Below are positions 1 to 64,000 of a DNA stretch of 64,000 nucleotides, one piece after another; within the stretch, counting starts at the first letter, position 1, and every line of letters begins with the position of its first letter. Made by a program: the position numbers and the translations under genes. Source of the DNA: Serratia sp. M24T3 (GTDB lineage Bacteria > Pseudomonadota > Gammaproteobacteria > Enterobacterales > Enterobacteriaceae); NCBI RefSeq assembly GCF_000257645.1, contig NZ_AJHJ01000024.1, positions 1 to 64,000 of the forward strand, in the 5' to 3' direction. The notes beneath the pieces were generated by a model. That model saw only the letters and a program-made list of their open reading frames with translations, had not been told where the DNA came from and ran no database searches.

Positions 1-1
1 A

Positions 2-274
2 GAAGGGTTTAAGCAGGGCGCTGTTCTGGTCATCGACCGGTCCAGAACGGCAGTAGACGGCAGCCTGGTAGTGACCACGGATACGGGAGAGTTTGAGGTT
101 AAACGCCTCAAGCTTTTCCCGACTGCGTGTCTTGAGTCTTTGGATAATGTCGATGATGTTAGATTGATTGAAGGCGGCGACCTGGAAGGAGAGGAAACGA
201 TAGTGTGGGGCGTGGTGACGTACATCATTAACGATGCGTGCACTGAGGAGTTTGATGACTGCCGATTTATTTAA
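2..274 (+). CDS. S24 family peptidase, UmuD/LexA-like (3' part only)
   Basis: The reading frame is open from base 2 to the TAA at 272-274, so the gene starts before the window. The 90 visible residues match the C-terminal half of the UmuD/LexA S24 serine peptidase fold. A segment reading VLVIDRS is followed by VDGSLVV and then GEFEVKRL, whose lysine aligns with the catalytic Lys of UmuD (GEFTVKKL in E. coli). The catalytic serine would lie upstream, outside the window. Such proteins are SOS mutagenesis factors or phage-type repressors that cleave themselves with RecA. The neighbouring IS6 remnants suggest an accessory region. It could be umuD itself, a plasmid paralogue or a prophage repressor, and the fragment cannot decide. 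Confidence 0.75.
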   Translation, partial: EGFKQGAVLVIDRSRTAVDGSLVVTTDTGEFEVKRLKLFPTACLESLDNVDDVRLIEGGDLEGEETIVWGVVTYIINDACTEEFDDCRFI

Positions 275-289
275 ACGAAAAAAACTTCT

Positions 290-492
290 AGGTTAGCAGA
301 GGTTTTTTCCTTCAAAACGCGCTCAGCCATCACTTCCTCCAGATTACGAAGGCTCCGGGCGTAAGCCAGATACCAGAGAAAGCATTGAGCGATGATATCT
401 GTAAACGTTTAAAGGCTTTTCGGATCAGCGGTATAAGCAGGTAACATCGTCAAAAAACAGTGTGTTACCTGGAGCCTTACTGCGATAGAACT
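290..492 (-). mobile_element. decayed IS6-family insertion sequence remnant, left copy
   Basis: Read on the minus strand from 492, this begins with an IS6-like terminal repeat (AGTTCTATCGCA). It then shows the start of an IS6 transposase with residues such as FTDIIAQCFLWYLAYA, RSLRNLEEVMAER. In-frame stops precede this segment and the rest of the transposase, including the DDE residues, is absent. The first ~150 bases are clearly homologous to 2263-2400 in opposite orientation (shared stretch AAAGCCTTTAAACGTTTACA). This is a non-functional remnant. Its outer limit near 290 is approximate. Confidence 0.75.
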
Positions 493-736
493 AAACAAAT
501 AGCCGCCGCAGGATATCCGAAACAACACCCAATGCCCAGTGTGGGGGCAGATAAACTTTGGGAAAGGCAGCTTACCGATTTTCGGTCATTCCGGTAAATC
601 TCTCAATAAACGATGGTGGTCAGTGATTTCTTCGTATTTACCAGTCAATATAGTCTCATTTAATGTGCATGACATTATAATGTCATTGGTATTATGATGT
701 GCATATCCCCTTAAATTACGATACGGACTTGGCCCT
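493..736. other. intergenic stretch upstream of the FabZ-like gene
   Basis: No gene is supported in this stretch between the left IS6 remnant and the FabZ-like gene. Its second half is AT-rich and probably carries the promoter of the downstream genes; the palindrome at 670-685 lies in it. I see nothing else recognisable. Confidence 0.6.
670..685. promoter_or_regulatory. perfect 16-bp palindrome, possible operator
   Basis: TGACATTATAATGTCA is its own reverse complement and lies 52-67 bp before the ATG of the FabZ-like gene, where a promoter is expected. The ribbon-helix-helix protein encoded at 2062-2256 is a possible ligand, because that family binds short palindromes or tandem repeats. This is inference from position only. 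Confidence 0.4.
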
Positions 737-1192
737 ATGGGAATACATGAATTGCCTCTGCGCCCGGAAGATATTGCCCAGATCCTGCCACACCGCTACC
801 CCTTTTTGCTGATTGACCGGGTGATATCGACCCGAGGTGAATTGGCAGAAGGGCGGGTACAGACGCTGAAAAACATCAGTGCCAATGATGGCATGGTTCA
901 GGATGGATCATTGACTGGGGGAACACTGCCTTCCGTCCTAATACTCGAAGCTATGGCACAAGCGGCAGGCGTATTGGCGCATTATTGTTTACTCCCCATG
1001 GATAACGGGCAATTGTGCTATTTTGCAAGCATTGAACGTGCCCGTTTTTACGGGACCGTGTCACCTGGCGATCCGCTGTTACTGGATGTTCACTTGCGCC
1101 GACAACGCCGCAATATGGTGTGTTTTTCAGGTATGGCGACAGTCAGCGGGACGCGTATTTGCACCGCCGACTTCATGTGTGCCAGATCATAA
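737..1192 (+). CDS. FabZ-like hot-dog fold protein, catalytic His replaced
   Basis: The 151-residue protein is similar end to end to the beta-hydroxyacyl-ACP dehydratase FabZ: LPHRYPFLLIDRV near residues 17-29, ILEAMAQAAG in the middle, FASIERARF, and a C-terminal CARS. FabZ normally uses a His in GHFPG and a Glu in the EAMAQ helix. Here the Glu is present, but GHFPG is replaced by a DGSLTGG stretch, and the position 14 residues before the Glu is Gly. The usual dehydratase mechanism is therefore unlikely, and the protein may bind acyl chains, act as a thioesterase, or have another activity. The next gene starts 20 bp downstream, so the two are probably co-transcribed. Confidence 0.75.
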   Translation: MGIHELPLRPEDIAQILPHRYPFLLIDRVISTRGELAEGRVQTLKNISANDGMVQDGSLTGGTLPSVLILEAMAQAAGVLAHYCLLPMDNGQLCYFASIERARFYGTVSPGDPLLLDVHLRRQRRNMVCFSGMATVSGTRICTADFMCARS

Positions 1193-1212
1193 ACATCCGG
1201 AATGAAAACACG

Positions 1213-1998
1213 ATGAATTTAGTTGATGATATCTTGGTAAAATTGTGGGACATGGATCCATTGGGCACAGAGATCGCACGTGAAACGGATGACTATGGCG
1301 ACATCATTGTTTCTGAGTACAAACACTACCGCATGTTGCGGTTTGATCAGCTTTATGAACAAAGCAAGATGAGCATGAAGGCACCGGCTGCACCAATACA
1401 TCACTATATCAAGGCGATGCTGATGGCCATCTCTTGGTGCGAAGGGAAGTCTGCCCTGCTGCTGGGGTTGGGCGGCGGGAGTTTATTACGGGCACTGCAT
1501 GCGCATGATGCCAATATGCAACTGGATGTGGTCGAGCTTCGTCCTAAGGTACTGGACATTGCCCGTCGTTATTTTACCTTGCCGGACGTCCCACACATCA
1601 CCTATTACGTGGAGGATGCCGTGGATTATTTAAGGCGTGACACAGGGCAACGTTATGAATTCATCTTTTCTGACTTGTATTCTGCATTCTGTATGGATCC
1701 ACTGCAAGGCACTGAAGCGTTTCTCAAACACTGCAAAGCGTCATTGTATGAGGGCGGGTGGTTGATAATGAATTTCTTAGAAATGCCACACAGTCACACG
1801 TTGCTGCATCACGCCTTATACCGGGTATTCACTGATGTTTTTTTCTGTCTGACGGGCAGCGGTAACGTAATAATTTATGCCACCAGTTCCCGTTCCGGTT
1901 ATCAGCTGAAATCAATGCAGATACAGGCGGCCCGATTGAAGGGAGAAGGGTTAGGGGAAATGGGACACTTGTCAGGGCGACTAGAGAGATTGCTGTAG
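1213..1998 (+). CDS. spermidine synthase-like (aminopropyltransferase fold) protein
   Basis: The 261-residue product has the Rossmann methyltransferase/polyamine synthase core. The SAM/dcSAM-binding glycine loop LLLGLGGGSLLRAL lies near residues 77-90, followed by the acidic strand end DVVELRPKVLDIAR and then VEDAVDYLR and FIFSDLY. That order is typical of spermidine synthase-like proteins. The ATG at 1213 was chosen over upstream in-frame ATGs because those overlap the FabZ-like gene and the residues before 1213 show no family similarity. Its substrate is unknown, and it may instead be a small-molecule methyltransferase. It sits between decayed IS6 copies with a FabZ-like gene and a small regulator, which suggests a transferred cassette. 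Confidence 0.7.
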   Translation: MNLVDDILVKLWDMDPLGTEIARETDDYGDIIVSEYKHYRMLRFDQLYEQSKMSMKAPAAPIHHYIKAMLMAISWCEGKSALLLGLGGGSLLRALHAHDANMQLDVVELRPKVLDIARRYFTLPDVPHITYYVEDAVDYLRRDTGQRYEFIFSDLYSAFCMDPLQGTEAFLKHCKASLYEGGWLIMNFLEMPHSHTLLHHALYRVFTDVFFCLTGSGNVIIYATSSRSGYQLKSMQIQAARLKGEGLGEMGHLSGRLERLL

Positions 1999-2023
1999 TC
2001 TGGCGAAACGTGACAAGCATGAT

Positions 2024-2045
2024 ATTATCATTAGATTATCATTAG
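2024..2045. repeat. tandem 11-bp direct repeat, candidate operator
   Basis: ATTATCATTAG occurs twice head-to-tail (2024-2034 and 2035-2045), ending 16 bp before the start codon of the ribbon-helix-helix gene. Tandem sites at one-helical-turn spacing are typical for ribbon-helix-helix repressors that control their own promoter. The regulatory role is inferred. Confidence 0.5.
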
Positions 2046-2061
2046 TCAGGACGATAACACC

Positions 2062-2256
2062 ATGGAAAAGAAAACTGCGAGACTGACCATACTGATTGAC
2101 CCAGAGAAAAAGAAGGCACTGGAAACACTCTGTCAACAGCAGGATTTAACCCCTTCACAGGTAGTCAGGCAACTCATTCGAGATTATTTGCAAAAACACG
2201 GGGTTGAGTATGCGACTCAAACACCGTTAACGAATACCAAAGTGGAAATGAACTGA
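2062..2256 (+). CDS. ribbon-helix-helix (CopG-like) transcription regulator
   Basis: This 64-residue protein has the ribbon-helix-helix layout. A short N-terminal strand (KTARLTILIDPE) is followed by helix A (EKKKALETLCQQQ), a turn with LTPSQ, and helix B (VVRQLIRDYLQKHG). Such proteins bind DNA as dimers and often repress their own operon or act as plasmid or transposon regulators and antitoxins. The ATG at 2062 is 17 bp after the tandem 11-bp repeat. No toxin-like partner gene follows. The next sequence is the right IS6 remnant, starting 7 bp after the stop codon. Confidence 0.75.
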   Translation: MEKKTARLTILIDPEKKKALETLCQQQDLTPSQVVRQLIRDYLQKHGVEYATQTPLTNTKVEMN

Positions 2257-2262
2257 GAATAC

Positions 2263-2835
2263 GGTTCTGTCGCATTAAGGCTCCAGGGAACATACTGTTT
2301 TTGGGAATTTACCTGCTCAATCCTCTAATCAGAAAAGCCTTTAAACGTTTACAGATATCATCGCGCAATGTGTTCGTTGGTATCTTATCTGGCTTTAAGG
2401 CATTTCACCGACATAAGTGCCCCGCTGGATTGGATGAAACCTACATCAAATTCAGAGGAAAGTGGAAATATCTGTATCGGGTGGTCGACACTGGATGTCA
2501 GATGCTCGACTCTTTGTTGACTGCCCGGCGTGATGCGGCAGCGGCGCTTCTTTTGCAAGGCTATCCGTTCCCCACGGCGAACTTGAAGTGGTGACGATAA
2601 GGAAAAGTGGCTCCCATACCCTCGCTCTGGCAACACTCAATGCCGACAACCCTAATGAGGAAAACATCATCGTCAGGTAAAGCAAGTAACTTTAAAATCT
2701 TGTTGAGCAGGACTAACGTATTATCAAACGGCTAATACGACAGATGCTGGGGGTTCAAATCGTTTAGCCGTGCACAGACGCAGCTGCCGGCATCGAGCTG
2801 CTCCACATGAAACTTAAAGGGCAGTATCAACATCC
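2263..2835 (+). mobile_element. decayed IS6-family element with broken transposase, right copy
   Basis: It starts with a terminal repeat (GGTTCTGTCGCA) and continues with fragments of an IS6 transposase in several frames. These are FTDIIAQCVRWYL near 2355-2395, then after an internal deletion LDETYIKFRGKWKYLYRVVD (first catalytic Asp of the DDE triad), then VTIRKSGSHTLALATLNA near 2589, NLVEQD (second part of the triad region), and finally AGIELLHMKLKGQ near 2780-2820. Frameshifts and stops interrupt it throughout, so it is a pseudogene. The right-hand terminal repeat is not recognisable. The element is inverted relative to the copy at 290-492. From 2836 to 2955 I see nothing else. Confidence 0.8.
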
Positions 2836-2955
2836 GCAAAGTGATGCTACGTTATCTGGAATGCTCAGATTTGGATTTATTAAGAAAAATCACTCCCCAA
2901 AATGATAAGTAAGTTGTTGATCTAATTGAAATGGATTGTGAACTCGGAAACCAAT

Positions 2956-2993
2956 AAAAACAGCCGGTAAAGGTTACTTAACCGGCTGTTTTT
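2956..2993 (-). terminator. rho-independent terminator of yeaGH
   Basis: AAAACAGCCGGTAA pairs with TTAACCGGCTGTTTT around a short loop, with A and T runs on both sides. It lies 16 bp beyond the yeaH stop codon and can work in both directions. Confidence 0.8.
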
Positions 2994-3008
2994 AAATACT
3001 AAAGATTG

Positions 3009-4280
3009 CTAATCCTGCACCTGCTTATGGAACAGTTCGCGGAATACAGGATAAATATCTTCCTGCTCGCGAATATGTTGCATCGCAAAGTTCGAGAAAT
3101 GTTGCTGTAAAACTTCATACTCGCGCCACAGAGTCTGGTGCGCGCGGCGGGTTATTTCGATGTAGCTATAATAACGCACCATTGGCAAGATCTTCTGAGC
3201 CAGCAGTTGGTGGCAAAGTGGCGAATCGTCTGCCCAGTTATCACCATCGGAAGCCTGCGCAGCGTAGATATTCCACTGAGCAGGGTCGTAGCGTTCCTGA
3301 ATAACTTCATCCATTAGCTTCAATGCACTTGAAACAATGGTGCCCCCGGTTTCCTGAGAGTAGAAGAACTCCTGTTCGTCCACCTCTTTTGCCTGGGTGT
3401 GGTGGCGGATATAGACAACATCAACGTTTTTATAAGTCCGACTCAGAAACAGGTAGAGCAGAATATAGAAACGTTTAGCCATGTCTTTGGTTGCCTGATC
3501 CATGGAACCTGATACGTCCATCAGGCAGAACATCACCGCCTGGCTGGAAGGTTCGGGACGGCGCTCGTAATTTTTATAGCGCAAGTCGAAAGTATCGATA
3601 AACGGAACCTTGGCAATTTTCTGCCGAAGTTCGGCTATCTCTTTACGCAGCCGCTCCTCCTCCAATAGTTGGGCAGGCTCAGTGTTTTCAACTTCATTGA
3701 GTGTGTTTTCAAGCTCACGCAGTTCGCGCTTTTTACCCGCAGACATCGCGGTACGACGAGCCAGCGAGTTTTGCAATGAACGCACTACGCTAATATTTGC
3801 CGGCACGCCGTTTGAGGTGTATCCGGAGCGGTGGGTTTTGAATTCGGTAAGCTGCTTGTACTGATTCTTTTTCAGATTGGGCAGCGCAAGGTCCTCGAAT
3901 AACAGATCGAGATATTCATCTTTTGAAATCTGGAAGGAGAATTCGTCCTGACCTTCACCGTCCTGACTGGCATCCCCTTGACCACTTCCGCCGCCACCGC
4001 CGCCCTGAGGACGCTCGATACGGTCGTTAGTGATGAAGTGATCGTTGCCGGGATGAACACGGTGACGCAAGCCACCGCGGCCCTGGTGGAACATGGGTTC
4101 GTTGATATCTTCATTGGGGATTGAAACAGACTCCCCGCTGCTCACGTCGGTTACCGAACGCTTATTGATGGCTTCGGCGATCGACTGTTTTATTTGCGAC
4201 TTATAGCGGCGCAAAAAGCGCTGGCGGTTAACCGCGCTTTTATTCTTGCCATTCAGTCGACGGTCAATAAAGTACGTCAT
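3009..4280 (-). CDS. yeaH: YeaH, VWA-domain protein partner of the YeaG kinase
   Basis: This is a UPF0229 protein of 423 residues, close to the E. coli length of 427. The start was set at [15 protein letters not shown], which matches the family start and has GGGGG upstream; an extension of eight residues has no family match. It has a Gly-rich linker ([21 protein letters not shown]), a conserved [22 protein letters not shown] block, and a von Willebrand A-like domain with the metal-site motif DVSGSMD. In E. coli yeaG and yeaH form one operon involved in stationary-phase and nitrogen-starvation responses, and YeaH is probably an adaptor of the kinase. It follows yeaG after 51 bp. Confidence 0.95.
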
Positions 4281-4331
4281 ATAGCCCCCAAACAACGTTG
4301 CCAACGATCCCCGCTTTACTGAGATTGCCTT

Positions 4332-6266
4332 TTACGATGACTTCCTGACACGCAGATACCACTCGCAAAGCAGGCGAACCTGTTTGCGCGTATATCCTTT
4401 TTCCATCATTCGATCGACAAAGTCATCATGTTTTTTCTGTTCATCAGTCGATGTCTTGGCATTAAAGGAAATAACAGGCAGCAACTCTTCGGTATTGGAG
4501 AACATTTTCTTCTCGATAACCGTGCGCAACTTCTCGTAACTGGTCCAGTTCGGATTACGGCCACTATTATTAGCACGGGCACGCAGCACAAAGTTGACGA
4601 TTTCGTTACGGAAATCTTTAGGGTTACTGATACCCGCCGGTTTCTCGATTTTTTCCAATTCCGCATTCAGAGCCTCGCGGTCGAAGAGCTGACCGGTGTC
4701 TGGATCGCGGTATTCCTGATCCTGGATCCAGAAATCGGCATACGTGACATAACGATCGAAAATGTTTTGTCCGTACTCGGAATAGGATTCCAGGTAAGCG
4801 GTCTGGATCTCTTTACCGATAAACTCGGCATATTTAGGGATCAGATAGCCTTTCAGGTGCTCAAGGTATTTTTCGGCTATGTCCTGCGGGAACTGTTCGC
4901 GCTCGATCTGCTGTTCAAGAACGTAGAACAGATGTACCGGGTTGGCGGCAACTTCTGCATGGTCAAAGTTAAATACCCGAGACAGAATTTTAAAGGCAAA
5001 CCGCGTTGACAGGCCGTTCATACCTTCATCGACGCCTGCGTAGTCGCGATACTCCTGGTATGACTTGGCTTTCGGATCAGTATCCTTGAGGCTTTCACCG
5101 TCATAAACCCGCATTTTCGAATAGGTGCTGGAATTTTCTGGTGTTTTCAAACGTGAAAGGATAGAGAATCGTGCCAGCGTTTCCAGAGTTCCGGGCGCGC
5201 ATGGGGCGTGTACCAGCTCACTGTTGCTAAGCAGTTTGTCGTAAATTTTGATTTCTTCCGACACGCGCAGGCAGTAAGGCACCTTCACAATGTAAACGCG
5301 GTCAAGGAATGCTTCGTTGTTCTTGTTATTACGGAAAGTCACCCACTCGGATTCGTTGGAGTGAGCGAGAATGATCCCGTTGAACGGCAGGGCGGAAATA
5401 CCCTCGGTTCCGTTATAGTTACCTTCCTGAGTAGCGGTTAGCAGCGGATGCAAGACCTTGATTGGTGCCTTGAACATCTCGACGAATTCCATTACCCCCT
5501 GGTTGGCACGGCACAGTGCGCCGGAATAACCGTAGGCATCCGGGTCGTTCTGGGCGTGATTCTCGAGTTTACGAATATCGACTTTACCGACCAGCGCAGA
5601 GATATCCTGATTATTTTCGTCACCCGGCTCTGTTTTGGCGATTGCAATCTGCTCGAGAATACTCGGCCAGACTTTAACCACTTTAAATTTGGTGATATCG
5701 CCGCCAAATTCATGCAGACGCTTCGCGGCCCATGGCGACATGATAGTGCCAAGGTAGCGGGTAGGGATGTTGTATTCTTTTTCAAGAATATGGGCATCCT
5801 CCTGAGGATTAAACAGGCACAGAGGATGATCATTCACCGGGCTGCGTTCGCCGTTGGCACTCAGTACGTAAATGGGTACTCGTTGCATCAGAGCTTTAAG
5901 TCTTTCAGCCAGAGAGGACTTACCGCCACCGACCGGACCCAGCAGATAGAGGATTTGTTTTTTCTCTTCCAGACCTTGAGCGGCGTGTTTGAGGTAAGAG
6001 ACAATCTGCTCGATTGCATCCTCCATGCCGTAAAACTCTTCAAAGGCAGGATAGCGTGCGACGACGCGGTTGGAGAATAGACGCGACAGGCGTGGTTCAA
6101 GCGCGGTGTCGACCATGACGGGTTCACCTATTGCCATCAACAGGCGTTCCGCGGCGTTAACATAAGCACTGCGATCTTGCCGAGCGATGGTAAGAAATTC
6201 CTGCAGTGTGAACTCTTCATCCTTGGCAGCTTCATAGCGCTGGCGATAATGGTCAAATATGTTCAT
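4332..6266 (-). CDS. yeaG: YeaG, PrkA-family serine protein kinase
   Basis: The 644-residue protein has the same length as E. coli YeaG. It has an N-terminal AAA domain with a Walker A loop GPVGGGKSS near residues 110-118 and, further on, the PrkA C-terminal kinase domain. The start at MNIFDHYRQRYEAAKDEE is the family start; nine upstream in-frame residues are not conserved. PrkA-type kinases phosphorylate cytosolic proteins under nutrient stress, and in enterobacteria the operon responds to nitrogen limitation (NtrC, sigma-54) and RpoS. Its upstream region carries a sigma-54-type promoter, consistent with that control. It is the first gene of the yeaG-yeaH operon. Confidence 0.96.
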   Translation of the reverse strand: MNIFDHYRQRYEAAKDEEFTLQEFLTIARQDRSAYVNAAERLLMAIGEPVMVDTALEPRLSRLFSNRVVARYPAFEEFYGMEDAIEQIVSYLKHAAQGLEEKKQILYLLGPVGGGKSSLAERLKALMQRVPIYVLSANGERSPVNDHPLCLFNPQEDAHILEKEYNIPTRYLGTIMSPWAAKRLHEFGGDITKFKVVKVWPSILEQIAIAKTEPGDENNQDISALVGKVDIRKLENHAQNDPDAYGYSGALCRANQGVMEFVEMFKAPIKVLHPLLTATQEGNYNGTEGISALPFNGIILAHSNESEWVTFRNNKNNEAFLDRVYIVKVPYCLRVSEEIKIYDKLLSNSELVHAPCAPGTLETLARFSILSRLKTPENSSTYSKMRVYDGESLKDTDPKAKSYQEYRDYAGVDEGMNGLSTRFAFKILSRVFNFDHAEVAANPVHLFYVLEQQIEREQFPQDIAEKYLEHLKGYLIPKYAEFIGKEIQTAYLESYSEYGQNIFDRYVTYADFWIQDQEYRDPDTGQLFDREALNAELEKIEKPAGISNPKDFRNEIVNFVLRARANNSGRNPNWTSYEKLRTVIEKKMFSNTEELLPVISFNAKTSTDEQKKHDDFVDRMMEKGYTRKQVRLLCEWYLRVRKSS

Positions 6267-6741
6267 AGATGCCCGTCCTTCGTTATTTAGCACAGGTTAA
6301 AGAGAGCTTGAAATGCGGTGGAACAGCTCCCGGAAGAAAATTTCCCCAACTGACTCTGTCATACAGATTTAGCAACCCTTATGCCAACTTACTTGTTGCT
6401 CTATTTAATTTAAGTAGAGTCATGTTTACGGTCATGAGCAACACGAACAGGTTACTTTGCCAGCAGTTTTTTCTCCTAATATTAAGCGTAGTTTGACCTG
6501 CGAAAAATTTCCTGTGTTAAATTGCAGTTTTTTAAGCCATATCAAGGACTCAGTTGTTGTGAGGTTACCTACAGGCCTTGCAGCACGGGGGATACGGCGA
6601 TAATGAGTACTTTTTAGACATAATTATTTCATAATCCGCATATAAATTATCTGGTTGCTTTAGGTTTATGTGCGCTATACATGAAACTTAATTACGATTC
6701 ATTTACACTACGTTCGATTTTATTTTCTTACGGATGAACAC
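6267..6741. other. divergent yeaG-mipA promoter region
   Basis: This 475-bp region lies between the divergent starts of yeaG and mipA. It contains the sigma-54-type promoter of yeaG (6370-6387) and otherwise AT-rich sequence that must hold the mipA promoter. I could not identify clear NtrC half sites or any gene in it. Confidence 0.7.
6370..6387 (-). promoter_or_regulatory. sigma-54 (RpoN) promoter of yeaGH
   Basis: On the minus strand this reads TTGGCATAAGGGTTGCTA, which has the invariant GG and GC dinucleotides of the -24/-12 elements in the required spacing (consensus TGGCAC-N5-TTGC). Transcription would start near 6360, giving a leader of about 94 nt before yeaG. E. coli yeaG is known to have an NtrC/sigma-54-dependent promoter. 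Confidence 0.75.
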
Positions 6742-7491
6742 ATGAAAACCAACATGATTAAAGCTTTGCCAGTAGCTGCCATTATGGCCTTGCTGAGTCA
6801 GACCGCACATGCGGATACCTTTTCAGTCGGGGCCGGAGCATTGGCGGCAACTAGCCCTTACCGTGGTTACGACACCAAATATTATCCGCTCCCGGTCATC
6901 AATTATGATGGAGACACGTTCTACGTTCATACGTTAGTTGCGGGTTATAACCTATGGAAAGACCAGCAAAATCAGTTGAGTATCATAGCGGGTTATAATC
7001 CGCTCAGTTTCAGGCCTGGTCATAGCGATAACGAACAGTTAAAGCGCCTGAAAAAACGTCACGGCACGCTGATGGCGGGTCTGGCTTATTCTTATAACGC
7101 CGAATGGGGTACTATTCGCACCACGCTGACTGGCGATACTCTGGACAACAGCAATGGTATCGTAGGTGATGTTGCCTACCTTTACGCTATCAAAGGCGAT
7201 AACTGGGCAGTCGTGCCGGGCGTCGGTGTGACGTGGGATAGCGCGAATCAGAACAAATACTACTACGGCATCAGCAACAGAGAATCTTACCGCAGCGGTC
7301 TTGAGTCTTATAAGCCTAACGATAGCTTCACGCCTTATGTTGAAGTCTCTGCTAAATATAGCTTTAACCCCCAATGGCAGGCATTCGTTACCGGTCGCTA
7401 TACCCGTCTGACCAACGAAATCAAAGACAGCCCAATGGTGAATAAATCTTACACTGGCCTATTAATGACCGGCGTAACCTATACTTTCTAA
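6742..7491 (+). CDS. mipA: MipA/OmpV family outer-membrane protein
   Basis: The 249-residue precursor has a signal peptide (MKTNMIKALPVAAIMALLSQTAHA, cleavage after residue 24 or 25). The mature part is rich in alternating strands and ends in aromatic YTF, as expected for an outer-membrane beta-barrel. Motifs typical of MipA are near the start (ATSPYRGYDTKYYPLPVINYDG) and in GTLMAGLAYSYN. In E. coli MipA was described as a scaffold between murein synthase PBP1B and the lytic transglycosylase MltA. It lies next to yeaG as in E. coli. The barrel fold is seen from the pattern; the scaffold role is taken from the E. coli protein. Confidence 0.92.
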   Translation: MKTNMIKALPVAAIMALLSQTAHADTFSVGAGALAATSPYRGYDTKYYPLPVINYDGDTFYVHTLVAGYNLWKDQQNQLSIIAGYNPLSFRPGHSDNEQLKRLKKRHGTLMAGLAYSYNAEWGTIRTTLTGDTLDNSNGIVGDVAYLYAIKGDNWAVVPGVGVTWDSANQNKYYYGISNRESYRSGLESYKPNDSFTPYVEVSAKYSFNPQWQAFVTGRYTRLTNEIKDSPMVNKSYTGLLMTGVTYTF

Positions 7492-7716
7492 TCGCGGCTT
7501 AAACAACGCATGCATCTAATTGGTGCATGTGTTGATTGCTAATGGGGCATTTCGCTCCATTTGCACATTTAAAGAGCAGCCTGACTGACGGCTGTATTTT
7601 GAGATGTGCATCACACTATTCAACCGAGTTAATTCATTTACTTCATGGTAACGAGTTCAATCCGTGCTGATTGAGCTTGAGACTACCGCATAAAATGACC
7701 TAAACAGGAGCAGAAG

Positions 7717-8571
7717 ATGAACGCGAAAACCGTACAGTTTCCAGATGGAACTCGGGTTCCCGCAGTCGGACAGGGTACCTGGTTTATGGGCGAGCGAGAG
7801 TCTGAATTTCGTTCAGAAGTCAAAGCGTTGCAACAGGGAATTGACCTGGGTTTAACGCTGATTGATACCGCCGAGATGTACGCAGACGGTGGGGCAGAGC
7901 GCGTAGTTGGCGAAGCGATTGCAGGGCGTCGAGACGAGGTCTATCTGGTCTCGAAAGTCTATCCACAAAACGCCGGTGGCGATCGTGCCATCAAGGCCTG
8001 TGAACAAAGTTTGCAGCGTTTAAAAACGGACAGTCTCGACCTCTATTTATTGCACTGGCGTGGATCGATACCTTTAGAAGAAACAGTGCGCGCCATGGAG
8101 TCTTTACAGCAAGCCGGTAAAATCCGTCGTTGGGGGGTATCGAATCTGGATACTGTCGATCTTGAGCAACTTTGGCAAACTCAGGGCGGTGACGCCTGCC
8201 TGACAAATCAGGTGCTTTACCATGCCGCGTCGCGGGGTATTGAATATGATTTGCTACCTTGGTGTCGTGAGCATGAAATGCCGATTATGGCTTATTGTCC
8301 ACTCGCGCAGGCCGGTAAACTGCGCCAAGAAGTGCTTAATCATCCGGTCATGCAGCAACTGGCTCGGGCCAGAGGGGTTAGCAGTGCGCAAATTGCCCTG
8401 GCTTGGGTAACACGTTGGGACAATGTGATTGCCATTCCGAAAGCCGTTCAGCCTGATCATATCAACGACAACGCCGCAGCATTAACCCTGAAATTGACGC
8501 CAGAAGAAATTGCGCTTATCGATCATGCATTTCCGCCGCCTAGTCATAAAACATCCCTCGACATCGTTTGA
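7717..8571 (+). CDS. yeaE: YeaE aldo/keto reductase
   Basis: This is a TIM-barrel aldo/keto reductase of 284 residues. The catalytic tetrad is visible: Asp in LIDTAEMYADG with the Tyr four residues later, Lys in LVSKVYP, and His in LYLLHWRG. The C-terminal NADPH-binding part includes AIPKAVQPDHINDNAAAL. The E. coli homologue reduces methylglyoxal and related aldehydes in the cytoplasm. CAGGAG lies 7 bp before the ATG. It has its own terminator (8611-8636) and stands in the usual order between mipA and yeaD. Confidence 0.94.
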   Translation: MNAKTVQFPDGTRVPAVGQGTWFMGERESEFRSEVKALQQGIDLGLTLIDTAEMYADGGAERVVGEAIAGRRDEVYLVSKVYPQNAGGDRAIKACEQSLQRLKTDSLDLYLLHWRGSIPLEETVRAMESLQQAGKIRRWGVSNLDTVDLEQLWQTQGGDACLTNQVLYHAASRGIEYDLLPWCREHEMPIMAYCPLAQAGKLRQEVLNHPVMQQLARARGVSSAQIALAWVTRWDNVIAIPKAVQPDHINDNAAALTLKLTPEEIALIDHAFPPPSHKTSLDIV

Positions 8572-8610
8572 TCAAAACGCGTATTCGCTGCATCTAGTTT
8601 GAATCAAAAT

Positions 8611-8636
8611 AAAGGGACAGCCTACGCCGTCCCTTT
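8611..8636. terminator. bidirectional terminator between yeaE and yeaD
   Basis: AAAGGGACAGC pairs with GCCGTCCCTTT. The hairpin lies between the convergent genes yeaE and yeaD, with AT-rich flanks on both sides. Confidence 0.75.
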
Positions 8637-8687
8637 AATATTTTCGTCTGCGAAAGCGATTGGTTGATCAATGATTGATTAACAGGG

Positions 8688-9554
8688 CTACTCGATTTCG
8701 AAAGTGATCGATAAACGCGCCGGAGCAGATTCAGTGCTGATCTGTGAATGTGAAACCGCGGCTGTTTCAACGCAAACCATGGTTTTGTAACCATCGTCTG
8801 CCATGTCTTTCATTGCCGCCGAGTTTTTAGCGCCTGGATTCCAGCTCACTACGTCGCTATTACCATGATGTTTAACGCGAAGCTTGCGTTTGAAAACCGG
8901 ATCAAAGATCAGGCTTTCGGCTTCAGGCTCGACAAAGATGCGATCGGTTTCGCCATCGAAAGTCAACGCGCCAGTCAGCACCGCTTTTTCCCCGCCCAAC
9001 ACTTTATCAATGTAAGGTTTACCCAGACCTTCAACAGACACATGGCTAATATCGCCGATTTCAAAATAGGCGTGCAGCGCGCTGGTGGTCTCAAAATCAC
9101 CGTGCGACTCAAGCTCGATGTGGCATTGATCACCCAGAGTGAAGTGCGCGTGCAGAGTAAAGGCGTGTGGCCAGTGCTTGCGCGTTTCTTCGCTGTCTTT
9201 CAAAGTCAGAGTGAGTTTGACCGACTCGTCAGTTTCGCTTTGTGCGGTGAGCTGCCAAGGCAGATTGCGCGCAAAACCGTGCGATGGTTTACCCGCCGGA
9301 CCAAACCACGGCCAACAGACCGGCACTCCGCCGCGAATCGCAGTTCCTGGTTCGAAAGCAGTTTCACTGCTCAGCCAGATGACCGGTTTTTGCCCCGTAG
9401 GTTGCCATGCCAGCAAATGCGCGCCCTGTAAAGCGATAGCGGCCCGTCCTTTCGGATGCGTGATAACCAGCACTGGCAGCTCTGCCATTTGACATTGGCT
9501 CACCGCAGGAGACAGTTGTTTTAGTACCGGTAGGGAGAAGAGATGTTCAGTCAT
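8688..9554 (-). CDS. yeaD: glucose-6-phosphate 1-epimerase-like protein YeaD
   Basis: The 288 residues form an aldose-1-epimerase-type beta-sandwich of the YeaD family. Conserved blocks include IRGGVPVCWPWFGP near residues 73-86, SHGFARN with the presumed catalytic His, a central SALHAYFEIGDIS, and VSWNPG near the C terminus. The family equilibrates alpha- and beta-glucose 6-phosphate in the cytoplasm. It lies 157 bp after gapA on the same strand, as in E. coli. The gapA hairpin at 9624-9645 stands between them, so yeaD may be read by read-through or its own promoter. Confidence 0.93.
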   Translation of the reverse strand: MTEHLFSLPVLKQLSPAVSQCQMAELPVLVITHPKGRAAIALQGAHLLAWQPTGQKPVIWLSSETAFEPGTAIRGGVPVCWPWFGPAGKPSHGFARNLPWQLTAQSETDESVKLTLTLKDSEETRKHWPHAFTLHAHFTLGDQCHIELESHGDFETTSALHAYFEIGDISHVSVEGLGKPYIDKVLGGEKAVLTGALTFDGETDRIFVEPEAESLIFDPVFKRKLRVKHHGNSDVVSWNPGAKNSAAMKDMADDGYKTMVCVETAAVSHSQISTESAPARLSITFEIE

Positions 9555-9623
9555 TATAAAGTCCTATGCAAAGTATATGAACTCAGACAGGGAGGAACTG
9601 ACCGGATTTTTATCCAAAAAGAA

Positions 9624-9645
9624 AAGGGCGACACAATGTCGCCCT
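9624..9645 (-). terminator. terminator of gapA
   Basis: AGGGCGACA pairs with TGTCGCCCT. Read on the minus strand, the hairpin is followed by CTTTTCTTTTT. It lies about 67 bp after the gapA stop codon. Confidence 0.8.
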
Positions 9646-9711
9646 CTGTCAGTTCGCCATAGCGCTTGCCGTTAACTTCCAGGTTGCCCATGAAAGCGTA
9701 GTGGCAAAAAC

Positions 9712-11057
<1,346 letters not shown>

Positions 11058-11471
11058 ATGGCCAATGAATTCAAAGATACACCCGAAAATCCACAACTTA
11101 CTGATATTCAAAAGTATGTGACGCAAGAACGCGGCACCGAACGTCCTTACACCGGCAAATTGCTGCACAACAAGCGCGATGGGATTTACCACTGCCTGGT
11201 TTGCAACACGCCACTGTTTTTCTCGGACACCAAATACGATTCCGGCTGCGGCTGGCCGAGCTTCTACCAGCCGGTGACGCACGATGCTATCAATTATCTC
11301 ACTGATAATACGCACGGCATGGAGCGCGTTGAAATCCGCTGTGCCAACTGTGACGCGCATCTTGGCCACGTTTTCCCTGACGGCCCAGAGCCTACCGGTG
11401 ACCGTTACTGTGTAAATTCGGCATCAATGAGTTTTATCGATGGCGAAAACGGCGATAAAATCGCAGGCTGA
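11058..11471 (+). CDS. msrB: peptide-methionine (R)-S-oxide reductase MsrB
   Basis: The 137-residue product matches E. coli MsrB in length and motifs. Zinc ligands are the pairs CLVC (residues 46 and 49) and CANC (95 and 98). The catalytic Cys is near residue 118 in [11 protein letters not shown], and the substrate-binding block [10 protein letters not shown] is present. It reduces the R form of oxidised methionine in proteins. The start at [12 protein letters not shown] was chosen because it matches the family and follows GAGAACGG; an ATG further upstream only adds unconserved residues. It is followed by yeaC as in E. coli. Confidence 0.96.
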
Positions 11472-11620
11472 TTAGTCTAAAAGATCACTTTTCGGATAAA
11501 TAATCGGTGAGTTATTCGAAAGCTATTTTTTTAAATAAATTTTAACAAAATCGATTCAGCTCATTATTCATTCATCTTGAATAATTTGATTAAATTTTCT
11601 GTTAGGCAGGAGAGTTTGCA

Positions 11621-11890
11621 ATGGAAATCCGTGAACTGGTTGACGTCATGACGCCGGAAATTTATCAGCGTTTGGCATTGGCGGTTGAGCTGGGTAAATG
11701 GCCTGACGGTGTTCGTCTCACCGAACAACAGAAAGAGCACAGCCTGCAAGTGGTGATGCTTTATCAGGCGCGTCACAATGTCGATGCCCAGCACATGACG
11801 GTAGGCACCGACGGGCAAATCGTGACCAAGAGCAAGCAAGAGCTTAAGCAGCAGTTTAAAGATGATCTGATCCGCATCAAGCCAGAGTAA
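11621..11890 (+). CDS. yeaC: YeaC family protein (DUF1315)
   Basis: This is a small 89-residue cytosolic protein of the YeaC family, recognised by MTPEIYQRLALAVELGKWPDG and its place directly after msrB. No function is established. It contains no membrane segment or enzyme motif, and the C-terminal half is strongly charged. GGCAGGAGAG precedes the ATG. Confidence 0.88.
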   Translation: MEIRELVDVMTPEIYQRLALAVELGKWPDGVRLTEQQKEHSLQVVMLYQARHNVDAQHMTVGTDGQIVTKSKQELKQQFKDDLIRIKPE

Positions 11891-11900
11891 AAGTATTATC

Positions 11901-11926
11901 AACGACCTGATGAATCTCAGGTCGTT
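11901..11926. terminator. hairpin between yeaC and the GMC dehydrogenase gene
   Basis: AACGACCTGA and TCAGGTCGTT form a perfect 10-bp stem with a six-base loop. The T tract is weak on both sides. It lies between convergent genes and probably serves both. Confidence 0.6.
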
Positions 11927-11999
11927 GGATTATCGAGGTTTTATCTTCAGATGAGCAGGGCTAAAGTTTCTGACTCCTCAATCTATAATCCTTTTATTG

Positions 12000-13640
12000 T
12001 TAAACCTTCATCACCTTCAACATATGGTCTGCCAACCGCAAACTCAGCGCAGCGCCGGTTAACGTCGGGTTCATACAAGAGGTTGACGGCATGACTGAGG
12101 TCCCGGCAATAAACAGATTGGGATGATCGTGGGTCTGGCAATCACTGTTCACGACGGAGTTTGTCGCATCATCGCCCATAATGGTGGTGCCCATAATGTG
12201 CTGCCTGTCCTGATAACTGGTATCAATTTTAAGGACCTCGGCGTTCAGCAAGCTGGCAATTTTGTCGAAATCCTTGAGTGCCGCTTCTTTACCCGCCTGC
12301 CAATAATCCGTGACGCTGTAATAGATTTCAGGCACTGGCAATCCAATGCCGTCAGTTTTGGTCTTGCTCGGCACAATACGATTTTCTGGCAAGGGCAGCG
12401 TTTCTAAATCAACGGCAAAGTTGAGCGAACGAGCCGACTGGCGACGCAGTTCTTCATCCAGTTTCGATCCCAAAATTCCCTTGGCGATCAGCGCCGAAGC
12501 AAAATCCGAGGTGGGTACGGTATTTCGCACCTTGGTTTTATAACTCGGAAAGTCTTTGCGAAACTCACCGTCGCGATTGTTTAGATACACCAGCAGCTCG
12601 GTCGGCCCCTGACCCGGCCAGACATCCTCCTTCATCATGACGTTCATGCTAATCCCGGTATGCCCCATCAGATTGCGCCCCACTTGATCGGAACTGTTGG
12701 CGATGCCGTTGGGATATTTTTCCGAAGTCGACATCAGAAGCAGTTTTGGTGATTCAATACCGTAAGCCGCGAGCACGAAGTAGCGGGCGGTTAAATGATG
12801 CTCGGAGCCATCCGGTTTTTTGTACCAGACACCGCTGATTTCACCCGCTTCGTTGGCTTCGATTTTATATACCACTGAATTATCAAGTAATTTCACCCCC
12901 AGACGCTCTGCCTGGTCGATATGCACCGTGCCATCATATTTCGCACCAATCGGGCATACAGGATTGCAGTTGTTGTTTCCGGCACAAACCGGACGATCGC
13001 CATAAGGCCGCGTCGCACGCCCATTGGGCTCATACACTGGATGAAAATCGCCTTTTTGTAGCAACTCGGCCAGGCGAGTAAACAGATAGCTGGGAGTCAG
13101 GCCTTTCATCGGGAATGGCGTGGATCGCGGTGGCCACGGGCGTTTGCCCTGACCGCTCTCGTCCTGACCGTCAACGCCAGAAACGCCCAGTTCATGTTCG
13201 GCTCGCCCGTACCACGGTTCAAGTTCTTCATAACCAAACGGCCAGTCGCGCCCACGGCCATACAGGCTTTGCAGTTTGAAATCATTGGGGATCATGCGCC
13301 ACAGCGCCGACCCAAAGTGCCAAGTCGTTCCCCCGACCACGCGCAAGTATTTGGTAGGGTATTTAACCGGTCCGGTTTGCTGAAGATAGCTGCCATAGGT
13401 TGAAGGTACGTGTGGCAAATCCGGATAAGGGGAGCCCGCGCCCTGCAGTTTCATATTGGTCAGCGAGACTTTTACCGGCGAATTTCGAAAACGCTCGACG
13501 ATCTCTGCGCGCTTAACCCGCGGACCGGCCTCGAGAATAATCACCGACTTGCCAGCCTTCGCCAGCTGAGTCGCAATCAGGCCACCCATTACGCCGGAAC
13601 CAATAATGATGACATCGGCATCAACGGTTTTATCAGTCAT
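12000..13640 (-). CDS. GMC-family FAD-dependent sugar/polyol dehydrogenase, large subunit
   Basis: The 546-residue flavoprotein has an N-terminal FAD-binding loop (VIIIGSGVMGGLIATQLA, residues 10-27) and the C-terminal GMC_oxred_C features HIMGTTIMGDD and NPTLTGAALSLRLADHML. Cysteines near residues 219, 225 and 229 (CAGNNNC, then NPVCPIGA) resemble the iron-sulfur cluster binding cysteines of FAD-dependent glucose, fructose and sorbitol dehydrogenases. It has no signal peptide, and in this family it is carried out with the Tat-exported small subunit. It overlaps the small subunit gene by 4 bp and is the last gene of the run. The substrate (aldose, ketose, polyol or gluconate) cannot be told from sequence alone. 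Confidence 0.88.
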   Translation of the reverse strand: MTDKTVDADVIIIGSGVMGGLIATQLAKAGKSVIILEAGPRVKRAEIVERFRNSPVKVSLTNMKLQGAGSPYPDLPHVPSTYGSYLQQTGPVKYPTKYLRVVGGTTWHFGSALWRMIPNDFKLQSLYGRGRDWPFGYEELEPWYGRAEHELGVSGVDGQDESGQGKRPWPPRSTPFPMKGLTPSYLFTRLAELLQKGDFHPVYEPNGRATRPYGDRPVCAGNNNCNPVCPIGAKYDGTVHIDQAERLGVKLLDNSVVYKIEANEAGEISGVWYKKPDGSEHHLTARYFVLAAYGIESPKLLLMSTSEKYPNGIANSSDQVGRNLMGHTGISMNVMMKEDVWPGQGPTELLVYLNNRDGEFRKDFPSYKTKVRNTVPTSDFASALIAKGILGSKLDEELRRQSARSLNFAVDLETLPLPENRIVPSKTKTDGIGLPVPEIYYSVTDYWQAGKEAALKDFDKIASLLNAEVLKIDTSYQDRQHIMGTTIMGDDATNSVVNSDCQTHDHPNLFIAGTSVMPSTSCMNPTLTGAALSLRLADHMLKVMKV

Positions 13641-14170
13641 ACATTTGCTCCTTCAGCGGCGGGTGGATCGACAGGTTTTGGTCCCCAGCTGTCCGGGCCC
13701 CCGCCATAAGTCGGGATCACCAGAATGCCGCGAATTGGCAGATACATCATCGCGTCGGCATAGGCGACAAGCTCAATATTTTTGTCCTCGCCCACGATGC
13801 CGGTGTACCAGGCTGAAACGATAAGCCTGGCCGTTGTATAGCGTGGATCGGCGTGATCGATGGCGGCAATAAAGTCGTCCATGTGTGCAAAGTGCTGGCC
13901 GTCGAGATAAGTTTTTAACGCACTGAGGCGGGTTGGAAAATCTGGGTAGTTTTTGATTAATGCATTGTAATAACGCTGGCTCAGCAGTGGGTTGGCAGGG
14001 CGGCTAACCAGAAAAGAGCTAATAGGAGCAAAACCGCTGCTGTTCATTTCCTGCGCCTGCACTTTAAGTGCCGGGAACAGCGAAGCCGTCAGGGCGCTCA
14101 AAGACAAGACGCCGATCCCCTGTAACAATCGGCGACGGGTGACTGATTCGGGATGATTATTTTCCGACAT
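13637..14170 (-). CDS. small subunit of membrane-bound sugar dehydrogenase, Tat-exported
   Basis: This 177-residue protein starts with a twin-arginine signal (TRRRLLQGIGVLSLSALTASLF, residues 11-32). The mature part resembles the small subunits of sorbitol, fructose and gluconate dehydrogenases, including IVSAWYTGIVG and the C-terminal block YADAMMYLPIRGILVIPTYGGGPDSWGP. The Tat signal would carry the folded flavin subunit to the periplasm. It overlaps the cytochrome gene by 14 bp and the large-subunit gene by 4 bp, so all three are co-translated. Confidence 0.87.
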   Translation of the reverse strand: MSENNHPESVTRRRLLQGIGVLSLSALTASLFPALKVQAQEMNSSGFAPISSFLVSRPANPLLSQRYYNALIKNYPDFPTRLSALKTYLDGQHFAHMDDFIAAIDHADPRYTTARLIVSAWYTGIVGEDKNIELVAYADAMMYLPIRGILVIPTYGGGPDSWGPKPVDPPAAEGANV

Positions 14171-15560
14171 GCTGCCTCCTTCTTTTTTTCACCAAAAACG
14201 CCAACAGAATGATTATCAGGATCAACACGACGCCGCCGGTTAACATCACCGCTGGCGAGGTCAATCTGGCCAGCAGTGGTTTTTTGCCGCCGTTGCGGAT
14301 TTCTTTAACCTGATCTGCGGTGACGCTGACTTGAGGGTTACCGAAGTTTTTCAACACATAATTGCTGACGTCGGCAATTTGCCGATCGCTCAGTTGCACA
14401 CTGTAATTGCCATCTGGGCCAAAAGCGGGCATTGCCACCTGTTGGCCGTTGATATCGCGATGCACGCCGTAAAGGATAGCGGCGACCAGATTGGCAGGAT
14501 TATCCGCTCCGGTAGCAGAGTTATGGAACAGCGAAGGGTAGTAAGCGGTGCCTTGCCCCTGTGCCTGATGACAGTTCGCACAGCTGCCGCTGTAGATTTG
14601 CCAACCGGAGTCGACAGCCGAGCTGTTGCCACGCAGCGCAAGCTCAGTGTTGGCGGGCTGCCCATAGCTATCGCGGGATTTTTCTGCGCCGGTATCTATC
14701 GCCGGAATTTGCTGCAGATACCCGACCATCGCCTGAATATCGCTATCGTCAAGATGTTGGGTGCTGTGTTCGACGGCTTCAGCCATTGGGCCCGCTGCCT
14801 GAGCTTTACCGGCGAGATGGCCCGTTTTCAGATACTGCGCCAATTCGGCGGCAGACCAGTTACCAATACCCGAGTGTTTATCGGGCGTAATATTGGGGGC
14901 GTACCAGCTTCCCAGTTCGCCGCCGGAGAGCGCCTTGCCGTCATCCTGTCCCATCAACGCGTTACGTGGGGTATGGCAGGTATCGCAGTGTTCAAGTGCA
15001 TTGACCAGATAATTACCGCGATTAACCTCGGCAGAGACATCCTCAGCCGGAGCAAACGGTTTATTACGGGAAAACAGGGTATTCCACAGCGCCATAGAAC
15101 TGCGAATGTTGAACGGGAAAGCAAGCCGAGTCGGCGTTGAAGGTTTATCCACCGGGGCTACGCCGTGCATGAAATAGGCGTAAAGCGCATGAATGTCCTG
15201 GTCGGTAATCCGCGAATACGAGATGTAGGGCATGGCGGGGTAAAGGTATTGCCCCTGCTTGTTAATGCCTTCTCGAACAGCGCGGGCAAAGTCCTGCTCG
15301 CTATAATTGCCGATCCCCGCCACTTTCGATGGCGTAATGTTGCTGGCATAAATGGTGCCCAGCGGTGATTGAATCGCATACCCGCCTGACATCGCTGCGC
15401 CGTCATTTGGTGGTGTATGACAAGCGCCGCAGTCTGCGGCAATAGCGAGATACTTTCCCTGCGCAATAAGTTTCTGCGGACTCGGGCTGTCCGCCGCCTG
15501 GGCATTAAAACCGCTGGCGAAAAGAATACCTATCGCGAGAGACAAACAGTGTCTTCTCAC
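14157..15560 (-). CDS. tri-heme cytochrome c subunit of sugar dehydrogenase
   Basis: The 467-residue protein has a signal peptide and three c-type heme motifs: CGACH (residues 44-48), CDTCH (192-196) and CANCH (327-331). A C-terminal membrane helix (about 437-459) is followed by KKRRR. This is the layout of the electron-accepting subunit of gluconate, sorbitol and fructose dehydrogenases, which pass electrons to ubiquinone. It precedes the small and large subunit genes on the same strand. Gene order here is cytochrome, small, large, which differs from the small-large-cytochrome order I recall for many relatives. Confidence 0.92.
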   Translation of the reverse strand: MRRHCLSLAIGILFASGFNAQAADSPSPQKLIAQGKYLAIAADCGACHTPPNDGAAMSGGYAIQSPLGTIYASNITPSKVAGIGNYSEQDFARAVREGINKQGQYLYPAMPYISYSRITDQDIHALYAYFMHGVAPVDKPSTPTRLAFPFNIRSSMALWNTLFSRNKPFAPAEDVSAEVNRGNYLVNALEHCDTCHTPRNALMGQDDGKALSGGELGSWYAPNITPDKHSGIGNWSAAELAQYLKTGHLAGKAQAAGPMAEAVEHSTQHLDDSDIQAMVGYLQQIPAIDTGAEKSRDSYGQPANTELALRGNSSAVDSGWQIYSGSCANCHQAQGQGTAYYPSLFHNSATGADNPANLVAAILYGVHRDINGQQVAMPAFGPDGNYSVQLSDRQIADVSNYVLKNFGNPQVSVTADQVKEIRNGGKKPLLARLTSPAVMLTGGVVLILIIILLAFLVKKRRRQHVGK

Positions 15561-15663
15561 GGCATTGCTCCTGTATAAAAAATCAAAAAATTATATTTTT
15601 ATTATGTGTGGTCGTTATGTATTGAAAATCGAGCCTTCCTGCTGATGATTAACGAGAAATAGC

Positions 15664-15688
15664 CCGCAGAAGCTCAGAGCCACTGCGG
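15664..15688 (-). terminator. weak hairpin after the cupin-like gene
   Basis: CCGCAG and CTGCGG can pair around a 13-base loop in the 168-bp gap between the cupin-like gene and the cytochrome gene. There is no clear T run, so it may attenuate rather than end transcription. Confidence 0.3.
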
Positions 15689-15728
15689 TATGATTATCTT
15701 ATGAAAATGCTGATTATGAATTCAGTAC

Positions 15729-16427
15729 TCACTTCAGTTCATAGTCATTGAAAACCAACGGCGTATCACCACCGTTGATAATTTCAACCGGTCCGGCGGT
15801 GGTCAGCGCGGCGTCACCTTTATGTACCCAAATTTCTTTGTTGCGATTAGGGCGACCGGGAATGGCCTCCAACACGCGCCCCTCGGTAAAGAACACCCTG
15901 ACACCCGGCCCTTTCTGCTGATAAACGCCGCTGCTTTCACCGGGTTGCAGTGTCACTTTCCAGCCGTTAACCGATTTCTTGTCCAACACCTGCTGAAAGG
16001 CGGGAGTCGACGGGCGAGAGGCGGTGCCAAAACCTAGCGGGCCGGCCTGTTTGATCTCAAAGGCAATCTGCATATTGAGGCTGGAACCGGTGTTAGTTAT
16101 CTTGTCGACCTCGGAATGCCCCTGGTGCGCGCCAAATTTTACGTTGCCGCTTTTCATTGCAAAGTCTTTGGCAGGTTTGTTCGGGTATGACGCCTGCACC
16201 GGGCTGCCATCAACGTGAGTATTAACGTAATCCAGATGCTGCTCGTGAAACAGGGTCGACTCCCCGGGGCGAATCATCACCCGCATCACCGTGACATACT
16301 GGTTTTCGAGTATGACGTGGTGATGAGGTTCAAGATTGGTCGGCACGATAGGCTCGGCGGCAAAGGCTGCGGGTAGGGCGTTTGACGCGAGCAAAATCGC
16401 CGACAGGGTAATATTGGCAAATTTCAT
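15729..16427 (-). CDS. exported cupin-like protein of unknown function
   Basis: The 232-residue precursor has a signal peptide (MKFANITLSAILLASNALPAAFA) and then a cupin-like barrel pattern. VMIRPGESTLFHEQHLDYVN carries two His in the first cupin motif, and a second repeat contains WKVTLQPGESSGVYQQKGPGV. The start at 16427 was preferred because AAGGAG lies nine bases before it; the longer frame adds 13 residues without family support. It lies within the sugar dehydrogenase run, 38 bp after the lactonase gene. A periplasmic isomerase or sugar-binding role is possible, but I do not recognise a characterised relative. Confidence 0.6.
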   Translation of the reverse strand: MKFANITLSAILLASNALPAAFAAEPIVPTNLEPHHHVILENQYVTVMRVMIRPGESTLFHEQHLDYVNTHVDGSPVQASYPNKPAKDFAMKSGNVKFGAHQGHSEVDKITNTGSSLNMQIAFEIKQAGPLGFGTASRPSTPAFQQVLDKKSVNGWKVTLQPGESSGVYQQKGPGVRVFFTEGRVLEAIPGRPNRNKEIWVHKGDAALTTAGPVEIINGGDTPLVFNDYELK

Positions 16428-16465
16428 GATGTTTCTCCTTGGGTTAGTCCAGCTTTCCGTAAACA

Positions 16466-17614
16466 CTACTGTTCAACTATTGATACCCAGTTGCCGCCTT
16501 TGCCGGTCGGATAACGGCCAAGCAGGGATAATTTACCGCTGGTTTGATCCATGCTGTAGAGCGAAAGCTGGTTCGACTTTTGGCCGGATTCAATCAGGAA
16601 ACGGCCACTGTTATCGATAGCGAAACCGCGTGGCTGAGCCTCGGTTTTAATGCTGTTTAAATAAGTCAGATGCCCGTTGTCTGGATTAACGGAAAAAGAA
16701 GACAGGGTGCTGCTGGTTCTTTCCGTGGAATAAAGGAAACGTCCATCAGGAGTTAAATGGATATCTGCCTGCCAGATTCGCGGCTTGTGCGAAGGCGGCA
16801 AATCATCGTCTCCGGTTAGCGGACGAGCCTCTCCGCGCTGCATATCTTCCTGCGGCGAAACTGAGCTTACCGATTCCTGCTCGTGAGCCTTGCCTTCAGC
16901 ATCCAGCGTCACCCGTGTGATATTGCCCGCCATCTCAGTCAGGATGTACATGTTTTGGTCGCCCTGCCTGTCGCGTTGCGGGGCAATAACAAAGTGACGC
17001 GGACCGGTTGCGGCCTCTTTCTGAATATTGATCGACGGCGGACTGTTGGGTGTCACCTTGCCTGTAGCAGGGTCAAAGTGGAATTGCAGCAATTGGTCCG
17101 CGCCTAACAAGGTGACATACAGGAAACGGTTGGTCGGGTCGGTTTGTATCGCGTGCGCGCGCTTACCGGTGTGGACGACTTGCACTGGCGGCGTCTCGAC
17201 CTGGCCCTGAGCATTAATGCGGTTGATGGTAAATAAATCGCCGCCGTAAGAGGCACTCAGCAGAAAATGCCCGCTCTTATCGGTGGAAAGATAGGCCATG
17301 CTCTCTTCCAGCGGCGACTGGCCGACCTTTTGCAGCTTGCCGTCGGGCTGGATTTTATACACCACCACGTGATACGGCTTGCTGCGAACTGACACATAAA
17401 GCAGTTGCCTGTCTTTCGCAACGGTAGATGACATCACCTTGTCACCCGCCGGAAAATCTCCCAGCGGCTCGAGTTTTTTGGCGTCTTTATTCAGCAAATA
17501 ACCTGAAACTGTACCGCTGTCCGCGTTGGAGACGTAGACAAAGCTGCTGGCCCTGGCGGCCCCGGTGACAGCCATCAGTGATATTAGCGCGAGGGCGCAG
17601 GCACTTTTCTTCAT
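16466..17614 (-). CDS. periplasmic lactonase-like seven-bladed propeller protein
   Basis: This 382-residue protein belongs to the Pgl/YbhE-type beta-propeller lactonase family, with repeated blade motifs such as FVYVSNADSGTVSGYLL, RFLYVTLLGADQLLQFHFDPATG and DGRFLYSTERTSSTLSSFSV. It starts with a signal peptide (MKKSACALALISLMAVTGAARA), whereas the E. coli 6-phosphogluconolactonase of this family is cytosolic. An exported copy next to a periplasmic sugar dehydrogenase fits hydrolysis of the aldonolactone that such enzymes make. The ATG at 17614 follows AAAGGAT; seven extra upstream residues are not signal-like. The lactonase activity is inferred. Confidence 0.75.
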   Translation of the reverse strand: MKKSACALALISLMAVTGAARASSFVYVSNADSGTVSGYLLNKDAKKLEPLGDFPAGDKVMSSTVAKDRQLLYVSVRSKPYHVVVYKIQPDGKLQKVGQSPLEESMAYLSTDKSGHFLLSASYGGDLFTINRINAQGQVETPPVQVVHTGKRAHAIQTDPTNRFLYVTLLGADQLLQFHFDPATGKVTPNSPPSINIQKEAATGPRHFVIAPQRDRQGDQNMYILTEMAGNITRVTLDAEGKAHEQESVSSVSPQEDMQRGEARPLTGDDDLPPSHKPRIWQADIHLTPDGRFLYSTERTSSTLSSFSVNPDNGHLTYLNSIKTEAQPRGFAIDNSGRFLIESGQKSNQLSLYSMDQTSGKLSLLGRYPTGKGGNWVSIVEQ

Positions 17615-17690
17615 GACGATGATCCTTTTATTCAATGTAGGGTACTGCGGTCTTGTCGCGCAGCTTTAGTCTTACTAATGTTTTGGTCAA

Positions 17691-19016
17691 TCATTGGCTA
17701 GAAATTGATGCTTGTGGCTGATGTTTGATTCTGGCATTCGGTTTGCTTTTTGGCGTATCCAGCGGCTCGATTTTGCCGATCACAAACAGGAAGTTAAGTG
17801 CTCCCAGCAGGCAGATGCCGCCCGCGACGCACAGTGGTATCACAAACGAGCCGTGGCTCAGTCCCAACATTAAACCGGTGAACGACGCGGTAACAATACC
17901 GGCCAGATTACCGGCAAAGTTCTGGATGCCGCCCAGCGTGGCGACATAGCCAGAATTTGGCGCAACGTCAGCGGGCAGAGTCCAGATATTGGCAGCGGTG
18001 AACGCCAATCCGGCATAGGTCAGAGAGAAAAGGGTGAGGATCACCGTGATATTGCTGGTGAAGGCCGCAAAGGCAATCACTGACGACAGCACCATACCGC
18101 CGACCAAACAGGTTTTACGCGCGGCGGTCAGGCTGAAACCTTTGTTGAACAGCCAGTCAGAGGTCAGCCCACCGAGCAGGCTTCCGGGAATACCCATCAG
18201 CGCGGGAATTGCGCCCAGCGTGCCCAACTCCTTCAGCGAAAAGCCCTGTGACATAGTGAGGTAGGTCGGGAACCAGGTCACAAAAAAGTAGGTCGCAAAA
18301 TTCATGCAGAAGAAGCCAATCATCATGCCCCAAACATTGCGATAACCGAACAGCGTGCGCAGTTTGATTTTCTCGGTGCCTGCAATGTGGCGCTCGCCGC
18401 GATCGGCGATCAGGTTGTTTTTTTGCTCCTCGTCGAGACCTTTCATCTGCTCGGGTTCGCGGTAGAACACCAGCCACAGAGCCACCCACACCAGTCCGAT
18501 GCCACCGGTGACCACGAATGAGGTTTCCCAGTCCCAGGTGCTGATAATCCAGGCGACCAACGGCAGAGCCAGCGCGGTGCCGGCTCGTGGACCCGCGTCA
18601 AAAATACCTGATGCGGTGCCGCGCTGCTTTTTGGCAAACCATTTGTAAACCACTTTGGCGCAGCCTGGATTGCCGCCAGCTTCGCCGACGCCCAGCAGCA
18701 GGCGCGAGATAAAGATCGAGCTAAAACCTTTACCAAAGGCGGTCAGGACGGTAAACAGTGACCACCAGCCCACGGCGATGGCCAAACCGGCGCGCGCGCC
18801 TAGTTTGTCGATCATACGCCCGGCCGGGATTTGCATCAGCGCGTAGGTCCAGAAAAAAGCGCCGAGGATCAAGCCCATGCTGGCATCGTCCAGCCCGAGA
18901 TCTTTTTTAATGTGCGGAGCAGCAATGGCCAGATTAACGCGATCGATATAATTTATAGCGATCGCGAGGAAGCAAAATACAATCATCATCCAGCGGATTC
19001 GAGGGTATCTACGCAT
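17691..19016 (-). CDS. MFS transporter of the sugar-acid (anion:cation symporter) type
   Basis: The 441-residue membrane protein has about twelve hydrophobic segments and typical family features. NYIDRVNLAIAAPHIKKDLG lies near the first helix, GRMIDKLGARAGLAIAVG is the loop 2-3 motif, and RLLLGVGEAGGNPGCAKVVYKWF follows. The best relatives I recall are transporters of hexuronates, galactonate and glucarate. It is the first gene of the minus-strand run and lies just downstream of two LacI-type operators (19186-19197, 19218-19229), which places it under the adjacent regulator. The substrate is probably an aldonate, and a four-carbon acid is suggested by the neighbouring otnK and otnI. Confidence 0.85.
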   Translation of the reverse strand: MRRYPRIRWMMIVFCFLAIAINYIDRVNLAIAAPHIKKDLGLDDASMGLILGAFFWTYALMQIPAGRMIDKLGARAGLAIAVGWWSLFTVLTAFGKGFSSIFISRLLLGVGEAGGNPGCAKVVYKWFAKKQRGTASGIFDAGPRAGTALALPLVAWIISTWDWETSFVVTGGIGLVWVALWLVFYREPEQMKGLDEEQKNNLIADRGERHIAGTEKIKLRTLFGYRNVWGMMIGFFCMNFATYFFVTWFPTYLTMSQGFSLKELGTLGAIPALMGIPGSLLGGLTSDWLFNKGFSLTAARKTCLVGGMVLSSVIAFAAFTSNITVILTLFSLTYAGLAFTAANIWTLPADVAPNSGYVATLGGIQNFAGNLAGIVTASFTGLMLGLSHGSFVIPLCVAGGICLLGALNFLFVIGKIEPLDTPKSKPNARIKHQPQASISSQ

Positions 19017-19056
19017 GGTGAAATCCTTTATTATCGTTTGTCTATTAGTAGGTTAT

Positions 19057-19077
19057 GAGTTTCTCAAGCAGAAACTC
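19057..19077 (-). promoter_or_regulatory. 8-5-8 inverted repeat in the transporter leader
   Basis: GAGTTTCT and AGAAACTC are perfect inverted repeats around five bases, 41-61 bp before the transporter start codon. It may be a protein site or an mRNA hairpin. Its sequence differs from the GTAAGC operators. Confidence 0.4.
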
Positions 19078-19185
19078 CGTTATGAGGACATTCAGCCAAA
19101 CAGACCGCAGAGTGGCCTTCTCCGATTCGGTTCTGTTATTATTTGGTGAACTTAGAGCCTCAAATTTGATAATGTGATGTTAAAA

Positions 19186-19197
19186 GTAAGCGATTAC
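19186..19197. promoter_or_regulatory. LacI-family operator 1 (transporter/regulator)
   Basis: GTAAGC-GATTAC is a near palindrome matching the four-site consensus GTAAGCGCTTAC. It lies between the divergent transporter and regulator genes. Its centre is 32 bp, about three helical turns, from operator 2. Confidence 0.65.
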
Positions 19198-19217
19198 AAA
19201 ATTCAGTCAAGCCAAAA

Positions 19218-19229
19218 GTAAGCGCTTTC
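19218..19229. promoter_or_regulatory. LacI-family operator 2 (transporter/regulator)
   Basis: GTAAGC-GCTTTC matches the consensus at 11 of 12 positions. It lies closer to the regulator gene and is in phase with operator 1, which would let a regulator tetramer or two dimers bind on one face of the DNA. Confidence 0.65.
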
Positions 19230-19294
19230 AAAGCAAGGCGGGAAGTGTCTGCAATTTTTGTGGGCGACATCACTAATTTATAGGGATCACGGCA

Positions 19295-20329
19295 ATGAAT
19301 GATAAGACCCTGCCTCAGGGAAGAGCTTCACTGGAGGACGTCGCCAAACTTTCCGGCGTCTCGACCGCCACCGTTTCTCGCGTGCTCAACGGCAGCGCCA
19401 CCGTGCGTCAATCGCGCCGCGAGGCGGTAGAGCGCGCCTGTGAAGAGCTTGGGTATGTCATTAATAGGGCGGCGCGAACGCTGGCGTCACGGCGTAGCAT
19501 GACCATCGGGGCCGTGGTGCCGACTCTGGCAACTGAAACCTTCTCCCGCACCCTGGCGGCGTTTCAACATCATATTCATCAGTCAGGTTATACGCTGCTG
19601 CTGGCCAACTCGGATTTCGACCCCGATATTGAGCTGCGCGAAGTGAATAAATTGCTGGAGTACGGCATCGATGCGCTGATGCTGGTGGGGCACACCCATC
19701 ATCCGCGCCTGTGGGAGCGGATTCGGCAACATGCGATCCCCTGCATTCAGACTTTTTCGATTGACCCGCAATATCCAAGTATTGGTTATGACAGTATTGA
19801 GGCAGCAAGCCGGGTTGCCGGGCATTTGATCACGCTGGGGCACAGGCGGTTTGGTATGATAGCGGGCACACCGCCGACCAACGACCGGGTGTCCGATCGC
19901 CTGCGAGGAACTCGGGAAACGCTGGCTGGGGCGGGGCTTTCACTGCCGGATTTTAATCTGATTGAATGCGCGTTCACCATGAACGACGCCCGTAAGGCGA
20001 TGTTCACCTTGCTCGATGGTCCCGAGCCACCCACGGCGGTTATCTGTGGTAACGATATGTTGGCTTTTGGCGCACTGCGGGCGGCCAGCGAGCGTTATTT
20101 GCGGGTTCCCAACGATATTTCGATCACCGGATTCAACGATTACGAGTATGCCGAGCATCTCGAGCGCCCGCTGACCACCATGCGCGTTGAGTTGGATCAG
20201 ATTGGCCTGCGTGCGGCCGAGTATCTGCTGGCAACGTTGAACGGCGAGGCGGCCGAGCCGCAGGCGGTAATGACTCCCGAGCTTATCGTGCGTGGCAGCA
20301 CCGGCTCTGCGCCGCGAGCGTCGCAGTAA
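19295..20329 (+). CDS. LacI/GalR-family transcription regulator
   Basis: The 344-residue protein has the N-terminal LacI-type helix-turn-helix (SLEDVAKLSGVSTATVSRVLNG, about residues 12-33) with the hinge region after it. The periplasmic-binding-protein-like effector domain includes GAVVPTLATETFSRTL, HLITLGHRRFGMIAG, AVICGNDMLAFGAL and ITGFNDYEYAEHLERPLTTM. This arrangement is typical of gluconate-type repressors (GntR group). Palindromes matching one consensus lie in its own promoter region and between 20486-21757 and 22029-22694. It is therefore likely to control the transporter-dehydrogenase run, the hydroxy-acid dehydrogenase and the otnK-otnI operon. The effector is unknown. Confidence 0.9.
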   Translation: MNDKTLPQGRASLEDVAKLSGVSTATVSRVLNGSATVRQSRREAVERACEELGYVINRAARTLASRRSMTIGAVVPTLATETFSRTLAAFQHHIHQSGYTLLLANSDFDPDIELREVNKLLEYGIDALMLVGHTHHPRLWERIRQHAIPCIQTFSIDPQYPSIGYDSIEAASRVAGHLITLGHRRFGMIAGTPPTNDRVSDRLRGTRETLAGAGLSLPDFNLIECAFTMNDARKAMFTLLDGPEPPTAVICGNDMLAFGALRAASERYLRVPNDISITGFNDYEYAEHLERPLTTMRVELDQIGLRAAEYLLATLNGEAAEPQAVMTPELIVRGSTGSAPRASQ

Positions 20330-20354
20330 TTTTATCTATTTCAGCCAGCACAAA

Positions 20355-20380
20355 AACTCCGCACCATTGCGGGCGGAGTT
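20355..20380. terminator. terminator after the LacI-type regulator gene
   Basis: AACTCCGC pairs with GCGGAGTT, followed by CGGTTTTAGG. It lies 26 bp after the regulator stop codon and also faces the convergent hydroxy-acid dehydrogenase gene. Confidence 0.65.
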
Positions 20381-20485
20381 CGGTTTTAGGGGTGGCAGCA
20401 CTCAATCTGCAATCAGAATCATCAAAATTTCAATAAGTTATCTGCGCAAGGGCGGATAATACTTCAGGCCGCTACCGCTCGGGTT

Positions 20486-21757
20486 TTACAAATTGACGTC
20501 ATAAAACGGCGCCCGACGCAGCAGCGCCGAGTTCAACTCTTGCGGACTGCGCACGCCAACCAACGCTAAATCGCGGTCAATTTCGTCACGCAGGATATGC
20601 ATCGCGTGTTCCACTCCGGCCTGACCGCCGATCACCGCGCCATAGAGGAAAGGGCGGCCAAGGAAGGTAAAATCGGCACCCAGCGCAAGGGCTTTCATCA
20701 CGTCAGTTCCGCGTCGAATACCGCTGTCGATAATCACCTTCATATTGCCTTTTTTCGCCGCAATCTCAGGCAGGGTGTGCAGCGGTGGCACGGTATAATC
20801 CAGCTGACGGCCTCCGTGATTGGACAGGATAACCGCATCTACTCCCAAATCTCGCGCGATAAAAGCGTCGTCCGGCGACATTAATCCTTTCACCACCAGA
20901 TTACCTTTCCACTGCTTGCGGATTGCTTCGACGTGTTTCCAGTTCAACTTATCGCGAGCGTTGGTATTGCGCACCTTGCTCGACATCATCGGCGGGCCGC
21001 GCTCGGCGTCGGTATTTTCAAAGTGCGGCGCACCGTGGCGAAGGAAAGTCTGCGCCACGGTGCCCAGCAGCCAGCGCGGGTTCATCGCGCTTTCGAAACA
21101 GACTTTAGGCGTGACCTTGATAGGCATGCTGAATCCGCTGCGGGTATTGTGCTCACGATTGCCGAGCATCGGCGTATCGCCGGTGACCACCAACGTTTGA
21201 TAACCGGCCTGGGCTACCCGATCAACCAGCCGGTCAATGCGCGGCTGATCGCCTGCCAGATAGGCCTGGAACCAGGCATTGGGATTCGCCTCGTGAACGT
21301 CTTCGAGCCTGACCAGCGAAGACGCGGAGAGGATCATCGGCGTATTCATGGCGCGGGCGGCTTTAGCCAGCGAGATATCGGCACGGTAGGCGACAAAAGA
21401 TGCGCCTCCCAGCGGCGCTACGCCAAACGGATGGCTGTAGGTGTGGCCGAACAGTTCCACGCTCTGACTGCGCCCAGAAACGTCACGGAACATGCGCGGT
21501 ACAAAAGCATACTGTTGATAGGCTTCAAAATTTCCTGCTATGCCGCGTCCGGTTTCAACGCCGCCGGCAACATATTGATAAATCATGTTAGGCAGACGAC
21601 GACGGGCGTGGCGCTCAAAGTCTTCCAGCGCCAGTAAATCGCGAAACTCGCGAGGGAGTTTTGATGCCGCCACGGCCGGAGCACTAACGTTGCCTGCCGG
21701 GCTTACGCTGCTGCTTACCCCGGACTGTAAAGAGGATTCGTTGGCAGATGTTGTCAT
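20486..21757 (-). CDS. FMN-dependent alpha-hydroxy-acid dehydrogenase/oxidase
   Basis: This is a 423-residue member of the lactate dehydrogenase/glycolate oxidase/lactate monooxygenase family. Key motifs are the flavin-binding start NMIYQYVAGG, APLGGASF, the substrate and catalytic block ILSNHGGRQLD with the catalytic His, and the phosphate-binding DSGIRRGTDVMKALALGADFTFLGRPFLYG. The first 45 residues are Ser/Ala-rich and not part of the fold. The ATG at 21757 was chosen as the first with a GGGAA upstream; a slightly longer frame exists. It would oxidise a 2-hydroxy acid to a 2-oxo acid. Its neighbours suggest a tetronate or related sugar acid, which is inference. Confidence 0.88.
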   Translation of the reverse strand: MTTSANESSLQSGVSSSVSPAGNVSAPAVAASKLPREFRDLLALEDFERHARRRLPNMIYQYVAGGVETGRGIAGNFEAYQQYAFVPRMFRDVSGRSQSVELFGHTYSHPFGVAPLGGASFVAYRADISLAKAARAMNTPMILSASSLVRLEDVHEANPNAWFQAYLAGDQPRIDRLVDRVAQAGYQTLVVTGDTPMLGNREHNTRSGFSMPIKVTPKVCFESAMNPRWLLGTVAQTFLRHGAPHFENTDAERGPPMMSSKVRNTNARDKLNWKHVEAIRKQWKGNLVVKGLMSPDDAFIARDLGVDAVILSNHGGRQLDYTVPPLHTLPEIAAKKGNMKVIIDSGIRRGTDVMKALALGADFTFLGRPFLYGAVIGGQAGVEHAMHILRDEIDRDLALVGVRSPQELNSALLRRAPFYDVNL

Positions 21758-21841
21758 GATGCGTTCCCACAATCTTTGCTTAATGAGTAAGTTGCCTGCA
21801 TTTCAGGGCGGATTCTAACACCCGGAAGAGACATTAAATTT

Positions 21842-21853
21842 GAAAGCGCTTAC
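21842..21853. promoter_or_regulatory. LacI-family operator 3
   Basis: GAAAGC-GCTTAC fits the four-site consensus with one change. It lies 85 bp upstream of the hydroxy-acid dehydrogenase start codon. Confidence 0.65.
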
Positions 21854-21912
21854 AATGGTCATTGCAGTATCTATCAATTCTGCTTAAACGTAACAGGATT
21901 ATAACTTTTTTA

Positions 21913-21928
21913 TGTGACGCAGCTCACT
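21913..21928. promoter_or_regulatory. CRP binding site
   Basis: TGTGA-CGCAGC-TCACT matches the CRP core with one deviation. It lies between operators 3 and 4 in the divergent promoter region, consistent with catabolite control of the sugar-acid genes. Confidence 0.6.
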
Positions 21929-21942
21929 TTACAGAATCATTT

Positions 21943-21954
21943 GTAAGCCCTTAC
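21943..21954. promoter_or_regulatory. LacI-family operator 4
   Basis: GTAAGC-CCTTAC fits the consensus with one change. It lies 75 bp before the racemase-like gene and 101 bp from operator 3, so looping between the two is possible. Confidence 0.65.
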
Positions 21955-22028
21955 ATTATAGGTGTAGGTTTGCAGTGACGAGAAAACTGATCGTGCTGTG
22001 AACGCATCCACGTCTGTCAGGGGGTTTT

Positions 22029-22694
22029 ATGTCACACCGCATCGTATTACTTCACGCCACGCCGGTCGCGATGGCACCCATCCATAGCGCGTTCAAGGAA
22101 GAATGGCCAGAAGCAGAGATAATCAACCTGTTGGATGATGGCTTATCGATTGACCGCGCACGTGAAGATCAATTGAGTCGTTCGATGATTGACCGCTTTG
22201 TACGATTTGGTCGCTACGGCTATGACATGCAGGCGCAGGGGATTCTGGTGACCTGTTCGGCGTTTGGTCCGGCAATTGACCAACTGGCGGCAAGTTTGCC
22301 GGTGCCGGTGTTGAAACCTAATGAAGCGATGTTCCACGAAGCGCTGGAGCAGGGGAAAAAGATTGGCATGCTCGCCACTTTTGGCCCGGCAGTAGAAACC
22401 ATGACCGAGGAGTTCGACAGTTACGTTAAGGAACATGGCCTTAGCGCCACGCTGACGACCGTCCTGGTCGAAGATGCGATTGACTTGCTGCGTAAAGGCG
22501 ATGCCGACAGCCACAATCGGCTGGTGGCTGCACGCGCCAAAGAGTTGGCACACTGCGATGTCATCATGCTGGCACATTTCTCCACCTCACGCGCCGCCGC
22601 CAGCGTGCGTGAACAGGTTTCTGTGCCGGTGCTGACTGCGCCCCACGCGGCGGTAAAACGAATGAAAGCCAGTATTCTGAGCGGGAAGGAATAA
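22029..22694 (+). CDS. Asp/Glu racemase superfamily protein
   Basis: The 221-residue protein resembles the Asp/Glu/hydantoin racemase and arylmalonate decarboxylase group. It has one conserved active-site Cys in VTCSAFGP (near residue 76). The second half, where racemases carry a second Cys, instead reads VIMLAHFSTSRAA. Members with a single Cys include decarboxylases that do not need the second proton donor. It is the first gene of an operon with otnK (3 bp later) and otnI. Its role could be isomerisation, epimerisation or decarboxylation of a sugar acid, and none is proven. Confidence 0.7.
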   Translation: MSHRIVLLHATPVAMAPIHSAFKEEWPEAEIINLLDDGLSIDRAREDQLSRSMIDRFVRFGRYGYDMQAQGILVTCSAFGPAIDQLAASLPVPVLKPNEAMFHEALEQGKKIGMLATFGPAVETMTEEFDSYVKEHGLSATLTTVLVEDAIDLLRKGDADSHNRLVAARAKELAHCDVIMLAHFSTSRAAASVREQVSVPVLTAPHAAVKRMKASILSGKE

Positions 22695-22697
22695 GTT

Positions 22698-23969
22698 ATG
22701 TTAATTGGCGTGATTGCAGACGATTTTACCGGGGCCAGTGATATTGCCGTAACCCTTTCAAAGGGCCTCCCGGGCGAGGGCGGATTACACACCACGCAAT
22801 ATCTCGGCATTCCACAGCAGCCCGCCGACACTAGTGTCGAGGCGGGGGTTGTGGCACTTAAAAGCCGATCAATTCCGGCGAAACAGGCCGTGGAACAGTC
22901 GCTGGCTGCCTGTGAATGGTTGCTGGATCAGGGTTGCCAGCAGATCGTCTTTAAATATTGCTCGACATTCGACTCCACTGCCGAGGGCAATATTGGCCCG
23001 GTCACCGATGCGCTGGCCGAGAGGCTCAATGCGCAGCGCGTCGTGATGTGCCCGGCTTTTCCTGCCATGGGGCGCACGCTGTATCAGGGGCATTTATTTG
23101 TCCACGACAAGCCACTGAATGAGTCGGGCATGGAGCATCATCCTTTAACGCCGATGAAAGATGCCGATCTGCGTCGCGTTTTGCAACAGCAGACGCGCAA
23201 TGCCGTGGGGCATATTGCGTGGCACAAGGTTAACGAGGGCAGTGAACCTTTGCGTCAGGCGATTACCCGGCAGGGAGGCAGTGAGCGCATTCTGTTACTG
23301 GTCGACGCGCTGAACGAAAACGATTTACGCACCTTGGGGCAGGCCTGCGAAGGGTTACCGCTGATTACTGGCGGGTCGGGCATTGCGCTGGCCCTGGCGC
23401 ACAATTTTATCGTCCGTGGCGAAGCCAAAGGGCATCACGCAGGCGTCGCTGCGGTTGCCGGTCCTGAAGCAATACTGGTCGGAAGCTGCTCGGGGGCGAC
23501 GCGTGGTCAGATAGACGAGCATCAAAAATTGCATCCGGTGCTGATGATTGATGTTAGAGATGTACTGACCGGCGTTACCGATGCTAACCGGCTGGTGGCA
23601 TTTATTGAGCAGAATCAGGGGCGCGCTCCGCTGGTCTATTCTTCGGGCACGCCAGAATCCGTTAAGCAAATCCAGCAAGAGTACGGGCGTGAAAAGGTGG
23701 CGGCTGCGCTGGACAATCTGTTTGGTGACACGGCTAAAAAACTGGTGGCCAACGGCACGCGGCGGATTGTGGTCGGCGGTGGCGAAACCTCGGGTGCGGT
23801 GGTAAGTGCCTTGAATCTCGGGGCATTAATCATTGGCGAAGAAATTGATACCGGCGTTCCTGCAATGGTATCTCAAGGGCAGGACCCGATTGCTCTGGCG
23901 CTGAAATCCGGTAATTTTGGCGCAAAAGATTTCTTTGCCCGCGCGCTTAACACACTGCGAGGCGACTAA
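22698..23969 (+). CDS. otnK: four-carbon acid sugar kinase (3-oxo-tetronate kinase) OtnK
   Basis: This 423-residue DUF1537 kinase starts with the family signature IGVIADDFTGASDIA. Other motifs are FKYCSTFDSTAEGNIGPV, VMCPAFPAMGRTLYQGHLFV and the C-terminal nucleotide-binding VVGGGETSGAVVSAL followed by EIDTGVPAM. Characterised OtnK enzymes phosphorylate 3-oxo-tetronate at C4 in D-threonate, L-threonate or erythronate breakdown. Its operon partner otnI starts one base after the stop codon. The specific four-carbon acid cannot be told from sequence. Confidence 0.92.
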   Translation: MLIGVIADDFTGASDIAVTLSKGLPGEGGLHTTQYLGIPQQPADTSVEAGVVALKSRSIPAKQAVEQSLAACEWLLDQGCQQIVFKYCSTFDSTAEGNIGPVTDALAERLNAQRVVMCPAFPAMGRTLYQGHLFVHDKPLNESGMEHHPLTPMKDADLRRVLQQQTRNAVGHIAWHKVNEGSEPLRQAITRQGGSERILLLVDALNENDLRTLGQACEGLPLITGGSGIALALAHNFIVRGEAKGHHAGVAAVAGPEAILVGSCSGATRGQIDEHQKLHPVLMIDVRDVLTGVTDANRLVAFIEQNQGRAPLVYSSGTPESVKQIQQEYGREKVAAALDNLFGDTAKKLVANGTRRIVVGGGETSGAVVSALNLGALIIGEEIDTGVPAMVSQGQDPIALALKSGNFGAKDFFARALNTLRGD

Positions 23970-23970
23970 T

Positions 23971-24768
23971 ATGCAGGGCCTGCATTTTTGCGCCAACCTG
24001 AAATGGTTATTCACCGAGTTGCCGTTTGAGCAGCGTTTTGCCGCCGCGGCGCAGGCAGGTTTCGAGGCGGTAGAGTTTGGATTGCCTTACGACTATGAGG
24101 CCGATTTTCTCCTCCAGCAGTTAAAAGAAAACGGCCTGCGACAAATATTGATTAATACGCCAATAGGTCCGGCGGACTCTGTGATGCGCTCGGGGTCCGC
24201 TTGCCAGCCACAATCCAGCGAATTCTTTAGAAACGGCATGCGCGAGGCGCTACGCTATGCCGCCGCGCTGGACTGTCCGTTCATTCATTTGCAGGCCGGG
24301 ATTTTACCCCCCGGTGTAAACGAGCGCGAGGCATTGCAGCAGTTTATCAGCAACATTAAATGGTCACTGGAACTGGCGGTTGAACAGGGCGTGTGCCTGT
24401 TGCTTGAGCCGATTAATCTGCGCGATATCCCCGGCTTTTTCCTGCACGATTTCCATTTGGCGGCCAATATCATCGAGCAGTTTAACAGCCCACATCTGCG
24501 GCTAATGTTTGATATCTACCATTGCCAGATTTCGCACGGCGATATTAGCCACAATCTGCTGCGTTATCTGCCATTAACCGGGCACATTCAGGTTGCCGAC
24601 GCGCCCTATCGCAGCGAGCCGGGCAGTGGGGAGCTGAATTGGGATTTCATCTTCAAACTGCTTCGCCAGCAGGACTATCAGGGCTGGATCGGCTGTGAAT
24701 ATAAACCACTCACCAACACGACAGAAAGCTTGTCAGGTGGATGGTCAGGTTTGGGCGCAGGGAAATAA
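23971..24768 (+). CDS. otnI: 2-oxo-tetronate isomerase-like protein OtnI
   Basis: The 265-residue TIM-barrel protein is of the hydroxypyruvate isomerase family. It opens with FCANLKWLFTELPFEQRFAAAAQAGF and contains LLEPINLRDIPGFFL, LMFDIYHCQ with metal-site residues, and GHIQVADAP followed by GSGELNWDFIF. Characterised OtnI isomerises 2-oxo- to 3-oxo-tetronate, the substrate of OtnK. The ATG at 23971 begins directly after the otnK stop; a longer frame overlapping otnK was rejected. The last 20 residues differ from the usual ending, but I found no clear frameshift. Confidence 0.88.
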   Translation: MQGLHFCANLKWLFTELPFEQRFAAAAQAGFEAVEFGLPYDYEADFLLQQLKENGLRQILINTPIGPADSVMRSGSACQPQSSEFFRNGMREALRYAAALDCPFIHLQAGILPPGVNEREALQQFISNIKWSLELAVEQGVCLLLEPINLRDIPGFFLHDFHLAANIIEQFNSPHLRLMFDIYHCQISHGDISHNLLRYLPLTGHIQVADAPYRSEPGSGELNWDFIFKLLRQQDYQGWIGCEYKPLTNTTESLSGGWSGLGAGK

Positions 24769-24816
24769 ATGCCGAAAAAAGAGTTGAGCGGGAGGCCCTG
24801 AGAAAATGTGCCGCAC

Positions 24817-26307
24817 TCAGCCAGCATAGTCTCCGCCCAGCGCCGCATAGAGCTGTAGCGCATTATTCTTGCGAGCCAGCACATTCTCCAACTGCCTAAT
24901 CCTGGCCTGACGCAGGGTTCTCTGCGCCTCCAGCCAGGGTTGGATATCACTGCCTCCCTGCTGCCAGCGAGTCAGGGTCAGCCGTTCGACCTGCTGCGAC
25001 AGCTTCAATGATTGCGCTAGCTCTTTTGCCTCTTCCGCCAGCTGCTGACGGGCCGTGAGCGCGTCTTCGGTTTCTCGCAGTGCGTTGTATAAGGTCTTCT
25101 TAAAGCTAACCGCGTTGGCCTGATAAACCACCTCGGCGCTTTGTCGCGTGTAGCGAGCTGTGTTGAATTGCACCATCGGCAGGGTGAGTACAGTGGCCAG
25201 CGCAGCTACGGGGTTAGCCAGATAATCCGTAAGACTCGGACTGGAAGTGCCATAGCTGGCGGTTAGGTTGAGTGACGGGTAAAAACTCAAACGAACGGCA
25301 TCGGCATTAGCCAAACTGCTGAGCAACCTTAATTCCGCCGCGTGCACGTCCGCACGGCGCGACAGCAAATCGGCGGGTAAACCAGGGGCGGGAACGGGAA
25401 GCGCGATATCGTCGAGATTGGTTAATTCAGATTGTTTTTGCTGTGGCGCATCGCCCATCAGCAATGAAAAGGCGTGGCGCGCCTCCTCGCGCTGTTGAAC
25501 GAGGGTTAATAGTATTGTTCGCTGCTCACTAAGCTGGCGCTGGGCAAAAATAACCTCTCCTCGCGACGTCGCACCCGCCTGATAGCGCACCTCGGCAAGA
25601 TGTGAAGTGTCTGCCGCAATTTTTAGATCGGCTTGAGCATTGACCAGCAGCCGATTCAGATAAGCAATTTGCCAACGCGACTGAGCCACCGAAATACGTA
25701 TTGCCAGTCGTGCTGAATGCCAGTCGTCCTCGCTGGCCTGAGCATCAAGGTCGGCGGCTTGCCGTTGCGCTTGAGTACTGCCCCAAATATCTAACGGGTA
25801 ACTCAGCGCTGCGTTAAGCCCGGCGTTGCGATAGGTTTCTGGGGAAAAATCCCCGGAAGACTTCAGCGGTCGCGATACTCCAGCATTCAAAGACACTGAG
25901 GGCGTTGGCCAGCGCGACAGCCCGGTCAGAGCAGCCTGCAAACGGGACAATTTGAGCTGCAACTGACTGAGTTTAAGGTTGTCGTTTTGCCGCAGGGCAA
26001 TTTGCAATACACGCGGTAAATCAGGGTCGCCGAGTGAGGACCAAAAATCCTTAACCGCTGTCAGAGATAGATTATCCGGCGCTGTGGAGTCTGAAATCCT
26101 GTTTTGTCCCGACAGGCGATTAACTCCTGTGGCGATGTTGACTGGGGAAGTCATCGTTGCAGCCTGCCAGTTTGCGGGAATGGCAGGGCGTGCGGGCGGC
26201 TTGCTGCGCAGCAGGTGACAGCCGGATAGCTGCATCATAATCCCCAAAATAGCTGCTGAACAAGACGCCCGAACAAGTGGCTTTTTCAGCGAGAGTAAAT
26301 GTTTCAT
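24817..26307 (-). CDS. outer-membrane efflux lipoprotein of the TolC/OprM family
   Basis: This 496-residue precursor has a lipoprotein signal ending in QLSGC (Cys 30). It then has two related halves with long helices typical of outer-membrane channel proteins, such as KLSQLQLKLSRLQAALTG and AEVRYQAGATSRGEVIFAQRQ. Conserved motifs near the middle of the protein are LPVPAPGLPADLLSRRADVHAAELRL and SFYPSLNLTASYG. The ATG at 26307 overlaps the macB stop (ATGA), fixing the start; the longer frame runs into macB. It completes a dedicated three-part exporter with the two upstream genes. Confidence 0.9.
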   Translation of the reverse strand: MKHLLSLKKPLVRASCSAAILGIMMQLSGCHLLRSKPPARPAIPANWQAATMTSPVNIATGVNRLSGQNRISDSTAPDNLSLTAVKDFWSSLGDPDLPRVLQIALRQNDNLKLSQLQLKLSRLQAALTGLSRWPTPSVSLNAGVSRPLKSSGDFSPETYRNAGLNAALSYPLDIWGSTQAQRQAADLDAQASEDDWHSARLAIRISVAQSRWQIAYLNRLLVNAQADLKIAADTSHLAEVRYQAGATSRGEVIFAQRQLSEQRTILLTLVQQREEARHAFSLLMGDAPQQKQSELTNLDDIALPVPAPGLPADLLSRRADVHAAELRLLSSLANADAVRLSFYPSLNLTASYGTSSPSLTDYLANPVAALATVLTLPMVQFNTARYTRQSAEVVYQANAVSFKKTLYNALRETEDALTARQQLAEEAKELAQSLKLSQQVERLTLTRWQQGGSDIQPWLEAQRTLRQARIRQLENVLARKNNALQLYAALGGDYAG

Positions 26308-28286
26308 TCGCGGGTTAGTGCCTCTGCCGGGTCTAACTTGGCGGCTTGCCAGGCGGGCAGCCAACCTGAAATAACCCCGACCAACACCGCACAGCCCACG
26401 GCAGTCAGGATTGCGGGCAAAGAAAATATCAGCTGCCACGGATGAATCAGCCAGGACAGCGAGATGCCCAATACAAGTGACAGCGTCACTCCAACCAGTG
26501 CGCCTGATAAGCACAGCAATACTGCCTCGGTTAAAAATTGTCGCTGGATGTCCCACCGACGCGCACCGACCGCCATTCGGATCCCGGTTTCACGTGTTCT
26601 CTCGCTCACCGAAACCAGCATGATGTTCATCACACCGATCCCGCCGACCAGTAAGGAAATCAGTGCAATCAGCGACAGAAACAACGACAGGGCAAAACTG
26701 GTCTTTTCCACCGAATTTACAAAGGCGGCGCTGTCCAGCATATAAAAATCCTGTCGCCCATGCAGTCGCGTCAGCATGCGATTTATTGTCGATTTTGCTG
26801 TTTCCGCAGACACCGATTCAGGCAGCGAAACTGCGATGGAATCAAACCAGTCCTGGCCCAGCAGGCGGCTGGTGGCCGTGCTCCACGGCAGCCAAAGATT
26901 TAATGTATTGCCACCTGAAAGTGAGCCACTACGCGCCACGCCGACAATTTTAGCCGGTAGGGTGCCGACCAGAATGATTTCGCCCAGTGGATTGCTACCG
27001 CGAGGAAACAGCTTATCTTTTAACAATTCACCCACCACGACCACGGAGGACTGTTGTGTAATATCGCGAGGCAGCAGTGAGCGGCCCTGCAGCAAATTCA
27101 TATTCCCGATGGACATAAATTCGGCGCTGACGCCGTTGACGGTGGCATTGATATCTGTTCGCTGTCGGCGAATGCGCAAGTTTGTGCTGACGTTAGGCGT
27201 CGCGGCTGTGATCCAGCGTTGCGGTGCCAGCACAGATAAATCTCGGTCACGCAATGAGTGAATGCTGGCGGCTTGATCATCGCCGTACCCTTTGCCCGGA
27301 TAGAGGGTCACGACGTTGCCGCCCAGTGATGAAAGCGTATCGAGCACGTATTGCCGAGCGCCAGCCCCGGCGGCGTTGAGCGAAACAACCGAGACGATGC
27401 CAATGACGATACCTAATAATGTCAGGCAAGAGCGCAGGCGATGAGCGGCCAAGCTGCGACCGGCACTGCGAAAGGCATCCTGATATTCTTGCCATCGGGT
27501 GCGCCAGCCTCGATTATTGGCAAAATTATGTGACATTGTCACAAATCGCTGTGGTAATTTTTCAGTAATCTTGCCGTCGCTATCGCCATCATTGGGTAAA
27601 TCAGAGACAATTTTTCCATCAGCCAGGTGAATAATACGTTCGGCGTAATCTGCCACTTTAGCGTCGTGAGTAATGATGATAACCGTGTGGCCTTGCTGGT
27701 GCAGGCCTTGCAATAACTGCATTACCTCGCTGCCGCTGCGACTGTCTAACGCGCCGGTGGGTTCATCGGCAAGAATCACCTCTCCGCCGTTAATCAGCGC
27801 GCGCGCAATGCTGACTCGCTGCTGCTGGCCGCCGGACAAACGTCTGACGTTGCGATCCTCAAAGCCTTGCATCCCCAGCCGGTCTAGTAATCTACGGGCG
27901 TGATCCAGGCGCAACTGGCGGGATTGATGGGCATAGCGGGCGGGGATTTCAATATTTTCGCGCACTGATAAAGAGGGGATTAAATGGTAACGCTGGAAAA
28001 TAAAGCCGAATCGCTCCCTGCGAAGGCCAGCTCGCTGGTCGCTGCTTAATTGCTCTACGTTTTGCCCGTCAACCTGATAATGACCGCTGCTCGGAGTATC
28101 CAGACAGCCGAGAATATTCATCAGTGTCGATTTACCCGAACCAGAAGGGCCGACAATCGCCACCATTTCACCCGCTTTGATGCTGAGAGAAATATTGTCG
28201 AGCACACTAATCAGCGCATCGCCTGTCTTAAAACGACGGCTAACGGCGGTCAGGCATAACAGCGGCGGCGGGGAGAGTGAGTTCAT
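26304..28286 (-). CDS. MacB-type ABC exporter (ATPase plus permease)
   Basis: The 660-residue protein fuses an N-terminal ATPase with a C-terminal FtsX-like permease. The ATPase shows Walker A GPSGSGKST (about 46-54), signature LSGGQQQR (150-157), Walker B VILADEPTGALD (170-181) and the switch His in IITHDAK. The permease has one membrane segment near 290, a large periplasmic domain, and three segments near the C terminus including GGIGVMNIMLVSVSERTRE. MacB uses ATP to drive export from the periplasm through an outer-membrane channel. It overlaps the upstream macA-like gene by four bases and the downstream lipoprotein gene by ATGA. Confidence 0.93.
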   Translation of the reverse strand: MNSLSPPPLLCLTAVSRRFKTGDALISVLDNISLSIKAGEMVAIVGPSGSGKSTLMNILGCLDTPSSGHYQVDGQNVEQLSSDQRAGLRRERFGFIFQRYHLIPSLSVRENIEIPARYAHQSRQLRLDHARRLLDRLGMQGFEDRNVRRLSGGQQQRVSIARALINGGEVILADEPTGALDSRSGSEVMQLLQGLHQQGHTVIIITHDAKVADYAERIIHLADGKIVSDLPNDGDSDGKITEKLPQRFVTMSHNFANNRGWRTRWQEYQDAFRSAGRSLAAHRLRSCLTLLGIVIGIVSVVSLNAAGAGARQYVLDTLSSLGGNVVTLYPGKGYGDDQAASIHSLRDRDLSVLAPQRWITAATPNVSTNLRIRRQRTDINATVNGVSAEFMSIGNMNLLQGRSLLPRDITQQSSVVVVGELLKDKLFPRGSNPLGEIILVGTLPAKIVGVARSGSLSGGNTLNLWLPWSTATSRLLGQDWFDSIAVSLPESVSAETAKSTINRMLTRLHGRQDFYMLDSAAFVNSVEKTSFALSLFLSLIALISLLVGGIGVMNIMLVSVSERTRETGIRMAVGARRWDIQRQFLTEAVLLCLSGALVGVTLSLVLGISLSWLIHPWQLIFSLPAILTAVGCAVLVGVISGWLPAWQAAKLDPAEALTRE

Positions 28287-29407
28287 AGTAGGCCTGCCGA
28301 GTCGTTCACTAATAACACCTGTTCGCCGTCACGTAATCCCTGTTTCACCTCAATAAAGGTGCCGTCATCAATGCCCGTCATAATGATTCGTTCAATCGTT
28401 TTGCCATCAAGGTTTATGGCCTTAAGCTGATAGTGATCGGCTGAGACCGCGCTGCCCAGTGCGGTCAACGGGATTGCCAGCACATTTTTAACCTGATGCA
28501 GTTCCACACTGACTTGTGCGGTCATCTCTGGGCGCAGGAAACCCTCCAGGTTCTCAACGTCAAACAGGGCGTTATAAAAAACCGCATTGTTTATCTTCTC
28601 GGCAGCGGGTTCCAGCTTTTTGATTTTGCTGCAAAAAGGCTGATGCGCGGCCCCTAAAGTGGTAAAGCACACCGGCTGACCTTGTTGAATGAGGGTTATA
28701 TCTGCTTCGGGGATCTGTGCGTGGACGGTCATCACACTCAAATCAGCAATTTCAAGGATCACCGGCACCTGATAAGACGCGACCACCGTCTGGCCTGCCT
28801 GCGTTGTGACAGAAAGCACGGTGCCGCTGACCGGTGCAATAATCTGTGTGTAGCCGAGATTGGTTTCTGCGGTGGCGACCCGGATTTGCTGCTGGTGAAT
28901 TTGCGCATTCATGGCGGTCAACTGAGCCTGCTGGACCTGCAAGTCAGCCTCGGCGGCCTCCACGTCTTGCCGGGCTGCGGCATCTTGACGGTACATCGCT
29001 CGCTGACGTTGCAGCGCCAGAGTCGATCTTTTCACCAGCGCCTGATTGGCATTCTTTTGCGCCAGTAAACTGTTCAGCGCGACCTGAGCATCCTGTAGCG
29101 CATTTTGTGACAAGGCGGGATCGATCTCTCCCAGCAGCTGGCCCTTAGTGACAAAATCACCGGGACTGACCCACAGTGAAGTCAGTTGACCTGATGCCTG
29201 CGAACCCACATCGACTTGTTTAATAGGCTGTAGAAAACCGCTGGCCAGCACTGTTTGTTTAAGCGTTTGGCGGCTTACAATAAATGTCGGTGGCGGGGGG
29301 GGATTTTGGGTGTTTGAAATTAATATCCAAACAATGAGCAGAGAGAATATGATTATCGTGATGGAAAAATAAAGTTTTTTCTTATGGTGGTAAAAACGCA
29401 CTGGCAT
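28283..29407 (-). CDS. MacA-type membrane fusion protein
   Basis: The 374-residue protein begins with a membrane anchor (about residues 11-31), then a lipoyl-like domain (VGSQASGQLTSLWVSPGDFVTKGQLLGEID). A long helical hairpin rich in Gln and Ala is followed by the second lipoyl half (TQIIAPVSGTVLSVTTQAGQTV) and a beta-barrel domain. It joins MacB to the outer-membrane lipoprotein encoded downstream. An unusual PPPPP run follows the membrane anchor. It overlaps macB by 4 bp, and the small secreted peptide gene lies 146 bp upstream on the same strand. Confidence 0.92.
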   Translation of the reverse strand: MPVRFYHHKKKLYFSITIIIFSLLIVWILISNTQNPPPPPTFIVSRQTLKQTVLASGFLQPIKQVDVGSQASGQLTSLWVSPGDFVTKGQLLGEIDPALSQNALQDAQVALNSLLAQKNANQALVKRSTLALQRQRAMYRQDAAARQDVEAAEADLQVQQAQLTAMNAQIHQQQIRVATAETNLGYTQIIAPVSGTVLSVTTQAGQTVVASYQVPVILEIADLSVMTVHAQIPEADITLIQQGQPVCFTTLGAAHQPFCSKIKKLEPAAEKINNAVFYNALFDVENLEGFLRPEMTAQVSVELHQVKNVLAIPLTALGSAVSADHYQLKAINLDGKTIERIIMTGIDDGTFIEVKQGLRDGEQVLLVNDSAGLL

Positions 29408-29521
29408 TATAAATAAAATCCTTATTATTTAATTTATCAATGATCGCATCAGGAGTCTTGACGGCTTTAATTATAATTCTTGTGGGGTTTTTATAGTGAA
29501 ACATATTTATAAAATATATAA

Positions 29522-29543
29522 AGCCCTCCACGTGGAGGAGGGC
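29522..29543 (-). terminator. terminator after the small secreted peptide gene
   Basis: AGCCCTC-CAC-GTG-GAGGGCT-type pairing forms a strong hairpin, followed on the minus strand by a TTTATATATTTTAT tail. It begins 11 bp after the peptide stop codon. It separates the peptide gene from the macA-like gene and may allow partial read-through. Confidence 0.7.
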
Positions 29544-29553
29544 TGGAAATATA

Positions 29554-29802
29554 CTACAGGCAGGAGAGCACTTGCGAAACAGAAGTTCCGGCAGGGAGTT
29601 GGCTCAAAATTTTGATAATCTGGTCATAAGTCAACTCGCTGGCCGGAACACCAACCGGCAGCAGGCCAGGCAGGATTGAACAAAGGCCTGGGATTGGCAG
29701 CGGGATTGGCGGGATAGGCAACAGATCGGCGTTGGCTGTTGAACTAAAACCTGCGGCGGCCATTAAAACGAATGCAGCTCCGAGCAATTTAATTTTATGC
29801 AC
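29554..29802 (-). CDS. small secreted proline-rich peptide, possible exporter substrate
   Basis: The 82-residue precursor has a clear signal peptide (residues 1-25, cleavage after ANA). The mature 57-residue peptide starts with a proline-rich hydrophobic stretch (DLLPIPPIPLPIPGL), contains PGLLPVGVPASELTYDQIIKIL, and ends in LSCL. It has two cysteines (41 and 81) that could form a disulfide. AAGGA is eight bases before the ATG. I do not recognise a characterised relative. It lies on the same strand upstream of the MacA-MacB-channel operon, and a link to that exporter is inferred. Confidence 0.6.
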   Translation of the reverse strand: MHKIKLLGAAFVLMAAAGFSSTANADLLPIPPIPLPIPGLCSILPGLLPVGVPASELTYDQIIKILSQLPAGTSVSQVLSCL

Positions 29803-30186
29803 AATAATTTTCCTTATTCCTTAATGGAAATAAACGTTTTAGTTGAAAAGATTGCAGAGTTATTTAAGTGTGATGAAATGATCATGCTTAAATAACACTG
29901 GAGTTACTACGCCTAAGATTAAGAGGTGATTAACTTTGGCAAAACAAAATTTAGCTGATTGATTTTTTGTGTCATCTATTATTTTTAAAATATTAGCCCA
30001 GACATGATCTGAGTCATGCTTTTAAGAAATAATGACGTTTATTTTGCATTAAGCTATTTATAAGGAAAATGATTAAGGAATTAATTATATAAAAATACAA
30101 TTTTAATGCGCTGAGTTTACGTTTTTATTTAAAGTCTCAATGTCTATGCCGCCATTAATCATGACGGCAAAGAAGCTCGCACGGCG
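29803..30186. other. AT-rich intergenic region upstream of the small peptide gene
   Basis: This 384-bp stretch is clearly richer in A and T than its neighbours and holds no supported gene. It must contain the peptide gene promoter. A CATGA-N6-TCATG inverted repeat near 30003-30018 is visible, but no known regulator fits. A weak hairpin near 30148-30168 may end map transcription. Confidence 0.5.
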
Positions 30187-30972
30187 TTAAATCGCCTCGT
30201 AGTCACCGGTGCCTTCCGGCCACGGGGTCAGCAAGTCGTAACCGGTGTCCGTTACTGCAATGGTATGTTCCCACTGAGCAGATAAAGAACGGTCTTTGGT
30301 TACCACAGTCCAGCCGTCCGACAGTACGCTGGTGGCTGCCTTACCGGCGTTGATCATCGGTTCAATAGTGAAAATCATCCCTGCTTCAAGTACCAGTCCT
30401 TCTCCGGGGCGGCCATAGTGCAGCACTTGCGGGGTGGTGTGATACTCCTCACCTACGCCGTGACCACAGTATTCACGCACTACCGAGAAACCGTTGCTTT
30501 CAGCTATGTGCTGAATAGCCGCACCCACGTCACCCAAGGTTGCGCCGGGACGCACGGCCTTGATGCCTGCGACCATCGACTGATAAGTGACTTCGACCAG
30601 ACGTTGACCGCGAATGCTTGGTTTGCCCACGTAGTACATGCGGCTGGTGTCGCCATACCAGCCGTCCTGAATAATGGCCACGTCGATGTTGACGATATCA
30701 CCGTCTTTAAGCTTTTTGTCAGCCGGAATACCGTGGCACACCACGTGATTCACTGAAGTACATGAGGTTTTTGTATATCCGTGGTAACCAATATTGGCTG
30801 GAGTGACTTTAAGCTCATTGACAATGTAGTCATGGCAAAGCTGGTCAATCTCGTTGGTTGTTACACCGACCTTAACGTAAGGCTTGATAAACTCCAGCAC
30901 TTTAGCCGCGGTATTGCCTGCGGTGCGGGCTTTTTCAATTTCCTGCCGGGTATGAATTTTTACTGAGCTCAT
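30187..30972 (-). CDS. map: type I methionine aminopeptidase, probable second copy
   Basis: The 261-residue enzyme has all five metal ligands of type I methionine aminopeptidases: Asp in NIDVAII, Asp in GDTSRMYYVG, His in EYCGHGVGEE, Glu in FTIEPM, and Glu in AQWEHTI. It removes the initiator Met from new proteins. The start is at MSSVKIHTRQEIEKAR; twelve upstream in-frame residues are not conserved. The essential map gene of enterobacteria normally stands next to rpsB. This copy stands by pncA and differs from the E. coli protein at many positions (WYGDTSRMYY, DGWTVVTKDR), so I infer a paralogue. Confidence 0.88.
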   Translation of the reverse strand: MSSVKIHTRQEIEKARTAGNTAAKVLEFIKPYVKVGVTTNEIDQLCHDYIVNELKVTPANIGYHGYTKTSCTSVNHVVCHGIPADKKLKDGDIVNIDVAIIQDGWYGDTSRMYYVGKPSIRGQRLVEVTYQSMVAGIKAVRPGATLGDVGAAIQHIAESNGFSVVREYCGHGVGEEYHTTPQVLHYGRPGEGLVLEAGMIFTIEPMINAGKAATSVLSDGWTVVTKDRSLSAQWEHTIAVTDTGYDLLTPWPEGTGDYEAI

Positions 30973-31064
30973 AGTTAATCGACTTCTTTTGGTGAGGAAA
31001 CGGGGCACGCATTCTCCATGCGACCCGTTTCAAAGTGTTTATAACCGCATCGTTGACGGCAAAA

Positions 31065-31712
31065 TTATAGCGTGAAATCCAGATTGCTCACCCATTGGGC
31101 GAGGCTTTGTACTTTGGCACCGGCGAGCTGCATCTGTTCAACGGCTTTTTTACTGTCATCGGCGTCGAGGTTCACGCCGCGGCAACCGTCACTGATCAAC
31201 GTCACCTCATAGCCCAATTCCAGGGCATCCAGCACGCTGAATTTCACACAGTAATCAGTGGCGAGCCCCATGATGACCAAATGTTCGACCTGCTTATTCT
31301 GCAACCAATCGTGTAGCGGGGTCGCTGCCCGTTTACCGTTATCGAAAAATGCGCTGTAGCTGTCGACTGACGAGTCTTTGCCTTTGTGCACGATGTAGTC
31401 CAGCCCGGCGGTGTTTAGACTGGGATGAAAGTCTGCCCCCGGCTGATTCTGCACGCAGTGAACCGGCCACCACACCTGTGGCAGGCCTTCAAGCTCACCC
31501 ACTGTACCGACCTCTGCCGAGGAATTGATTGCAAAGCTGCGATGATCGGCAGGGTGCCAGTCCTGAGAAGCCGCTACTGGAATATTGGCGTGGCGACAGG
31601 CGGCGATGGCCAGATTGGCGACGTTTATTGTGTCATCACCCTCTGCAACGGCTAGCGCGCCGCCGTGACAAAAATCATTTTGCAGGTCAATGAGCAACAG
31701 TGCAGAGTTCAT
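31065..31712 (-). CDS. pncA: nicotinamidase PncA
   Basis: The 215-residue protein is an isochorismatase-fold nicotinamidase. The triad is Asp 9 (LLIDLQNDFC), a Lys near 110 (YIVHKG) and Cys 155 (LATDYCVK). The metal site includes DWHPADH. It converts nicotinamide to nicotinate for NAD recycling. It follows ansA after 9 bp in the same order as E. coli, so the two are likely co-transcribed. Confidence 0.95.
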   Translation of the reverse strand: MNSALLLIDLQNDFCHGGALAVAEGDDTINVANLAIAACRHANIPVAASQDWHPADHRSFAINSSAEVGTVGELEGLPQVWWPVHCVQNQPGADFHPSLNTAGLDYIVHKGKDSSVDSYSAFFDNGKRAATPLHDWLQNKQVEHLVIMGLATDYCVKFSVLDALELGYEVTLISDGCRGVNLDADDSKKAVEQMQLAGAKVQSLAQWVSNLDFTL

Positions 31713-31721
31713 GTTATCCCC

Positions 31722-32738
31722 TTAAACGGTTAATTCACCACGCAGGTCTTGTTGCATCTGCTCACGGATTTCAGCAGCGGAAAACGGCTGGCTGAGTAAA
31801 TAATGTAGCTTGGTCAGGGTCGCTTCTACGGTCAGGTCAAAGCCGCTTATCACCCCGGCGTGGGCCAGCGCGTTACCGGTCGCGTAGCCGCCCATGTTGA
31901 CCTTGCCTGAAATACACTGCGTCAGGTTGACCACCACGATGCCGCGCTCGGAAGCATCTTTCAACACCTGAAGCAGATCGCCTTTTTGTGGCGCATTACC
32001 TACGCCGTAAGACCGCAAGATCAAAGCTTTTACCGGCTGTTGTACGAAGTTACGCACAACCTCGGCCGAAATTCCAGGATATATCGTCACTACGCCAATG
32101 GGCTGCGGGGTGATGTTATGCACACGCAGCGGGCCGGTGGCGGCAGGAATTGACGGTGTTGCCAGGCGGCGGATATGAATACCGGCTTCCAGCAACGGCG
32201 CCATATTCGGCGAAGCAAAGGCGTCAAAACCGTCGGCGTGGGCCTTGGTGCTGCGGTTACCGCGATAGAGTCGGTTATTGAAGAACAACGTCACTTCATT
32301 CACCGGATGGTTAGCCGCAATATACAGTGAATTAAGCAGATTAATTTGACCGTCCGAGCGCAGAGCCTCCAGCGGGATCTGCGAACCGGTCACAATGACG
32401 GGCTTGCCGAGGTTTTCCAGCATGAACGACAGCGCGGAAGCGGTGAACGCCATGGTGTCTGTGCCGTGCAAAATAACGAAACCGTCGTATTGGTCATAAT
32501 GGGCCTGAATATCATCGGCGATATGTTGCCAGTCTTCCGGCGTCATATCTGAAGAGTCCATCAGCGGTGAATATTCTTGTATGTGAAAATCAGGCATTTC
32601 AGGGCGATGGAATTCTGGCATCAGCGCCAACTGGCGCTGTAAATGGCCAGAGACAGGAATGTAGCCCTGTTCGGAACGCGCCATGCCGATGGTACCGCCA
32701 GTGTAGGCAACGTAGATCGATTTTTTAGTCATTTGCAT
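31722..32738 (-). CDS. ansA: cytoplasmic L-asparaginase I
   Basis: The 338-residue protein closely follows E. coli AnsA. The two catalytic Thr motifs are YVAYTGGTIG at the start and ILHGTDTMAFTASALSF. Also conserved are SGHLQRQLALMPEFHRPEMPDF and NRLYRGNRSTKAHADGFDAFASPN. It hydrolyses L-asparagine in the cytoplasm and has no signal peptide. An in-frame ATG six bases downstream is possible but lacks a better ribosome site. It heads the ansA-pncA pair. Confidence 0.96.
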   Translation of the reverse strand: MQMTKKSIYVAYTGGTIGMARSEQGYIPVSGHLQRQLALMPEFHRPEMPDFHIQEYSPLMDSSDMTPEDWQHIADDIQAHYDQYDGFVILHGTDTMAFTASALSFMLENLGKPVIVTGSQIPLEALRSDGQINLLNSLYIAANHPVNEVTLFFNNRLYRGNRSTKAHADGFDAFASPNMAPLLEAGIHIRRLATPSIPAATGPLRVHNITPQPIGVVTIYPGISAEVVRNFVQQPVKALILRSYGVGNAPQKGDLLQVLKDASERGIVVVNLTQCISGKVNMGGYATGNALAHAGVISGFDLTVEATLTKLHYLLSQPFSAAEIREQMQQDLRGELTV

Positions 32739-32824
32739 AATTCTTTTTTTAATCAGCCAGACAGGCCAGGTGGGGCGATTATAAAGCTAGTGAGGCAGGA
32801 ATAAAAATGTGAATGCGAATTGAT

Positions 32825-32855
32825 AAAAAAAATGGCCCCGCGAGCGGAGCCATTT
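32825..32855 (-). terminator. terminator of sppA
   Basis: AAATGGC-N-CCGC pairs with GCGG-N-GCCATTT, and the minus strand continues with eight T residues. It lies 31 bp after the sppA stop codon. Confidence 0.85.
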
Positions 32856-32885
32856 AAGGTTTATTGTTCAGACATTAAGCAGCGT

Positions 32886-34741
32886 TTATTTAACGTCGCC
32901 GCAGGTCAGGCACATTGCGTAGCGGTTTTGCGGATCGTTCATGTTGCTGAACAGGTCCGCCTGAGTGCTCATTTTCAAAGCGATATCGGCAACCGGCGCA
33001 GGCAAATAGGCCTGAGCAACGGCGGGCAGCATCGCGTGAACAGACGCATTCATCTGCGAGAAAATCAGGTCAGTCATGCTTGGCTGGTCGACATACCAGT
33101 TCAACTGCCAGGTCGGCAGTTTAGCCAGCTCTGCGGCTTTCTTCACCGCGTCGTCGAAATCACCCAACTCATCAACCAGGCCGTTGTTTTTCGCATCGGT
33201 ACCGATCCAAACGTGGCCCTGAGCAATCTGGTCAATCTGCTCCGGCGTCTTGTTACGGGCCTTGGCGACCAGTCCCAGGAACGTTTTATAGCCGTTCTCG
33301 ATGTTCAGTTGCATCATCTGCGAGAACTCCGGCGGCAATGCCTTGGTGACGGCAATATCGGCCAGCGGCGAGGTCGCAACACCGTCAGTATGCACACCAA
33401 ATTGTCCCAGCGTGTCTTGATAAGTATTGATCACCCCAAAGATGCCGATAGAACCGGTAAGGGTGCTTGGGCTGGCAATAATGTAGTTGGCCGGCGTTGA
33501 AATCCAGTAACCGCCCGAAGCCGCCATGCCGCCCATTGAAACGACCACCGGTTTGCCCGCCGCGCGTGCCGCAGCCAGCTCGGAACGGATGACTTCAGAA
33601 GCGCTGACACTGCCTCCCGGACTATTTACGCGGAACACGATAGCTTTAACTTTCGGGTCCAGACGCGCCTTGCGGATTTGTTCGGCCGTGGTATCGCCAC
33701 CGACTTCACCCGCCTGGCCTTCACCGTCTACAATGGCACCGTTTGCGAAGATAACCGCAATCTGCGCAGCATTATTGTCCTGTTTCGGTTTCGGCGTGTA
33801 GTCGTCAAGACTGGTGTAGTTAAAGTCTTTCTTGTCTTTGTCATAGCCAAAAGCTTTGATCATCGCCTCATCGGCATCGCCGCGCGAAGCCAATACGTCG
33901 ACCAGCTTGCTCTTCAGCGCGTACTCGGCCGTGTCGCCGCCTGCTGCCTGCAAACCGGTTAACATCCCCTGTGCGCCAGGGAACAGCTGCTCAGGCGTCA
34001 ACTGGCGATTCGCCGACACAGTATTGAGGTAGTTGTTCCACAAACCACCGACCCAGCGGCTGTCTGCATCACGCGCTGCTGCAGACATATTGTCGCGCAT
34101 CAAAGGCTCTACCGCAGACTTATAGGTGCCCACGCGGAAGATATTGGTGGTCACTTTGAGTTTGTCGAGCAGGGTCTTGTAATAAAGGGTATTGGTGGCG
34201 AAACCGTGGAGATCGACCGTGCCCATCGGCGAGAGGTAAATCTTGTTGGCAAAGCTTGCCAGATAATACTGCGTCTGGTTATAGCTATCGCCTACCGCAT
34301 AGATTGGCTTACCGGCATCGCGGAATTCGCGCAGCGCCTTGCCAATATATTGCAGTGAAGACTGATCGGTGCCGGTGAAGTCAGTGAGAGACAGCACCAT
34401 GCCGGTAATATTTTTATCGTCTTTGGCAGCGCGGATGGTATCAACCAAATCAAACAGCGAGGTTTCCTGCAGGCGATTGCTGGAGGTGCCCAGCAGTTCT
34501 CGGCCCAGTTGGCGAACCTTATTGTTTACCGAAGGTTTGTCGACCACGGAACCGCTTAAATCGACCAGCAGCGCGCCCTTGGTTGGGGTCTCGACCGGCT
34601 TGGATTGCAGCTCGTAATAAATTCCTGCGCCGACCAGAATGATCAGAATCAGGAAAAGGTTAAGAATAAACTCTCTTACAAAGTTAAGCAGACGCCAGGT
34701 CCACCTAAAAAACCGGCGATGATTCGCCACAGTATGCGCAT
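32886..34741 (-). CDS. sppA: signal peptide peptidase SppA, apparent frameshift near its start
   Basis: From codon 12 on this is an SppA of about 618 residues. It has a membrane anchor, catalytic Lys in VGTYKSAVEP, catalytic Ser in VSMGGMAASGGYW, and a C terminus ending NRYAMCLTCGD. It degrades cleaved signal peptides in the inner membrane. The family start, MRILWRIIAGFF, is encoded from the ATG at 34741, which has GGAGAG upstream. It is in a different frame from the rest: a run of six T (plus-strand A at 34707-34712) must be read as seven for the frames to join. The only in-frame start downstream is a GTG at 34730 without a ribosome site. Either one base is missing from the sequence or the gene is altered here. 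Confidence 0.9.
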
Positions 34742-34906
34742 GTTCTCTCCATCTAGAGCAACTAGTGCAGCTATCCTAATGACCTGACGAAGAAATGTCA
34801 GCATTAAATCATTTCATAATTTGGCAGACAGCACGGGGTCGAATAGCCACGACGAGGGGGCTTATGCTACGGTTAACAGATTACAACTGATACCAAGGAG
34901 AGATTT

Positions 34907-35458
34907 ATGGACGCTCTGGACCTGCTGCTCAACCGTCGTTCCGCCTCACGTCTGGCGGCCCCTGCGCCTTCAGGCAAAGTGCTGCAAAACATCATTAATG
35001 CCGGCATGCGCGCACCCGATCACGGGGCTTTGCAGCCGTGGCGTTTTGTGATTGTCGAGAACGACGGCCTGATTCGTTTCAGTAATTTGCTGAGAAGTGC
35101 GGCCGAGAAAGATAAAATGGACGATAAGGCCATTGAAAAGGCGACTCAGGCCCCGCTGCGCGCGCCGCAGATTATTACTATTATCGCCGATATTAAAGAC
35201 AGCCCTAAAGTGCCGGAGTGGGAGCAGGTTGTTTCTGCCGGATGTGCAGTGCAGGCAATGCAAATGGCCGCACTGGCGCAGGGCTTTAATGGCATCTGGC
35301 GCACTGGCGCATGGACCGAGCACGCCGCCGTGCGCAAAGCTTTTGGCTGCGCCGAGAAGGATCAAATCGTCGGCTTCCTTTACCTGGGCACGCCGCAGCT
35401 TAAATCAAGCACCCAAGTCATACCGGCGGATAGCGCCGCGTTTGTCAGTTATTTCTGA
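34907..35458 (+). CDS. ydjA: nitroreductase family protein YdjA
   Basis: The 183-residue FMN-binding nitroreductase of the minimal YdjA type has the typical start [16 protein letters not shown], the motif [13 protein letters not shown], and a glycine-containing [19 protein letters not shown]. It probably reduces nitro or quinone compounds with NAD(P)H. AAGGAGAG precedes the ATG. In E. coli ydjA is followed by selD and topB. Here selD is absent and an NlpC lipoprotein gene is next. Confidence 0.93.
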
Positions 35459-35480
35459 TCATTGCCAAATGTGCTCTGGA

Positions 35481-35502
35481 AACTCCTCTGCAAAGGGGAG
35501 TT
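35481..35502 (+). terminator. hairpin after ydjA
   Basis: AACTCCTC pairs with GGGGAGTT (one G-U pair), followed by TGTCAAATTTTTC. It lies 23 bp after the ydjA stop codon. Confidence 0.6.
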
Positions 35503-35699
35503 GTCAAATTTTTCAAAATATTGAATTTAGCGGACTATTCCTATATTTTGCTTGAAATTCATACAGTAATAAACACCCGGCGAAAACCCCTTACGTAAAG
35601 TATTGTAAATCAGTGTAATTATGTTCCTCACGCTATTTAGCCCTTTGATTTTATAGGCTATAAATCCTTATCGATTATTTTCATCACCCGGTAACATCA

Positions 35700-36266
35700 A
35701 TGAAGTCTTTAAAATCATTCAAATACGTATTCTGTCTTTCATTGTTGATTCTGGCCGGATGTGCCTCAAAAAAACCTTCAGATACTGCTAATTCAGGTAA
35801 TGCCTCGCAAATTACCGACCAGCAGTCAGATCTCATTTCCGTTGTTGCCGCACTCCACGATCAAATGCATTCATGGCAAGGCACCCCTTACCAGTGGGGC
35901 GGCACGAACTTGCAGGGTGTAGACTGCTCCGGTTTTGTCTGGCGAACCCTTAAAGATCGCTTCAATATTCCGATGGACCGTGTGACCACCGCGCAGCTGA
36001 TTCACATGGGGCAGCGTGTCAATGAAGACCAGCTACAACCGGGCGACCTGGTGTTCTTTCGCATTAACCACGAGATGCACGTCGGGTTCTACGACACCGA
36101 TCATAACTTCCTGCATGCCTCGGTTAGCAAAGGTGTGATGCGCTCCTCGTTGAATAACCCTTATTGGAAATCGGTGTTCCTCGAAGCCAGAAGGCTGACC
36201 CGCGAATACGACGCGCAGATCACCTTTAATCCTACAGGCTCTGAGAGCCAGTTAGCTAAAAACTGA
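35700..36266 (+). CDS. nlpC: NlpC/P60-family cell-wall peptidase lipoprotein
   Basis: This 188-residue lipoprotein has a signal ending in LILAGC (Cys 21) and an NlpC/P60 domain. The domain has catalytic Cys 76 in GVDCSGFVW and His 127 in MHVGFYD, with His 139 in FLHASVS as the likely third residue. The region TPYQWGGTN and the ending VSKGVMRSSLNNPYW closely resemble E. coli NlpC. It should cleave peptide stems of peptidoglycan from the periplasmic side of the outer membrane. The substrate bond is not determined. Confidence 0.88.
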   Translation: MKSLKSFKYVFCLSLLILAGCASKKPSDTANSGNASQITDQQSDLISVVAALHDQMHSWQGTPYQWGGTNLQGVDCSGFVWRTLKDRFNIPMDRVTTAQLIHMGQRVNEDQLQPGDLVFFRINHEMHVGFYDTDHNFLHASVSKGVMRSSLNNPYWKSVFLEARRLTREYDAQITFNPTGSESQLAKN

Positions 36267-36537
36267 TCCCGCATTAATCATTTCAGGGAGACGGTTATTT
36301 GCAACCCCTGAAATCAACGATTGCTCTGCGTCTCTGGCACGATTTTTAATCATCAACGGGGCGCACGGCAGTGGGTTGCTTGCTGTCAAAACGTGCAGTT
36401 ATTTCCTGATTTATCCTATAAATCCTTTTTTCGCCGTTTTTGTGAGCGAACGTCCTGCCTCTACCCCGATCGCGACTTATCAATTGTTTGCCTAGCGGCT
36501 AACATAGGGGGATGACCTAGTTTGTGAGCCATGCCTG

Positions 36538-38469
36538 ATGCGATTGTTTATTGCCGAAAAACCCAGCCTTGCCAGAGCAATAGCTGATGTCTTGCCGAAA
36601 CCGCACAAACGCGGTGATGGGTTTATTGCCTGTGGGAATCAAGACGTCGTGACCTGGTGTGTCGGGCACCTGTTGGAACAGGCTCAGCCTGATGCTTATA
36701 ACAGTCGCTTTGCACGCTGGGCACTGGAAGATTTACCGATTATTCCAGAAAAATGGCAGTTGCAGCCGCGCCCCTCAGTGGCCAAACAGTTAAATGTAAT
36801 TAAACGATTGCTGCTGGAAGCCAGTCAGGTGGTCCACGCAGGTGACCCGGACAGAGAAGGGCAACTGCTGGTGGATGAGGTTCTGGACTATCTTGAGCTT
36901 AACGCCGAGAAACGCCAGCAGGTTCAACGCTGCCTGGTTAACGACCTGAACCCGCAGGCGGTTGAGCGTGCGATTTCCCGTTTGCGTGACAACCGCGATT
37001 TTATTCCGCTTTGTGTCTCCGCGCTGGCGCGTTCGCGCGCCGACTGGTTGTATGGCATCAACATGACGCGCGCCTATACCATTCTAGGGCGCAATGCGGG
37101 ATACAACGGCGTGTTGTCAGTCGGCAGGGTGCAAACGCCGGTGCTTGGGCTGGTGGTGCGTCGCGACGAAGAAATTGAAAATTTCATCCCCAAAGACTTT
37201 TTCGAGGTTAAGGCGCACATCGTCACTCCCGCTGATGAGCGTTTTGTAGCCGTCTGGCAACCGAGTGAGTCATGCGAGCCTTATCAGGATGAAGAAGGAC
37301 GATTGCTGCATCGTCCGCTGGCCGACCACGTTGTCGCTCGCATCGGCGGTCAACCCGCGATCGTCACCGGTTACAACGACAAGCGTGAGTCAGAAACGCC
37401 GCCGTTACCGTTTTCGCTTTCAACGCTGCAAATCGAGGGCGCCAAAGCCTTTAACCTCAGCGCGCAGAAAATTCTCGATATTTGTCAGCGCTTGTACGAA
37501 ACCCACAAACTGATTACCTATCCGCGTTCTGACAGCCGTTATTTGCCAGAAGAACACTTTGCCGGGCGTCATTCCGTGCTTAACGCGATTGGCGTTCATC
37601 AGCCAAACCTAATGCCGCAGCCTGCATTGGACACCGACAAGCGTAATCGCTGCTGGGACGATAAAAAGGTTGATGCTCACCACGCGATCATTCCTACCGC
37701 CCGCAGCAGCAAGGTCAATCTCACCGATGATGAGAGTAAAATTTATGGCCTGATTGCTCGCCAGTATTTAATGCAGTTCTGTGCCGATGCGATGTTCCGT
37801 AAATGCGTGATTGAGTTGGAAATTGCCGGTGGCAAATTTGTTGCCAAGGCACGTTTTCTTGCCGATGCCGGCTGGCGCACTTTGCTGGGCAGTAAAGAGC
37901 GTGACGAAGAGAACGAAGGTACGCCGCTGCCGGTGGTAGCCAAAGGTGATGAGCTGCTGTGCGAACGGGGCGAGGTGGTTGAACGCCAGACCCAGCCGCC
38001 AAGGCCGTTTACAGACGCCACACTGCTTTCTGCAATGACCGGTATTGCGCGCTTTGTGCAGGATAAGGCGCTAAAAAAGATCCTTCGTGCCACCGACGGT
38101 TTGGGCACAGAAGCGACGCGAGCGGGCATTATCGAGCTACTGTTCCGCCGCGAATTTCTCTATAAGAAAGGGCGCTATATTCATTCTAGCGATACCGGTC
38201 GTGCGCTGATCCATTCCTTGCCGGACATTGCGGCTCGCCCTGATATGACTGCCGACTGGGAGTCGAGCCTGACCCGTATCAGCGAGAAAAACTGCCGTTA
38301 TCAAGATTTTATGCAGCCGTTGGTTTCGACCCTGCAAAGCCTGATTGTGCAGGCCAGACAAAATCGCGTCTCACCCGCGTTTCGCAGCCTGCCATCCAAG
38401 CCGAAAGCTGAGGCGGGAGCCAGGCGCAAACGGGCACCGGCCAAGGCGAGCAAGCGCAGCGAAGAATAA
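36538..38469 (+). CDS. topB: DNA topoisomerase III
   Basis: The 643-residue type IA topoisomerase has the TOPRIM start [20 protein letters not shown] with acidic [11 protein letters not shown] near residue 101 and the catalytic Tyr 328 in [13 protein letters not shown]. Further family motifs are [19 protein letters not shown] and [15 protein letters not shown]. The C-terminal tail is Lys/Arg-rich. It separates linked DNA molecules during replication and recombination. Its terminator overlaps the end of the convergent nudG. Confidence 0.97.
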
Positions 38470-38555
38470 GTTCAAGTCAGTTATTTAAAAAGATGTAGAT
38501 TGGAAAAGCTGGGCGACAGGTTTTTGTAATACAAACACTGCGCTGACAGAAAAGG

Positions 38556-38581
38556 AAAGGTGACATCGTCACCTTTTTTTT
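38556..38581. terminator. bidirectional terminator between topB and nudG
   Basis: AAAGGTGAC and GTCACCTTT form a 9-bp stem with a three-base loop and a T run that runs into the nudG stop codon. The reverse strand also has T-rich sequence. Confidence 0.85.
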
Positions 38582-38993
38582 AATGATTATTTTCAGTGCG
38601 TTGAGCGATATAGGCCTGGAGAAGAGGGAGGTCTGCCGGGGCTAGATTGTAGTCCAGAGCCTGCTGCGGAGTGACCCAGGTAAACTGACTGTGACAACGT
38701 AACGTTATCTCCCCGCTAAACGCACTCACACGCCAGGCGTGTAAATCAATTATTCGCTCACCCTGATGCCAGGCATAATTAGCAATCCAATCGTCTACCC
38801 GAGCCTGAATATTCAGCTCCTCAAACAGCTCTCTGCTCAGTGCTGCGGGCTGAGTTTCACCCGTTTCAACTTTACCGCCGGGAAACTCCCACCGCCCGGC
38901 CAGAGAGCTCTGAGCATCGCGCTGAGCCAGAAGAATAAAGTCGCCGCGTTCAATGATTGCGGCGACCACTTCCAGCTTGATTAGCGGATTCAC
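38580..38993 (-). CDS. nudG: Nudix pyrophosphohydrolase NudG
   Basis: The 137-residue protein has a Nudix box [22 protein letters not shown] (the G-X5-E-X7-RE-X2-EE pattern) after a short [20 protein letters not shown]. coli NudG hydrolyses oxidised pyrimidine (deoxy)nucleoside triphosphates such as 5-hydroxy-dCTP. It overlaps the end of xthA by four bases, as part of a repair pair. Confidence 0.93.
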
Positions 38994-39799
38994 TTTAGGT
39001 CGAACTCAGCCCAGATGGGGGCGTGATCGCTGGGTTTTTCCATTCCGCGAATAACATAATCGATACCCGTGGCCTTGCAGCGTGCCGCCAGCGGAGTACT
39101 CGCCAGCACGAGATCGATGCGCAGCCCGCGGTTGTCATCGAAGCCTTTTGAGCGATAGTCAAACCACGAGAACTGATCGTTGGCTTCTGGATTGGCGGCG
39201 CGGAAAGTGTCGACCAGGCCCCAGCCTTTTAGCCTGTCCATCCATTCGCGTTCTTCCGGCAGGAATGAACATTTGCCGGTGCGCAGCCAGCGCTTGCGGT
39301 TGTCTTCACCGATACCAATGTCGAGATCGGTTGGGCTGATATTCACGTCGCCCATGACCACAACCGGTTTTTCTACCGACAGTTGCTGCTGCAGATAGTC
39401 CTGCAAATCTTGATAGAAACGCTGTTTGGCCGGGAATTTGGTTGGATGGTCACGGCTTTCGCCCTGCGGGAAATAGCCGTTAATCACCGTCAGCACGCCC
39501 TGAGGGGTTTCAATGTCGGCCATGATGATACGGCGCTGGGCGTCTTCTTCATCATTGGGGAATCCGCGGCGGACCTCAAGCGGTTTTTCCTTGGTCAGCA
39601 GCGCGACGCCGTAATGACCTTTCTGCCCATGATAGTAAACGTGATAGCCGTATTGGCTCACGTCTTCCAGTGGGAACATATCGTCGTGGACTTTTGTTTC
39701 CTGTAGCCCGATGACGTCTGGCTGATGTTGTTCGATGATCGCCGCTAGCTGATGTGGGCGAGCGCGCAATCCGTTGATATTAAAAGAGACGAACTTCAT
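38990..39799 (-). CDS. xthA: exodeoxyribonuclease III
   Basis: The 269-residue AP endonuclease and 3'-5' exonuclease has [13 protein letters not shown] at the N terminus, the metal-site [26 protein letters not shown], and the C-terminal catalytic [10 protein letters not shown]. It acts in base excision repair. The C-terminal overlap with nudG means the two are expressed together. The region upstream is shared with divergent tyrR. Confidence 0.97.
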
Positions 39800-39955
39800 A
39801 GTCGGGAACCATTTGGCGTTGAATTCAGGCGATGATGTTAGCAGAGTTTTTTGTGTAATGTAACGAGCCGCCCGAGCTGTTCATCTGCCTTCACACCGTT
39901 ACTCCAGAGTAAAGACGGCGTAGTTGGCGACGAAAGCGGCAGGTAGACAATTTTC

Positions 39956-39973
39956 TGTCAACATTTTGTGACA
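39956..39973. promoter_or_regulatory. TyrR box in the tyrR promoter
   Basis: TGTCAACATTTTGTGACA is an 18-bp dyad fitting the TyrR box TGTAAA-N6-TTTACA, with the outer TGT and ACA at correct spacing. It lies about 78 bp before the tyrR start codon. E. coli tyrR is autoregulated through such boxes. Confidence 0.6.
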
Positions 39974-40050
39974 GTCTCTTTTTACACCCAGCCTGACAGG
40001 GTATTATACGTTTAAGAAATTTTTGTTTTCCCTGAAAAAGGTCAAAACTG

Positions 40051-41622
40051 ATGCGCCTGGAAGTTTTTTGCGAAGACCGCCTGGGTCTTGCCCGAGAGTT
40101 GCTCGATTTATTAGTGCTGCGCAGTATTGATTTGCATGGGATCGAAATCGCCCAGATTGGCCGCATCTACCTGAACTTTACTCAGCTGGACTTTGATACT
40201 TTTCGCGCGCTGATGGCCGAAATCCGCCGAATTGAAGGCGTGACCGACGTCAGAACCGTGCCGTTTATGCCGTCTGAACGCGAACACCGCGCCCTGCGTG
40301 CCTTGCTGGTCTCAATGCCGGAACCGGTATTTTCCATCGACATGAAAGGCAAGGTCGAGCAGGCCAATCCGGCAGCACAAAGCCTTTTCGAGCTAAGCGA
40401 AGCCAAAATCCGCAATTACACCGCCGCCAGCCTGATAAGCGGCTACAACTTTACCCGCTGGCTGGAGCATGACAGCAGCCTGCCATACACCGAACGGGTC
40501 GTGATTCAGGGGCAAGATTTCCTGATGGACCTCACGCCGATCAAACTCGATGACGAGAATCAGGCCAGCGAAGTGGTGGGTGCGGTTGTGATGCTGAAAT
40601 CGGCGGCGAGAATGGGCCGCCAGTTGCAGGATTTAACGATTAACGATGAGCGCGAGTTTGACCATATCGTTGCAGTCAGTCCTAAAATGCGTCAGGTGCT
40701 GGATCAGGCTAAAAAGCTGGCAATGCTCGATGCACCGTTGCTGATTATTGGCGATACCGGCACCGGCAAAGATTTGCTGGCCCGCGCCTGTCATCTGCGC
40801 AGCGCGCGCGGAAAAAATCCGTTCCTTGGCCTTAACTGCGCTTCCTTGCCTGATGACGTGGTGGAAAGTGAGCTGTTTGGCTATGCCCCCGGAGCTTACC
40901 CCAATGCGGTTGACGGCAAGAAAGGTTTCTTCGAACAGGCCAATGGCGGGTCGGTTTTGCTGGATGAAATCGGTGAGATGTCTCCACGGATGCAGATCAA
41001 ACTGCTGCGTTTTCTCAACGACGGCACTTTCCGTCGGGTCGGGGAAGAGCACGAGGTGAGGGTTGATGTACGCGTGATTTGCGCCACGCAAAAGAATCTG
41101 GTGGAGCTGGTGCAGCGCGGTGAATTTCGTGAAGATCTCTATTATCGCCTTAACGTTTTGACCGTGACATTGCCGCCGTTGCGTGAACGGCCAACGGATA
41201 TCATGCCGCTGACCGAGCTGTTCGTGGCGCGTTTTGCCGATGAGCAGGGGATGGCACGTCCAAAGCTCAATGCACAATTAGGCAGTTATCTGACCCATTA
41301 CGGTTGGCCCGGTAATGTGCGCCAGCTTAAAAACGCCATTTATCGCGCATTGACCCAGTTGGAAGGCAATGAGTTGCGACCGCAGGATATCGCGCTGCCA
41401 GACTTTGATGTTGAAGTCACGCTGGGAGAAGAGGCGTTAAACGGCTCACTGGATGATATCAGCAAACGTTTTGAACGCTCAGTGTTGACCCGCCTGTATC
41501 GTACTTATCCCAGCACTCGCAAACTGGCAAAACGACTGGGGGTTTCGCACACCGCTATCGCCAATAAACTGCGCGAATACGGCCTAAGCAGCCGCAAGCC
41601 AGAAGGGGATTCCGAGGAGTAA
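40051..41622 (+). CDS. tyrR: aromatic amino acid regulator TyrR
   Basis: The 523-residue regulator has an N-terminal ACT domain (about 2-75), a PAS domain (about 78-190), an AAA+ domain with the Walker A loop GDTGTGKD (234-241), and a C-terminal Fis-type helix-turn-helix (TRKLAKRLGVSHTAIANKLREYGL). The GAFTGA loop of sigma-54 activators is absent (GYAPGAYPN instead), as in known TyrR. It controls aromatic amino acid biosynthesis and transport with tyrosine and ATP. A TyrR box lies upstream. The downstream terminator serves both tyrR and proP. Confidence 0.97.
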   Translation: MRLEVFCEDRLGLARELLDLLVLRSIDLHGIEIAQIGRIYLNFTQLDFDTFRALMAEIRRIEGVTDVRTVPFMPSEREHRALRALLVSMPEPVFSIDMKGKVEQANPAAQSLFELSEAKIRNYTAASLISGYNFTRWLEHDSSLPYTERVVIQGQDFLMDLTPIKLDDENQASEVVGAVVMLKSAARMGRQLQDLTINDEREFDHIVAVSPKMRQVLDQAKKLAMLDAPLLIIGDTGTGKDLLARACHLRSARGKNPFLGLNCASLPDDVVESELFGYAPGAYPNAVDGKKGFFEQANGGSVLLDEIGEMSPRMQIKLLRFLNDGTFRRVGEEHEVRVDVRVICATQKNLVELVQRGEFREDLYYRLNVLTVTLPPLRERPTDIMPLTELFVARFADEQGMARPKLNAQLGSYLTHYGWPGNVRQLKNAIYRALTQLEGNELRPQDIALPDFDVEVTLGEEALNGSLDDISKRFERSVLTRLYRTYPSTRKLAKRLGVSHTAIANKLREYGLSSRKPEGDSEE

Positions 41623-41703
41623 TTTCCAGGATTTTGTTTCGCCGAGGCAAAGCTAGCCGCTGCGATGCGCATTCGAACCTAACGTAAACAATTCTTTGCT
41701 CGA

Positions 41704-41741
41704 AAAAAAGCCGGTCAGTTAACATCACTGACCGGCTTTTT
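41704..41741. terminator. bidirectional terminator between tyrR and proP
   Basis: AAAAAGCCGGTCAGT pairs with ACTGACCGGCTTTTT around seven bases. The convergent tyrR and proP genes both end near it. Confidence 0.9.
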
Positions 41742-41777
41742 CATTTTCTACTTTGCACAGCTATTTCAAATGCCCGA

Positions 41778-43283
41778 TCACTGAATTTCTGGATGCTGAT
41801 CGATCAGGTGTTTTCTTTTGGATTGCAGCTCGGCTATCTGTACATCAATATCTTCGATTTTTTGCTCGATATTATCATGATGCTCCTGCAGGATTTCCTT
41901 GGCTTCAGCACGGTCAGAAGCTGCAGGTGTCTCGCCTTTCAACGGTTTGTTGGCGGTTTCTTTCATATAAATACCGGTAACTAAACCAATCACGGCCACG
42001 ACCATCAGGTAGTAAGCCGGCATAAACAGATTATGAGTTGCCTCAACTAACCACGCTGCGAAAGTGGGCGTTATACCGGCAACCATCACCGAAACGTTGA
42101 AGGCAATCGCCAGCGCGCTGTAACGGATATTGGTAGGGAACATCGCCGGTAGGGTCGAGGCCATCACGCCAATAAAGCAGTTAAGCAACACGGCGAGTAT
42201 CAGGAATCCGAGGAAAATCAGCCCAATCACGTTACTCTGGATCAGGATAAAGCTCGGGATTGCCAGAATAAACAGCCCGATGCTGCCGATTATCACAAAC
42301 GGTTTACGACCAAAGCGGTCACTCAGCAAGCCCATAAATGGCTGAACAAACAGCATGCCCACCATGATGGCAATGATGATAATCAGGCCGTGATCTTCAG
42401 AATAGTGAAGGCTGTGCGACATATAGCTTGGCATATAGGTCAGCAGCATGTAGTAGGTCACGTTAGTCGCGATGACCAAACCTACGCTGACAATCAACGC
42501 TTTCCACTGCTTGGTAAAGATTTCACGGAACGAAACCCTTGGCGGCTCGGCAATCTCTTTGCGCGAGTTGCTGTCGATCTTCTCTACGTGCTGCTGGAAA
42601 GTCGGAGTTTCCTCGAGCGCGTGGCGCAGATAAATCCCGATCAGCCCCAGCGGTGCGGCAATAAAGAACGGCAAACGCCAGCCCCAGGAGAGGAAGTTTT
42701 CATCACCCACAATGCTGGTGATTAAAATAACCACGCCCGCGCCGAGAATAAAACCAGCGATTGAGCCGAAGTCCAGCCAGCTGCCCAGGAAGCCACGTTT
42801 TCTGTCGGGTGAATACTCGGCGACGAAGATGGCCGCGCCGGTATATTCACCACCAACCGAGAAGCCTTGCGCCAGCTTGGCTGCCAACAGCAATACAGGG
42901 GCCCATATGCCGATGGAGGCATAGGAGGGTATCAGTCCGATAGAAACGGTACTGATCGACATAATAATTATGGTAATCGAAAGCACTTTTTGACGGCCAA
43001 ACTTGTCGCCAAGACGGCCAAAGAATACGCCACCCAGTGGGCGAACCAGGAAGGGCACCGAGAAGGTTGCCAGAGCGGCAATCATTTGCAGGCCGGGATC
43101 GGCACCTGGGAAGAACACTTGACCCAGCGCGACGGCGACGAAGCCGTAAACACCAAAATCGAACCATTCCATAGCGTTACCCAGTGCTGCTGCGGTAATC
43201 GCTTTTTTGAGTTTGGCATCATCAATGATCGTGATGTCATTGATATGCATTGGTTTAGCACGTTTCTTTCTTAGTTTAAGCAT
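41778..43283 (-). CDS. proP: osmoprotectant/proton symporter ProP
   Basis: The 501-residue MFS protein closely matches E. coli ProP. The N-terminal motif TAAALGNAMEWFDFGVYGFVA and KLAQGFSVGGEYTGAAIFVAEYSPDRKRGF are conserved. A long C-terminal tail (EILQEHHDNIEQKIEDIDVQIAELQSK) forms the antiparallel coiled coil that sets osmotic activation. It takes up proline, glycine betaine and ectoine-type compounds. The start at MLKLRKKRAK corresponds to the E. coli MLKRKKVK. It faces away from the small regulator operon across 424 bp. Confidence 0.94.
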   Translation of the reverse strand: MLKLRKKRAKPMHINDITIIDDAKLKKAITAAALGNAMEWFDFGVYGFVAVALGQVFFPGADPGLQMIAALATFSVPFLVRPLGGVFFGRLGDKFGRQKVLSITIIIMSISTVSIGLIPSYASIGIWAPVLLLAAKLAQGFSVGGEYTGAAIFVAEYSPDRKRGFLGSWLDFGSIAGFILGAGVVILITSIVGDENFLSWGWRLPFFIAAPLGLIGIYLRHALEETPTFQQHVEKIDSNSRKEIAEPPRVSFREIFTKQWKALIVSVGLVIATNVTYYMLLTYMPSYMSHSLHYSEDHGLIIIIAIMVGMLFVQPFMGLLSDRFGRKPFVIIGSIGLFILAIPSFILIQSNVIGLIFLGFLILAVLLNCFIGVMASTLPAMFPTNIRYSALAIAFNVSVMVAGITPTFAAWLVEATHNLFMPAYYLMVVAVIGLVTGIYMKETANKPLKGETPAASDRAEAKEILQEHHDNIEQKIEDIDVQIAELQSKRKHLIDQHPEIQ

Positions 43284-43707
43284 AGTATTCCCTTGTCTAA
43301 GCTCACTCCACTATTTACAGCGGGAGAAGCTTAAAATCTTAATAAACTTCCATAGGCATGAATAGTATAGGTTATTTCCAGAAAGAGGAAAAATGCAAAC
43401 GAGGGGTAAAATTAATTACCAGGGTAACAAAAGAGGGAGCCTAATATAAATATATATAGGGGGATTTATCATATAAATAGCCGATGACTCTTTGATACCC
43501 AAGCCGATTCTACAAGGTTATAAATCGTTGACCTCACGTCCCTAATTGATGAATAATAAAGCAGGTTGTTTGATTTTTGTGCCGAAATAAAATTTACCCT
43601 CTCGAATATTTTTTTGAGAGGGCAGTTTTAATATCTGAGCAGGCGTGAAATGATTAATTTCCTTATGGCTTACACTTTACGGATAATGTTTATCCGCGTT
43701 GCCAGAA
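43284..43707. other. intergenic region between proP and the ariR-type gene
   Basis: This AT-rich stretch of 424 bp must hold the proP promoters. A hairpin of CCCTCTC and GAGAGGG at 43597-43622 probably ends the ariR-type operon. No gene is supported; no CRP or Fis site is clear enough to call. Confidence 0.55.
43597..43622 (-). terminator. probable terminator of the ymgA-ariR-type operon
   Basis: CCCTCTC and GAGAGGG pair around a T-rich loop. On the minus strand the hairpin is followed by TAAATTTTATTT. It lies about 86 bp after the ariR-like stop codon. Confidence 0.6.
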
Positions 43708-44043
43708 CTAAAAGTCCGAGTCGTCTGGCGTTACGCCGAGGACTAACTCCAGCGCGTTGCGTAAAATATCCTGCTGTACCACATCGCGTGTGATCTCAAG
43801 CTCAGAGATCAGACGTAAAATGATATCCTTATTGGTCAGGTAACCCTGAACAGCAATAATGTTTCTGGCAATAGCACCAATAACCTCACGTTCACTATCG
43901 AACTTGTTATCGATATGACGAATACTGTCCATAACCCGTTTTTCCCGCGTGCGTTGTTCACCGCAGAGAAGGCCGTTGGAATTCAGTACATCGTTGAGTG
44001 CAAGGTTACCGGTGAATTCTGAATCAGTGGTTCTTTTTGCCAT
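43708..44043 (-). CDS. AriR/YmgB-family small regulator
   Basis: The 111-residue protein ends with the AriR pattern LTNKDIILRLISELEITRD, then DILRNALELVLGVTPDD, closely matching E. coli AriR/YmgB (biofilm and acid-resistance regulator and RcsB connector). The start at MAKRTTDSEF has GAAGGG upstream; the preceding frame overlaps the upstream gene more deeply. It overlaps the upstream ymgA-like gene by 20 bp. This gene pair resembles the ycgZ-ymgA-ymgB operon of E. coli, which is controlled by the BluF/BluR light and cold system. Confidence 0.78.
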   Translation of the reverse strand: MAKRTTDSEFTGNLALNDVLNSNGLLCGEQRTREKRVMDSIRHIDNKFDSEREVIGAIARNIIAVQGYLTNKDIILRLISELEITRDVVQQDILRNALELVLGVTPDDSDF

Positions 44044-44317
44044 CTTGCTGCCCTTCAGCTGTAAAATGATGTAGCACGTTGTTCGTGTCTCGAACATTGT
44101 AGCTTCTCGTGGCCTGCGTTAAGGTCACAGTTTGATTGACCTCACCTAAGGTTCGCTCACAGGCGCGTTTAATTACGTCGTTTTTAGCGCTTGCCGCCAT
44201 GCTTTTCAGTTGGATAACAACACCCGCGATGGTGACATCACCCCCTGATTTCAACACGGCCAGCACGGCCTCGCCCAACAGGCTGTCGTTCAGTTTTTCT
44301 TCGTCATTTCTTTGCAT
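44024..44317 (-). CDS. YmgA/AriR-like small protein, possible Rcs connector
   Basis: The 97-residue protein resembles E. coli YmgA: a start NDSLLGEAVLAVLKSGGDVTIAG, then VVIQLKSMAASAKNDVIKRA and a hydrophilic tail. Such proteins are suggested to link environmental signals to the Rcs phosphorelay through RcsB. The start at MQRNDEEKLND has AGGG upstream; the longer frame adds 17 unconserved residues. It is followed by the AriR-like gene with an overlap of 20 bp. An operator-like sequence lies 233-267 bp upstream. Confidence 0.65.
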   Translation of the reverse strand: MQRNDEEKLNDSLLGEAVLAVLKSGGDVTIAGVVIQLKSMAASAKNDVIKRACERTLGEVNQTVTLTQATRSYNVRDTNNVLHHFTAEGQQDGKKNH

Positions 44318-45024
44318 ATATACAACCCTGAATGGCCTGGCTGACTTTACAGTCGCAGCCAAGTTCATTCCCGGTACATAATTAACTTCTCAGCTTAACC
44401 ACTATGCGACCCATAGTTACATCATCTGAAAACGAGGGCGCAATGTTAAAATGGTGAGCCGCGCCAGTGGCCGTTACGCTGTGTGGGTCTCCACGCATGT
44501 CATGTCCTCATTCAATAATTAGTTAAGTAACAATCACTCTGATGCATATAAACTTATACAACAATTCGAGTGTTGTACAGGTTTTTATGTGCAAAATTGC
44601 GAGGGAGTTGCTTTTTGTGGTGGCAATTTTTCTGTTAAATGCGCACTTAACAGAAATTAATTCATTACGAAGTGTTGAGTGGTTAAATCATAGAAAAATT
44701 GGGTGCAGAAGTAACTTATGTGATTGGCATACTTTTGGGTTGAATACAAAAATAAAACGATAATTTGACTGGAATTAATTTTTAAATACCTGATTTATGC
44801 CTGAGTGAGCGGAGTGATGGGGCTTTTAAACGTTTATTTGGATAACCTCTGGATATTGTGCGAGCTTTAAAAAATTTGACCTGATTAATTATAATTTCTC
44901 TTTAGGTTATATACCTACCAATACAACACATTGCATTGCAGGTCGACCAGCAAGAATTGTTGAACATAATTGATGTCTAGAGGCTATATTGGAGCTATGT
45001 TTGTTATTAACCAGGAGAAGTAAA
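44318..45024. other. large AT-rich intergenic region between the ymgA-like and EthD genes
   Basis: The 707 bp hold the promoter of the ymgA-like operon, the 35-bp operator-like site at 44550-44584, and the promoter of the EthD gene near the right end. No further gene is supported; a 73-codon frame at 44542 lacks a ribosome site and overlaps the operator. Confidence 0.6.
44550..44584 (-). promoter_or_regulatory. operator-like site upstream of the ymgA-like operon
   Basis: On the minus strand this 35-bp site begins AAACCTGTACAAC and ends GTTGTATAAGTTT, with an inner perfect dyad TACAACA-N7-TGTTGTA. A site of equal length with the same ends lies before the ariR-like gene at 48871. The ACCTGTACA and TGTATAAGT ends form an imperfect inverted repeat and the long dyad looks like a MerR-type operator, as expected for a BluR-like regulator. 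The regulator is not in the window. Confidence 0.6.
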
Positions 45025-45348
45025 TTGATTAAACTTAGCGTGATGTATCCGTATAGCCCAGAAGCGCATTTTGATTACGATTACTATCGCGATTCTCATA
45101 TGCCATTGCTAAAACAGCGTCTGGGTGAAGTTTGCCGTTATTACACTATCGACAAAGGTTTCAACGCCGTAACTCCTGATAGCAATCCGGCCTTTATCGC
45201 CATGTGCCACGTATATTGTGACTCCGTCGAAGCCTTAATGACCGCAATTGGCCCTTATGCTGAAGAGTTGGCTGCCGATGTCGCCAACTTTACCAACGTG
45301 ACGCCGATACAGCAGATAAGCGAAGTGATTATCGAGAAGAGCGAATAA
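45025..45348 (+). CDS. EthD-family protein
   Basis: This 107-residue protein has the EthD dimeric alpha-beta barrel pattern MYPYSPEAHFDYDYYRDSHMPLL, with a conserved YRDSHMPL motif, and no known enzyme residues. A TTG start at 45025 is favoured. The optimal AGGAG lies seven bases upstream, and the protein then begins with the usual short strand IKLSVMYP. The frame also contains an ATG 36 bases upstream without a ribosome site. Family members are small proteins of uncertain function, some linked to ether or polyketide metabolism. Confidence 0.8.
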   Translation: MIKLSVMYPYSPEAHFDYDYYRDSHMPLLKQRLGEVCRYYTIDKGFNAVTPDSNPAFIAMCHVYCDSVEALMTAIGPYAEELAADVANFTNVTPIQQISEVIIEKSE

Positions 45349-45380
45349 GGCATTACCGCGTTTGACTCGCGACCCATAAA

Positions 45381-45411
45381 AAAGCCCCGCATCAATGGCG
45401 GGGCTTTATTT
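45381..45411. terminator. bidirectional terminator between the EthD gene and tpx
   Basis: AAAGCCCCGC and GCGGGGCTTT form a perfect stem, with an A run before and TATTTT after. It lies between convergent genes. Confidence 0.85.
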
Positions 45412-45449
45412 TGTCTCAATAATAGCTAACTGAGTAAATCGCTAATCGC

Positions 45450-45953
45450 TTATTTCAAAGCCGCCAGCGCAGCATCGTAATTAGGCTCTTCGCTGATTTC
45501 GCCAACCAGTTCACTGTGTAATACGTTGTTTTGCTCGTCCAGTACCACCACTGCGCGCGAAGTCAGGCCAGCCAATGGGCCGTCGGTGATTGCCACGCCG
45601 TAGGTCAACTTAAACTCGTCACCGCGCAGGGTTGACAGAGTCACGACATTTTCCAGACCTTCTGCACCACAAAAACGTGACTGGGCGAATGGCAAATCTG
45701 AAGAGATGCACAGCACCACGGTGTTGTCGATTTCGGACGCGAGCTGATTAAACTTGCGCACGGAGGTAGCGCAGGTGCCGGTATCAACACTTGGGAAGAT
45801 GTTCAGGACTTTGCGTTTGCCGGAGAAGCTGCTCAATGCAACATCAGAGAGATCTTTTGCCACCAGAGTGAACGGCTTGGCCACGTCGCCTTTCTGCGGC
45901 AGCTGGCCTGCAACGCTAACAGGATTGCCTTTTAGATGTACGGTCTGAGTCAT
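45450..45953 (-). CDS. tpx: thiol peroxidase Tpx
   Basis: The 167-residue atypical two-Cys peroxiredoxin has the peroxidatic Cys 61 in [14 protein letters not shown] and the resolving Cys 95 in SRFCGAEGL. It reduces peroxides in the cytoplasm or periplasm with thioredoxin. The length equals that of the E. coli protein. It is divergent from ycjG, as in E. coli. Confidence 0.97.
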
Positions 45954-46118
45954 GATTTTTCCTTATTGCAAAGTAGCAAGATGATTTTTTTCAGTGGTTC
46001 ACTCAGATAGTAAACAAGTAATTGTTTTTAATTGCAAAGGCAATTTTTATCTGACCCCAAGCTATACTGACAAAAGCCTCCTCGCATGGTGCCCGAAGGT
46101 GTTTTCATGGAGTGGTTA

Positions 46119-47099
46119 ATGAGAAGCGTACGCTTTTATCCTGAAGCCTGGCCGTTACACACGGCATTTGTTATTGCTCGCGGTAGCCGCACTGAAGCGC
46201 GCGTTATTGTGGTGGAAATCGAAGAAAATGGCGTAGTGGGCAAGGGGGAATGCACCCCGTATCCACACTTTGGCGAAAGTGAAATTTCGGTGATGGCCCA
46301 GCTCGGCGTGGTTGACCAGATTATTGCTCAAGGCACTGACCGGCCCGCCTTGCAAACCTTGTTGCCCGCGGGGGCAGCGCGTAACGCCCTCGATTCGGCA
46401 CTGTGGGATTTGCAGCGTCAGCAGAGTGGGCAAACCCTGTGGCAACTCAGCGGTACACATCCGGTTGCGTCAATCAGCATGGCGCAAACCTTGAGCGTCG
46501 ATACGCCTGAAGCTATGGCACAGGCTGCGATGGCCCATCAGCAGAAGGGGGCCACCTTGTTAAAAATTAAACTCGATGACCATTTTATCACCGAGCGCAT
46601 GGTGGCTATTCGCAGCGCGGTACCCAATGTGTCACTGATTGTCGATGCCAACGAGTCCTGGCAAAGCGAGGGGTTGGCCGCACGTTGTCAGCTGTTGGCC
46701 GATCTTGGCGTACTGATGCTGGAGCAGCCGCTGCCCGTTGGCCAAGATGACGCGCTGGCCAATTTCATTCATCCGCTGCCAATTTGTGCGGACGAAAGCT
46801 GTCATACGGTTGCGGATTTACCCAAACTGGTGGGGCGTTACGAGATGATAAACATCAAGCTGGATAAAACGGGCGGCCTGACAGCGGCACTCGAATTAGC
46901 GGCAGCGGCGCGAGAACAAGGGCTTGAAATTATGCTCGGCTGCATGCTGTGTACTTCAAGGGCGGTAAGAGCCGCTCTGCCGCTAACCGCGGGCGCGAAG
47001 TTTATCGACCTTGATGGGCCAACCTGGCTTGAAAAAGATGTCACGCCGGGGCTGGCTTTTCACTGCGGGGTGATTGATTTGCAGGCGACAGGGGATTAA
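46119..47099 (+). CDS. ycjG: L-Ala-D/L-Glu epimerase
   Basis: This 326-residue enolase-superfamily enzyme has the KxK catalytic motif LLKIKLDDH, metal ligands Asp in LIVDANESW, Glu in LMLEQPLP and Asp in ICADESC, and the second catalytic Lys in NIKLDKTGG. It epimerises L-Ala-D-Glu from peptidoglycan recycling. The ATG at 46119 was chosen since MRSVRFYPEAWPLHT matches the E. coli start and a GGAG lies seven bases before it; an upstream frame adds eleven residues. It stands divergent from tpx. Confidence 0.93.
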   Translation: MRSVRFYPEAWPLHTAFVIARGSRTEARVIVVEIEENGVVGKGECTPYPHFGESEISVMAQLGVVDQIIAQGTDRPALQTLLPAGAARNALDSALWDLQRQQSGQTLWQLSGTHPVASISMAQTLSVDTPEAMAQAAMAHQQKGATLLKIKLDDHFITERMVAIRSAVPNVSLIVDANESWQSEGLAARCQLLADLGVLMLEQPLPVGQDDALANFIHPLPICADESCHTVADLPKLVGRYEMINIKLDKTGGLTAALELAAAAREQGLEIMLGCMLCTSRAVRAALPLTAGAKFIDLDGPTWLEKDVTPGLAFHCGVIDLQATGD

Positions 47100-47143
47100 T
47101 AAAAAGCATCAAGCCCTGATGCGCAGGCAGCAAGGCTTGAATG

Positions 47144-47164
47144 GCCGGTTTGAGATAAACCGGC
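47144..47164 (-). terminator. hairpin between ycjG and the hypothetical secreted protein gene
   Basis: GCCGGTTT and AAACCGGC form a perfect eight-base stem with a five-base loop. There is no strong T run, so it is only a possible terminator for the convergent genes. Confidence 0.45.
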
Positions 47165-47187
47165 AAGGCGGATCCCGCAGGGTAGAA

Positions 47188-47613
47188 TTACTTTTTAGCC
47201 AGCGGATCAAACACGGTATAGGGCGTACATTTGTACTGCTGACCGGCCATGCTCAGCTGATAAAGCTCGGCGCCGCTGTTGCCCGCAGGACTTTCGTTAA
47301 TACCAAAACGAATAGTGGTATTTGAAGGGTCTGGAGTGAAAGTTCTGTTATCCGGGTTGTAAGTCGACAAGGTATATTTAACTTTGTCGCTTTCATCTGC
47401 GGTACGGTTACCGAAATAGATCTGTGAAGCATTGGTTTTCGGATCGGTAATCTGCAGAACCATCGTGTCATCACTGGCAATCGCGCTGGTGAGTACTTTC
47501 ATACCGCCGCAATGAGTAAAACCTGCTGCCGTATAATCGCCAATCATGTCTGCGGCGTGCGCCATGTTGGCCAGAGAACCGACGACCAGCAATGACAAAA
47601 GCATTTTTTTCAT
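47188..47613 (-). CDS. secreted protein of unknown function
   Basis: The 141-residue precursor starts with a signal peptide (MKKMLLSLLVVGSLANMAHA). The mature protein is rich in polar residues and beta-forming stretches and has two Cys (CGGMKVL near the start and YKCTPYTVF near the end), suggesting a disulfide. I do not recognise its family. The start at 47613 was chosen because the upstream frame adds twelve residues that spoil the signal peptide. It is probably periplasmic, and its function is unknown. Confidence 0.6.
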   Translation of the reverse strand: MKKMLLSLLVVGSLANMAHAADMIGDYTAAGFTHCGGMKVLTSAIASDDTMVLQITDPKTNASQIYFGNRTADESDKVKYTLSTYNPDNRTFTPDPSNTTIRFGINESPAGNSGAELYQLSMAGQQYKCTPYTVFDPLAKK

Positions 47614-47910
47614 TTTAATATTCAACCTGATGTTTAGGCCAGGCATCACTTGTGTCTGGCTTGCTACTTATACAATAGGGTTCGATGAGCATATGTAACA
47701 AAGTATCAAATGCTGTTACCCCCTTGAAGGTTAATTCACAGAGGACTTTTTAAGCAGCAAGGATACTTGCAGCATCCCTTGACCAAGTCAAGTTAAGCGG
47801 AACTTATCGGCCGATTCTGGTAGCGAGTCTTTTGGCCGGTAAACTTGTCACCAATGCCGTGCTGCGGATCACCGGCTGCAACCATTGCCGTCATCACGAT
47901 TGCTGCATCG

Positions 47911-48600
47911 CTAAGCCACGACTGCACCGAACAACGCACCGACGCCCGAAGAGACTCCCATGGCCAGCGCGCTCCAAAAGGTTACTCTGATCACCGCAGG
48001 CAGCAGCCGCGCACCGCCGGCTTTTGCTGCCACTCCGCCCAGCACCGCAAGGGACACCAGCGCGGCGATTGCAATCGCCGGAAGAGCCCACTGCCCGGCG
48101 AGCACAATGGTCACGATGAGTGGCAGCGCGGCGCCCAAGGCAAAACTCATTGCAGAGGCAATGGCTGCCTGTAATGGCCGCGCGGTGGTGATTTCAGAAA
48201 TGCCCAGTTCGTCTCGCGCATGTGCGCCCAAGGCATCGTGGGCCATCAGTTGTCGGGCGACTTCTTTGGCCAACGGCAGTTCCAATCCCCGGCTGGAGTA
48301 AATCATTGCCAGCTCGTGCAGTTCGCCGTGAAAATCAGCCGTAAGCTCCTCCCGTTCTTCAGATAATGCCGCTTTTTCGGTATCTGATTGCGAGGAAACC
48401 GAGACATACTCTCCCGTGGCCATCGACATCGCGCCTGCCACCAAACCTGCCACGCCGGTCAATAACACGCTGTGCTGTGCCGCATTGGCCGAGACAACGC
48501 CCATCAACAAGCTGGCAATAGAGACAATTCCGTCGTTGGCGCCTAGCACGGCCGCCCGCAGCCAGCCAATTTTTTCAATGCTATGCGGTTCTCTATGCAT
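47911..48600 (-). CDS. VIT1/CCC1-family iron/manganese transporter
   Basis: The 229-residue protein begins with the family signature LRAAVLGANDGIVSIASLLMGV, followed by GLVAGAMSMATGEYVSVSSQSDTEKA. A central charged cytosolic segment carries several acidic and His residues. Three more hydrophobic helices form the C-terminal half. Homologues store or export Fe2+ or Mn2+. It is the only gene on the minus strand here and has no obvious partners. The metal specificity is not visible in the sequence. Confidence 0.88.
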   Translation of the reverse strand: MHREPHSIEKIGWLRAAVLGANDGIVSIASLLMGVVSANAAQHSVLLTGVAGLVAGAMSMATGEYVSVSSQSDTEKAALSEEREELTADFHGELHELAMIYSSRGLELPLAKEVARQLMAHDALGAHARDELGISEITTARPLQAAIASAMSFALGAALPLIVTIVLAGQWALPAIAIAALVSLAVLGGVAAKAGGARLLPAVIRVTFWSALAMGVSSGVGALFGAVVA

Positions 48601-48679
48601 CTGTTTGATCCATTTTTAAGTGCGGTACCGATGTGGTGTGGATTGCGCAACACATCCGACCACACAAATTGCTTGCCGA

Positions 48680-48714
48680 ATACCTGTACAGATATAAGTG
48701 TAGTGTATAAGTTT
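48680..48714 (+). promoter_or_regulatory. operator-like site upstream of the second AriR-type gene
   Basis: The 35-bp site starts ATACCTGTACA and ends TGTATAAGTTT. It shares both ends, length and orientation relative to its gene with the site at 44550-44584. It lies 157-191 bp before the ATG of the ariR-like gene. Confidence 0.6.
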
Positions 48715-48870
48715 AAAGCCAAACATCGACACGCTGGCGACGTTAAACGCAATAGCGTTAATTCTGAAACCCTATCAGCTGTGGGCGTTTTCAGAATTAT
48801 TGCCGTTAGCCAAAGTGTCATTCCTGCAACTTACTATAGTTTTTCTGATATACGACTGGAGAATACTAAA

Positions 48871-49125
48871 ATGTACGATATGTTTTCTACCGATCTGAAA
48901 TTAGCTGACTATATTCATGTTTCAAATCCAGAAAATTACTCGGGTAATCAAGTGGTTTCCTCTATTTGTCGTGAGCTGAAACAGCATAGGCAATCTGTCA
49001 GCAACAAAGACATTATTCTTCGTCTGATAACCTTGATTGAGGCTGAGCAGGATGCCAACCAGCACGATGCTTATCTTAAGGCGCTGGAGTACGTGGTTTA
49101 CAGCACTCCTGACGATTTGGATTAA
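48871..49125 (+). CDS. AriR/YmgB-family small regulator, second locus
   Basis: The 84-residue protein ends VSNKDIILRLITLIEAEQD, ALEYVVYSTPDDLD, similar to the AriR-type protein of 43708-44043 and to E. coli AriR. The ATG at 48871 has GGAG ten bases upstream; a longer frame beginning at 48583 overlaps the VIT gene and is rejected. A site like that of the first locus lies upstream. A role as Rcs connector or biofilm regulator is inferred from the family. It ends in a strong terminator. Confidence 0.75.
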   Translation: MYDMFSTDLKLADYIHVSNPENYSGNQVVSSICRELKQHRQSVSNKDIILRLITLIEAEQDANQHDAYLKALEYVVYSTPDDLD

Positions 49126-49140
49126 ACATGAATGAAGTAC

Positions 49141-49179
49141 GCAAAGGCCTGGCCTACCGGAGTCAGGCCTTTGCGTTTT
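49141..49179 (+). terminator. terminator after the second AriR-type gene
   Basis: GCAAAGGCCTG pairs with CAGGCCTTTGC and is followed by GTTTTC. It lies 16 bp after the stop codon. Confidence 0.8.
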
Positions 49180-49441
49180 CTCATTGCCAAGAAACCGTTT
49201 CCGACTGTTATCTACAGCACTGATTTTTACCGTTCAGCAGACAGATCAATCAGCGTCAACATATAATGATATAAACCTTATCTGCGTACTAAATCCAACC
49301 ATTGGCGTTAAATTTATTTATCAGCATTAAATTAGCTCAATATCGGTGAGCATTATTTGTTTAACTGAGAAATTCACACCTGTTGTTTAATCACCGGGTA
49401 GGAAACTACACGCGAAAACATCATTATTATTGCACTCTTTC

Positions 49442-49493
49442 CAAGTACAGCTATGTCATATATGCTTTATCGCATCGCTGTACTTGTTTTTTT
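49442..49493 (+). terminator. strong orphan terminator, possible end of a small RNA
   Basis: CAAGTACAGC and GCTGTACTTG form a perfect ten-base stem around a 25-base loop and are followed by seven T. No coding gene ends just upstream; the last one ended 316 bp earlier and has its own terminator. It could therefore mark the end of a small RNA or of a leader transcript. No family is recognised. Confidence 0.5.
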
Positions 49494-49948
49494 CTTAACT
49501 TTTCCGAAATAAATTCACATTCTTTTATTAACAAACTCTCGCCTAATAATGAGCAATCTCATCAATTAACTTTCTAAACACTTATCTTCTTTTATCTCTT
49601 AGGTTTTATGATTAAGTGCTGCTATTAATAATAACGCACGGATTGATAAATTATAACTGCCTGAAAAGTAAATGGGTTGTTATTTAGGCAATGCCATAAG
49701 TAAACAATAATAGTTACAGTTTGAATTATGGTTTCCTCAAAATTAGTGAAGAGACTAAAAATAACACAAAGAGTTAGCGATGCGTGCCCTCGAAAGTCGT
49801 TAGCAAAGAATGTAAGCATTTTTTGATAAGATCCCTGCTAATTGCCCGTGCATCCTTTAATGCAAATAGGGAAGTCCTGAGTTAAGACCCTTATCTATAA
49901 CGAGTAGTTCAATTCTTTAAATATAAAAAAGCAAAGAGAGATAAATTA

Positions 49949-51019
49949 ATGAAACGTTCAACGCTGGCTTTATTAGTTTCATGCGGACTTTTTTCCGCTA
50001 TGAGTCATGCAGCTCCGGTGCAATTATCTTCTTTTGGTAATGTGCCAGCTGACAGCAAGGTGAATGGCTTCCATGGCACGTTTCTTTATGGCAACACGGG
50101 TACTGTAAACGGATTTGATTTGCCGATTCTTGGTTATGACGAGTTGGATAAATTAAATGGTTTCCAACTGGGTGTCGCGGCAGGCTCACATATTCGTGAA
50201 GGGATGAACGGCGCGGCTGTTGGCCTGTTTAACTGGCACGGTGGCGATGATAATGGCGTTAACATCGGTCTGGCGAATCAGGTTGGCAATTTGGACGGGG
50301 TCAACGTGGGTCTTTACAGTGGCACAGCGAACGTTACTGGTCTGAATCTGGGCCTGGCCAACTACACTGCAGACGTTACTGGGTTCAACCTTGCTGGCCT
50401 TGGCAACTATACCACCGGCTCCGTAACCGGCCTGAATATCGCGCCTTTCAACTGGACACAGGCTAAAACCACCGGTACCAATGTGAGCCTGTTGAACCAT
50501 ACCGGCGATGTTACCGGTTTAAACATCGGTGCCGTAGGCAACTGGACTGAGGGCAATGTTAAAGGTGCCAACATTGGAATCATCAACAAAATTGGCAATG
50601 TTAAAGGCCTGAACCTCAGCGCCCTAAACTGGTCAGAAGATGTCACCGGTGCCAACATTTCTGCAATCAACCGCACTCATAACGTGACGGGTTTAAACCT
50701 GGCGGCAGTTAACGTGGGCTGGAACATTACCGGCGCAAATATCGGTGCCTTGAACTATTCATACGATGTAACGGGTATGAACCTGGGCGCGATAAACATT
50801 GCCCATAACGTGAAAGGTGCCAACATCGGTGCTATCAACGTTTCTGTCAGCAGCTCCAGCGATTTCGGTGTGATTAACTATGCCGACAGCACCTCGTTCC
50901 AGTTCGGCCTGTTCAACGCCACCAAAGATCTGGAAGGTTTGCAGATTGGTTTAATCAACGTTGCAACCAACGCCACCGTACCTGTTTTACCGCTGGTCAA
51001 CTTCCACCGTTCATTCTAA
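49949..51019 (+). CDS. secreted repeat protein with about ten GxN(x)G-type repeats
   Basis: The 356-residue precursor has a signal peptide (MKRSTLALLVSCGLFSAMSHA). The mature part contains a series of repeats of about 15-22 residues with the pattern VTGLNLGLxNxxxD followed by VTGANIGAxN, which suggests a beta-helix or beta-solenoid. The ends are short and non-repetitive, and the C terminus is FHRSF. I recall related surface repeat proteins in enterobacteria and Leptospira, but no defined function. AAAGAGAGATAA precedes the ATG. It is monocistronic with a good terminator. Confidence 0.8.
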   Translation: MKRSTLALLVSCGLFSAMSHAAPVQLSSFGNVPADSKVNGFHGTFLYGNTGTVNGFDLPILGYDELDKLNGFQLGVAAGSHIREGMNGAAVGLFNWHGGDDNGVNIGLANQVGNLDGVNVGLYSGTANVTGLNLGLANYTADVTGFNLAGLGNYTTGSVTGLNIAPFNWTQAKTTGTNVSLLNHTGDVTGLNIGAVGNWTEGNVKGANIGIINKIGNVKGLNLSALNWSEDVTGANISAINRTHNVTGLNLAAVNVGWNITGANIGALNYSYDVTGMNLGAINIAHNVKGANIGAINVSVSSSSDFGVINYADSTSFQFGLFNATKDLEGLQIGLINVATNATVPVLPLVNFHRSF

Positions 51020-51055
51020 AAACATTGGCAGTCACAAAACTCACGGTTTGACAGT

Positions 51056-51087
51056 AAAAGCTCCCCATCATCAGGGAGCTTTTTTTA
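51056..51087 (+). terminator. terminator of the repeat-protein gene
   Basis: AAAAGCTCCC pairs with GGGAGCTTTT around eight bases, followed by TTTTTA. It lies 36 bp after the stop codon. Confidence 0.9.
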
Positions 51088-51314
51088 TTACTACGGGTCA
51101 AGGCACGCTTTTATGCTCTTGATAATCATCTGCTTAGGTCAGAACTCAGCACATTTTGAAACACTCTGCCTGGCGTCACACACATCTTCAGCTGATTCTC
51201 ATGGCATGATTGGCGCGTTTATCGGTTATCTACAATGAGTGTTTTAAACCGATTTGTTGGAGCTTCAAAGAGTTAACGCTAAACTTAGTCAAACAAAAAA
51301 GAGTGAGAAATAAC

Positions 51315-52298
51315 GTGGATGTCATCAAGGGTGAAGAACTGCAAGTTTCAGACGCTGTCTATGCATATCAGCTAGATGGCAAAGGTGGCGTAAGCGTAAT
51401 CGAAGAAGATAGCGTAGCCAGTACCGAAAACCCCTGCTGGTTGCATCTCGATTATTCGTTGCCCAATAGTGAAAAGTGGATCAACAGCACGCCGCTACTG
51501 CCGGATAACGTCCGTGAAGCGCTGGCGGGGGAAAGTATTCGCCCGAAAGTCCTGCGCATGGGCGATGGAACACTGGTAACACTGCGCAGTATTAATCTCA
51601 ACGCCAATGCACGGCCGGACCAGTTGGTCACCATTCGTGTTTATCTGACGGATAAAATGATTATTTCAACGCGACACCGCAAAGTGTTCTCGATGAATGA
51701 AATCATCAATGATATGCAGCACGGCAGTGGTCCTACCGATACAGGGAGCTGGCTGGTGGAAATGTGTGACGGGCTGACCGATCACACCAGTGACTTTATC
51801 GAAGACTTGCACGACAAAATTATTGATTTCGAAGATGCCTTGATGGACCAGCAACTGCCGGAACGCGGCCAGATGGCATTGTTACGTAAGCAACTTATTG
51901 TATTACGTCGTTATATGTCGCCGCAGCGTGACGTGTTTGCTCGATTGGCAAGTGAACGCCTGCCGTGGATGACTGATGATGAACGCCGCCGGATGCAGGA
52001 AATCTCAGACCGACTTGGCCGCGGCCTTGACGATCTCGATGCCAGCATTGCACGCACCGCGGTACTTTCGGACGAAATCAGCTCGTTGATGGCCGATGCG
52101 CTCAACCGCCGCACTTACACGATGTCACTGCTGGCGATGGTGTTCCTGCCGACGACCTTTTTGACTGGCCTGTTTGGGGTCAATTTAGGCGGCATACCTG
52201 GGTCCAGCAATCATTTGAGCTTTGCTATTTTCTGCGGGCTGCTGGTGTTGCTGGTCGGGGGCGTTGCCCTATGGATGAAGCGCAGCAAGTGGTTATAG
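51315..52298 (+). CDS. zntB: zinc transporter ZntB
   Basis: The 327-residue CorA-superfamily protein has the same length as E. coli ZntB. Its central region contains [31 protein letters not shown]. The two C-terminal helices carry [22 protein letters not shown], including the conserved GxN motif at the pore. It transports zinc. The GTG start at 51315 was chosen because it gives the family length and begins [11 protein letters not shown] next to E. coli MEAIKGSDV; the longer frame adds 35 unrelated residues. The fnrS gene follows, as in E. coli. Confidence 0.93.
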
Positions 52299-52322
52299 TT
52301 CAAGAACCGCTTTTCATAGCAT

Positions 52323-52441
52323 AAAAAAAAGCCGGTCATTGACCGGCATTATGTGAATCAATCGCTATGCAATTATTCTAAATTATTAAAATAGGACAAT
52401 ATGGAGCACAACGCCCATCGCTTGACGTTGCATTCACCTGC
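52323..52441 (-). ncRNA. fnrS: FNR-activated small RNA FnrS
   Basis: The minus strand from 52441 reads GCAGGTGAATGCAACG, TCAAGCGATGGGCGTTG, CTCCATATTGTC, then variable sequence, CATAGCGATTGATTC, and a terminator of GCCGGTCA-TTGACCGGC-type pairing with eight T. It closely matches E. coli FnrS in its 5' seed part and in length (about 119 nt versus 122). FnrS represses many mRNAs of aerobic metabolism with Hfq under anaerobic conditions. It is next to zntB as in E. coli. An FNR site lies in the correct place upstream. The 5' end was set by analogy with E. coli. Confidence 0.92.
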
Positions 52442-52476
52442 GTTATAGATACTGCTCCACTTAGCGGGTATATTTA

Positions 52477-52490
52477 TTGATTTAGAACAA
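52477..52490 (-). promoter_or_regulatory. FNR site of fnrS
   Basis: The minus strand reads TTGTT-CTAA-ATCAA, matching the FNR consensus TTGAT-N4-ATCAA with one change. Its centre is about 42 bp before the start of fnrS, the position of a class II FNR activator site. Confidence 0.8.
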
Positions 52491-52519
52491 ATTTTTCCGA
52501 GAAAGCAACGTTTTCAAAA

Positions 52520-55500
52520 TTAAATACCAACCAGATAGAGTGAAGTGCCAGTTTCTGCCTCGTCATTAAAGGTTTGATCAAACAGGAACCAGGCTTTTAA
52601 CATGTCATCGTTAGCACCTTGCGGATGATGCTCAATATAAATCTCGCATAGCAGTGCAAATATCATCTCACGATCGATGAATAGCAGATTGACCATCAGT
52701 GTTGCACTGTCGAATAGCGCCTTAAACATTTCTCGATATTTTTGCTTATCAAGTTGCTCAAGGTTTTTCTCTTGTAAAAATTCCTTTGTCGAAGGGGAAA
52801 GGTAAAATGCCCGCTCTTCATTGCTCCAATTATCAACGTCAGAGGACATTGTTTTGATGATGCGCATCTGCAAACGGTCTAAAAATGCTGGACCCGATAA
52901 TTCTGCAAGCATAAAGGCGCTGGAGAGCCGGTTTCTGTTTAACGCCGCAAAATCCTTTGCATTAACGGGGGAGTACTTAACGCCCGCTAAAGGTATTTCT
53001 GGGCTGAAAATGTAGCGTGGCCCTTCATTAACCAACAGCAATTCATCCTGCTGCTCTAGTGTTAGCACCCTCGGCGGGGCTTTATTTGATATTGCAAACT
53101 GCGAGACGTTACCGAAACCTGCAGAAACAATCAGGCGAATGGGCCACTGATATTTTTGCGAGAAAAGGGGTAAGTTTTGCGCAGAAGTTTTGGGCCTCAG
53201 TAGCAAGATATCTTCGGCCTTACGCGGCGTCTGCCAACTGTTTAAGGACGTATTTATACCTTTTTGCCAGCGGATTACCCCTAACCGCAAGCTTGAGTCA
53301 ATAATGGGTTTATTAGCTTGTGGCCAGTAACGGTTTAATAAATCGTTTTCATTCGCCGCGCCGCGGCTTAATTGATAAAGCCTGTCCAAAGCAAATTGCC
53401 ATACTGATTGAATGTTTTCTGGCCAGCCATTATTAATACAATATTCCCAAGGCCATAGAAAGATTTCTGCGCTTGCATGCGGTTGTTGATGATAGAAGCT
53501 AAAGAAGGTGTTTTCCCCATGTCGGTGATGCATTAAGAGCTTACGTGAAAGTAGATCATGTTTTTTATCTATCGAGAAGAAGTCTGCATTCAAATGATTT
53601 AAGTTATCAATGAGGTTCATAGATTTTTCCAAGATACTAATACTTTGATCAATCCATTTAAGTAAATTGAGATACAAATTCCCCTGAGCATGTTTGTTTA
53701 TTATCAGTGCTTTTAAGATGTTATAGTCATTCATTTTTAACGCTAAGTATTGGAGCGTTTGATGGCGTTCTGTGGCATTATAAATATTCGCATCCCGCCA
53801 GGTGAAAATATTCCAAAATAGGGTGTCAACCTGTTGCTCACCGGTAATATGACTATTGACCTCATCATAAAAATTACTTCCTTGATCTTTATACAGTTGA
53901 CGTAAGTGATCGCGTTCAAATTCGGCACTGCCGCTAAGCTTGAAACGCCAGGGTAATATTACACTGGCGTTATTCAATACCGCGATGCGGTTTTTATTAT
54001 CTTCATAGTGTTTTAATAAATTTTCTTCAGTTCTAGACAATGAGTTATGCCGCAGCACGGGCCAACAGTCGGGTGAGGGCAGGTTTATTTGTTTATTATT
54101 GAAATCATTTAGAGTGGCATCTAATCTTGATACCGCGTAAGAGTCCTCAAAACCTGTAGTATTCACAGGCCATTGAGTCGGTTGAGACGGAGATATTTGC
54201 AAATTTCCCTGCATGTCTAACGAACGGTAACTGATACGATCGACTGATTCACTGAAAATAAACACAATGCTGTCATCATTACGTAGCAAAATTCGGGAAG
54301 AGGGCACCATTAACATTGCCGGCGAAGGTTTTTTAGGCCACTGCAAATACTCCCGCGGAGCAAAGTGTCCGTTTGCCATTAGCTGCTGTGCTTTATTGGA
54401 AGAAACCAGGCGCCACCTGTTATCTTTATAGAGTTTCCAGTGATTAACCCCATGAGTGGAGGTGTCTAGATTGATGGATAAAGAAAAATGCTGATCCGGT
54501 GATGCATTACCATATTGAGGATGGAAATCAAGCTGATAACCGAAGGTGGAAAGTTGAGTTATGCTGACGGGTAGCCCAGATTGGTCATTTTCTGGAGCAT
54601 AATAAAATTGAACGGGTGAAGCACCATTGATAGAGACAACTTCCGGTAAAATTGGATGCTTGACTACGCCTGAGGGTAATGAAATAACGTCAACTTTTGT
54701 ACAGTGTAATTGCCAGGCCAAAGGAATGGATAACTCGAAAAATTCGACTGCTGTGATTTCATCCCGGCGCAAGGCTGCCAAGTCTTTATCCAAACGATTG
54801 AACCTGTCCAGGCTACGCCACACGTTTTCATGATGCTCAATGTCCTCAATTTTATAGAATATTTGGCGGTCGTCTCCTACACTGGCATATAAATCTTGCG
54901 CGGCATCTTCCTGCCAGCCTAAATAACAAAAATGTGTTAAAGGGTCCCACCAGAATCCGACGAAACCCGTGCTTGGTAAATTCTCTAATAATATTCCTCC
55001 TTTGATAGCCGTTTTATCCCTCAGTCGAGAAGCAAGTGTTGGAAAGTTTGTTTCATTGCCCATTACGGAGTCTAACGCGTTTGAAAATGCGCCAGCCGAG
55101 GAATGATTGAGTTCCGCGAGAGGAATGTTACGGGAAGAAGCCCATGTTTGTAATAACGGATGGGTAGCAATTTGACTCAGGCGCTGTGCCTGATCGGGAA
55201 TAAGGTCAAACTGCCTTTTTTCCGATGAACAAAAGAAGAAAAATTGTCGTGTTAGCCAGTTATTTAGTTGCGTTTTCGCTAGGGAAAATTGAAATTCATT
55301 AGTGGCATCACTGAGTGCGGTTAGCAAGATATCTGACTCTTTACGCACTCCATTCAGCAGTGCTTTATTAATATCGACAATGGAAGAGGCCAGGGCGGCA
55401 GGTAATAAATGCAAGGTCGGATTAATAAAACGGGACTGTTTATCAATATCACCAAAACATAAACGGCTTAACGTTAGGTTGTCAGGTGATTCAGGGAGTT

Positions 55501-58500
55501 GCCTAAATAGTACCGGAATCTCCTGCGGATTACCCAGCGGCAGAAGCAAACCTTGTGACGTAATATCAGTTCTCAGTGCCAACCCGGCAACGCTTTTAAT
55601 TTGGCTCAAAGTATTAATTACGTGATAAAGACTGACTGCCAATTTCCCCTGTCGTAATGCAGCAATAAGCCAATCAACGTTGAGTTGAGGGAGTTGTCTC
55701 AATGCGAGATCGATTAATCCAGACTGTTCATTGATGGCATTGCTGAGCATCAAGTGAAAGTTTTCATACTGCATACCCAATGAGGGCATGAACATCAGTT
55801 GTTTCAGGCTTGCGGCTAATCGCTTATCGGCAGTTAGGCTGGCAAAAAGTGTGTTTTGCAACTCTGACGCCTGAATGATGTTTAATCCAAGATTTTTAAG
55901 TGCCGCAGCGAACAGGGGATGAGATTGAGCAGGCAGTCGGTCGCCATCCAGCAAAGCGATTTGTCGGATAGCAGTCAAATGAACGGGCATCAATCCGGCA
56001 TCGATAAAAGCGCTTTTGGCTATTTTAAATAGATCTTCCACGGTGGCATAGGATAAACCCAGCTGGTTGGCAATAATTGCGCCGAAACATAACCACTGTG
56101 AAGAGAGTGATTTAAGGGGAGCGAAGGTGAATAAAGATTCAATACCAGGCAGATAGTTCGAGAATGCCAAAAAATGATCGGCTAATGCAGCAATATATCT
56201 TTGTAGTCCTTGTTGGCTAGTCGCATTTGACTTCCATAAACGAGATGAGAACTCAGCCACAACATCAAGGATAAGACGACTTTTAAAAGCCTTATTATAA
56301 AGTGTAGATAAAGTGCTCTCAGGCGCGGATAAATGCTTTTGAAGACTTGTAAACACCAAGTCAACTATTCGAGGGCATTCAGGGAAAATAAGGCCCATAA
56401 TATCGCTAATCAAATGCAACACGAATTCATCATCAATAGGAGTATCAACAGGCAGAAATCGTTGTAGTACTTTAATCTGATAAGCAACGCTCTGATTATC
56501 TTTATTCAAGAGGCTATTAATTAGAGGAAATACCGCATCGATAAGTTCGTTATCAGTTAATTGTAGTGCGCCAGTGCGTTGTTCATAAAGCCTTTGATGG
56601 AAAGGTTCCCCAAGTAACTGGCTATAATCTTGGACCAGGTTGGTCAGGAGTTGGCGATACAGCGAGTCATTATCTTCATGGCGATAAAGTTGATGGTTTT
56701 GTAATGGTTGCAGCATGGCTTTTTTCAATGAAAAATCCTCGACCCCGTCGAGGGGAGAAAGAATGGTCGAATAAGAAGACAGTGTTCTTTTGTTACGTAT
56801 AGAATTACTTGATAAATAGTCGATATTTAAAAAGGTGAACCAACTGCCATCGTCTTTTTGATAAAAATCACAAAAAAGTAACTCCGGAAACTGTAAGCAG
56901 CTTTCAGTCAGAGATTTTTTTACCCCCAAGATAAATTCCGGATCAATTAAACCATTGACGAGAACACTTTCATGCAGGCTATCCGTTGTTTTTCTCCGCG
57001 CATACCAGTAGCTTTTTAAACCTTGCGTTGCAGATAGCAAAAAAGGTTTTAGATCCTGATATTTCATTGCGCCATAAAGAAAGTGTTGTAACTTTGTTAA
57101 CCATGCCTTTTGTACTTCCGCTGAGCTCCAATCCCAGAAATAATGTTCAGAAAATACCTTGGAGGTGTATTCAACGCGCGCCATGGAGCAGTAGGTGTAA
57201 TTAATGATTTTGGAAACTTTGAACCAGTTTTTGATAAAATCCGTATGTGACGGTAGCCGTTGATTAGATTCTGAATCACGGTATTGTTCAAGCTTATTTT
57301 TAAAGGACTGATAGTCTTGGGTAAATAAAATGATAAATTTTGGATTGTCGATGATGACGTTTTTTATGTGTTTTCCCAGCTTGCGTATGACTTTTTTATG
57401 GAATTTTTTTTGTACTTTCGAACTATGACTGTCGAAGATAGTAAATTTATCTAGCTGGAACGATAAAGATTTATCAAGGTCTTCTAAAACGATTTTTGCG
57501 CGCGAGATATTACGGCCAATGACAGTCAAAAAATCATTTGGATTTTCTCTCATTAATAAGTTCTGCACCATAAATCGATAGTTTATTTCAATGCCTTTAA
57601 CCTGGCTTGATAGAGTGTTAATGACATCATCATGGATTTCATTAAGCAGCAAGTCTTGCTCCGCGGTACAGGTTATATTGGGCATTCTTAATGCAGGTTC
57701 TTTCAGTTGAGCGGAGTAAAAATTAAAAAAATCCTCTTCAGTCAACAAGGTTTTATTTTTATTGTTTTTGTTTGTCTCTAGCCATAAAATTTGATGCGTA
57801 TAAACGCGCATTTTAATTGTCAGTGCTAAAAAAGTGTACATGGCCAGTTTATTAAAATTTGCTGGAATATTCCAGTCGGCATTTTCGGCTTTCTGGAGGA
57901 TAAACTCAGGATCGGGATGGCTTAAGGCTTCAAAAAAAAGTTCGGTATAAAGTCTGGGATCTTTATACTTTATATCAAAGATATTAAGGGTGATGTTTCT
58001 ATTGGGGACGTCGTCATTATAGCAGTCAGTGTTTTCCAGCAACCTTGTCATATTGTCAGATAATTGAGGCTGATTGACATTGATTGCTTGAGTTTGGTCC
58101 CAAATCAAAGGATCTTTGATTTTGTCATATCTGTTCATTTTTTTTAAAAACATCTTCCCCATATTAAAAGCCCAGGGAGTAATGCTGGCCGACAGGTCCG
58201 TGCCTCCCTTTAACGTTAAATAAGGGAAAGTGACAAATACTGGAATGGAGAACATCCCTCCCAATGATGATTTCATCCTGTTTTGCAACATCCCTATCTC
58301 TTTGTCCAAAATTCTTAGCTCGTCTTCGAAAGCAAAAATTTTCTCGGCATGCTCAGGTGGATATCTATATTGGCTGGACTGGGGAACGCGATAAACTGCC
58401 TCTAAGTTTTTTTCTAACTCACGTAATTCACTCTTTCTGATCCAGGATTTTACGTGGACTTGTTTAGACAGTTTAATAAGAGCAGATAGTGATTTTAAGG

Positions 58501-61500
58501 AGGTGAATGCAAGATAGAAGTCTGCCGCGCATATCGCCGCTTGTGATAAAGGGGTGAAAATTGACGGGGCGGAGGTGTCTTCCTGTGACCACATGACATC
58601 GCGGTAAAACTCATAGCAGCTATAAAGTGGCAAATTTTTCAGTAAATGGTGTGCTGGCCCTGCATTTTCTTGTTGTTCGCTCTCGGTCATGCTGGCTTGA
58701 TAATTATTATTCTGTAAAAATCCAATAAACTCTCTACGCTCATCGATTATTTCTCGCTGTAATTGCGCTGATGCGGTTGAATTATTGTTTTTTATTTCCC
58801 TGTGGTCAAAATAAACTATTACTTCATTTTCCGTTCGAAAAGTATGGCACAACTTATCTTTGGCCCAATATATTCTTTCCATTAGATAATCCAGACCTTT
58901 GTTCCAGGGGCTTAACAATGATAATTCGGGGCTGGCCGGTTCTTTACAAGGATCAAAGAGACTTTTTTGGTCATGAAAATAATAGTTACTATTGAGAAAT
59001 TCACTATTCAAGTTAAGCAGATCAGCAGTATTGTTAATGGCTAATCGGCGAGCAGGAAAAATACGTGGATTCTTGCGACTGTATTCTATATGAATAGAGT
59101 AATATCTTTTCTCTTGAGTGAGAGTGTCGATAACATAAAAAAACTTACCTATTTGATGATGAGGGCGAATGTTGTAAGCAACACGTTCTACTCGATTTGG
59201 TATCGCAAGATGATGTTTATGTAGCATCAAATAGCGGAATTTGTGAAAGCGTTTAACTCTCGTATCGATACTGTAAATAGCAACACTATTTTTTTTGACA
59301 AAACTTAACTCATGAGCTGGCAATAATTCAATCGACTTATTAACCAGGTCACCATAGAGGCTACAATGTTGTTCAATCATTACTTTATTAGCGTTATTAT
59401 ACTGTTTTTTTAATTGTGAAAGTCTGGGGTAATGACTGAGTGTAAAAGTCTGCTCTTTTTGGTGGTTATTATTTTTGTATACGCGTAGGCTCATGGGTAT
59501 ACTGTTAGGTGAGATGCTAAACAGCACGCTCAACCCATCTTCAAAACTACGGATTAGATCTCTAAAGTTTTTACACTTACGCAAAACACGAGCCTGGCTG
59601 TTGAATATATGTTGAGAATGAATCCTGATTGATTCGGTATCAAAATTTACAGGCGCGTAGATATCAATCTCCGGAAAGTTAAACTGAATGATGTCATCAA
59701 AAGAAACGGCAGGTAAGTTTTCAAGATTGAAGTCTTGCTGATGATAGGAAATAAACTCACTTTCTGTGATATGTGTAACTTGCTCCATGATTTCCAGGAG
59801 GGATGAGTTGGTGCTTTTACTATAGTAAATACTCTCGCGCGAAGAAACAAATGCATCGGCTCTACCTTCAATAATGACCATGGGAAGATCATTGTTGCTA
59901 ACGTACTCGTTATTCGAAAGCTTATTGGCGAAATAAAACAAAGCATACCCCATGTTTTTCGAAAGCAGAGATTCATTCTCTTTGCCATTGCGCTCAAGAA
60001 AAATAGCTTCAGGGGCCACTTGATAAAGTAGATACTCTGAGAGTTTTTTTATATTATCATGATTGATGATCCCCAGTGATACATAGTGTTTTGATAGTGA
60101 TAGGCGAAGTTTATCAAGCATCATTTTGACAGTGTCATTCGCCTTGCCTTCGATATTATCTAACCATATTTCTTGCGTAAGCACGCCGATGATGTAAATA
60201 AGACGGTCAATGTTCCAACTGCGTTGCATTCCGATTGACGAAATTATTGATGATAGCGCTAATCGTATTGATTCATTCATTTTTAGACGGTCTTTACTGT
60301 CTGTGTCAGTAATATTTAATAATCTCAGCAGCGTATTGGCATGCTCAAAATCAAGGTCGCCATGCTGGTCGAAAAGGGTGTCGCAAAGCGCGCCGGCAAG
60401 AGGCCAGCCCGTTTTATCTGTATTGAGCCAAGACCTGACTTTTGTAATGATTTCAAGACAGTTATTGGCTGCTGTGGGCAGCGATAAGCCATTATTTTGA
60501 CTGTATGGCGGCACAACGTTATTTGTTAATTCGGCAAGCCTAGTCTGATAAAATAACTTTTTTCCAAGATAAGTAAAAAGACCAGCAATGGGAATCAGCA
60601 GGGTGCCACCAAGCACCGTGTTATAACAGCCGGGTCGCCATCTTCGCTGGTTAATAACTCCGACAGCCGTAGCACCAGTAACTAATAGCGGAATAGATAC
60701 CGCTTTCTCTCCTTGAGATGATATCTCTGGCGTATCTCTTATTGCTTGCCGAGTTTTTATCTTGCCTGACAGAAGCTGCTGTTCAATTTGGTCATAATAG
60801 GGTTGATAGTCATCAGTGCTGGGGTTTCTTTTTAAAGAAAATGGCATGAGGTGGATTACGGCACGGTTCAGGGCTTTTGCCGCTTTATCCTCCGTAAAAG
60901 ACCGAGAGTAATTACGTTGATACCAGGTTTTAATCAGACCATCTTTATGTTTTTCAAATTGCATACTGGTTGAGGACAGTGCGTTGATCTCGCCAATAAG
61001 TCTCAAACCGTGATTCAAAATATTGGGTGGCGGGGGTTTTAGAGTTAGCCATCCTGCCAGACGTAAGAGGATATATATTCCCATTAGCATTGTGGTGCTG
61101 GTCACAATAATCTGCTTAACTCCTGAATCTAACAACATCTCCTCTAAAGGAGCGAATACTTGGGTCTGTAGATTGACCAGCAAAGCCGGTTGATGCAGGT
61201 TTTCACTGGCACAAATATTCAGTCCAGTATTGATTAGCGTTATCAATCCGTTAGCTACGGTTTCACTTACTGACACCTGCTGTCTGGCAAGCCAGGTCAG
61301 CATTAACGGGGGCACACTGGTGAGTATTGCAGCTAAAGAGTTTGCACCGATAATTTGATTAATAAGTTGAGTTAGTAGTGTAAATCCACCAACCAGGCCG
61401 GCCTGATATAGGATATCGACGCCTTTATTCCCACAAAATAAACTGGCTGCCAACAGTTTGCCTATTTCAGTGGGGATCGTGTTGAGCAGGTCACCAGCCA

Positions 61501-61828
61501 CCGCCAGGCGACTATATTGGTGTAATTGGTAATGAGCTGCCTGAGATATTAATTCCGACCAGCTTGACGTTTCAGGCGTTGGCAGTGATTCGGTGGTTGG
61601 GCCTAAGCACGAACTCAAGTCTGTTTCTGAATGTTGCCGGCTCAGCTTCGGGCACCAGGGCTGCTCGTCTAAGGCGTCGAAATACGGTTGCTGATAAAAC
61701 GAAGCTATTTCAGCCGAGGTATTTGCGGCATGAGTCATTGCGTCGAAAACACGATAACCGCAAGTCTTATCATCTATTGAGCAACTGTTATTTGCAGTGT
61801 GGCAAATCGTAACCTTCTCAGGCCCCAT
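52520..61828 (-). CDS. giant 3102-residue protein of unknown function
   Basis: One uninterrupted 9.3-kb frame starts at an ATG with GGAGGAAG just before it, a near-ideal ribosome site; the longer frame uses a TTG inside that site. No signal peptide is seen. The N-terminal 430 residues contain four hydrophobic stretches (about 142-180, 238-262, 378-392, 404-422), including GGFTLLTQLINQIIGANSLA, LMGIYILLRLAGWLTL and VLGGTLLIPIAGLFTYLG. The remainder is mostly helical and hydrophilic. I saw no RTX, NRPS, glycosyltransferase, ADP-ribosyltransferase or protease motif. Base composition is visibly richer in A and T than neighbours, suggesting transfer. Size and membrane segments recall large toxins or effectors, but this is only a guess. 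Confidence 0.75.
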   Translation of the reverse strand: MGPEKVTICHTANNSCSIDDKTCGYRVFDAMTHAANTSAEIASFYQQPYFDALDEQPWCPKLSRQHSETDLSSCLGPTTESLPTPETSSWSELISQAAHYQLHQYSRLAVAGDLLNTIPTEIGKLLAASLFCGNKGVDILYQAGLVGGFTLLTQLINQIIGANSLAAILTSVPPLMLTWLARQQVSVSETVANGLITLINTGLNICASENLHQPALLVNLQTQVFAPLEEMLLDSGVKQIIVTSTTMLMGIYILLRLAGWLTLKPPPPNILNHGLRLIGEINALSSTSMQFEKHKDGLIKTWYQRNYSRSFTEDKAAKALNRAVIHLMPFSLKRNPSTDDYQPYYDQIEQQLLSGKIKTRQAIRDTPEISSQGEKAVSIPLLVTGATAVGVINQRRWRPGCYNTVLGGTLLIPIAGLFTYLGKKLFYQTRLAELTNNVVPPYSQNNGLSLPTAANNCLEIITKVRSWLNTDKTGWPLAGALCDTLFDQHGDLDFEHANTLLRLLNITDTDSKDRLKMNESIRLALSSIISSIGMQRSWNIDRLIYIIGVLTQEIWLDNIEGKANDTVKMMLDKLRLSLSKHYVSLGIINHDNIKKLSEYLLYQVAPEAIFLERNGKENESLLSKNMGYALFYFANKLSNNEYVSNNDLPMVIIEGRADAFVSSRESIYYSKSTNSSLLEIMEQVTHITESEFISYHQQDFNLENLPAVSFDDIIQFNFPEIDIYAPVNFDTESIRIHSQHIFNSQARVLRKCKNFRDLIRSFEDGLSVLFSISPNSIPMSLRVYKNNNHQKEQTFTLSHYPRLSQLKKQYNNANKVMIEQHCSLYGDLVNKSIELLPAHELSFVKKNSVAIYSIDTRVKRFHKFRYLMLHKHHLAIPNRVERVAYNIRPHHQIGKFFYVIDTLTQEKRYYSIHIEYSRKNPRIFPARRLAINNTADLLNLNSEFLNSNYYFHDQKSLFDPCKEPASPELSLLSPWNKGLDYLMERIYWAKDKLCHTFRTENEVIVYFDHREIKNNNSTASAQLQREIIDERREFIGFLQNNNYQASMTESEQQENAGPAHHLLKNLPLYSCYEFYRDVMWSQEDTSAPSIFTPLSQAAICAADFYLAFTSLKSLSALIKLSKQVHVKSWIRKSELRELEKNLEAVYRVPQSSQYRYPPEHAEKIFAFEDELRILDKEIGMLQNRMKSSLGGMFSIPVFVTFPYLTLKGGTDLSASITPWAFNMGKMFLKKMNRYDKIKDPLIWDQTQAINVNQPQLSDNMTRLLENTDCYNDDVPNRNITLNIFDIKYKDPRLYTELFFEALSHPDPEFILQKAENADWNIPANFNKLAMYTFLALTIKMRVYTHQILWLETNKNNKNKTLLTEEDFFNFYSAQLKEPALRMPNITCTAEQDLLLNEIHDDVINTLSSQVKGIEINYRFMVQNLLMRENPNDFLTVIGRNISRAKIVLEDLDKSLSFQLDKFTIFDSHSSKVQKKFHKKVIRKLGKHIKNVIIDNPKFIILFTQDYQSFKNKLEQYRDSESNQRLPSHTDFIKNWFKVSKIINYTYCSMARVEYTSKVFSEHYFWDWSSAEVQKAWLTKLQHFLYGAMKYQDLKPFLLSATQGLKSYWYARRKTTDSLHESVLVNGLIDPEFILGVKKSLTESCLQFPELLFCDFYQKDDGSWFTFLNIDYLSSNSIRNKRTLSSYSTILSPLDGVEDFSLKKAMLQPLQNHQLYRHEDNDSLYRQLLTNLVQDYSQLLGEPFHQRLYEQRTGALQLTDNELIDAVFPLINSLLNKDNQSVAYQIKVLQRFLPVDTPIDDEFVLHLISDIMGLIFPECPRIVDLVFTSLQKHLSAPESTLSTLYNKAFKSRLILDVVAEFSSRLWKSNATSQQGLQRYIAALADHFLAFSNYLPGIESLFTFAPLKSLSSQWLCFGAIIANQLGLSYATVEDLFKIAKSAFIDAGLMPVHLTAIRQIALLDGDRLPAQSHPLFAAALKNLGLNIIQASELQNTLFASLTADKRLAASLKQLMFMPSLGMQYENFHLMLSNAINEQSGLIDLALRQLPQLNVDWLIAALRQGKLAVSLYHVINTLSQIKSVAGLALRTDITSQGLLLPLGNPQEIPVLFRQLPESPDNLTLSRLCFGDIDKQSRFINPTLHLLPAALASSIVDINKALLNGVRKESDILLTALSDATNEFQFSLAKTQLNNWLTRQFFFFCSSEKRQFDLIPDQAQRLSQIATHPLLQTWASSRNIPLAELNHSSAGAFSNALDSVMGNETNFPTLASRLRDKTAIKGGILLENLPSTGFVGFWWDPLTHFCYLGWQEDAAQDLYASVGDDRQIFYKIEDIEHHENVWRSLDRFNRLDKDLAALRRDEITAVEFFELSIPLAWQLHCTKVDVISLPSGVVKHPILPEVVSINGASPVQFYYAPENDQSGLPVSITQLSTFGYQLDFHPQYGNASPDQHFSLSINLDTSTHGVNHWKLYKDNRWRLVSSNKAQQLMANGHFAPREYLQWPKKPSPAMLMVPSSRILLRNDDSIVFIFSESVDRISYRSLDMQGNLQISPSQPTQWPVNTTGFEDSYAVSRLDATLNDFNNKQINLPSPDCWPVLRHNSLSRTEENLLKHYEDNKNRIAVLNNASVILPWRFKLSGSAEFERDHLRQLYKDQGSNFYDEVNSHITGEQQVDTLFWNIFTWRDANIYNATERHQTLQYLALKMNDYNILKALIINKHAQGNLYLNLLKWIDQSISILEKSMNLIDNLNHLNADFFSIDKKHDLLSRKLLMHHRHGENTFFSFYHQQPHASAEIFLWPWEYCINNGWPENIQSVWQFALDRLYQLSRGAANENDLLNRYWPQANKPIIDSSLRLGVIRWQKGINTSLNSWQTPRKAEDILLLRPKTSAQNLPLFSQKYQWPIRLIVSAGFGNVSQFAISNKAPPRVLTLEQQDELLLVNEGPRYIFSPEIPLAGVKYSPVNAKDFAALNRNRLSSAFMLAELSGPAFLDRLQMRIIKTMSSDVDNWSNEERAFYLSPSTKEFLQEKNLEQLDKQKYREMFKALFDSATLMVNLLFIDREMIFALLCEIYIEHHPQGANDDMLKAWFLFDQTFNDEAETGTSLYLVGI

Positions 61829-61939
61829 GACTTCCTCCAAAGACTTACTTTGCTAAGTCACTCAATGTAGCAAACTGCTGTCCGTTGGTTTTGCAGATAC
61901 CGCGCATTCACAAATTTGATTTCACACTTCTATCCATAA

Positions 61940-61955
61940 AGATATCTAGACATCT
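61940..61955. promoter_or_regulatory. tandem MetJ boxes upstream of mmuM
   Basis: AGATATCT and AGACATCT stand directly next to each other (61940-61947 and 61948-61955) and match the MetJ consensus AGACGTCT at six and seven of eight positions. They lie 80-95 bp before the mmuM start codon. MetJ dimers bind adjacent boxes at this spacing. E. coli mmuPM is repressed by MetJ. Confidence 0.75.
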
Positions 61956-62034
61956 AAACTCTCGTTTTGTAGAGTATTGGCAATTCAAAAAATATCAATC
62001 GACCACACGATAAATCACGGACAACTAAACAAAA

Positions 62035-62943
62035 ATGAGTAAAAACATTGTGATTCTTGATGGCGGCATGGGCCGTGAATTGGCTCGCATGGGGGCTCCT
62101 TTCCGTCAACCCGAATGGTCTGCGCTGGCTTTGATGGAGGCTCCACGATTCGTTCGTCAGGCGCATGATGCTTTTATCTCTGCAGGTTCGCAGGTGATCA
62201 CCACAAATAGCTACGCAGTGGTGCCTTTTCACGTCGGTGATGAGGTCTTCGCCGAGCGAGGTGCAGAACTGATTGCGTTGTCAGGAAAACTAGCCCGTGA
62301 AGCGGCCGATGCAGCCATTGTCCCGGTGAAGGTCGGTGGATCACTGCCGCCGGTGTTGGGTTCATATCGCCCCGATTTATTCGAGCCGCTTAAAGCTAAA
62401 GCGTTGCTTGAGGTGCTGGTTGCCGGTTTGACCGACTATGTGGATTTTTGGCTGGCCGAAACGCAAAGTTCGATTGCCGAAGTTGAGCTGGTGCGTGAAG
62501 TTGTGGGTGAGGACGCGCGCCCACTCTGGTTATCCTTTACTTTACAAGACACTCTCAACCCTCAGGGGCAGGCATTATTACGCTCCGGGGAATCAGTGGC
62601 CGATGCGGTTAAAGCAGCATTACGGCTGTCTGCGAAAGCGGTATTGTTTAACTGTAGCCGTCCAGAAGTGATGGCCAGCGCGGTGACGGAAGCTCATACC
62701 ACCGCTCAACAGCAAGATTCAGATCTCGATATCGGCGTTTATGCCAATGCTTTCGAACCTTCTGACAACAAGCGCGGAGCCAACGAAGGGCTGAGCGAAA
62801 TGCGTAAAGACACTGACCCACAGGGCTATCTTGGCTTTGCCGAAGAATGGGTGGCGGCGGGTGCCACTATGGTCGGTGGTTGCTGTGGGATCGGGCCTGA
62901 ACACATTGCGGCGCTGACCCAGGCTTTGGCCTCACGCGACTGA
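62035..62943 (+). CDS. mmuM: homocysteine S-methyltransferase
   Basis: The 302-residue protein has the family start VILDGGMGRELARMGAP and the zinc-binding Cys in LFNCSRPE and the CC pair in VGGCCGIGPEHI. It transfers a methyl group from S-methylmethionine or a related donor to homocysteine to form methionine in the cytoplasm. MetJ boxes upstream agree with a methionine role. An ABC transporter gene follows 97 bp later instead of the permease mmuP, so the imported methyl donor may be different. Confidence 0.9.
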   Translation: MSKNIVILDGGMGRELARMGAPFRQPEWSALALMEAPRFVRQAHDAFISAGSQVITTNSYAVVPFHVGDEVFAERGAELIALSGKLAREAADAAIVPVKVGGSLPPVLGSYRPDLFEPLKAKALLEVLVAGLTDYVDFWLAETQSSIAEVELVREVVGEDARPLWLSFTLQDTLNPQGQALLRSGESVADAVKAALRLSAKAVLFNCSRPEVMASAVTEAHTTAQQQDSDLDIGVYANAFEPSDNKRGANEGLSEMRKDTDPQGYLGFAEEWVAAGATMVGGCCGIGPEHIAALTQALASRD

Positions 62944-63040
62944 TAATAGTTTTGCTGACGCGCTTATTTCCGCCAGTCAAAATACATCGTAGTTAAAAAA
63001 ATAAAATCAATTGGGTTTCAGACCTTATTAAGGGAAAGTC

Positions 63041-64000
63041 ATGATAGATCGTCGTTCGTTTATCAAAAGCGCAGGAGCTATCTCCGTCGCTGCGGCAACC
63101 AGTTCACTGTGGCCGTTTTCCAACGCTTTTGCCGCTGAGGCTGCAACGCCAAAAAAGGGCGGTCATCTGGTCGTTGGCATTGACAATGCCTCAAGCACTG
63201 ATCGTCTCGATCCGGCTTTCTGGTTTGAAACTTACATGTATTTTGTTGGTTCGCAGATTTTCAACAGTCTGGTAGAAATCGACGAGAAAGGTGAACTGGC
63301 TCCGTCACTGGCAGAGTCGTGGTCGTCGGCCGATGGCAGCAAAACCTGGATCCTTAAAATTCGTCAAGGCGTGCAGTTCCACGATGGCCGAGCCTTGAGC
63401 GCAAAAGACGTGGTTTATTCGCTGAATCACCATCGCGGTGAGAAATCAACGTCTCCGGTTAAAGGTTATCTGGATCCAGTAACCTCTATTACCGCGACCG
63501 GTGATCATGAAGTCACGGTTAAACTGAACTCGGCGGACGTCGAATTTGTCTGGCTACTGAGTGCGGTGCATTTTGTGGTAACCGCCGAAAACGAAAGTTT
63601 CGACAAAGGGATTGGCACTGGTGCATTTATTCTGGAGAAATTCCAGCCGGGCGTGACCACACTGACTAAACGTAATCCTAATCACTGGAACAGTGCTCGT
63701 GGCCACGTTGATTCAGTCGAAACACTGGCAATGAACGATTCCACTGCACGGGTTGCAGCCCTGGTTAGCGGCTCGGCCCAGCTGATTAACCGCGTTAATC
63801 CGCGCATTGTGGGGCGTATTCAGCATATGCCTAATATTCAGCTGATTCGCGCAAAGGACAGTGCAATTTATACCTTCCCGGGACTTTCAAATCTGGCACC
63901 TTTCAACAATGTTGATGGCCGTCTGGCATTAAAATATGCCATCGACCGTAAGCAGATTATTGATACCGTGCTGGGTGGCTATGCCAGCGTGGCCAACGAC
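63041..64000 (+). CDS. ABC transporter solute-binding protein, family 5, Tat-exported (partial)
   Basis: The gene begins with AGGGAAAG before the ATG and is cut by the window end after 320 codons. A twin-arginine signal (MIDRRSFIKSAGAISVAAAT) leads to an SBP_bac_5 domain typical of oligopeptide, dipeptide and nickel binders: HLVVGIDNASSTDRLDPAFWF, SLAESWSSADGSKTWILKIRQG and VQFHDGRALSAKDVVYSLNHH. Use of Tat rather than Sec export is less common in this family. The permease and ATPase genes should lie beyond the window. It follows mmuM on the same strand and may share its promoter. Confidence 0.9.
   Translation, partial: MIDRRSFIKSAGAISVAAATSSLWPFSNAFAAEAATPKKGGHLVVGIDNASSTDRLDPAFWFETYMYFVGSQIFNSLVEIDEKGELAPSLAESWSSADGSKTWILKIRQGVQFHDGRALSAKDVVYSLNHHRGEKSTSPVKGYLDPVTSITATGDHEVTVKLNSADVEFVWLLSAVHFVVTAENESFDKGIGTGAFILEKFQPGVTTLTKRNPNHWNSARGHVDSVETLAMNDSTARVAALVSGSAQLINRVNPRIVGRIQHMPNIQLIRAKDSAIYTFPGLSNLAPFNNVDGRLALKYAIDRKQIIDTVLGGYASVAND

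Follow-up and report, generated by a model that had tools for sequence, protein, structure and literature searches.

Gene content and operator-like sites of a Serratia locus suggest a LacI-controlled, two-compartment route from a four-carbon sugar or lactone to tetronate breakdown

The DNA analysed (hereafter "the window") comprises 64,000 nucleotides, i.e., positions 1-64,000 of contig NZ_AJHJ01000024.1 of Serratia sp. M24T3, and the gene cluster considered here spans positions 12000..24768. The gene complement described in the initial annotation is confirmed, with the dehydrogenase trio and the genes for a cupin-like protein, a lactonase and an MFS transporter all lying on the minus strand and those for a LacI-type regulator, a racemase-like protein, OtnK and an OtnI-like protein all on the plus strand. 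The exception concerns the hydroxy-acid dehydrogenase, said to lie opposite the dehydrogenase genes; the actual FMN-dependent alpha-hydroxy-acid oxidase/dehydrogenase gene (20486..21772) is on the minus strand, the same as that of the dehydrogenase genes.

The trio encodes a predicted periplasmic heterotrimeric sugar dehydrogenase. Its GMC flavin (catalytic) subunit (12000..13640, minus strand; PF05199/PF00732) carries the motif C-x-G-N-N-N-C-x3-C-P (CAGNNNCNPVCP) and, in phmmer searches against solved structures, scores highest with FAD glucose dehydrogenase 6a2u (517.6 bits) and fructose dehydrogenase (FDH) 8xcm (454 bits). The small subunit (13637..14170, minus strand; PF12318, 115 bits), which has a twin-arginine TRRRLLQG near its N terminus and is predicted to be Tat-exported, matches the FDH small subunit 7w2j_B (E 5.5e-15), and the tri-haem cytochrome c subunit (14157..15560, minus strand), having three CxxCH motifs and a hydrophobic C-terminal stretch as probable membrane anchor, matches the FDH cytochrome subunit 7w2j_C (446.5 bits). 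The composition of the FDH/FAD-GDH complexes (GMC flavin subunit, Tat small subunit and tri-haem cytochrome) is found in full, all three subunits matching solved FDH and GDH chains, so that by its subunits the complex is assigned to this type, the sugar not being fixed by the sequence; it differs from the known enzymes in its tie to a tetronate regulon.

Three further minus-strand genes follow. The first (15729..16466) encodes a putatively exported protein which matches no Pfam family and whose AlphaFold2 model (pLDDT 84.6) gives matches to cupin folds and is predicted to be a bicupin; the second (16466..17635; PF10282, 216.7 bits) a seven-bladed lactonase-like propeller with a signal-peptide-like N terminus; the third (17691..19016) an MFS sugar-acid transporter resembling the galactonate transporter DgoT, its TIGR00893 score of 326.4 bits not reaching the cut-off of 395. 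The proposed distribution of the products over two compartments is supported by the export signals, recognised by visual inspection of the N-terminal sequences; none is seen at the N terminus of the FMN oxidase, which matches PF01070 (407.7 bits) and contains NHGGRQLD, NHGGRQ being a motif of the (S)-2-hydroxy-acid oxidase (FMN_dh) family. On domain and motif the oxidase belongs to this family, its (S) specificity being putative.

On the plus strand, beyond the gene for the LacI-family regulator (19295..20329; PF00356 and PF13377), lies that of a protein (22029..22694; PF01177) whose AlphaFold2 model (pLDDT 95.1), by its structural matches, places it in the Asp/Glu racemase fold. An alignment of the window protein with 57 of 79 computed ranges, thinned by hand and leaving out L066, whose computed range holds a stop codon (a frame of 217 residues is predicted at this locus by the gene caller), did not yield the two conserved catalytic cysteines: C76, invariant in 58/58 sequences, is the sole invariant Cys. 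His183, conserved in at least 90% of the 58 sequences and replaced by Gln in Ancylobacter, occupies the position of the second Cys, or one adjoining it, in a sequence alignment with 2eq5, as opposed to superposed coordinates. The window protein, with one invariant Cys and His183, differs in this from the Asp/Glu racemase superfamily (aspartate, glutamate, hydantoin and allantoin racemases, arylmalonate decarboxylase and maleate isomerase); its residues would still permit a Cys/His two-base mechanism. Among 197 genomes of the order nine have a match to it, the best non-self match being 38% identical.

The kinase gene (22698..23969, plus strand; DUF1537) encodes a protein 42% identical to E. coli YgbK that exceeds the OtnK equivalog cut-off (NF043035, 534.5 bits against 350), and 3-oxo-tetronate kinase activity is accordingly a prediction of the family model. 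It is followed by the gene of a TIM barrel resembling OtnI and hydroxypyruvate isomerase (23971..24768, plus strand, with a probable ATG at 23971 read from the sequence), which is 36% identical to E. coli YgbM and scores below the cut-offs of both models (NF043033, 269.6 against 325; TIGR03234, 260.7 against 353). No OtnC gene lies inside the cluster in the window; the sole OtnC of this genome above the cut-off (274.7 bits against 250) is on another contig (G000:C26:15248-15850), adjoining a ModA-like gene and a gene that looks DeoR-like, the DeoR-like and TonB-receptor-like genes of this genome having been named by eye. The route proposed in the initial annotation had ended short of this decarboxylase and had left the racemase-like protein without a role.

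Common regulation of the two halves, chosen beforehand as the point on which the proposal could be refuted, survives, as conserved LacI-type operator-like palindromes are present in both divergent spacers: AGTAAGCGATTACA (19185..19198) and AGTAAGCGCTTTCA (19217..19230) between the MFS and LacI genes, TGAAAGCGCTTACA (21841..21854) and TGTAAGCCCTTACA (21942..21955) between the oxidase and racemase genes. In 14 related loci, the window included, all 48 sites with at most two mismatches fall within these two spacers (6.6 kb in total), none being found in 326 kb elsewhere or in the reversed control; the 48 are not independent, because the loci are related by descent and the search pattern itself derives from the sites of the window. 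Wherever a spacer shows both sites, their spacing is 32 or 101-102 bp. Similar sites, with two mismatches, precede the oxidase, racemase, ModA-like and SGL-lactonase genes of two Gluconobacter loci, and in Methylobacterium L040 such sites adjoin the oxidase gene and precede that of the racemase. No site at up to three mismatches lies near the OtnC/ModA-like region of the Serratia genome (L007), no intergenic site is found in five racemase clusters lacking the oxidase or having other regulators (L019, L095, L031, L021 and L053), and the one intergenic site of Paraburkholderia L047 is away from the racemase gene. The pattern resembles the general LacI/GalR type; genome-wide it occurs 20 times against 11 in the reversed control, one site preceding a galP-like gene. 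The conserved sites in both divergent spacers, to which the regulator is predicted to bind, point to a LacI regulon.

The arrangement recurs in other genomes (genes in the relatives' loci being predicted with a home-made gene caller) and is more than the product of chance. Plasmids of Erwinia E602 and Pantoea At-9b carry the full set with OtnC between the lactonase and MFS genes, i.e., within the dehydrogenase operon, and in a Gluconobacter locus LtnD (454.9 bits, cut-off 350) adjoins OtnK and OtnC; both findings uphold the suggested link of the dehydrogenase to four-carbon metabolism. Only 45 of 91 loci contain OtnK, and 43 contain OtnC, some of the loci being truncated; at the level of genomes both exceed the curated cut-offs in 20/20 racemase-bearing genomes tested for OtnK, OtnC and OtnI, against a background of OtnK in 51/299 genomes of the phylum; these counts are not population frequencies, because the loci were fetched via the racemase (L034-L113 being the best 80 of 578 confirmed racemase matches) and the 20 genomes were hand-picked from these best 80. 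OtnI is missing from many of the relatives' clusters, and Erwinia ErVv1 (L036), where the genes for the oxidase, the ModA-like and racemase-like proteins, OtnK and OtnC are all present, shows no OtnI match, so that something else must isomerise there.

Three alternative front ends upstream of the racemase are found in these racemase-fetched 91 loci, which include the best 80 of 578, and they are mutually exclusive: the oxidase in 40, of which 37 have a cytosolic ModA-like gene; a DRL-like oxidoreductase (PF21135) in nine, none with oxidase or ModA-like gene; and an isocitrate-dehydrogenase-like enzyme in six, none with oxidase, ModA-like or DRL-like gene.

The known bacterial pathway for L-threonate and D-erythronate, as excerpted in PMC12540250 (citing Zhang et al. 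2016), consists of LtnD or DenD, OtnI, OtnK and OtnC, and a Brucella cluster for it appears in excerpts of PMC10580937. As given there, it shares with our system the OtnK and OtnC families, an OtnI-like barrel and the expected end product, dihydroxyacetone phosphate. The Serratia genome differs from it in having no LtnD above the cut-off (best match 208.8 against 350), with the FMN oxidase in its place, in a kinase belonging to a clade other than that of E. coli YgbK, and in the addition of racemase-like, ModA-like, periplasmic dehydrogenase, lactonase and cupin proteins and of LacI control. A 2024 system, in the part of PMC12540250 that cites it, has a similar kinase and decarboxylase logic and does not need OtnI, but its OtnC is of the F_bP_aldolase type, unlike the NF043034-type OtnC of this genome. 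The D-threonate pathway likewise employs a DUF1537 kinase on a C4 acid, but its genes (DtnK and D-threonate-4-phosphate dehydrogenase) form a separate pair elsewhere in the Serratia genome.

The locus probably represents a single LacI regulon coupling, across two compartments, the periplasmic oxidation of a four-carbon sugar or lactone to cytoplasmic tetronate breakdown. Outside, the membrane-bound, Tat-exported flavin dehydrogenase of the fructose/FAD-glucose dehydrogenase type would oxidise a small aldose, either a tetrose or a sugar yielding a tetronolactone, with the tri-haem cytochrome relaying the electrons to the respiratory chain, and the lactone would be opened by the exported lactonase, assisted by the bicupin protein. 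The tetronate, imported by the MFS carrier, would be oxidised at C2 by the FMN oxidase, and either the cytosolic ModA-like protein or the OtnI-like barrel, or both, would convert the 2-oxo acid to the 3-oxo form; the C2 configuration of the 3-oxo acid would be set by the racemase-like protein, OtnK would phosphorylate O4 and OtnC, encoded elsewhere in the genome, would decarboxylate the product to dihydroxyacetone phosphate. Gene content, export signals, operator-like sites, conservation of the cluster, the company of OtnK and OtnC and the exclusion among front ends constitute the computed basis from which we infer each chemical step, the sugar with its stereochemistry, and what the racemase-like, ModA-like and cupin proteins do. 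A point against this reading is that 10 of 45 racemase-linked kinases lie outside the clade of the window's kinase.

The FMN oxidase family favours (2S)-hydroxy acids, a preference that leaves L-erythronate and D-threonate as candidates, and since a kinase and a dehydrogenase gene for D-threonate are already present elsewhere in the genome, L-erythronate, to our knowledge a tetronate without a described pathway, can be put forward. In this speculative refinement, quite unlikely to hold as a whole, the locus would be a route for L-erythronate (or L-erythrose). The racemase-like protein would work as a Cys/His 3-oxo-tetronate 2-epimerase that needs no cofactor, and the cytosolic ModA-like protein would act as the isomerase between 2-oxo- and 3-oxo-tetronate; we know of neither activity in proteins of these two folds.

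The same regulon might serve a substrate other than a linear C4 acid, OtnK and OtnC acting on a branched apionate-type or a pentonate-type 3-oxo acid to give a tetrulose phosphate. In a quick tree (SH-aLRT only) the window kinase falls outside the clade of E. coli YgbK, in a separate clade of 35 racemase-linked rows (SH-aLRT 99), the label "no racemase nearby" having been judged on short stretches and at least one row being mislabelled (L121 is the same gene as in L077); at least two OtnK above the cut-off are present in 8 of the 20 hand-picked genomes, and together these two findings make a second substrate plausible. Relatives also use the DRL-like oxidoreductase, and in the known apiose routes oxidation of D-apionate comes with a rearrangement. 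Nevertheless, we consider a non-linear substrate unlikely: OtnK and OtnC exceed the tetronate equivalog cut-offs whereas the oxo-isoapionate kinase model gives the window kinase 118 bits against 700; the isocitrate-dehydrogenase-like enzyme of six loci would need a secondary alcohol, so that a linear acid fits; in some racemase genomes (Paraburkholderia, Gluconobacter, G409 and G411) the sole above-cut-off kinase lies outside the window's clade; and LtnD stands within the Gluconobacter locus.

It is improbable, too, that the dehydrogenase, cupin and lactonase oxidise a larger, glucose-like sugar for energy, sharing an acid or side product, and a common inducer, with the tetronate genes as opposed to forming one linear route. 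The nearest solved structure of the flavin subunit is indeed an FAD glucose dehydrogenase, and among plasmid-borne dehydrogenase orthologues (72-83% identity, the next matches reaching at most 50%) those on Agrobacterium and Neorhizobium plasmids (73-74%) have no orthologous racemase on the same replicon (2 of 3 plasmid records tested). The relatives' dehydrogenase operon, however, contains OtnC, the operator-like sites are conserved and shared, and the cupin keeps company with the oxidase in 15/15 loci and the dehydrogenase in 10/11. With the cupin alone as query, 2 of 72,556 plasmid records match, both being this cluster, and 394 genomes of the order give one strong non-self match, again in the cluster, along with a weak one in G079 (27%, one stop). 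That two unrelated operons are neighbours by accident is very improbable, for although the halves are apart in some genomes, the neighbourhood is kept in Erwinia, Pantoea, Winslowiella, Tatumella and one Paraburkholderia locus, and operator-like sites occupy both spacers.

Read as a single regulon for a four-carbon substrate, the locus would tie a periplasmic oxidation system to the catabolism of four-carbon acids, and the regulon is testable, its operator sites being given exactly. It also singles out two conserved proteins, the racemase-like one with one invariant Cys and the cytosolic ModA-like one, whose partners and likely position in the reaction sequence are narrowed, and draws attention to a second major OtnK clade which bears the name of a known enzyme through its family score.

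The window encodes a dehydrogenase whose GMC flavin subunit, small subunit (PF12318, Tat-exported) and tri-haem cytochrome match all three chains of the solved fructose and FAD-glucose dehydrogenases. Its genes lie within 12000–24768 on the minus strand, as do those for two exported proteins, one cupin-like and belonging to no Pfam family, the other a PF10282 lactonase, and for an MFS carrier resembling galactonate transporters. Running in the opposite direction to the dehydrogenase and MFS genes, a LacI gene is followed by an FMN hydroxy-acid oxidase gene (20486–21772, minus strand) and by plus-strand genes for a racemase-like protein (22029–22694), an OtnK-type kinase (22698–23969) and an OtnI-like barrel (23971–24768). 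The initial annotation had erroneously placed the oxidase opposite the dehydrogenase genes, with which it shares the minus strand; the remainder of its gene list holds. Elsewhere in the window, a 3106-codon open frame (52520–61840, minus strand) has zero Pfam-A matches at 1e-5.

As to the single LacI-type regulator that had been proposed, operator-like palindromes of the type TGTAAGCGCTTACA occur at 19185 and 19217 in the MFS/LacI spacer and at 21841 and 21942 in the oxidase/racemase spacer. With this pattern, read from the window itself, all 48 sites found at ≤2 mismatches in 14 related loci (the window included), which share ancestry, fall within the two spacers (6.6 kb); the remaining 326 kb contain none, the reversed pattern also gives none, and the spacing (32 and 101–102 bp) is kept wherever both sites of a spacer were found. 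Since the whole source genome contains 20 operator-like sites versus 11 for the control, the motif alone cannot name regulon members and it is conservation that carries the argument. No intergenic operator-like site was found in five other racemase clusters (loci L019, L095, L031, L021 and L053). A one-mismatch site precedes a TonB-receptor-like gene on contig C11 of the source genome (L153 position 3428; C11:114427).

The gene set recurs in relatives. Plasmids of Erwinia E602 and Pantoea At-9b carry it in the order flavin subunit, small subunit, cytochrome, cupin, lactonase, OtnC, MFS, LacI, ModA-like, oxidase, racemase-like, OtnK, and the set is also found, as far as the fetched stretches extend, in Winslowiella and several Erwinia and Pantoea. 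It is present in Tatumella, where the genes for the dehydrogenase lie downstream of that for the racemase-like protein, and at one Paraburkholderia locus, neither fetched stretch containing OtnK or OtnC; in two Gluconobacter a gluconate-dehydrogenase-type complex is the replacement. Two Gluconobacter loci (L077, L088) have related cupin, racemase-like and oxidase genes and a GMC/cytochrome complex beside OtnK and OtnC, to which L077 adds LtnD, an SGL lactonase that looks exported and, by Pfam assignment, a small subunit of PF13618. A search independent of the racemase, with the cupin as sole query, matched 2 of 72,556 plasmid records, both with the cluster, and gave among 394 genomes of the order one strong non-self match, carrying the cluster, and one further weak match (27% identity, one stop). 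Against a one-system reading counts the finding that two of three Rhizobiaceae plasmids tested have a dehydrogenase orthologue without an orthologous racemase; on the third, from Neorhizobium galegae, the two operons adjoin, the flavin gene starting ~9 kb from the racemase-like gene. On this plasmid (pHAMBI540a, L031:8045–21243) the dehydrogenase operon adjoins genes for a TctA-type transporter, a DRL-like oxidoreductase, the racemase-like protein, OtnK and OtnC. A class II fructose-bisphosphate aldolase gene adjoins racemase-like/OtnK/OtnC genes in L021 (Agrobacterium vitis), L086 and L087, with a fructose-bisphosphatase also nearby in L021.

As to the link to a four-carbon route, OtnK and OtnC are both over cut-off in all 20 hand-picked racemase-bearing genomes tested (at least two OtnK in 8 of them); among 299 genomes of the phylum, 51 have OtnK over cut-off. 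In the 91 loci themselves, which include the best 80 of 578 racemase-like matches, OtnK occurs in 45 and OtnC in 43. A tetronate route requires OtnC, which is not found within 12000–24768. The only OtnC over the curated cut-off in a profile search of the genome lies on contig C26, in a stretch containing no operator-like site, near a DeoR-like-looking gene and the single ModA-like (PF13531) homologue found in the genome (43% identity), a protein without visible signal peptide. This OtnC shares 69–71% identity with the copies that Pantoea At-9b and Erwinia E602 carry in their dehydrogenase operons, versus 45% with E. coli YgbL. With these two genes on C26 and the rest in the window, the route can therefore be complete in the genome, but split.

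Oxidation at C2 calls for a 2-oxo/3-oxo isomerase, which direct C3 oxidation, or oxidation with rearrangement, makes unnecessary. The oxidase is found in 40 of the 91 loci, 37 of them with a ModA-like gene; none of the nine loci with a DRL-like oxidoreductase has either gene, and none of the six with an isocitrate-dehydrogenase-like enzyme has other front-end genes. ModA-like genes without oxidase occur in 28 loci; in L073 one adjoins an iron-type alcohol dehydrogenase gene, the oxidase being absent. OtnI, to which isomerisation had been attributed, is absent from many relatives' clusters, which counts against the proposed route. Erwinia ErVv1, whose genome gave no OtnI match, has genes for the oxidase, OtnK, OtnC and the ModA-like and racemase-like proteins. 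Because of this genome and the front-end distribution, the ModA-like protein appears to be the best candidate isomerase, and the racemase-like protein would act after the front-end branches meet, at the 3-oxo acid. To be set against this, 31 of the 91 loci have OtnI-like genes and 17 of the 20 genomes have OtnI over cut-off.

In a quick tree of 77 kinases (45 racemase-linked, 32 others), one clade (support 99), spanning Alpha- and Gammaproteobacteria, contains 35 of the racemase-linked sequences and none of the others. The window's kinase belongs to this clade and E. coli YgbK stands apart from it, so that the substrate of the window's kinase may differ from that of YgbK. The racemase-like protein is also accompanied by kinases outside this clade, namely the other ten racemase-linked ones, which include the Gluconobacter kinases. 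In the Paraburkholderia genome (G404), G409 and G411 the only kinases over cut-off likewise fall outside it, and so does one of G412's two, the second being absent from the tree.

On contig C3 of the source genome (L008:7784–10100), a gene pair followed by a DeoR-like-looking gene encodes a D-threonate kinase (525 bits against a cut-off of 450) and a D-threonate-4-phosphate dehydrogenase (666 against 583); the genome has no LtnD over cut-off. FMN hydroxy-acid oxidases are usually (S)-specific; were this one so, D-threonate being already served by its own gene pair, L-erythronate would be the remaining (2S) tetronate and hence the substrate of the cluster, the boldest reading and one of low probability.
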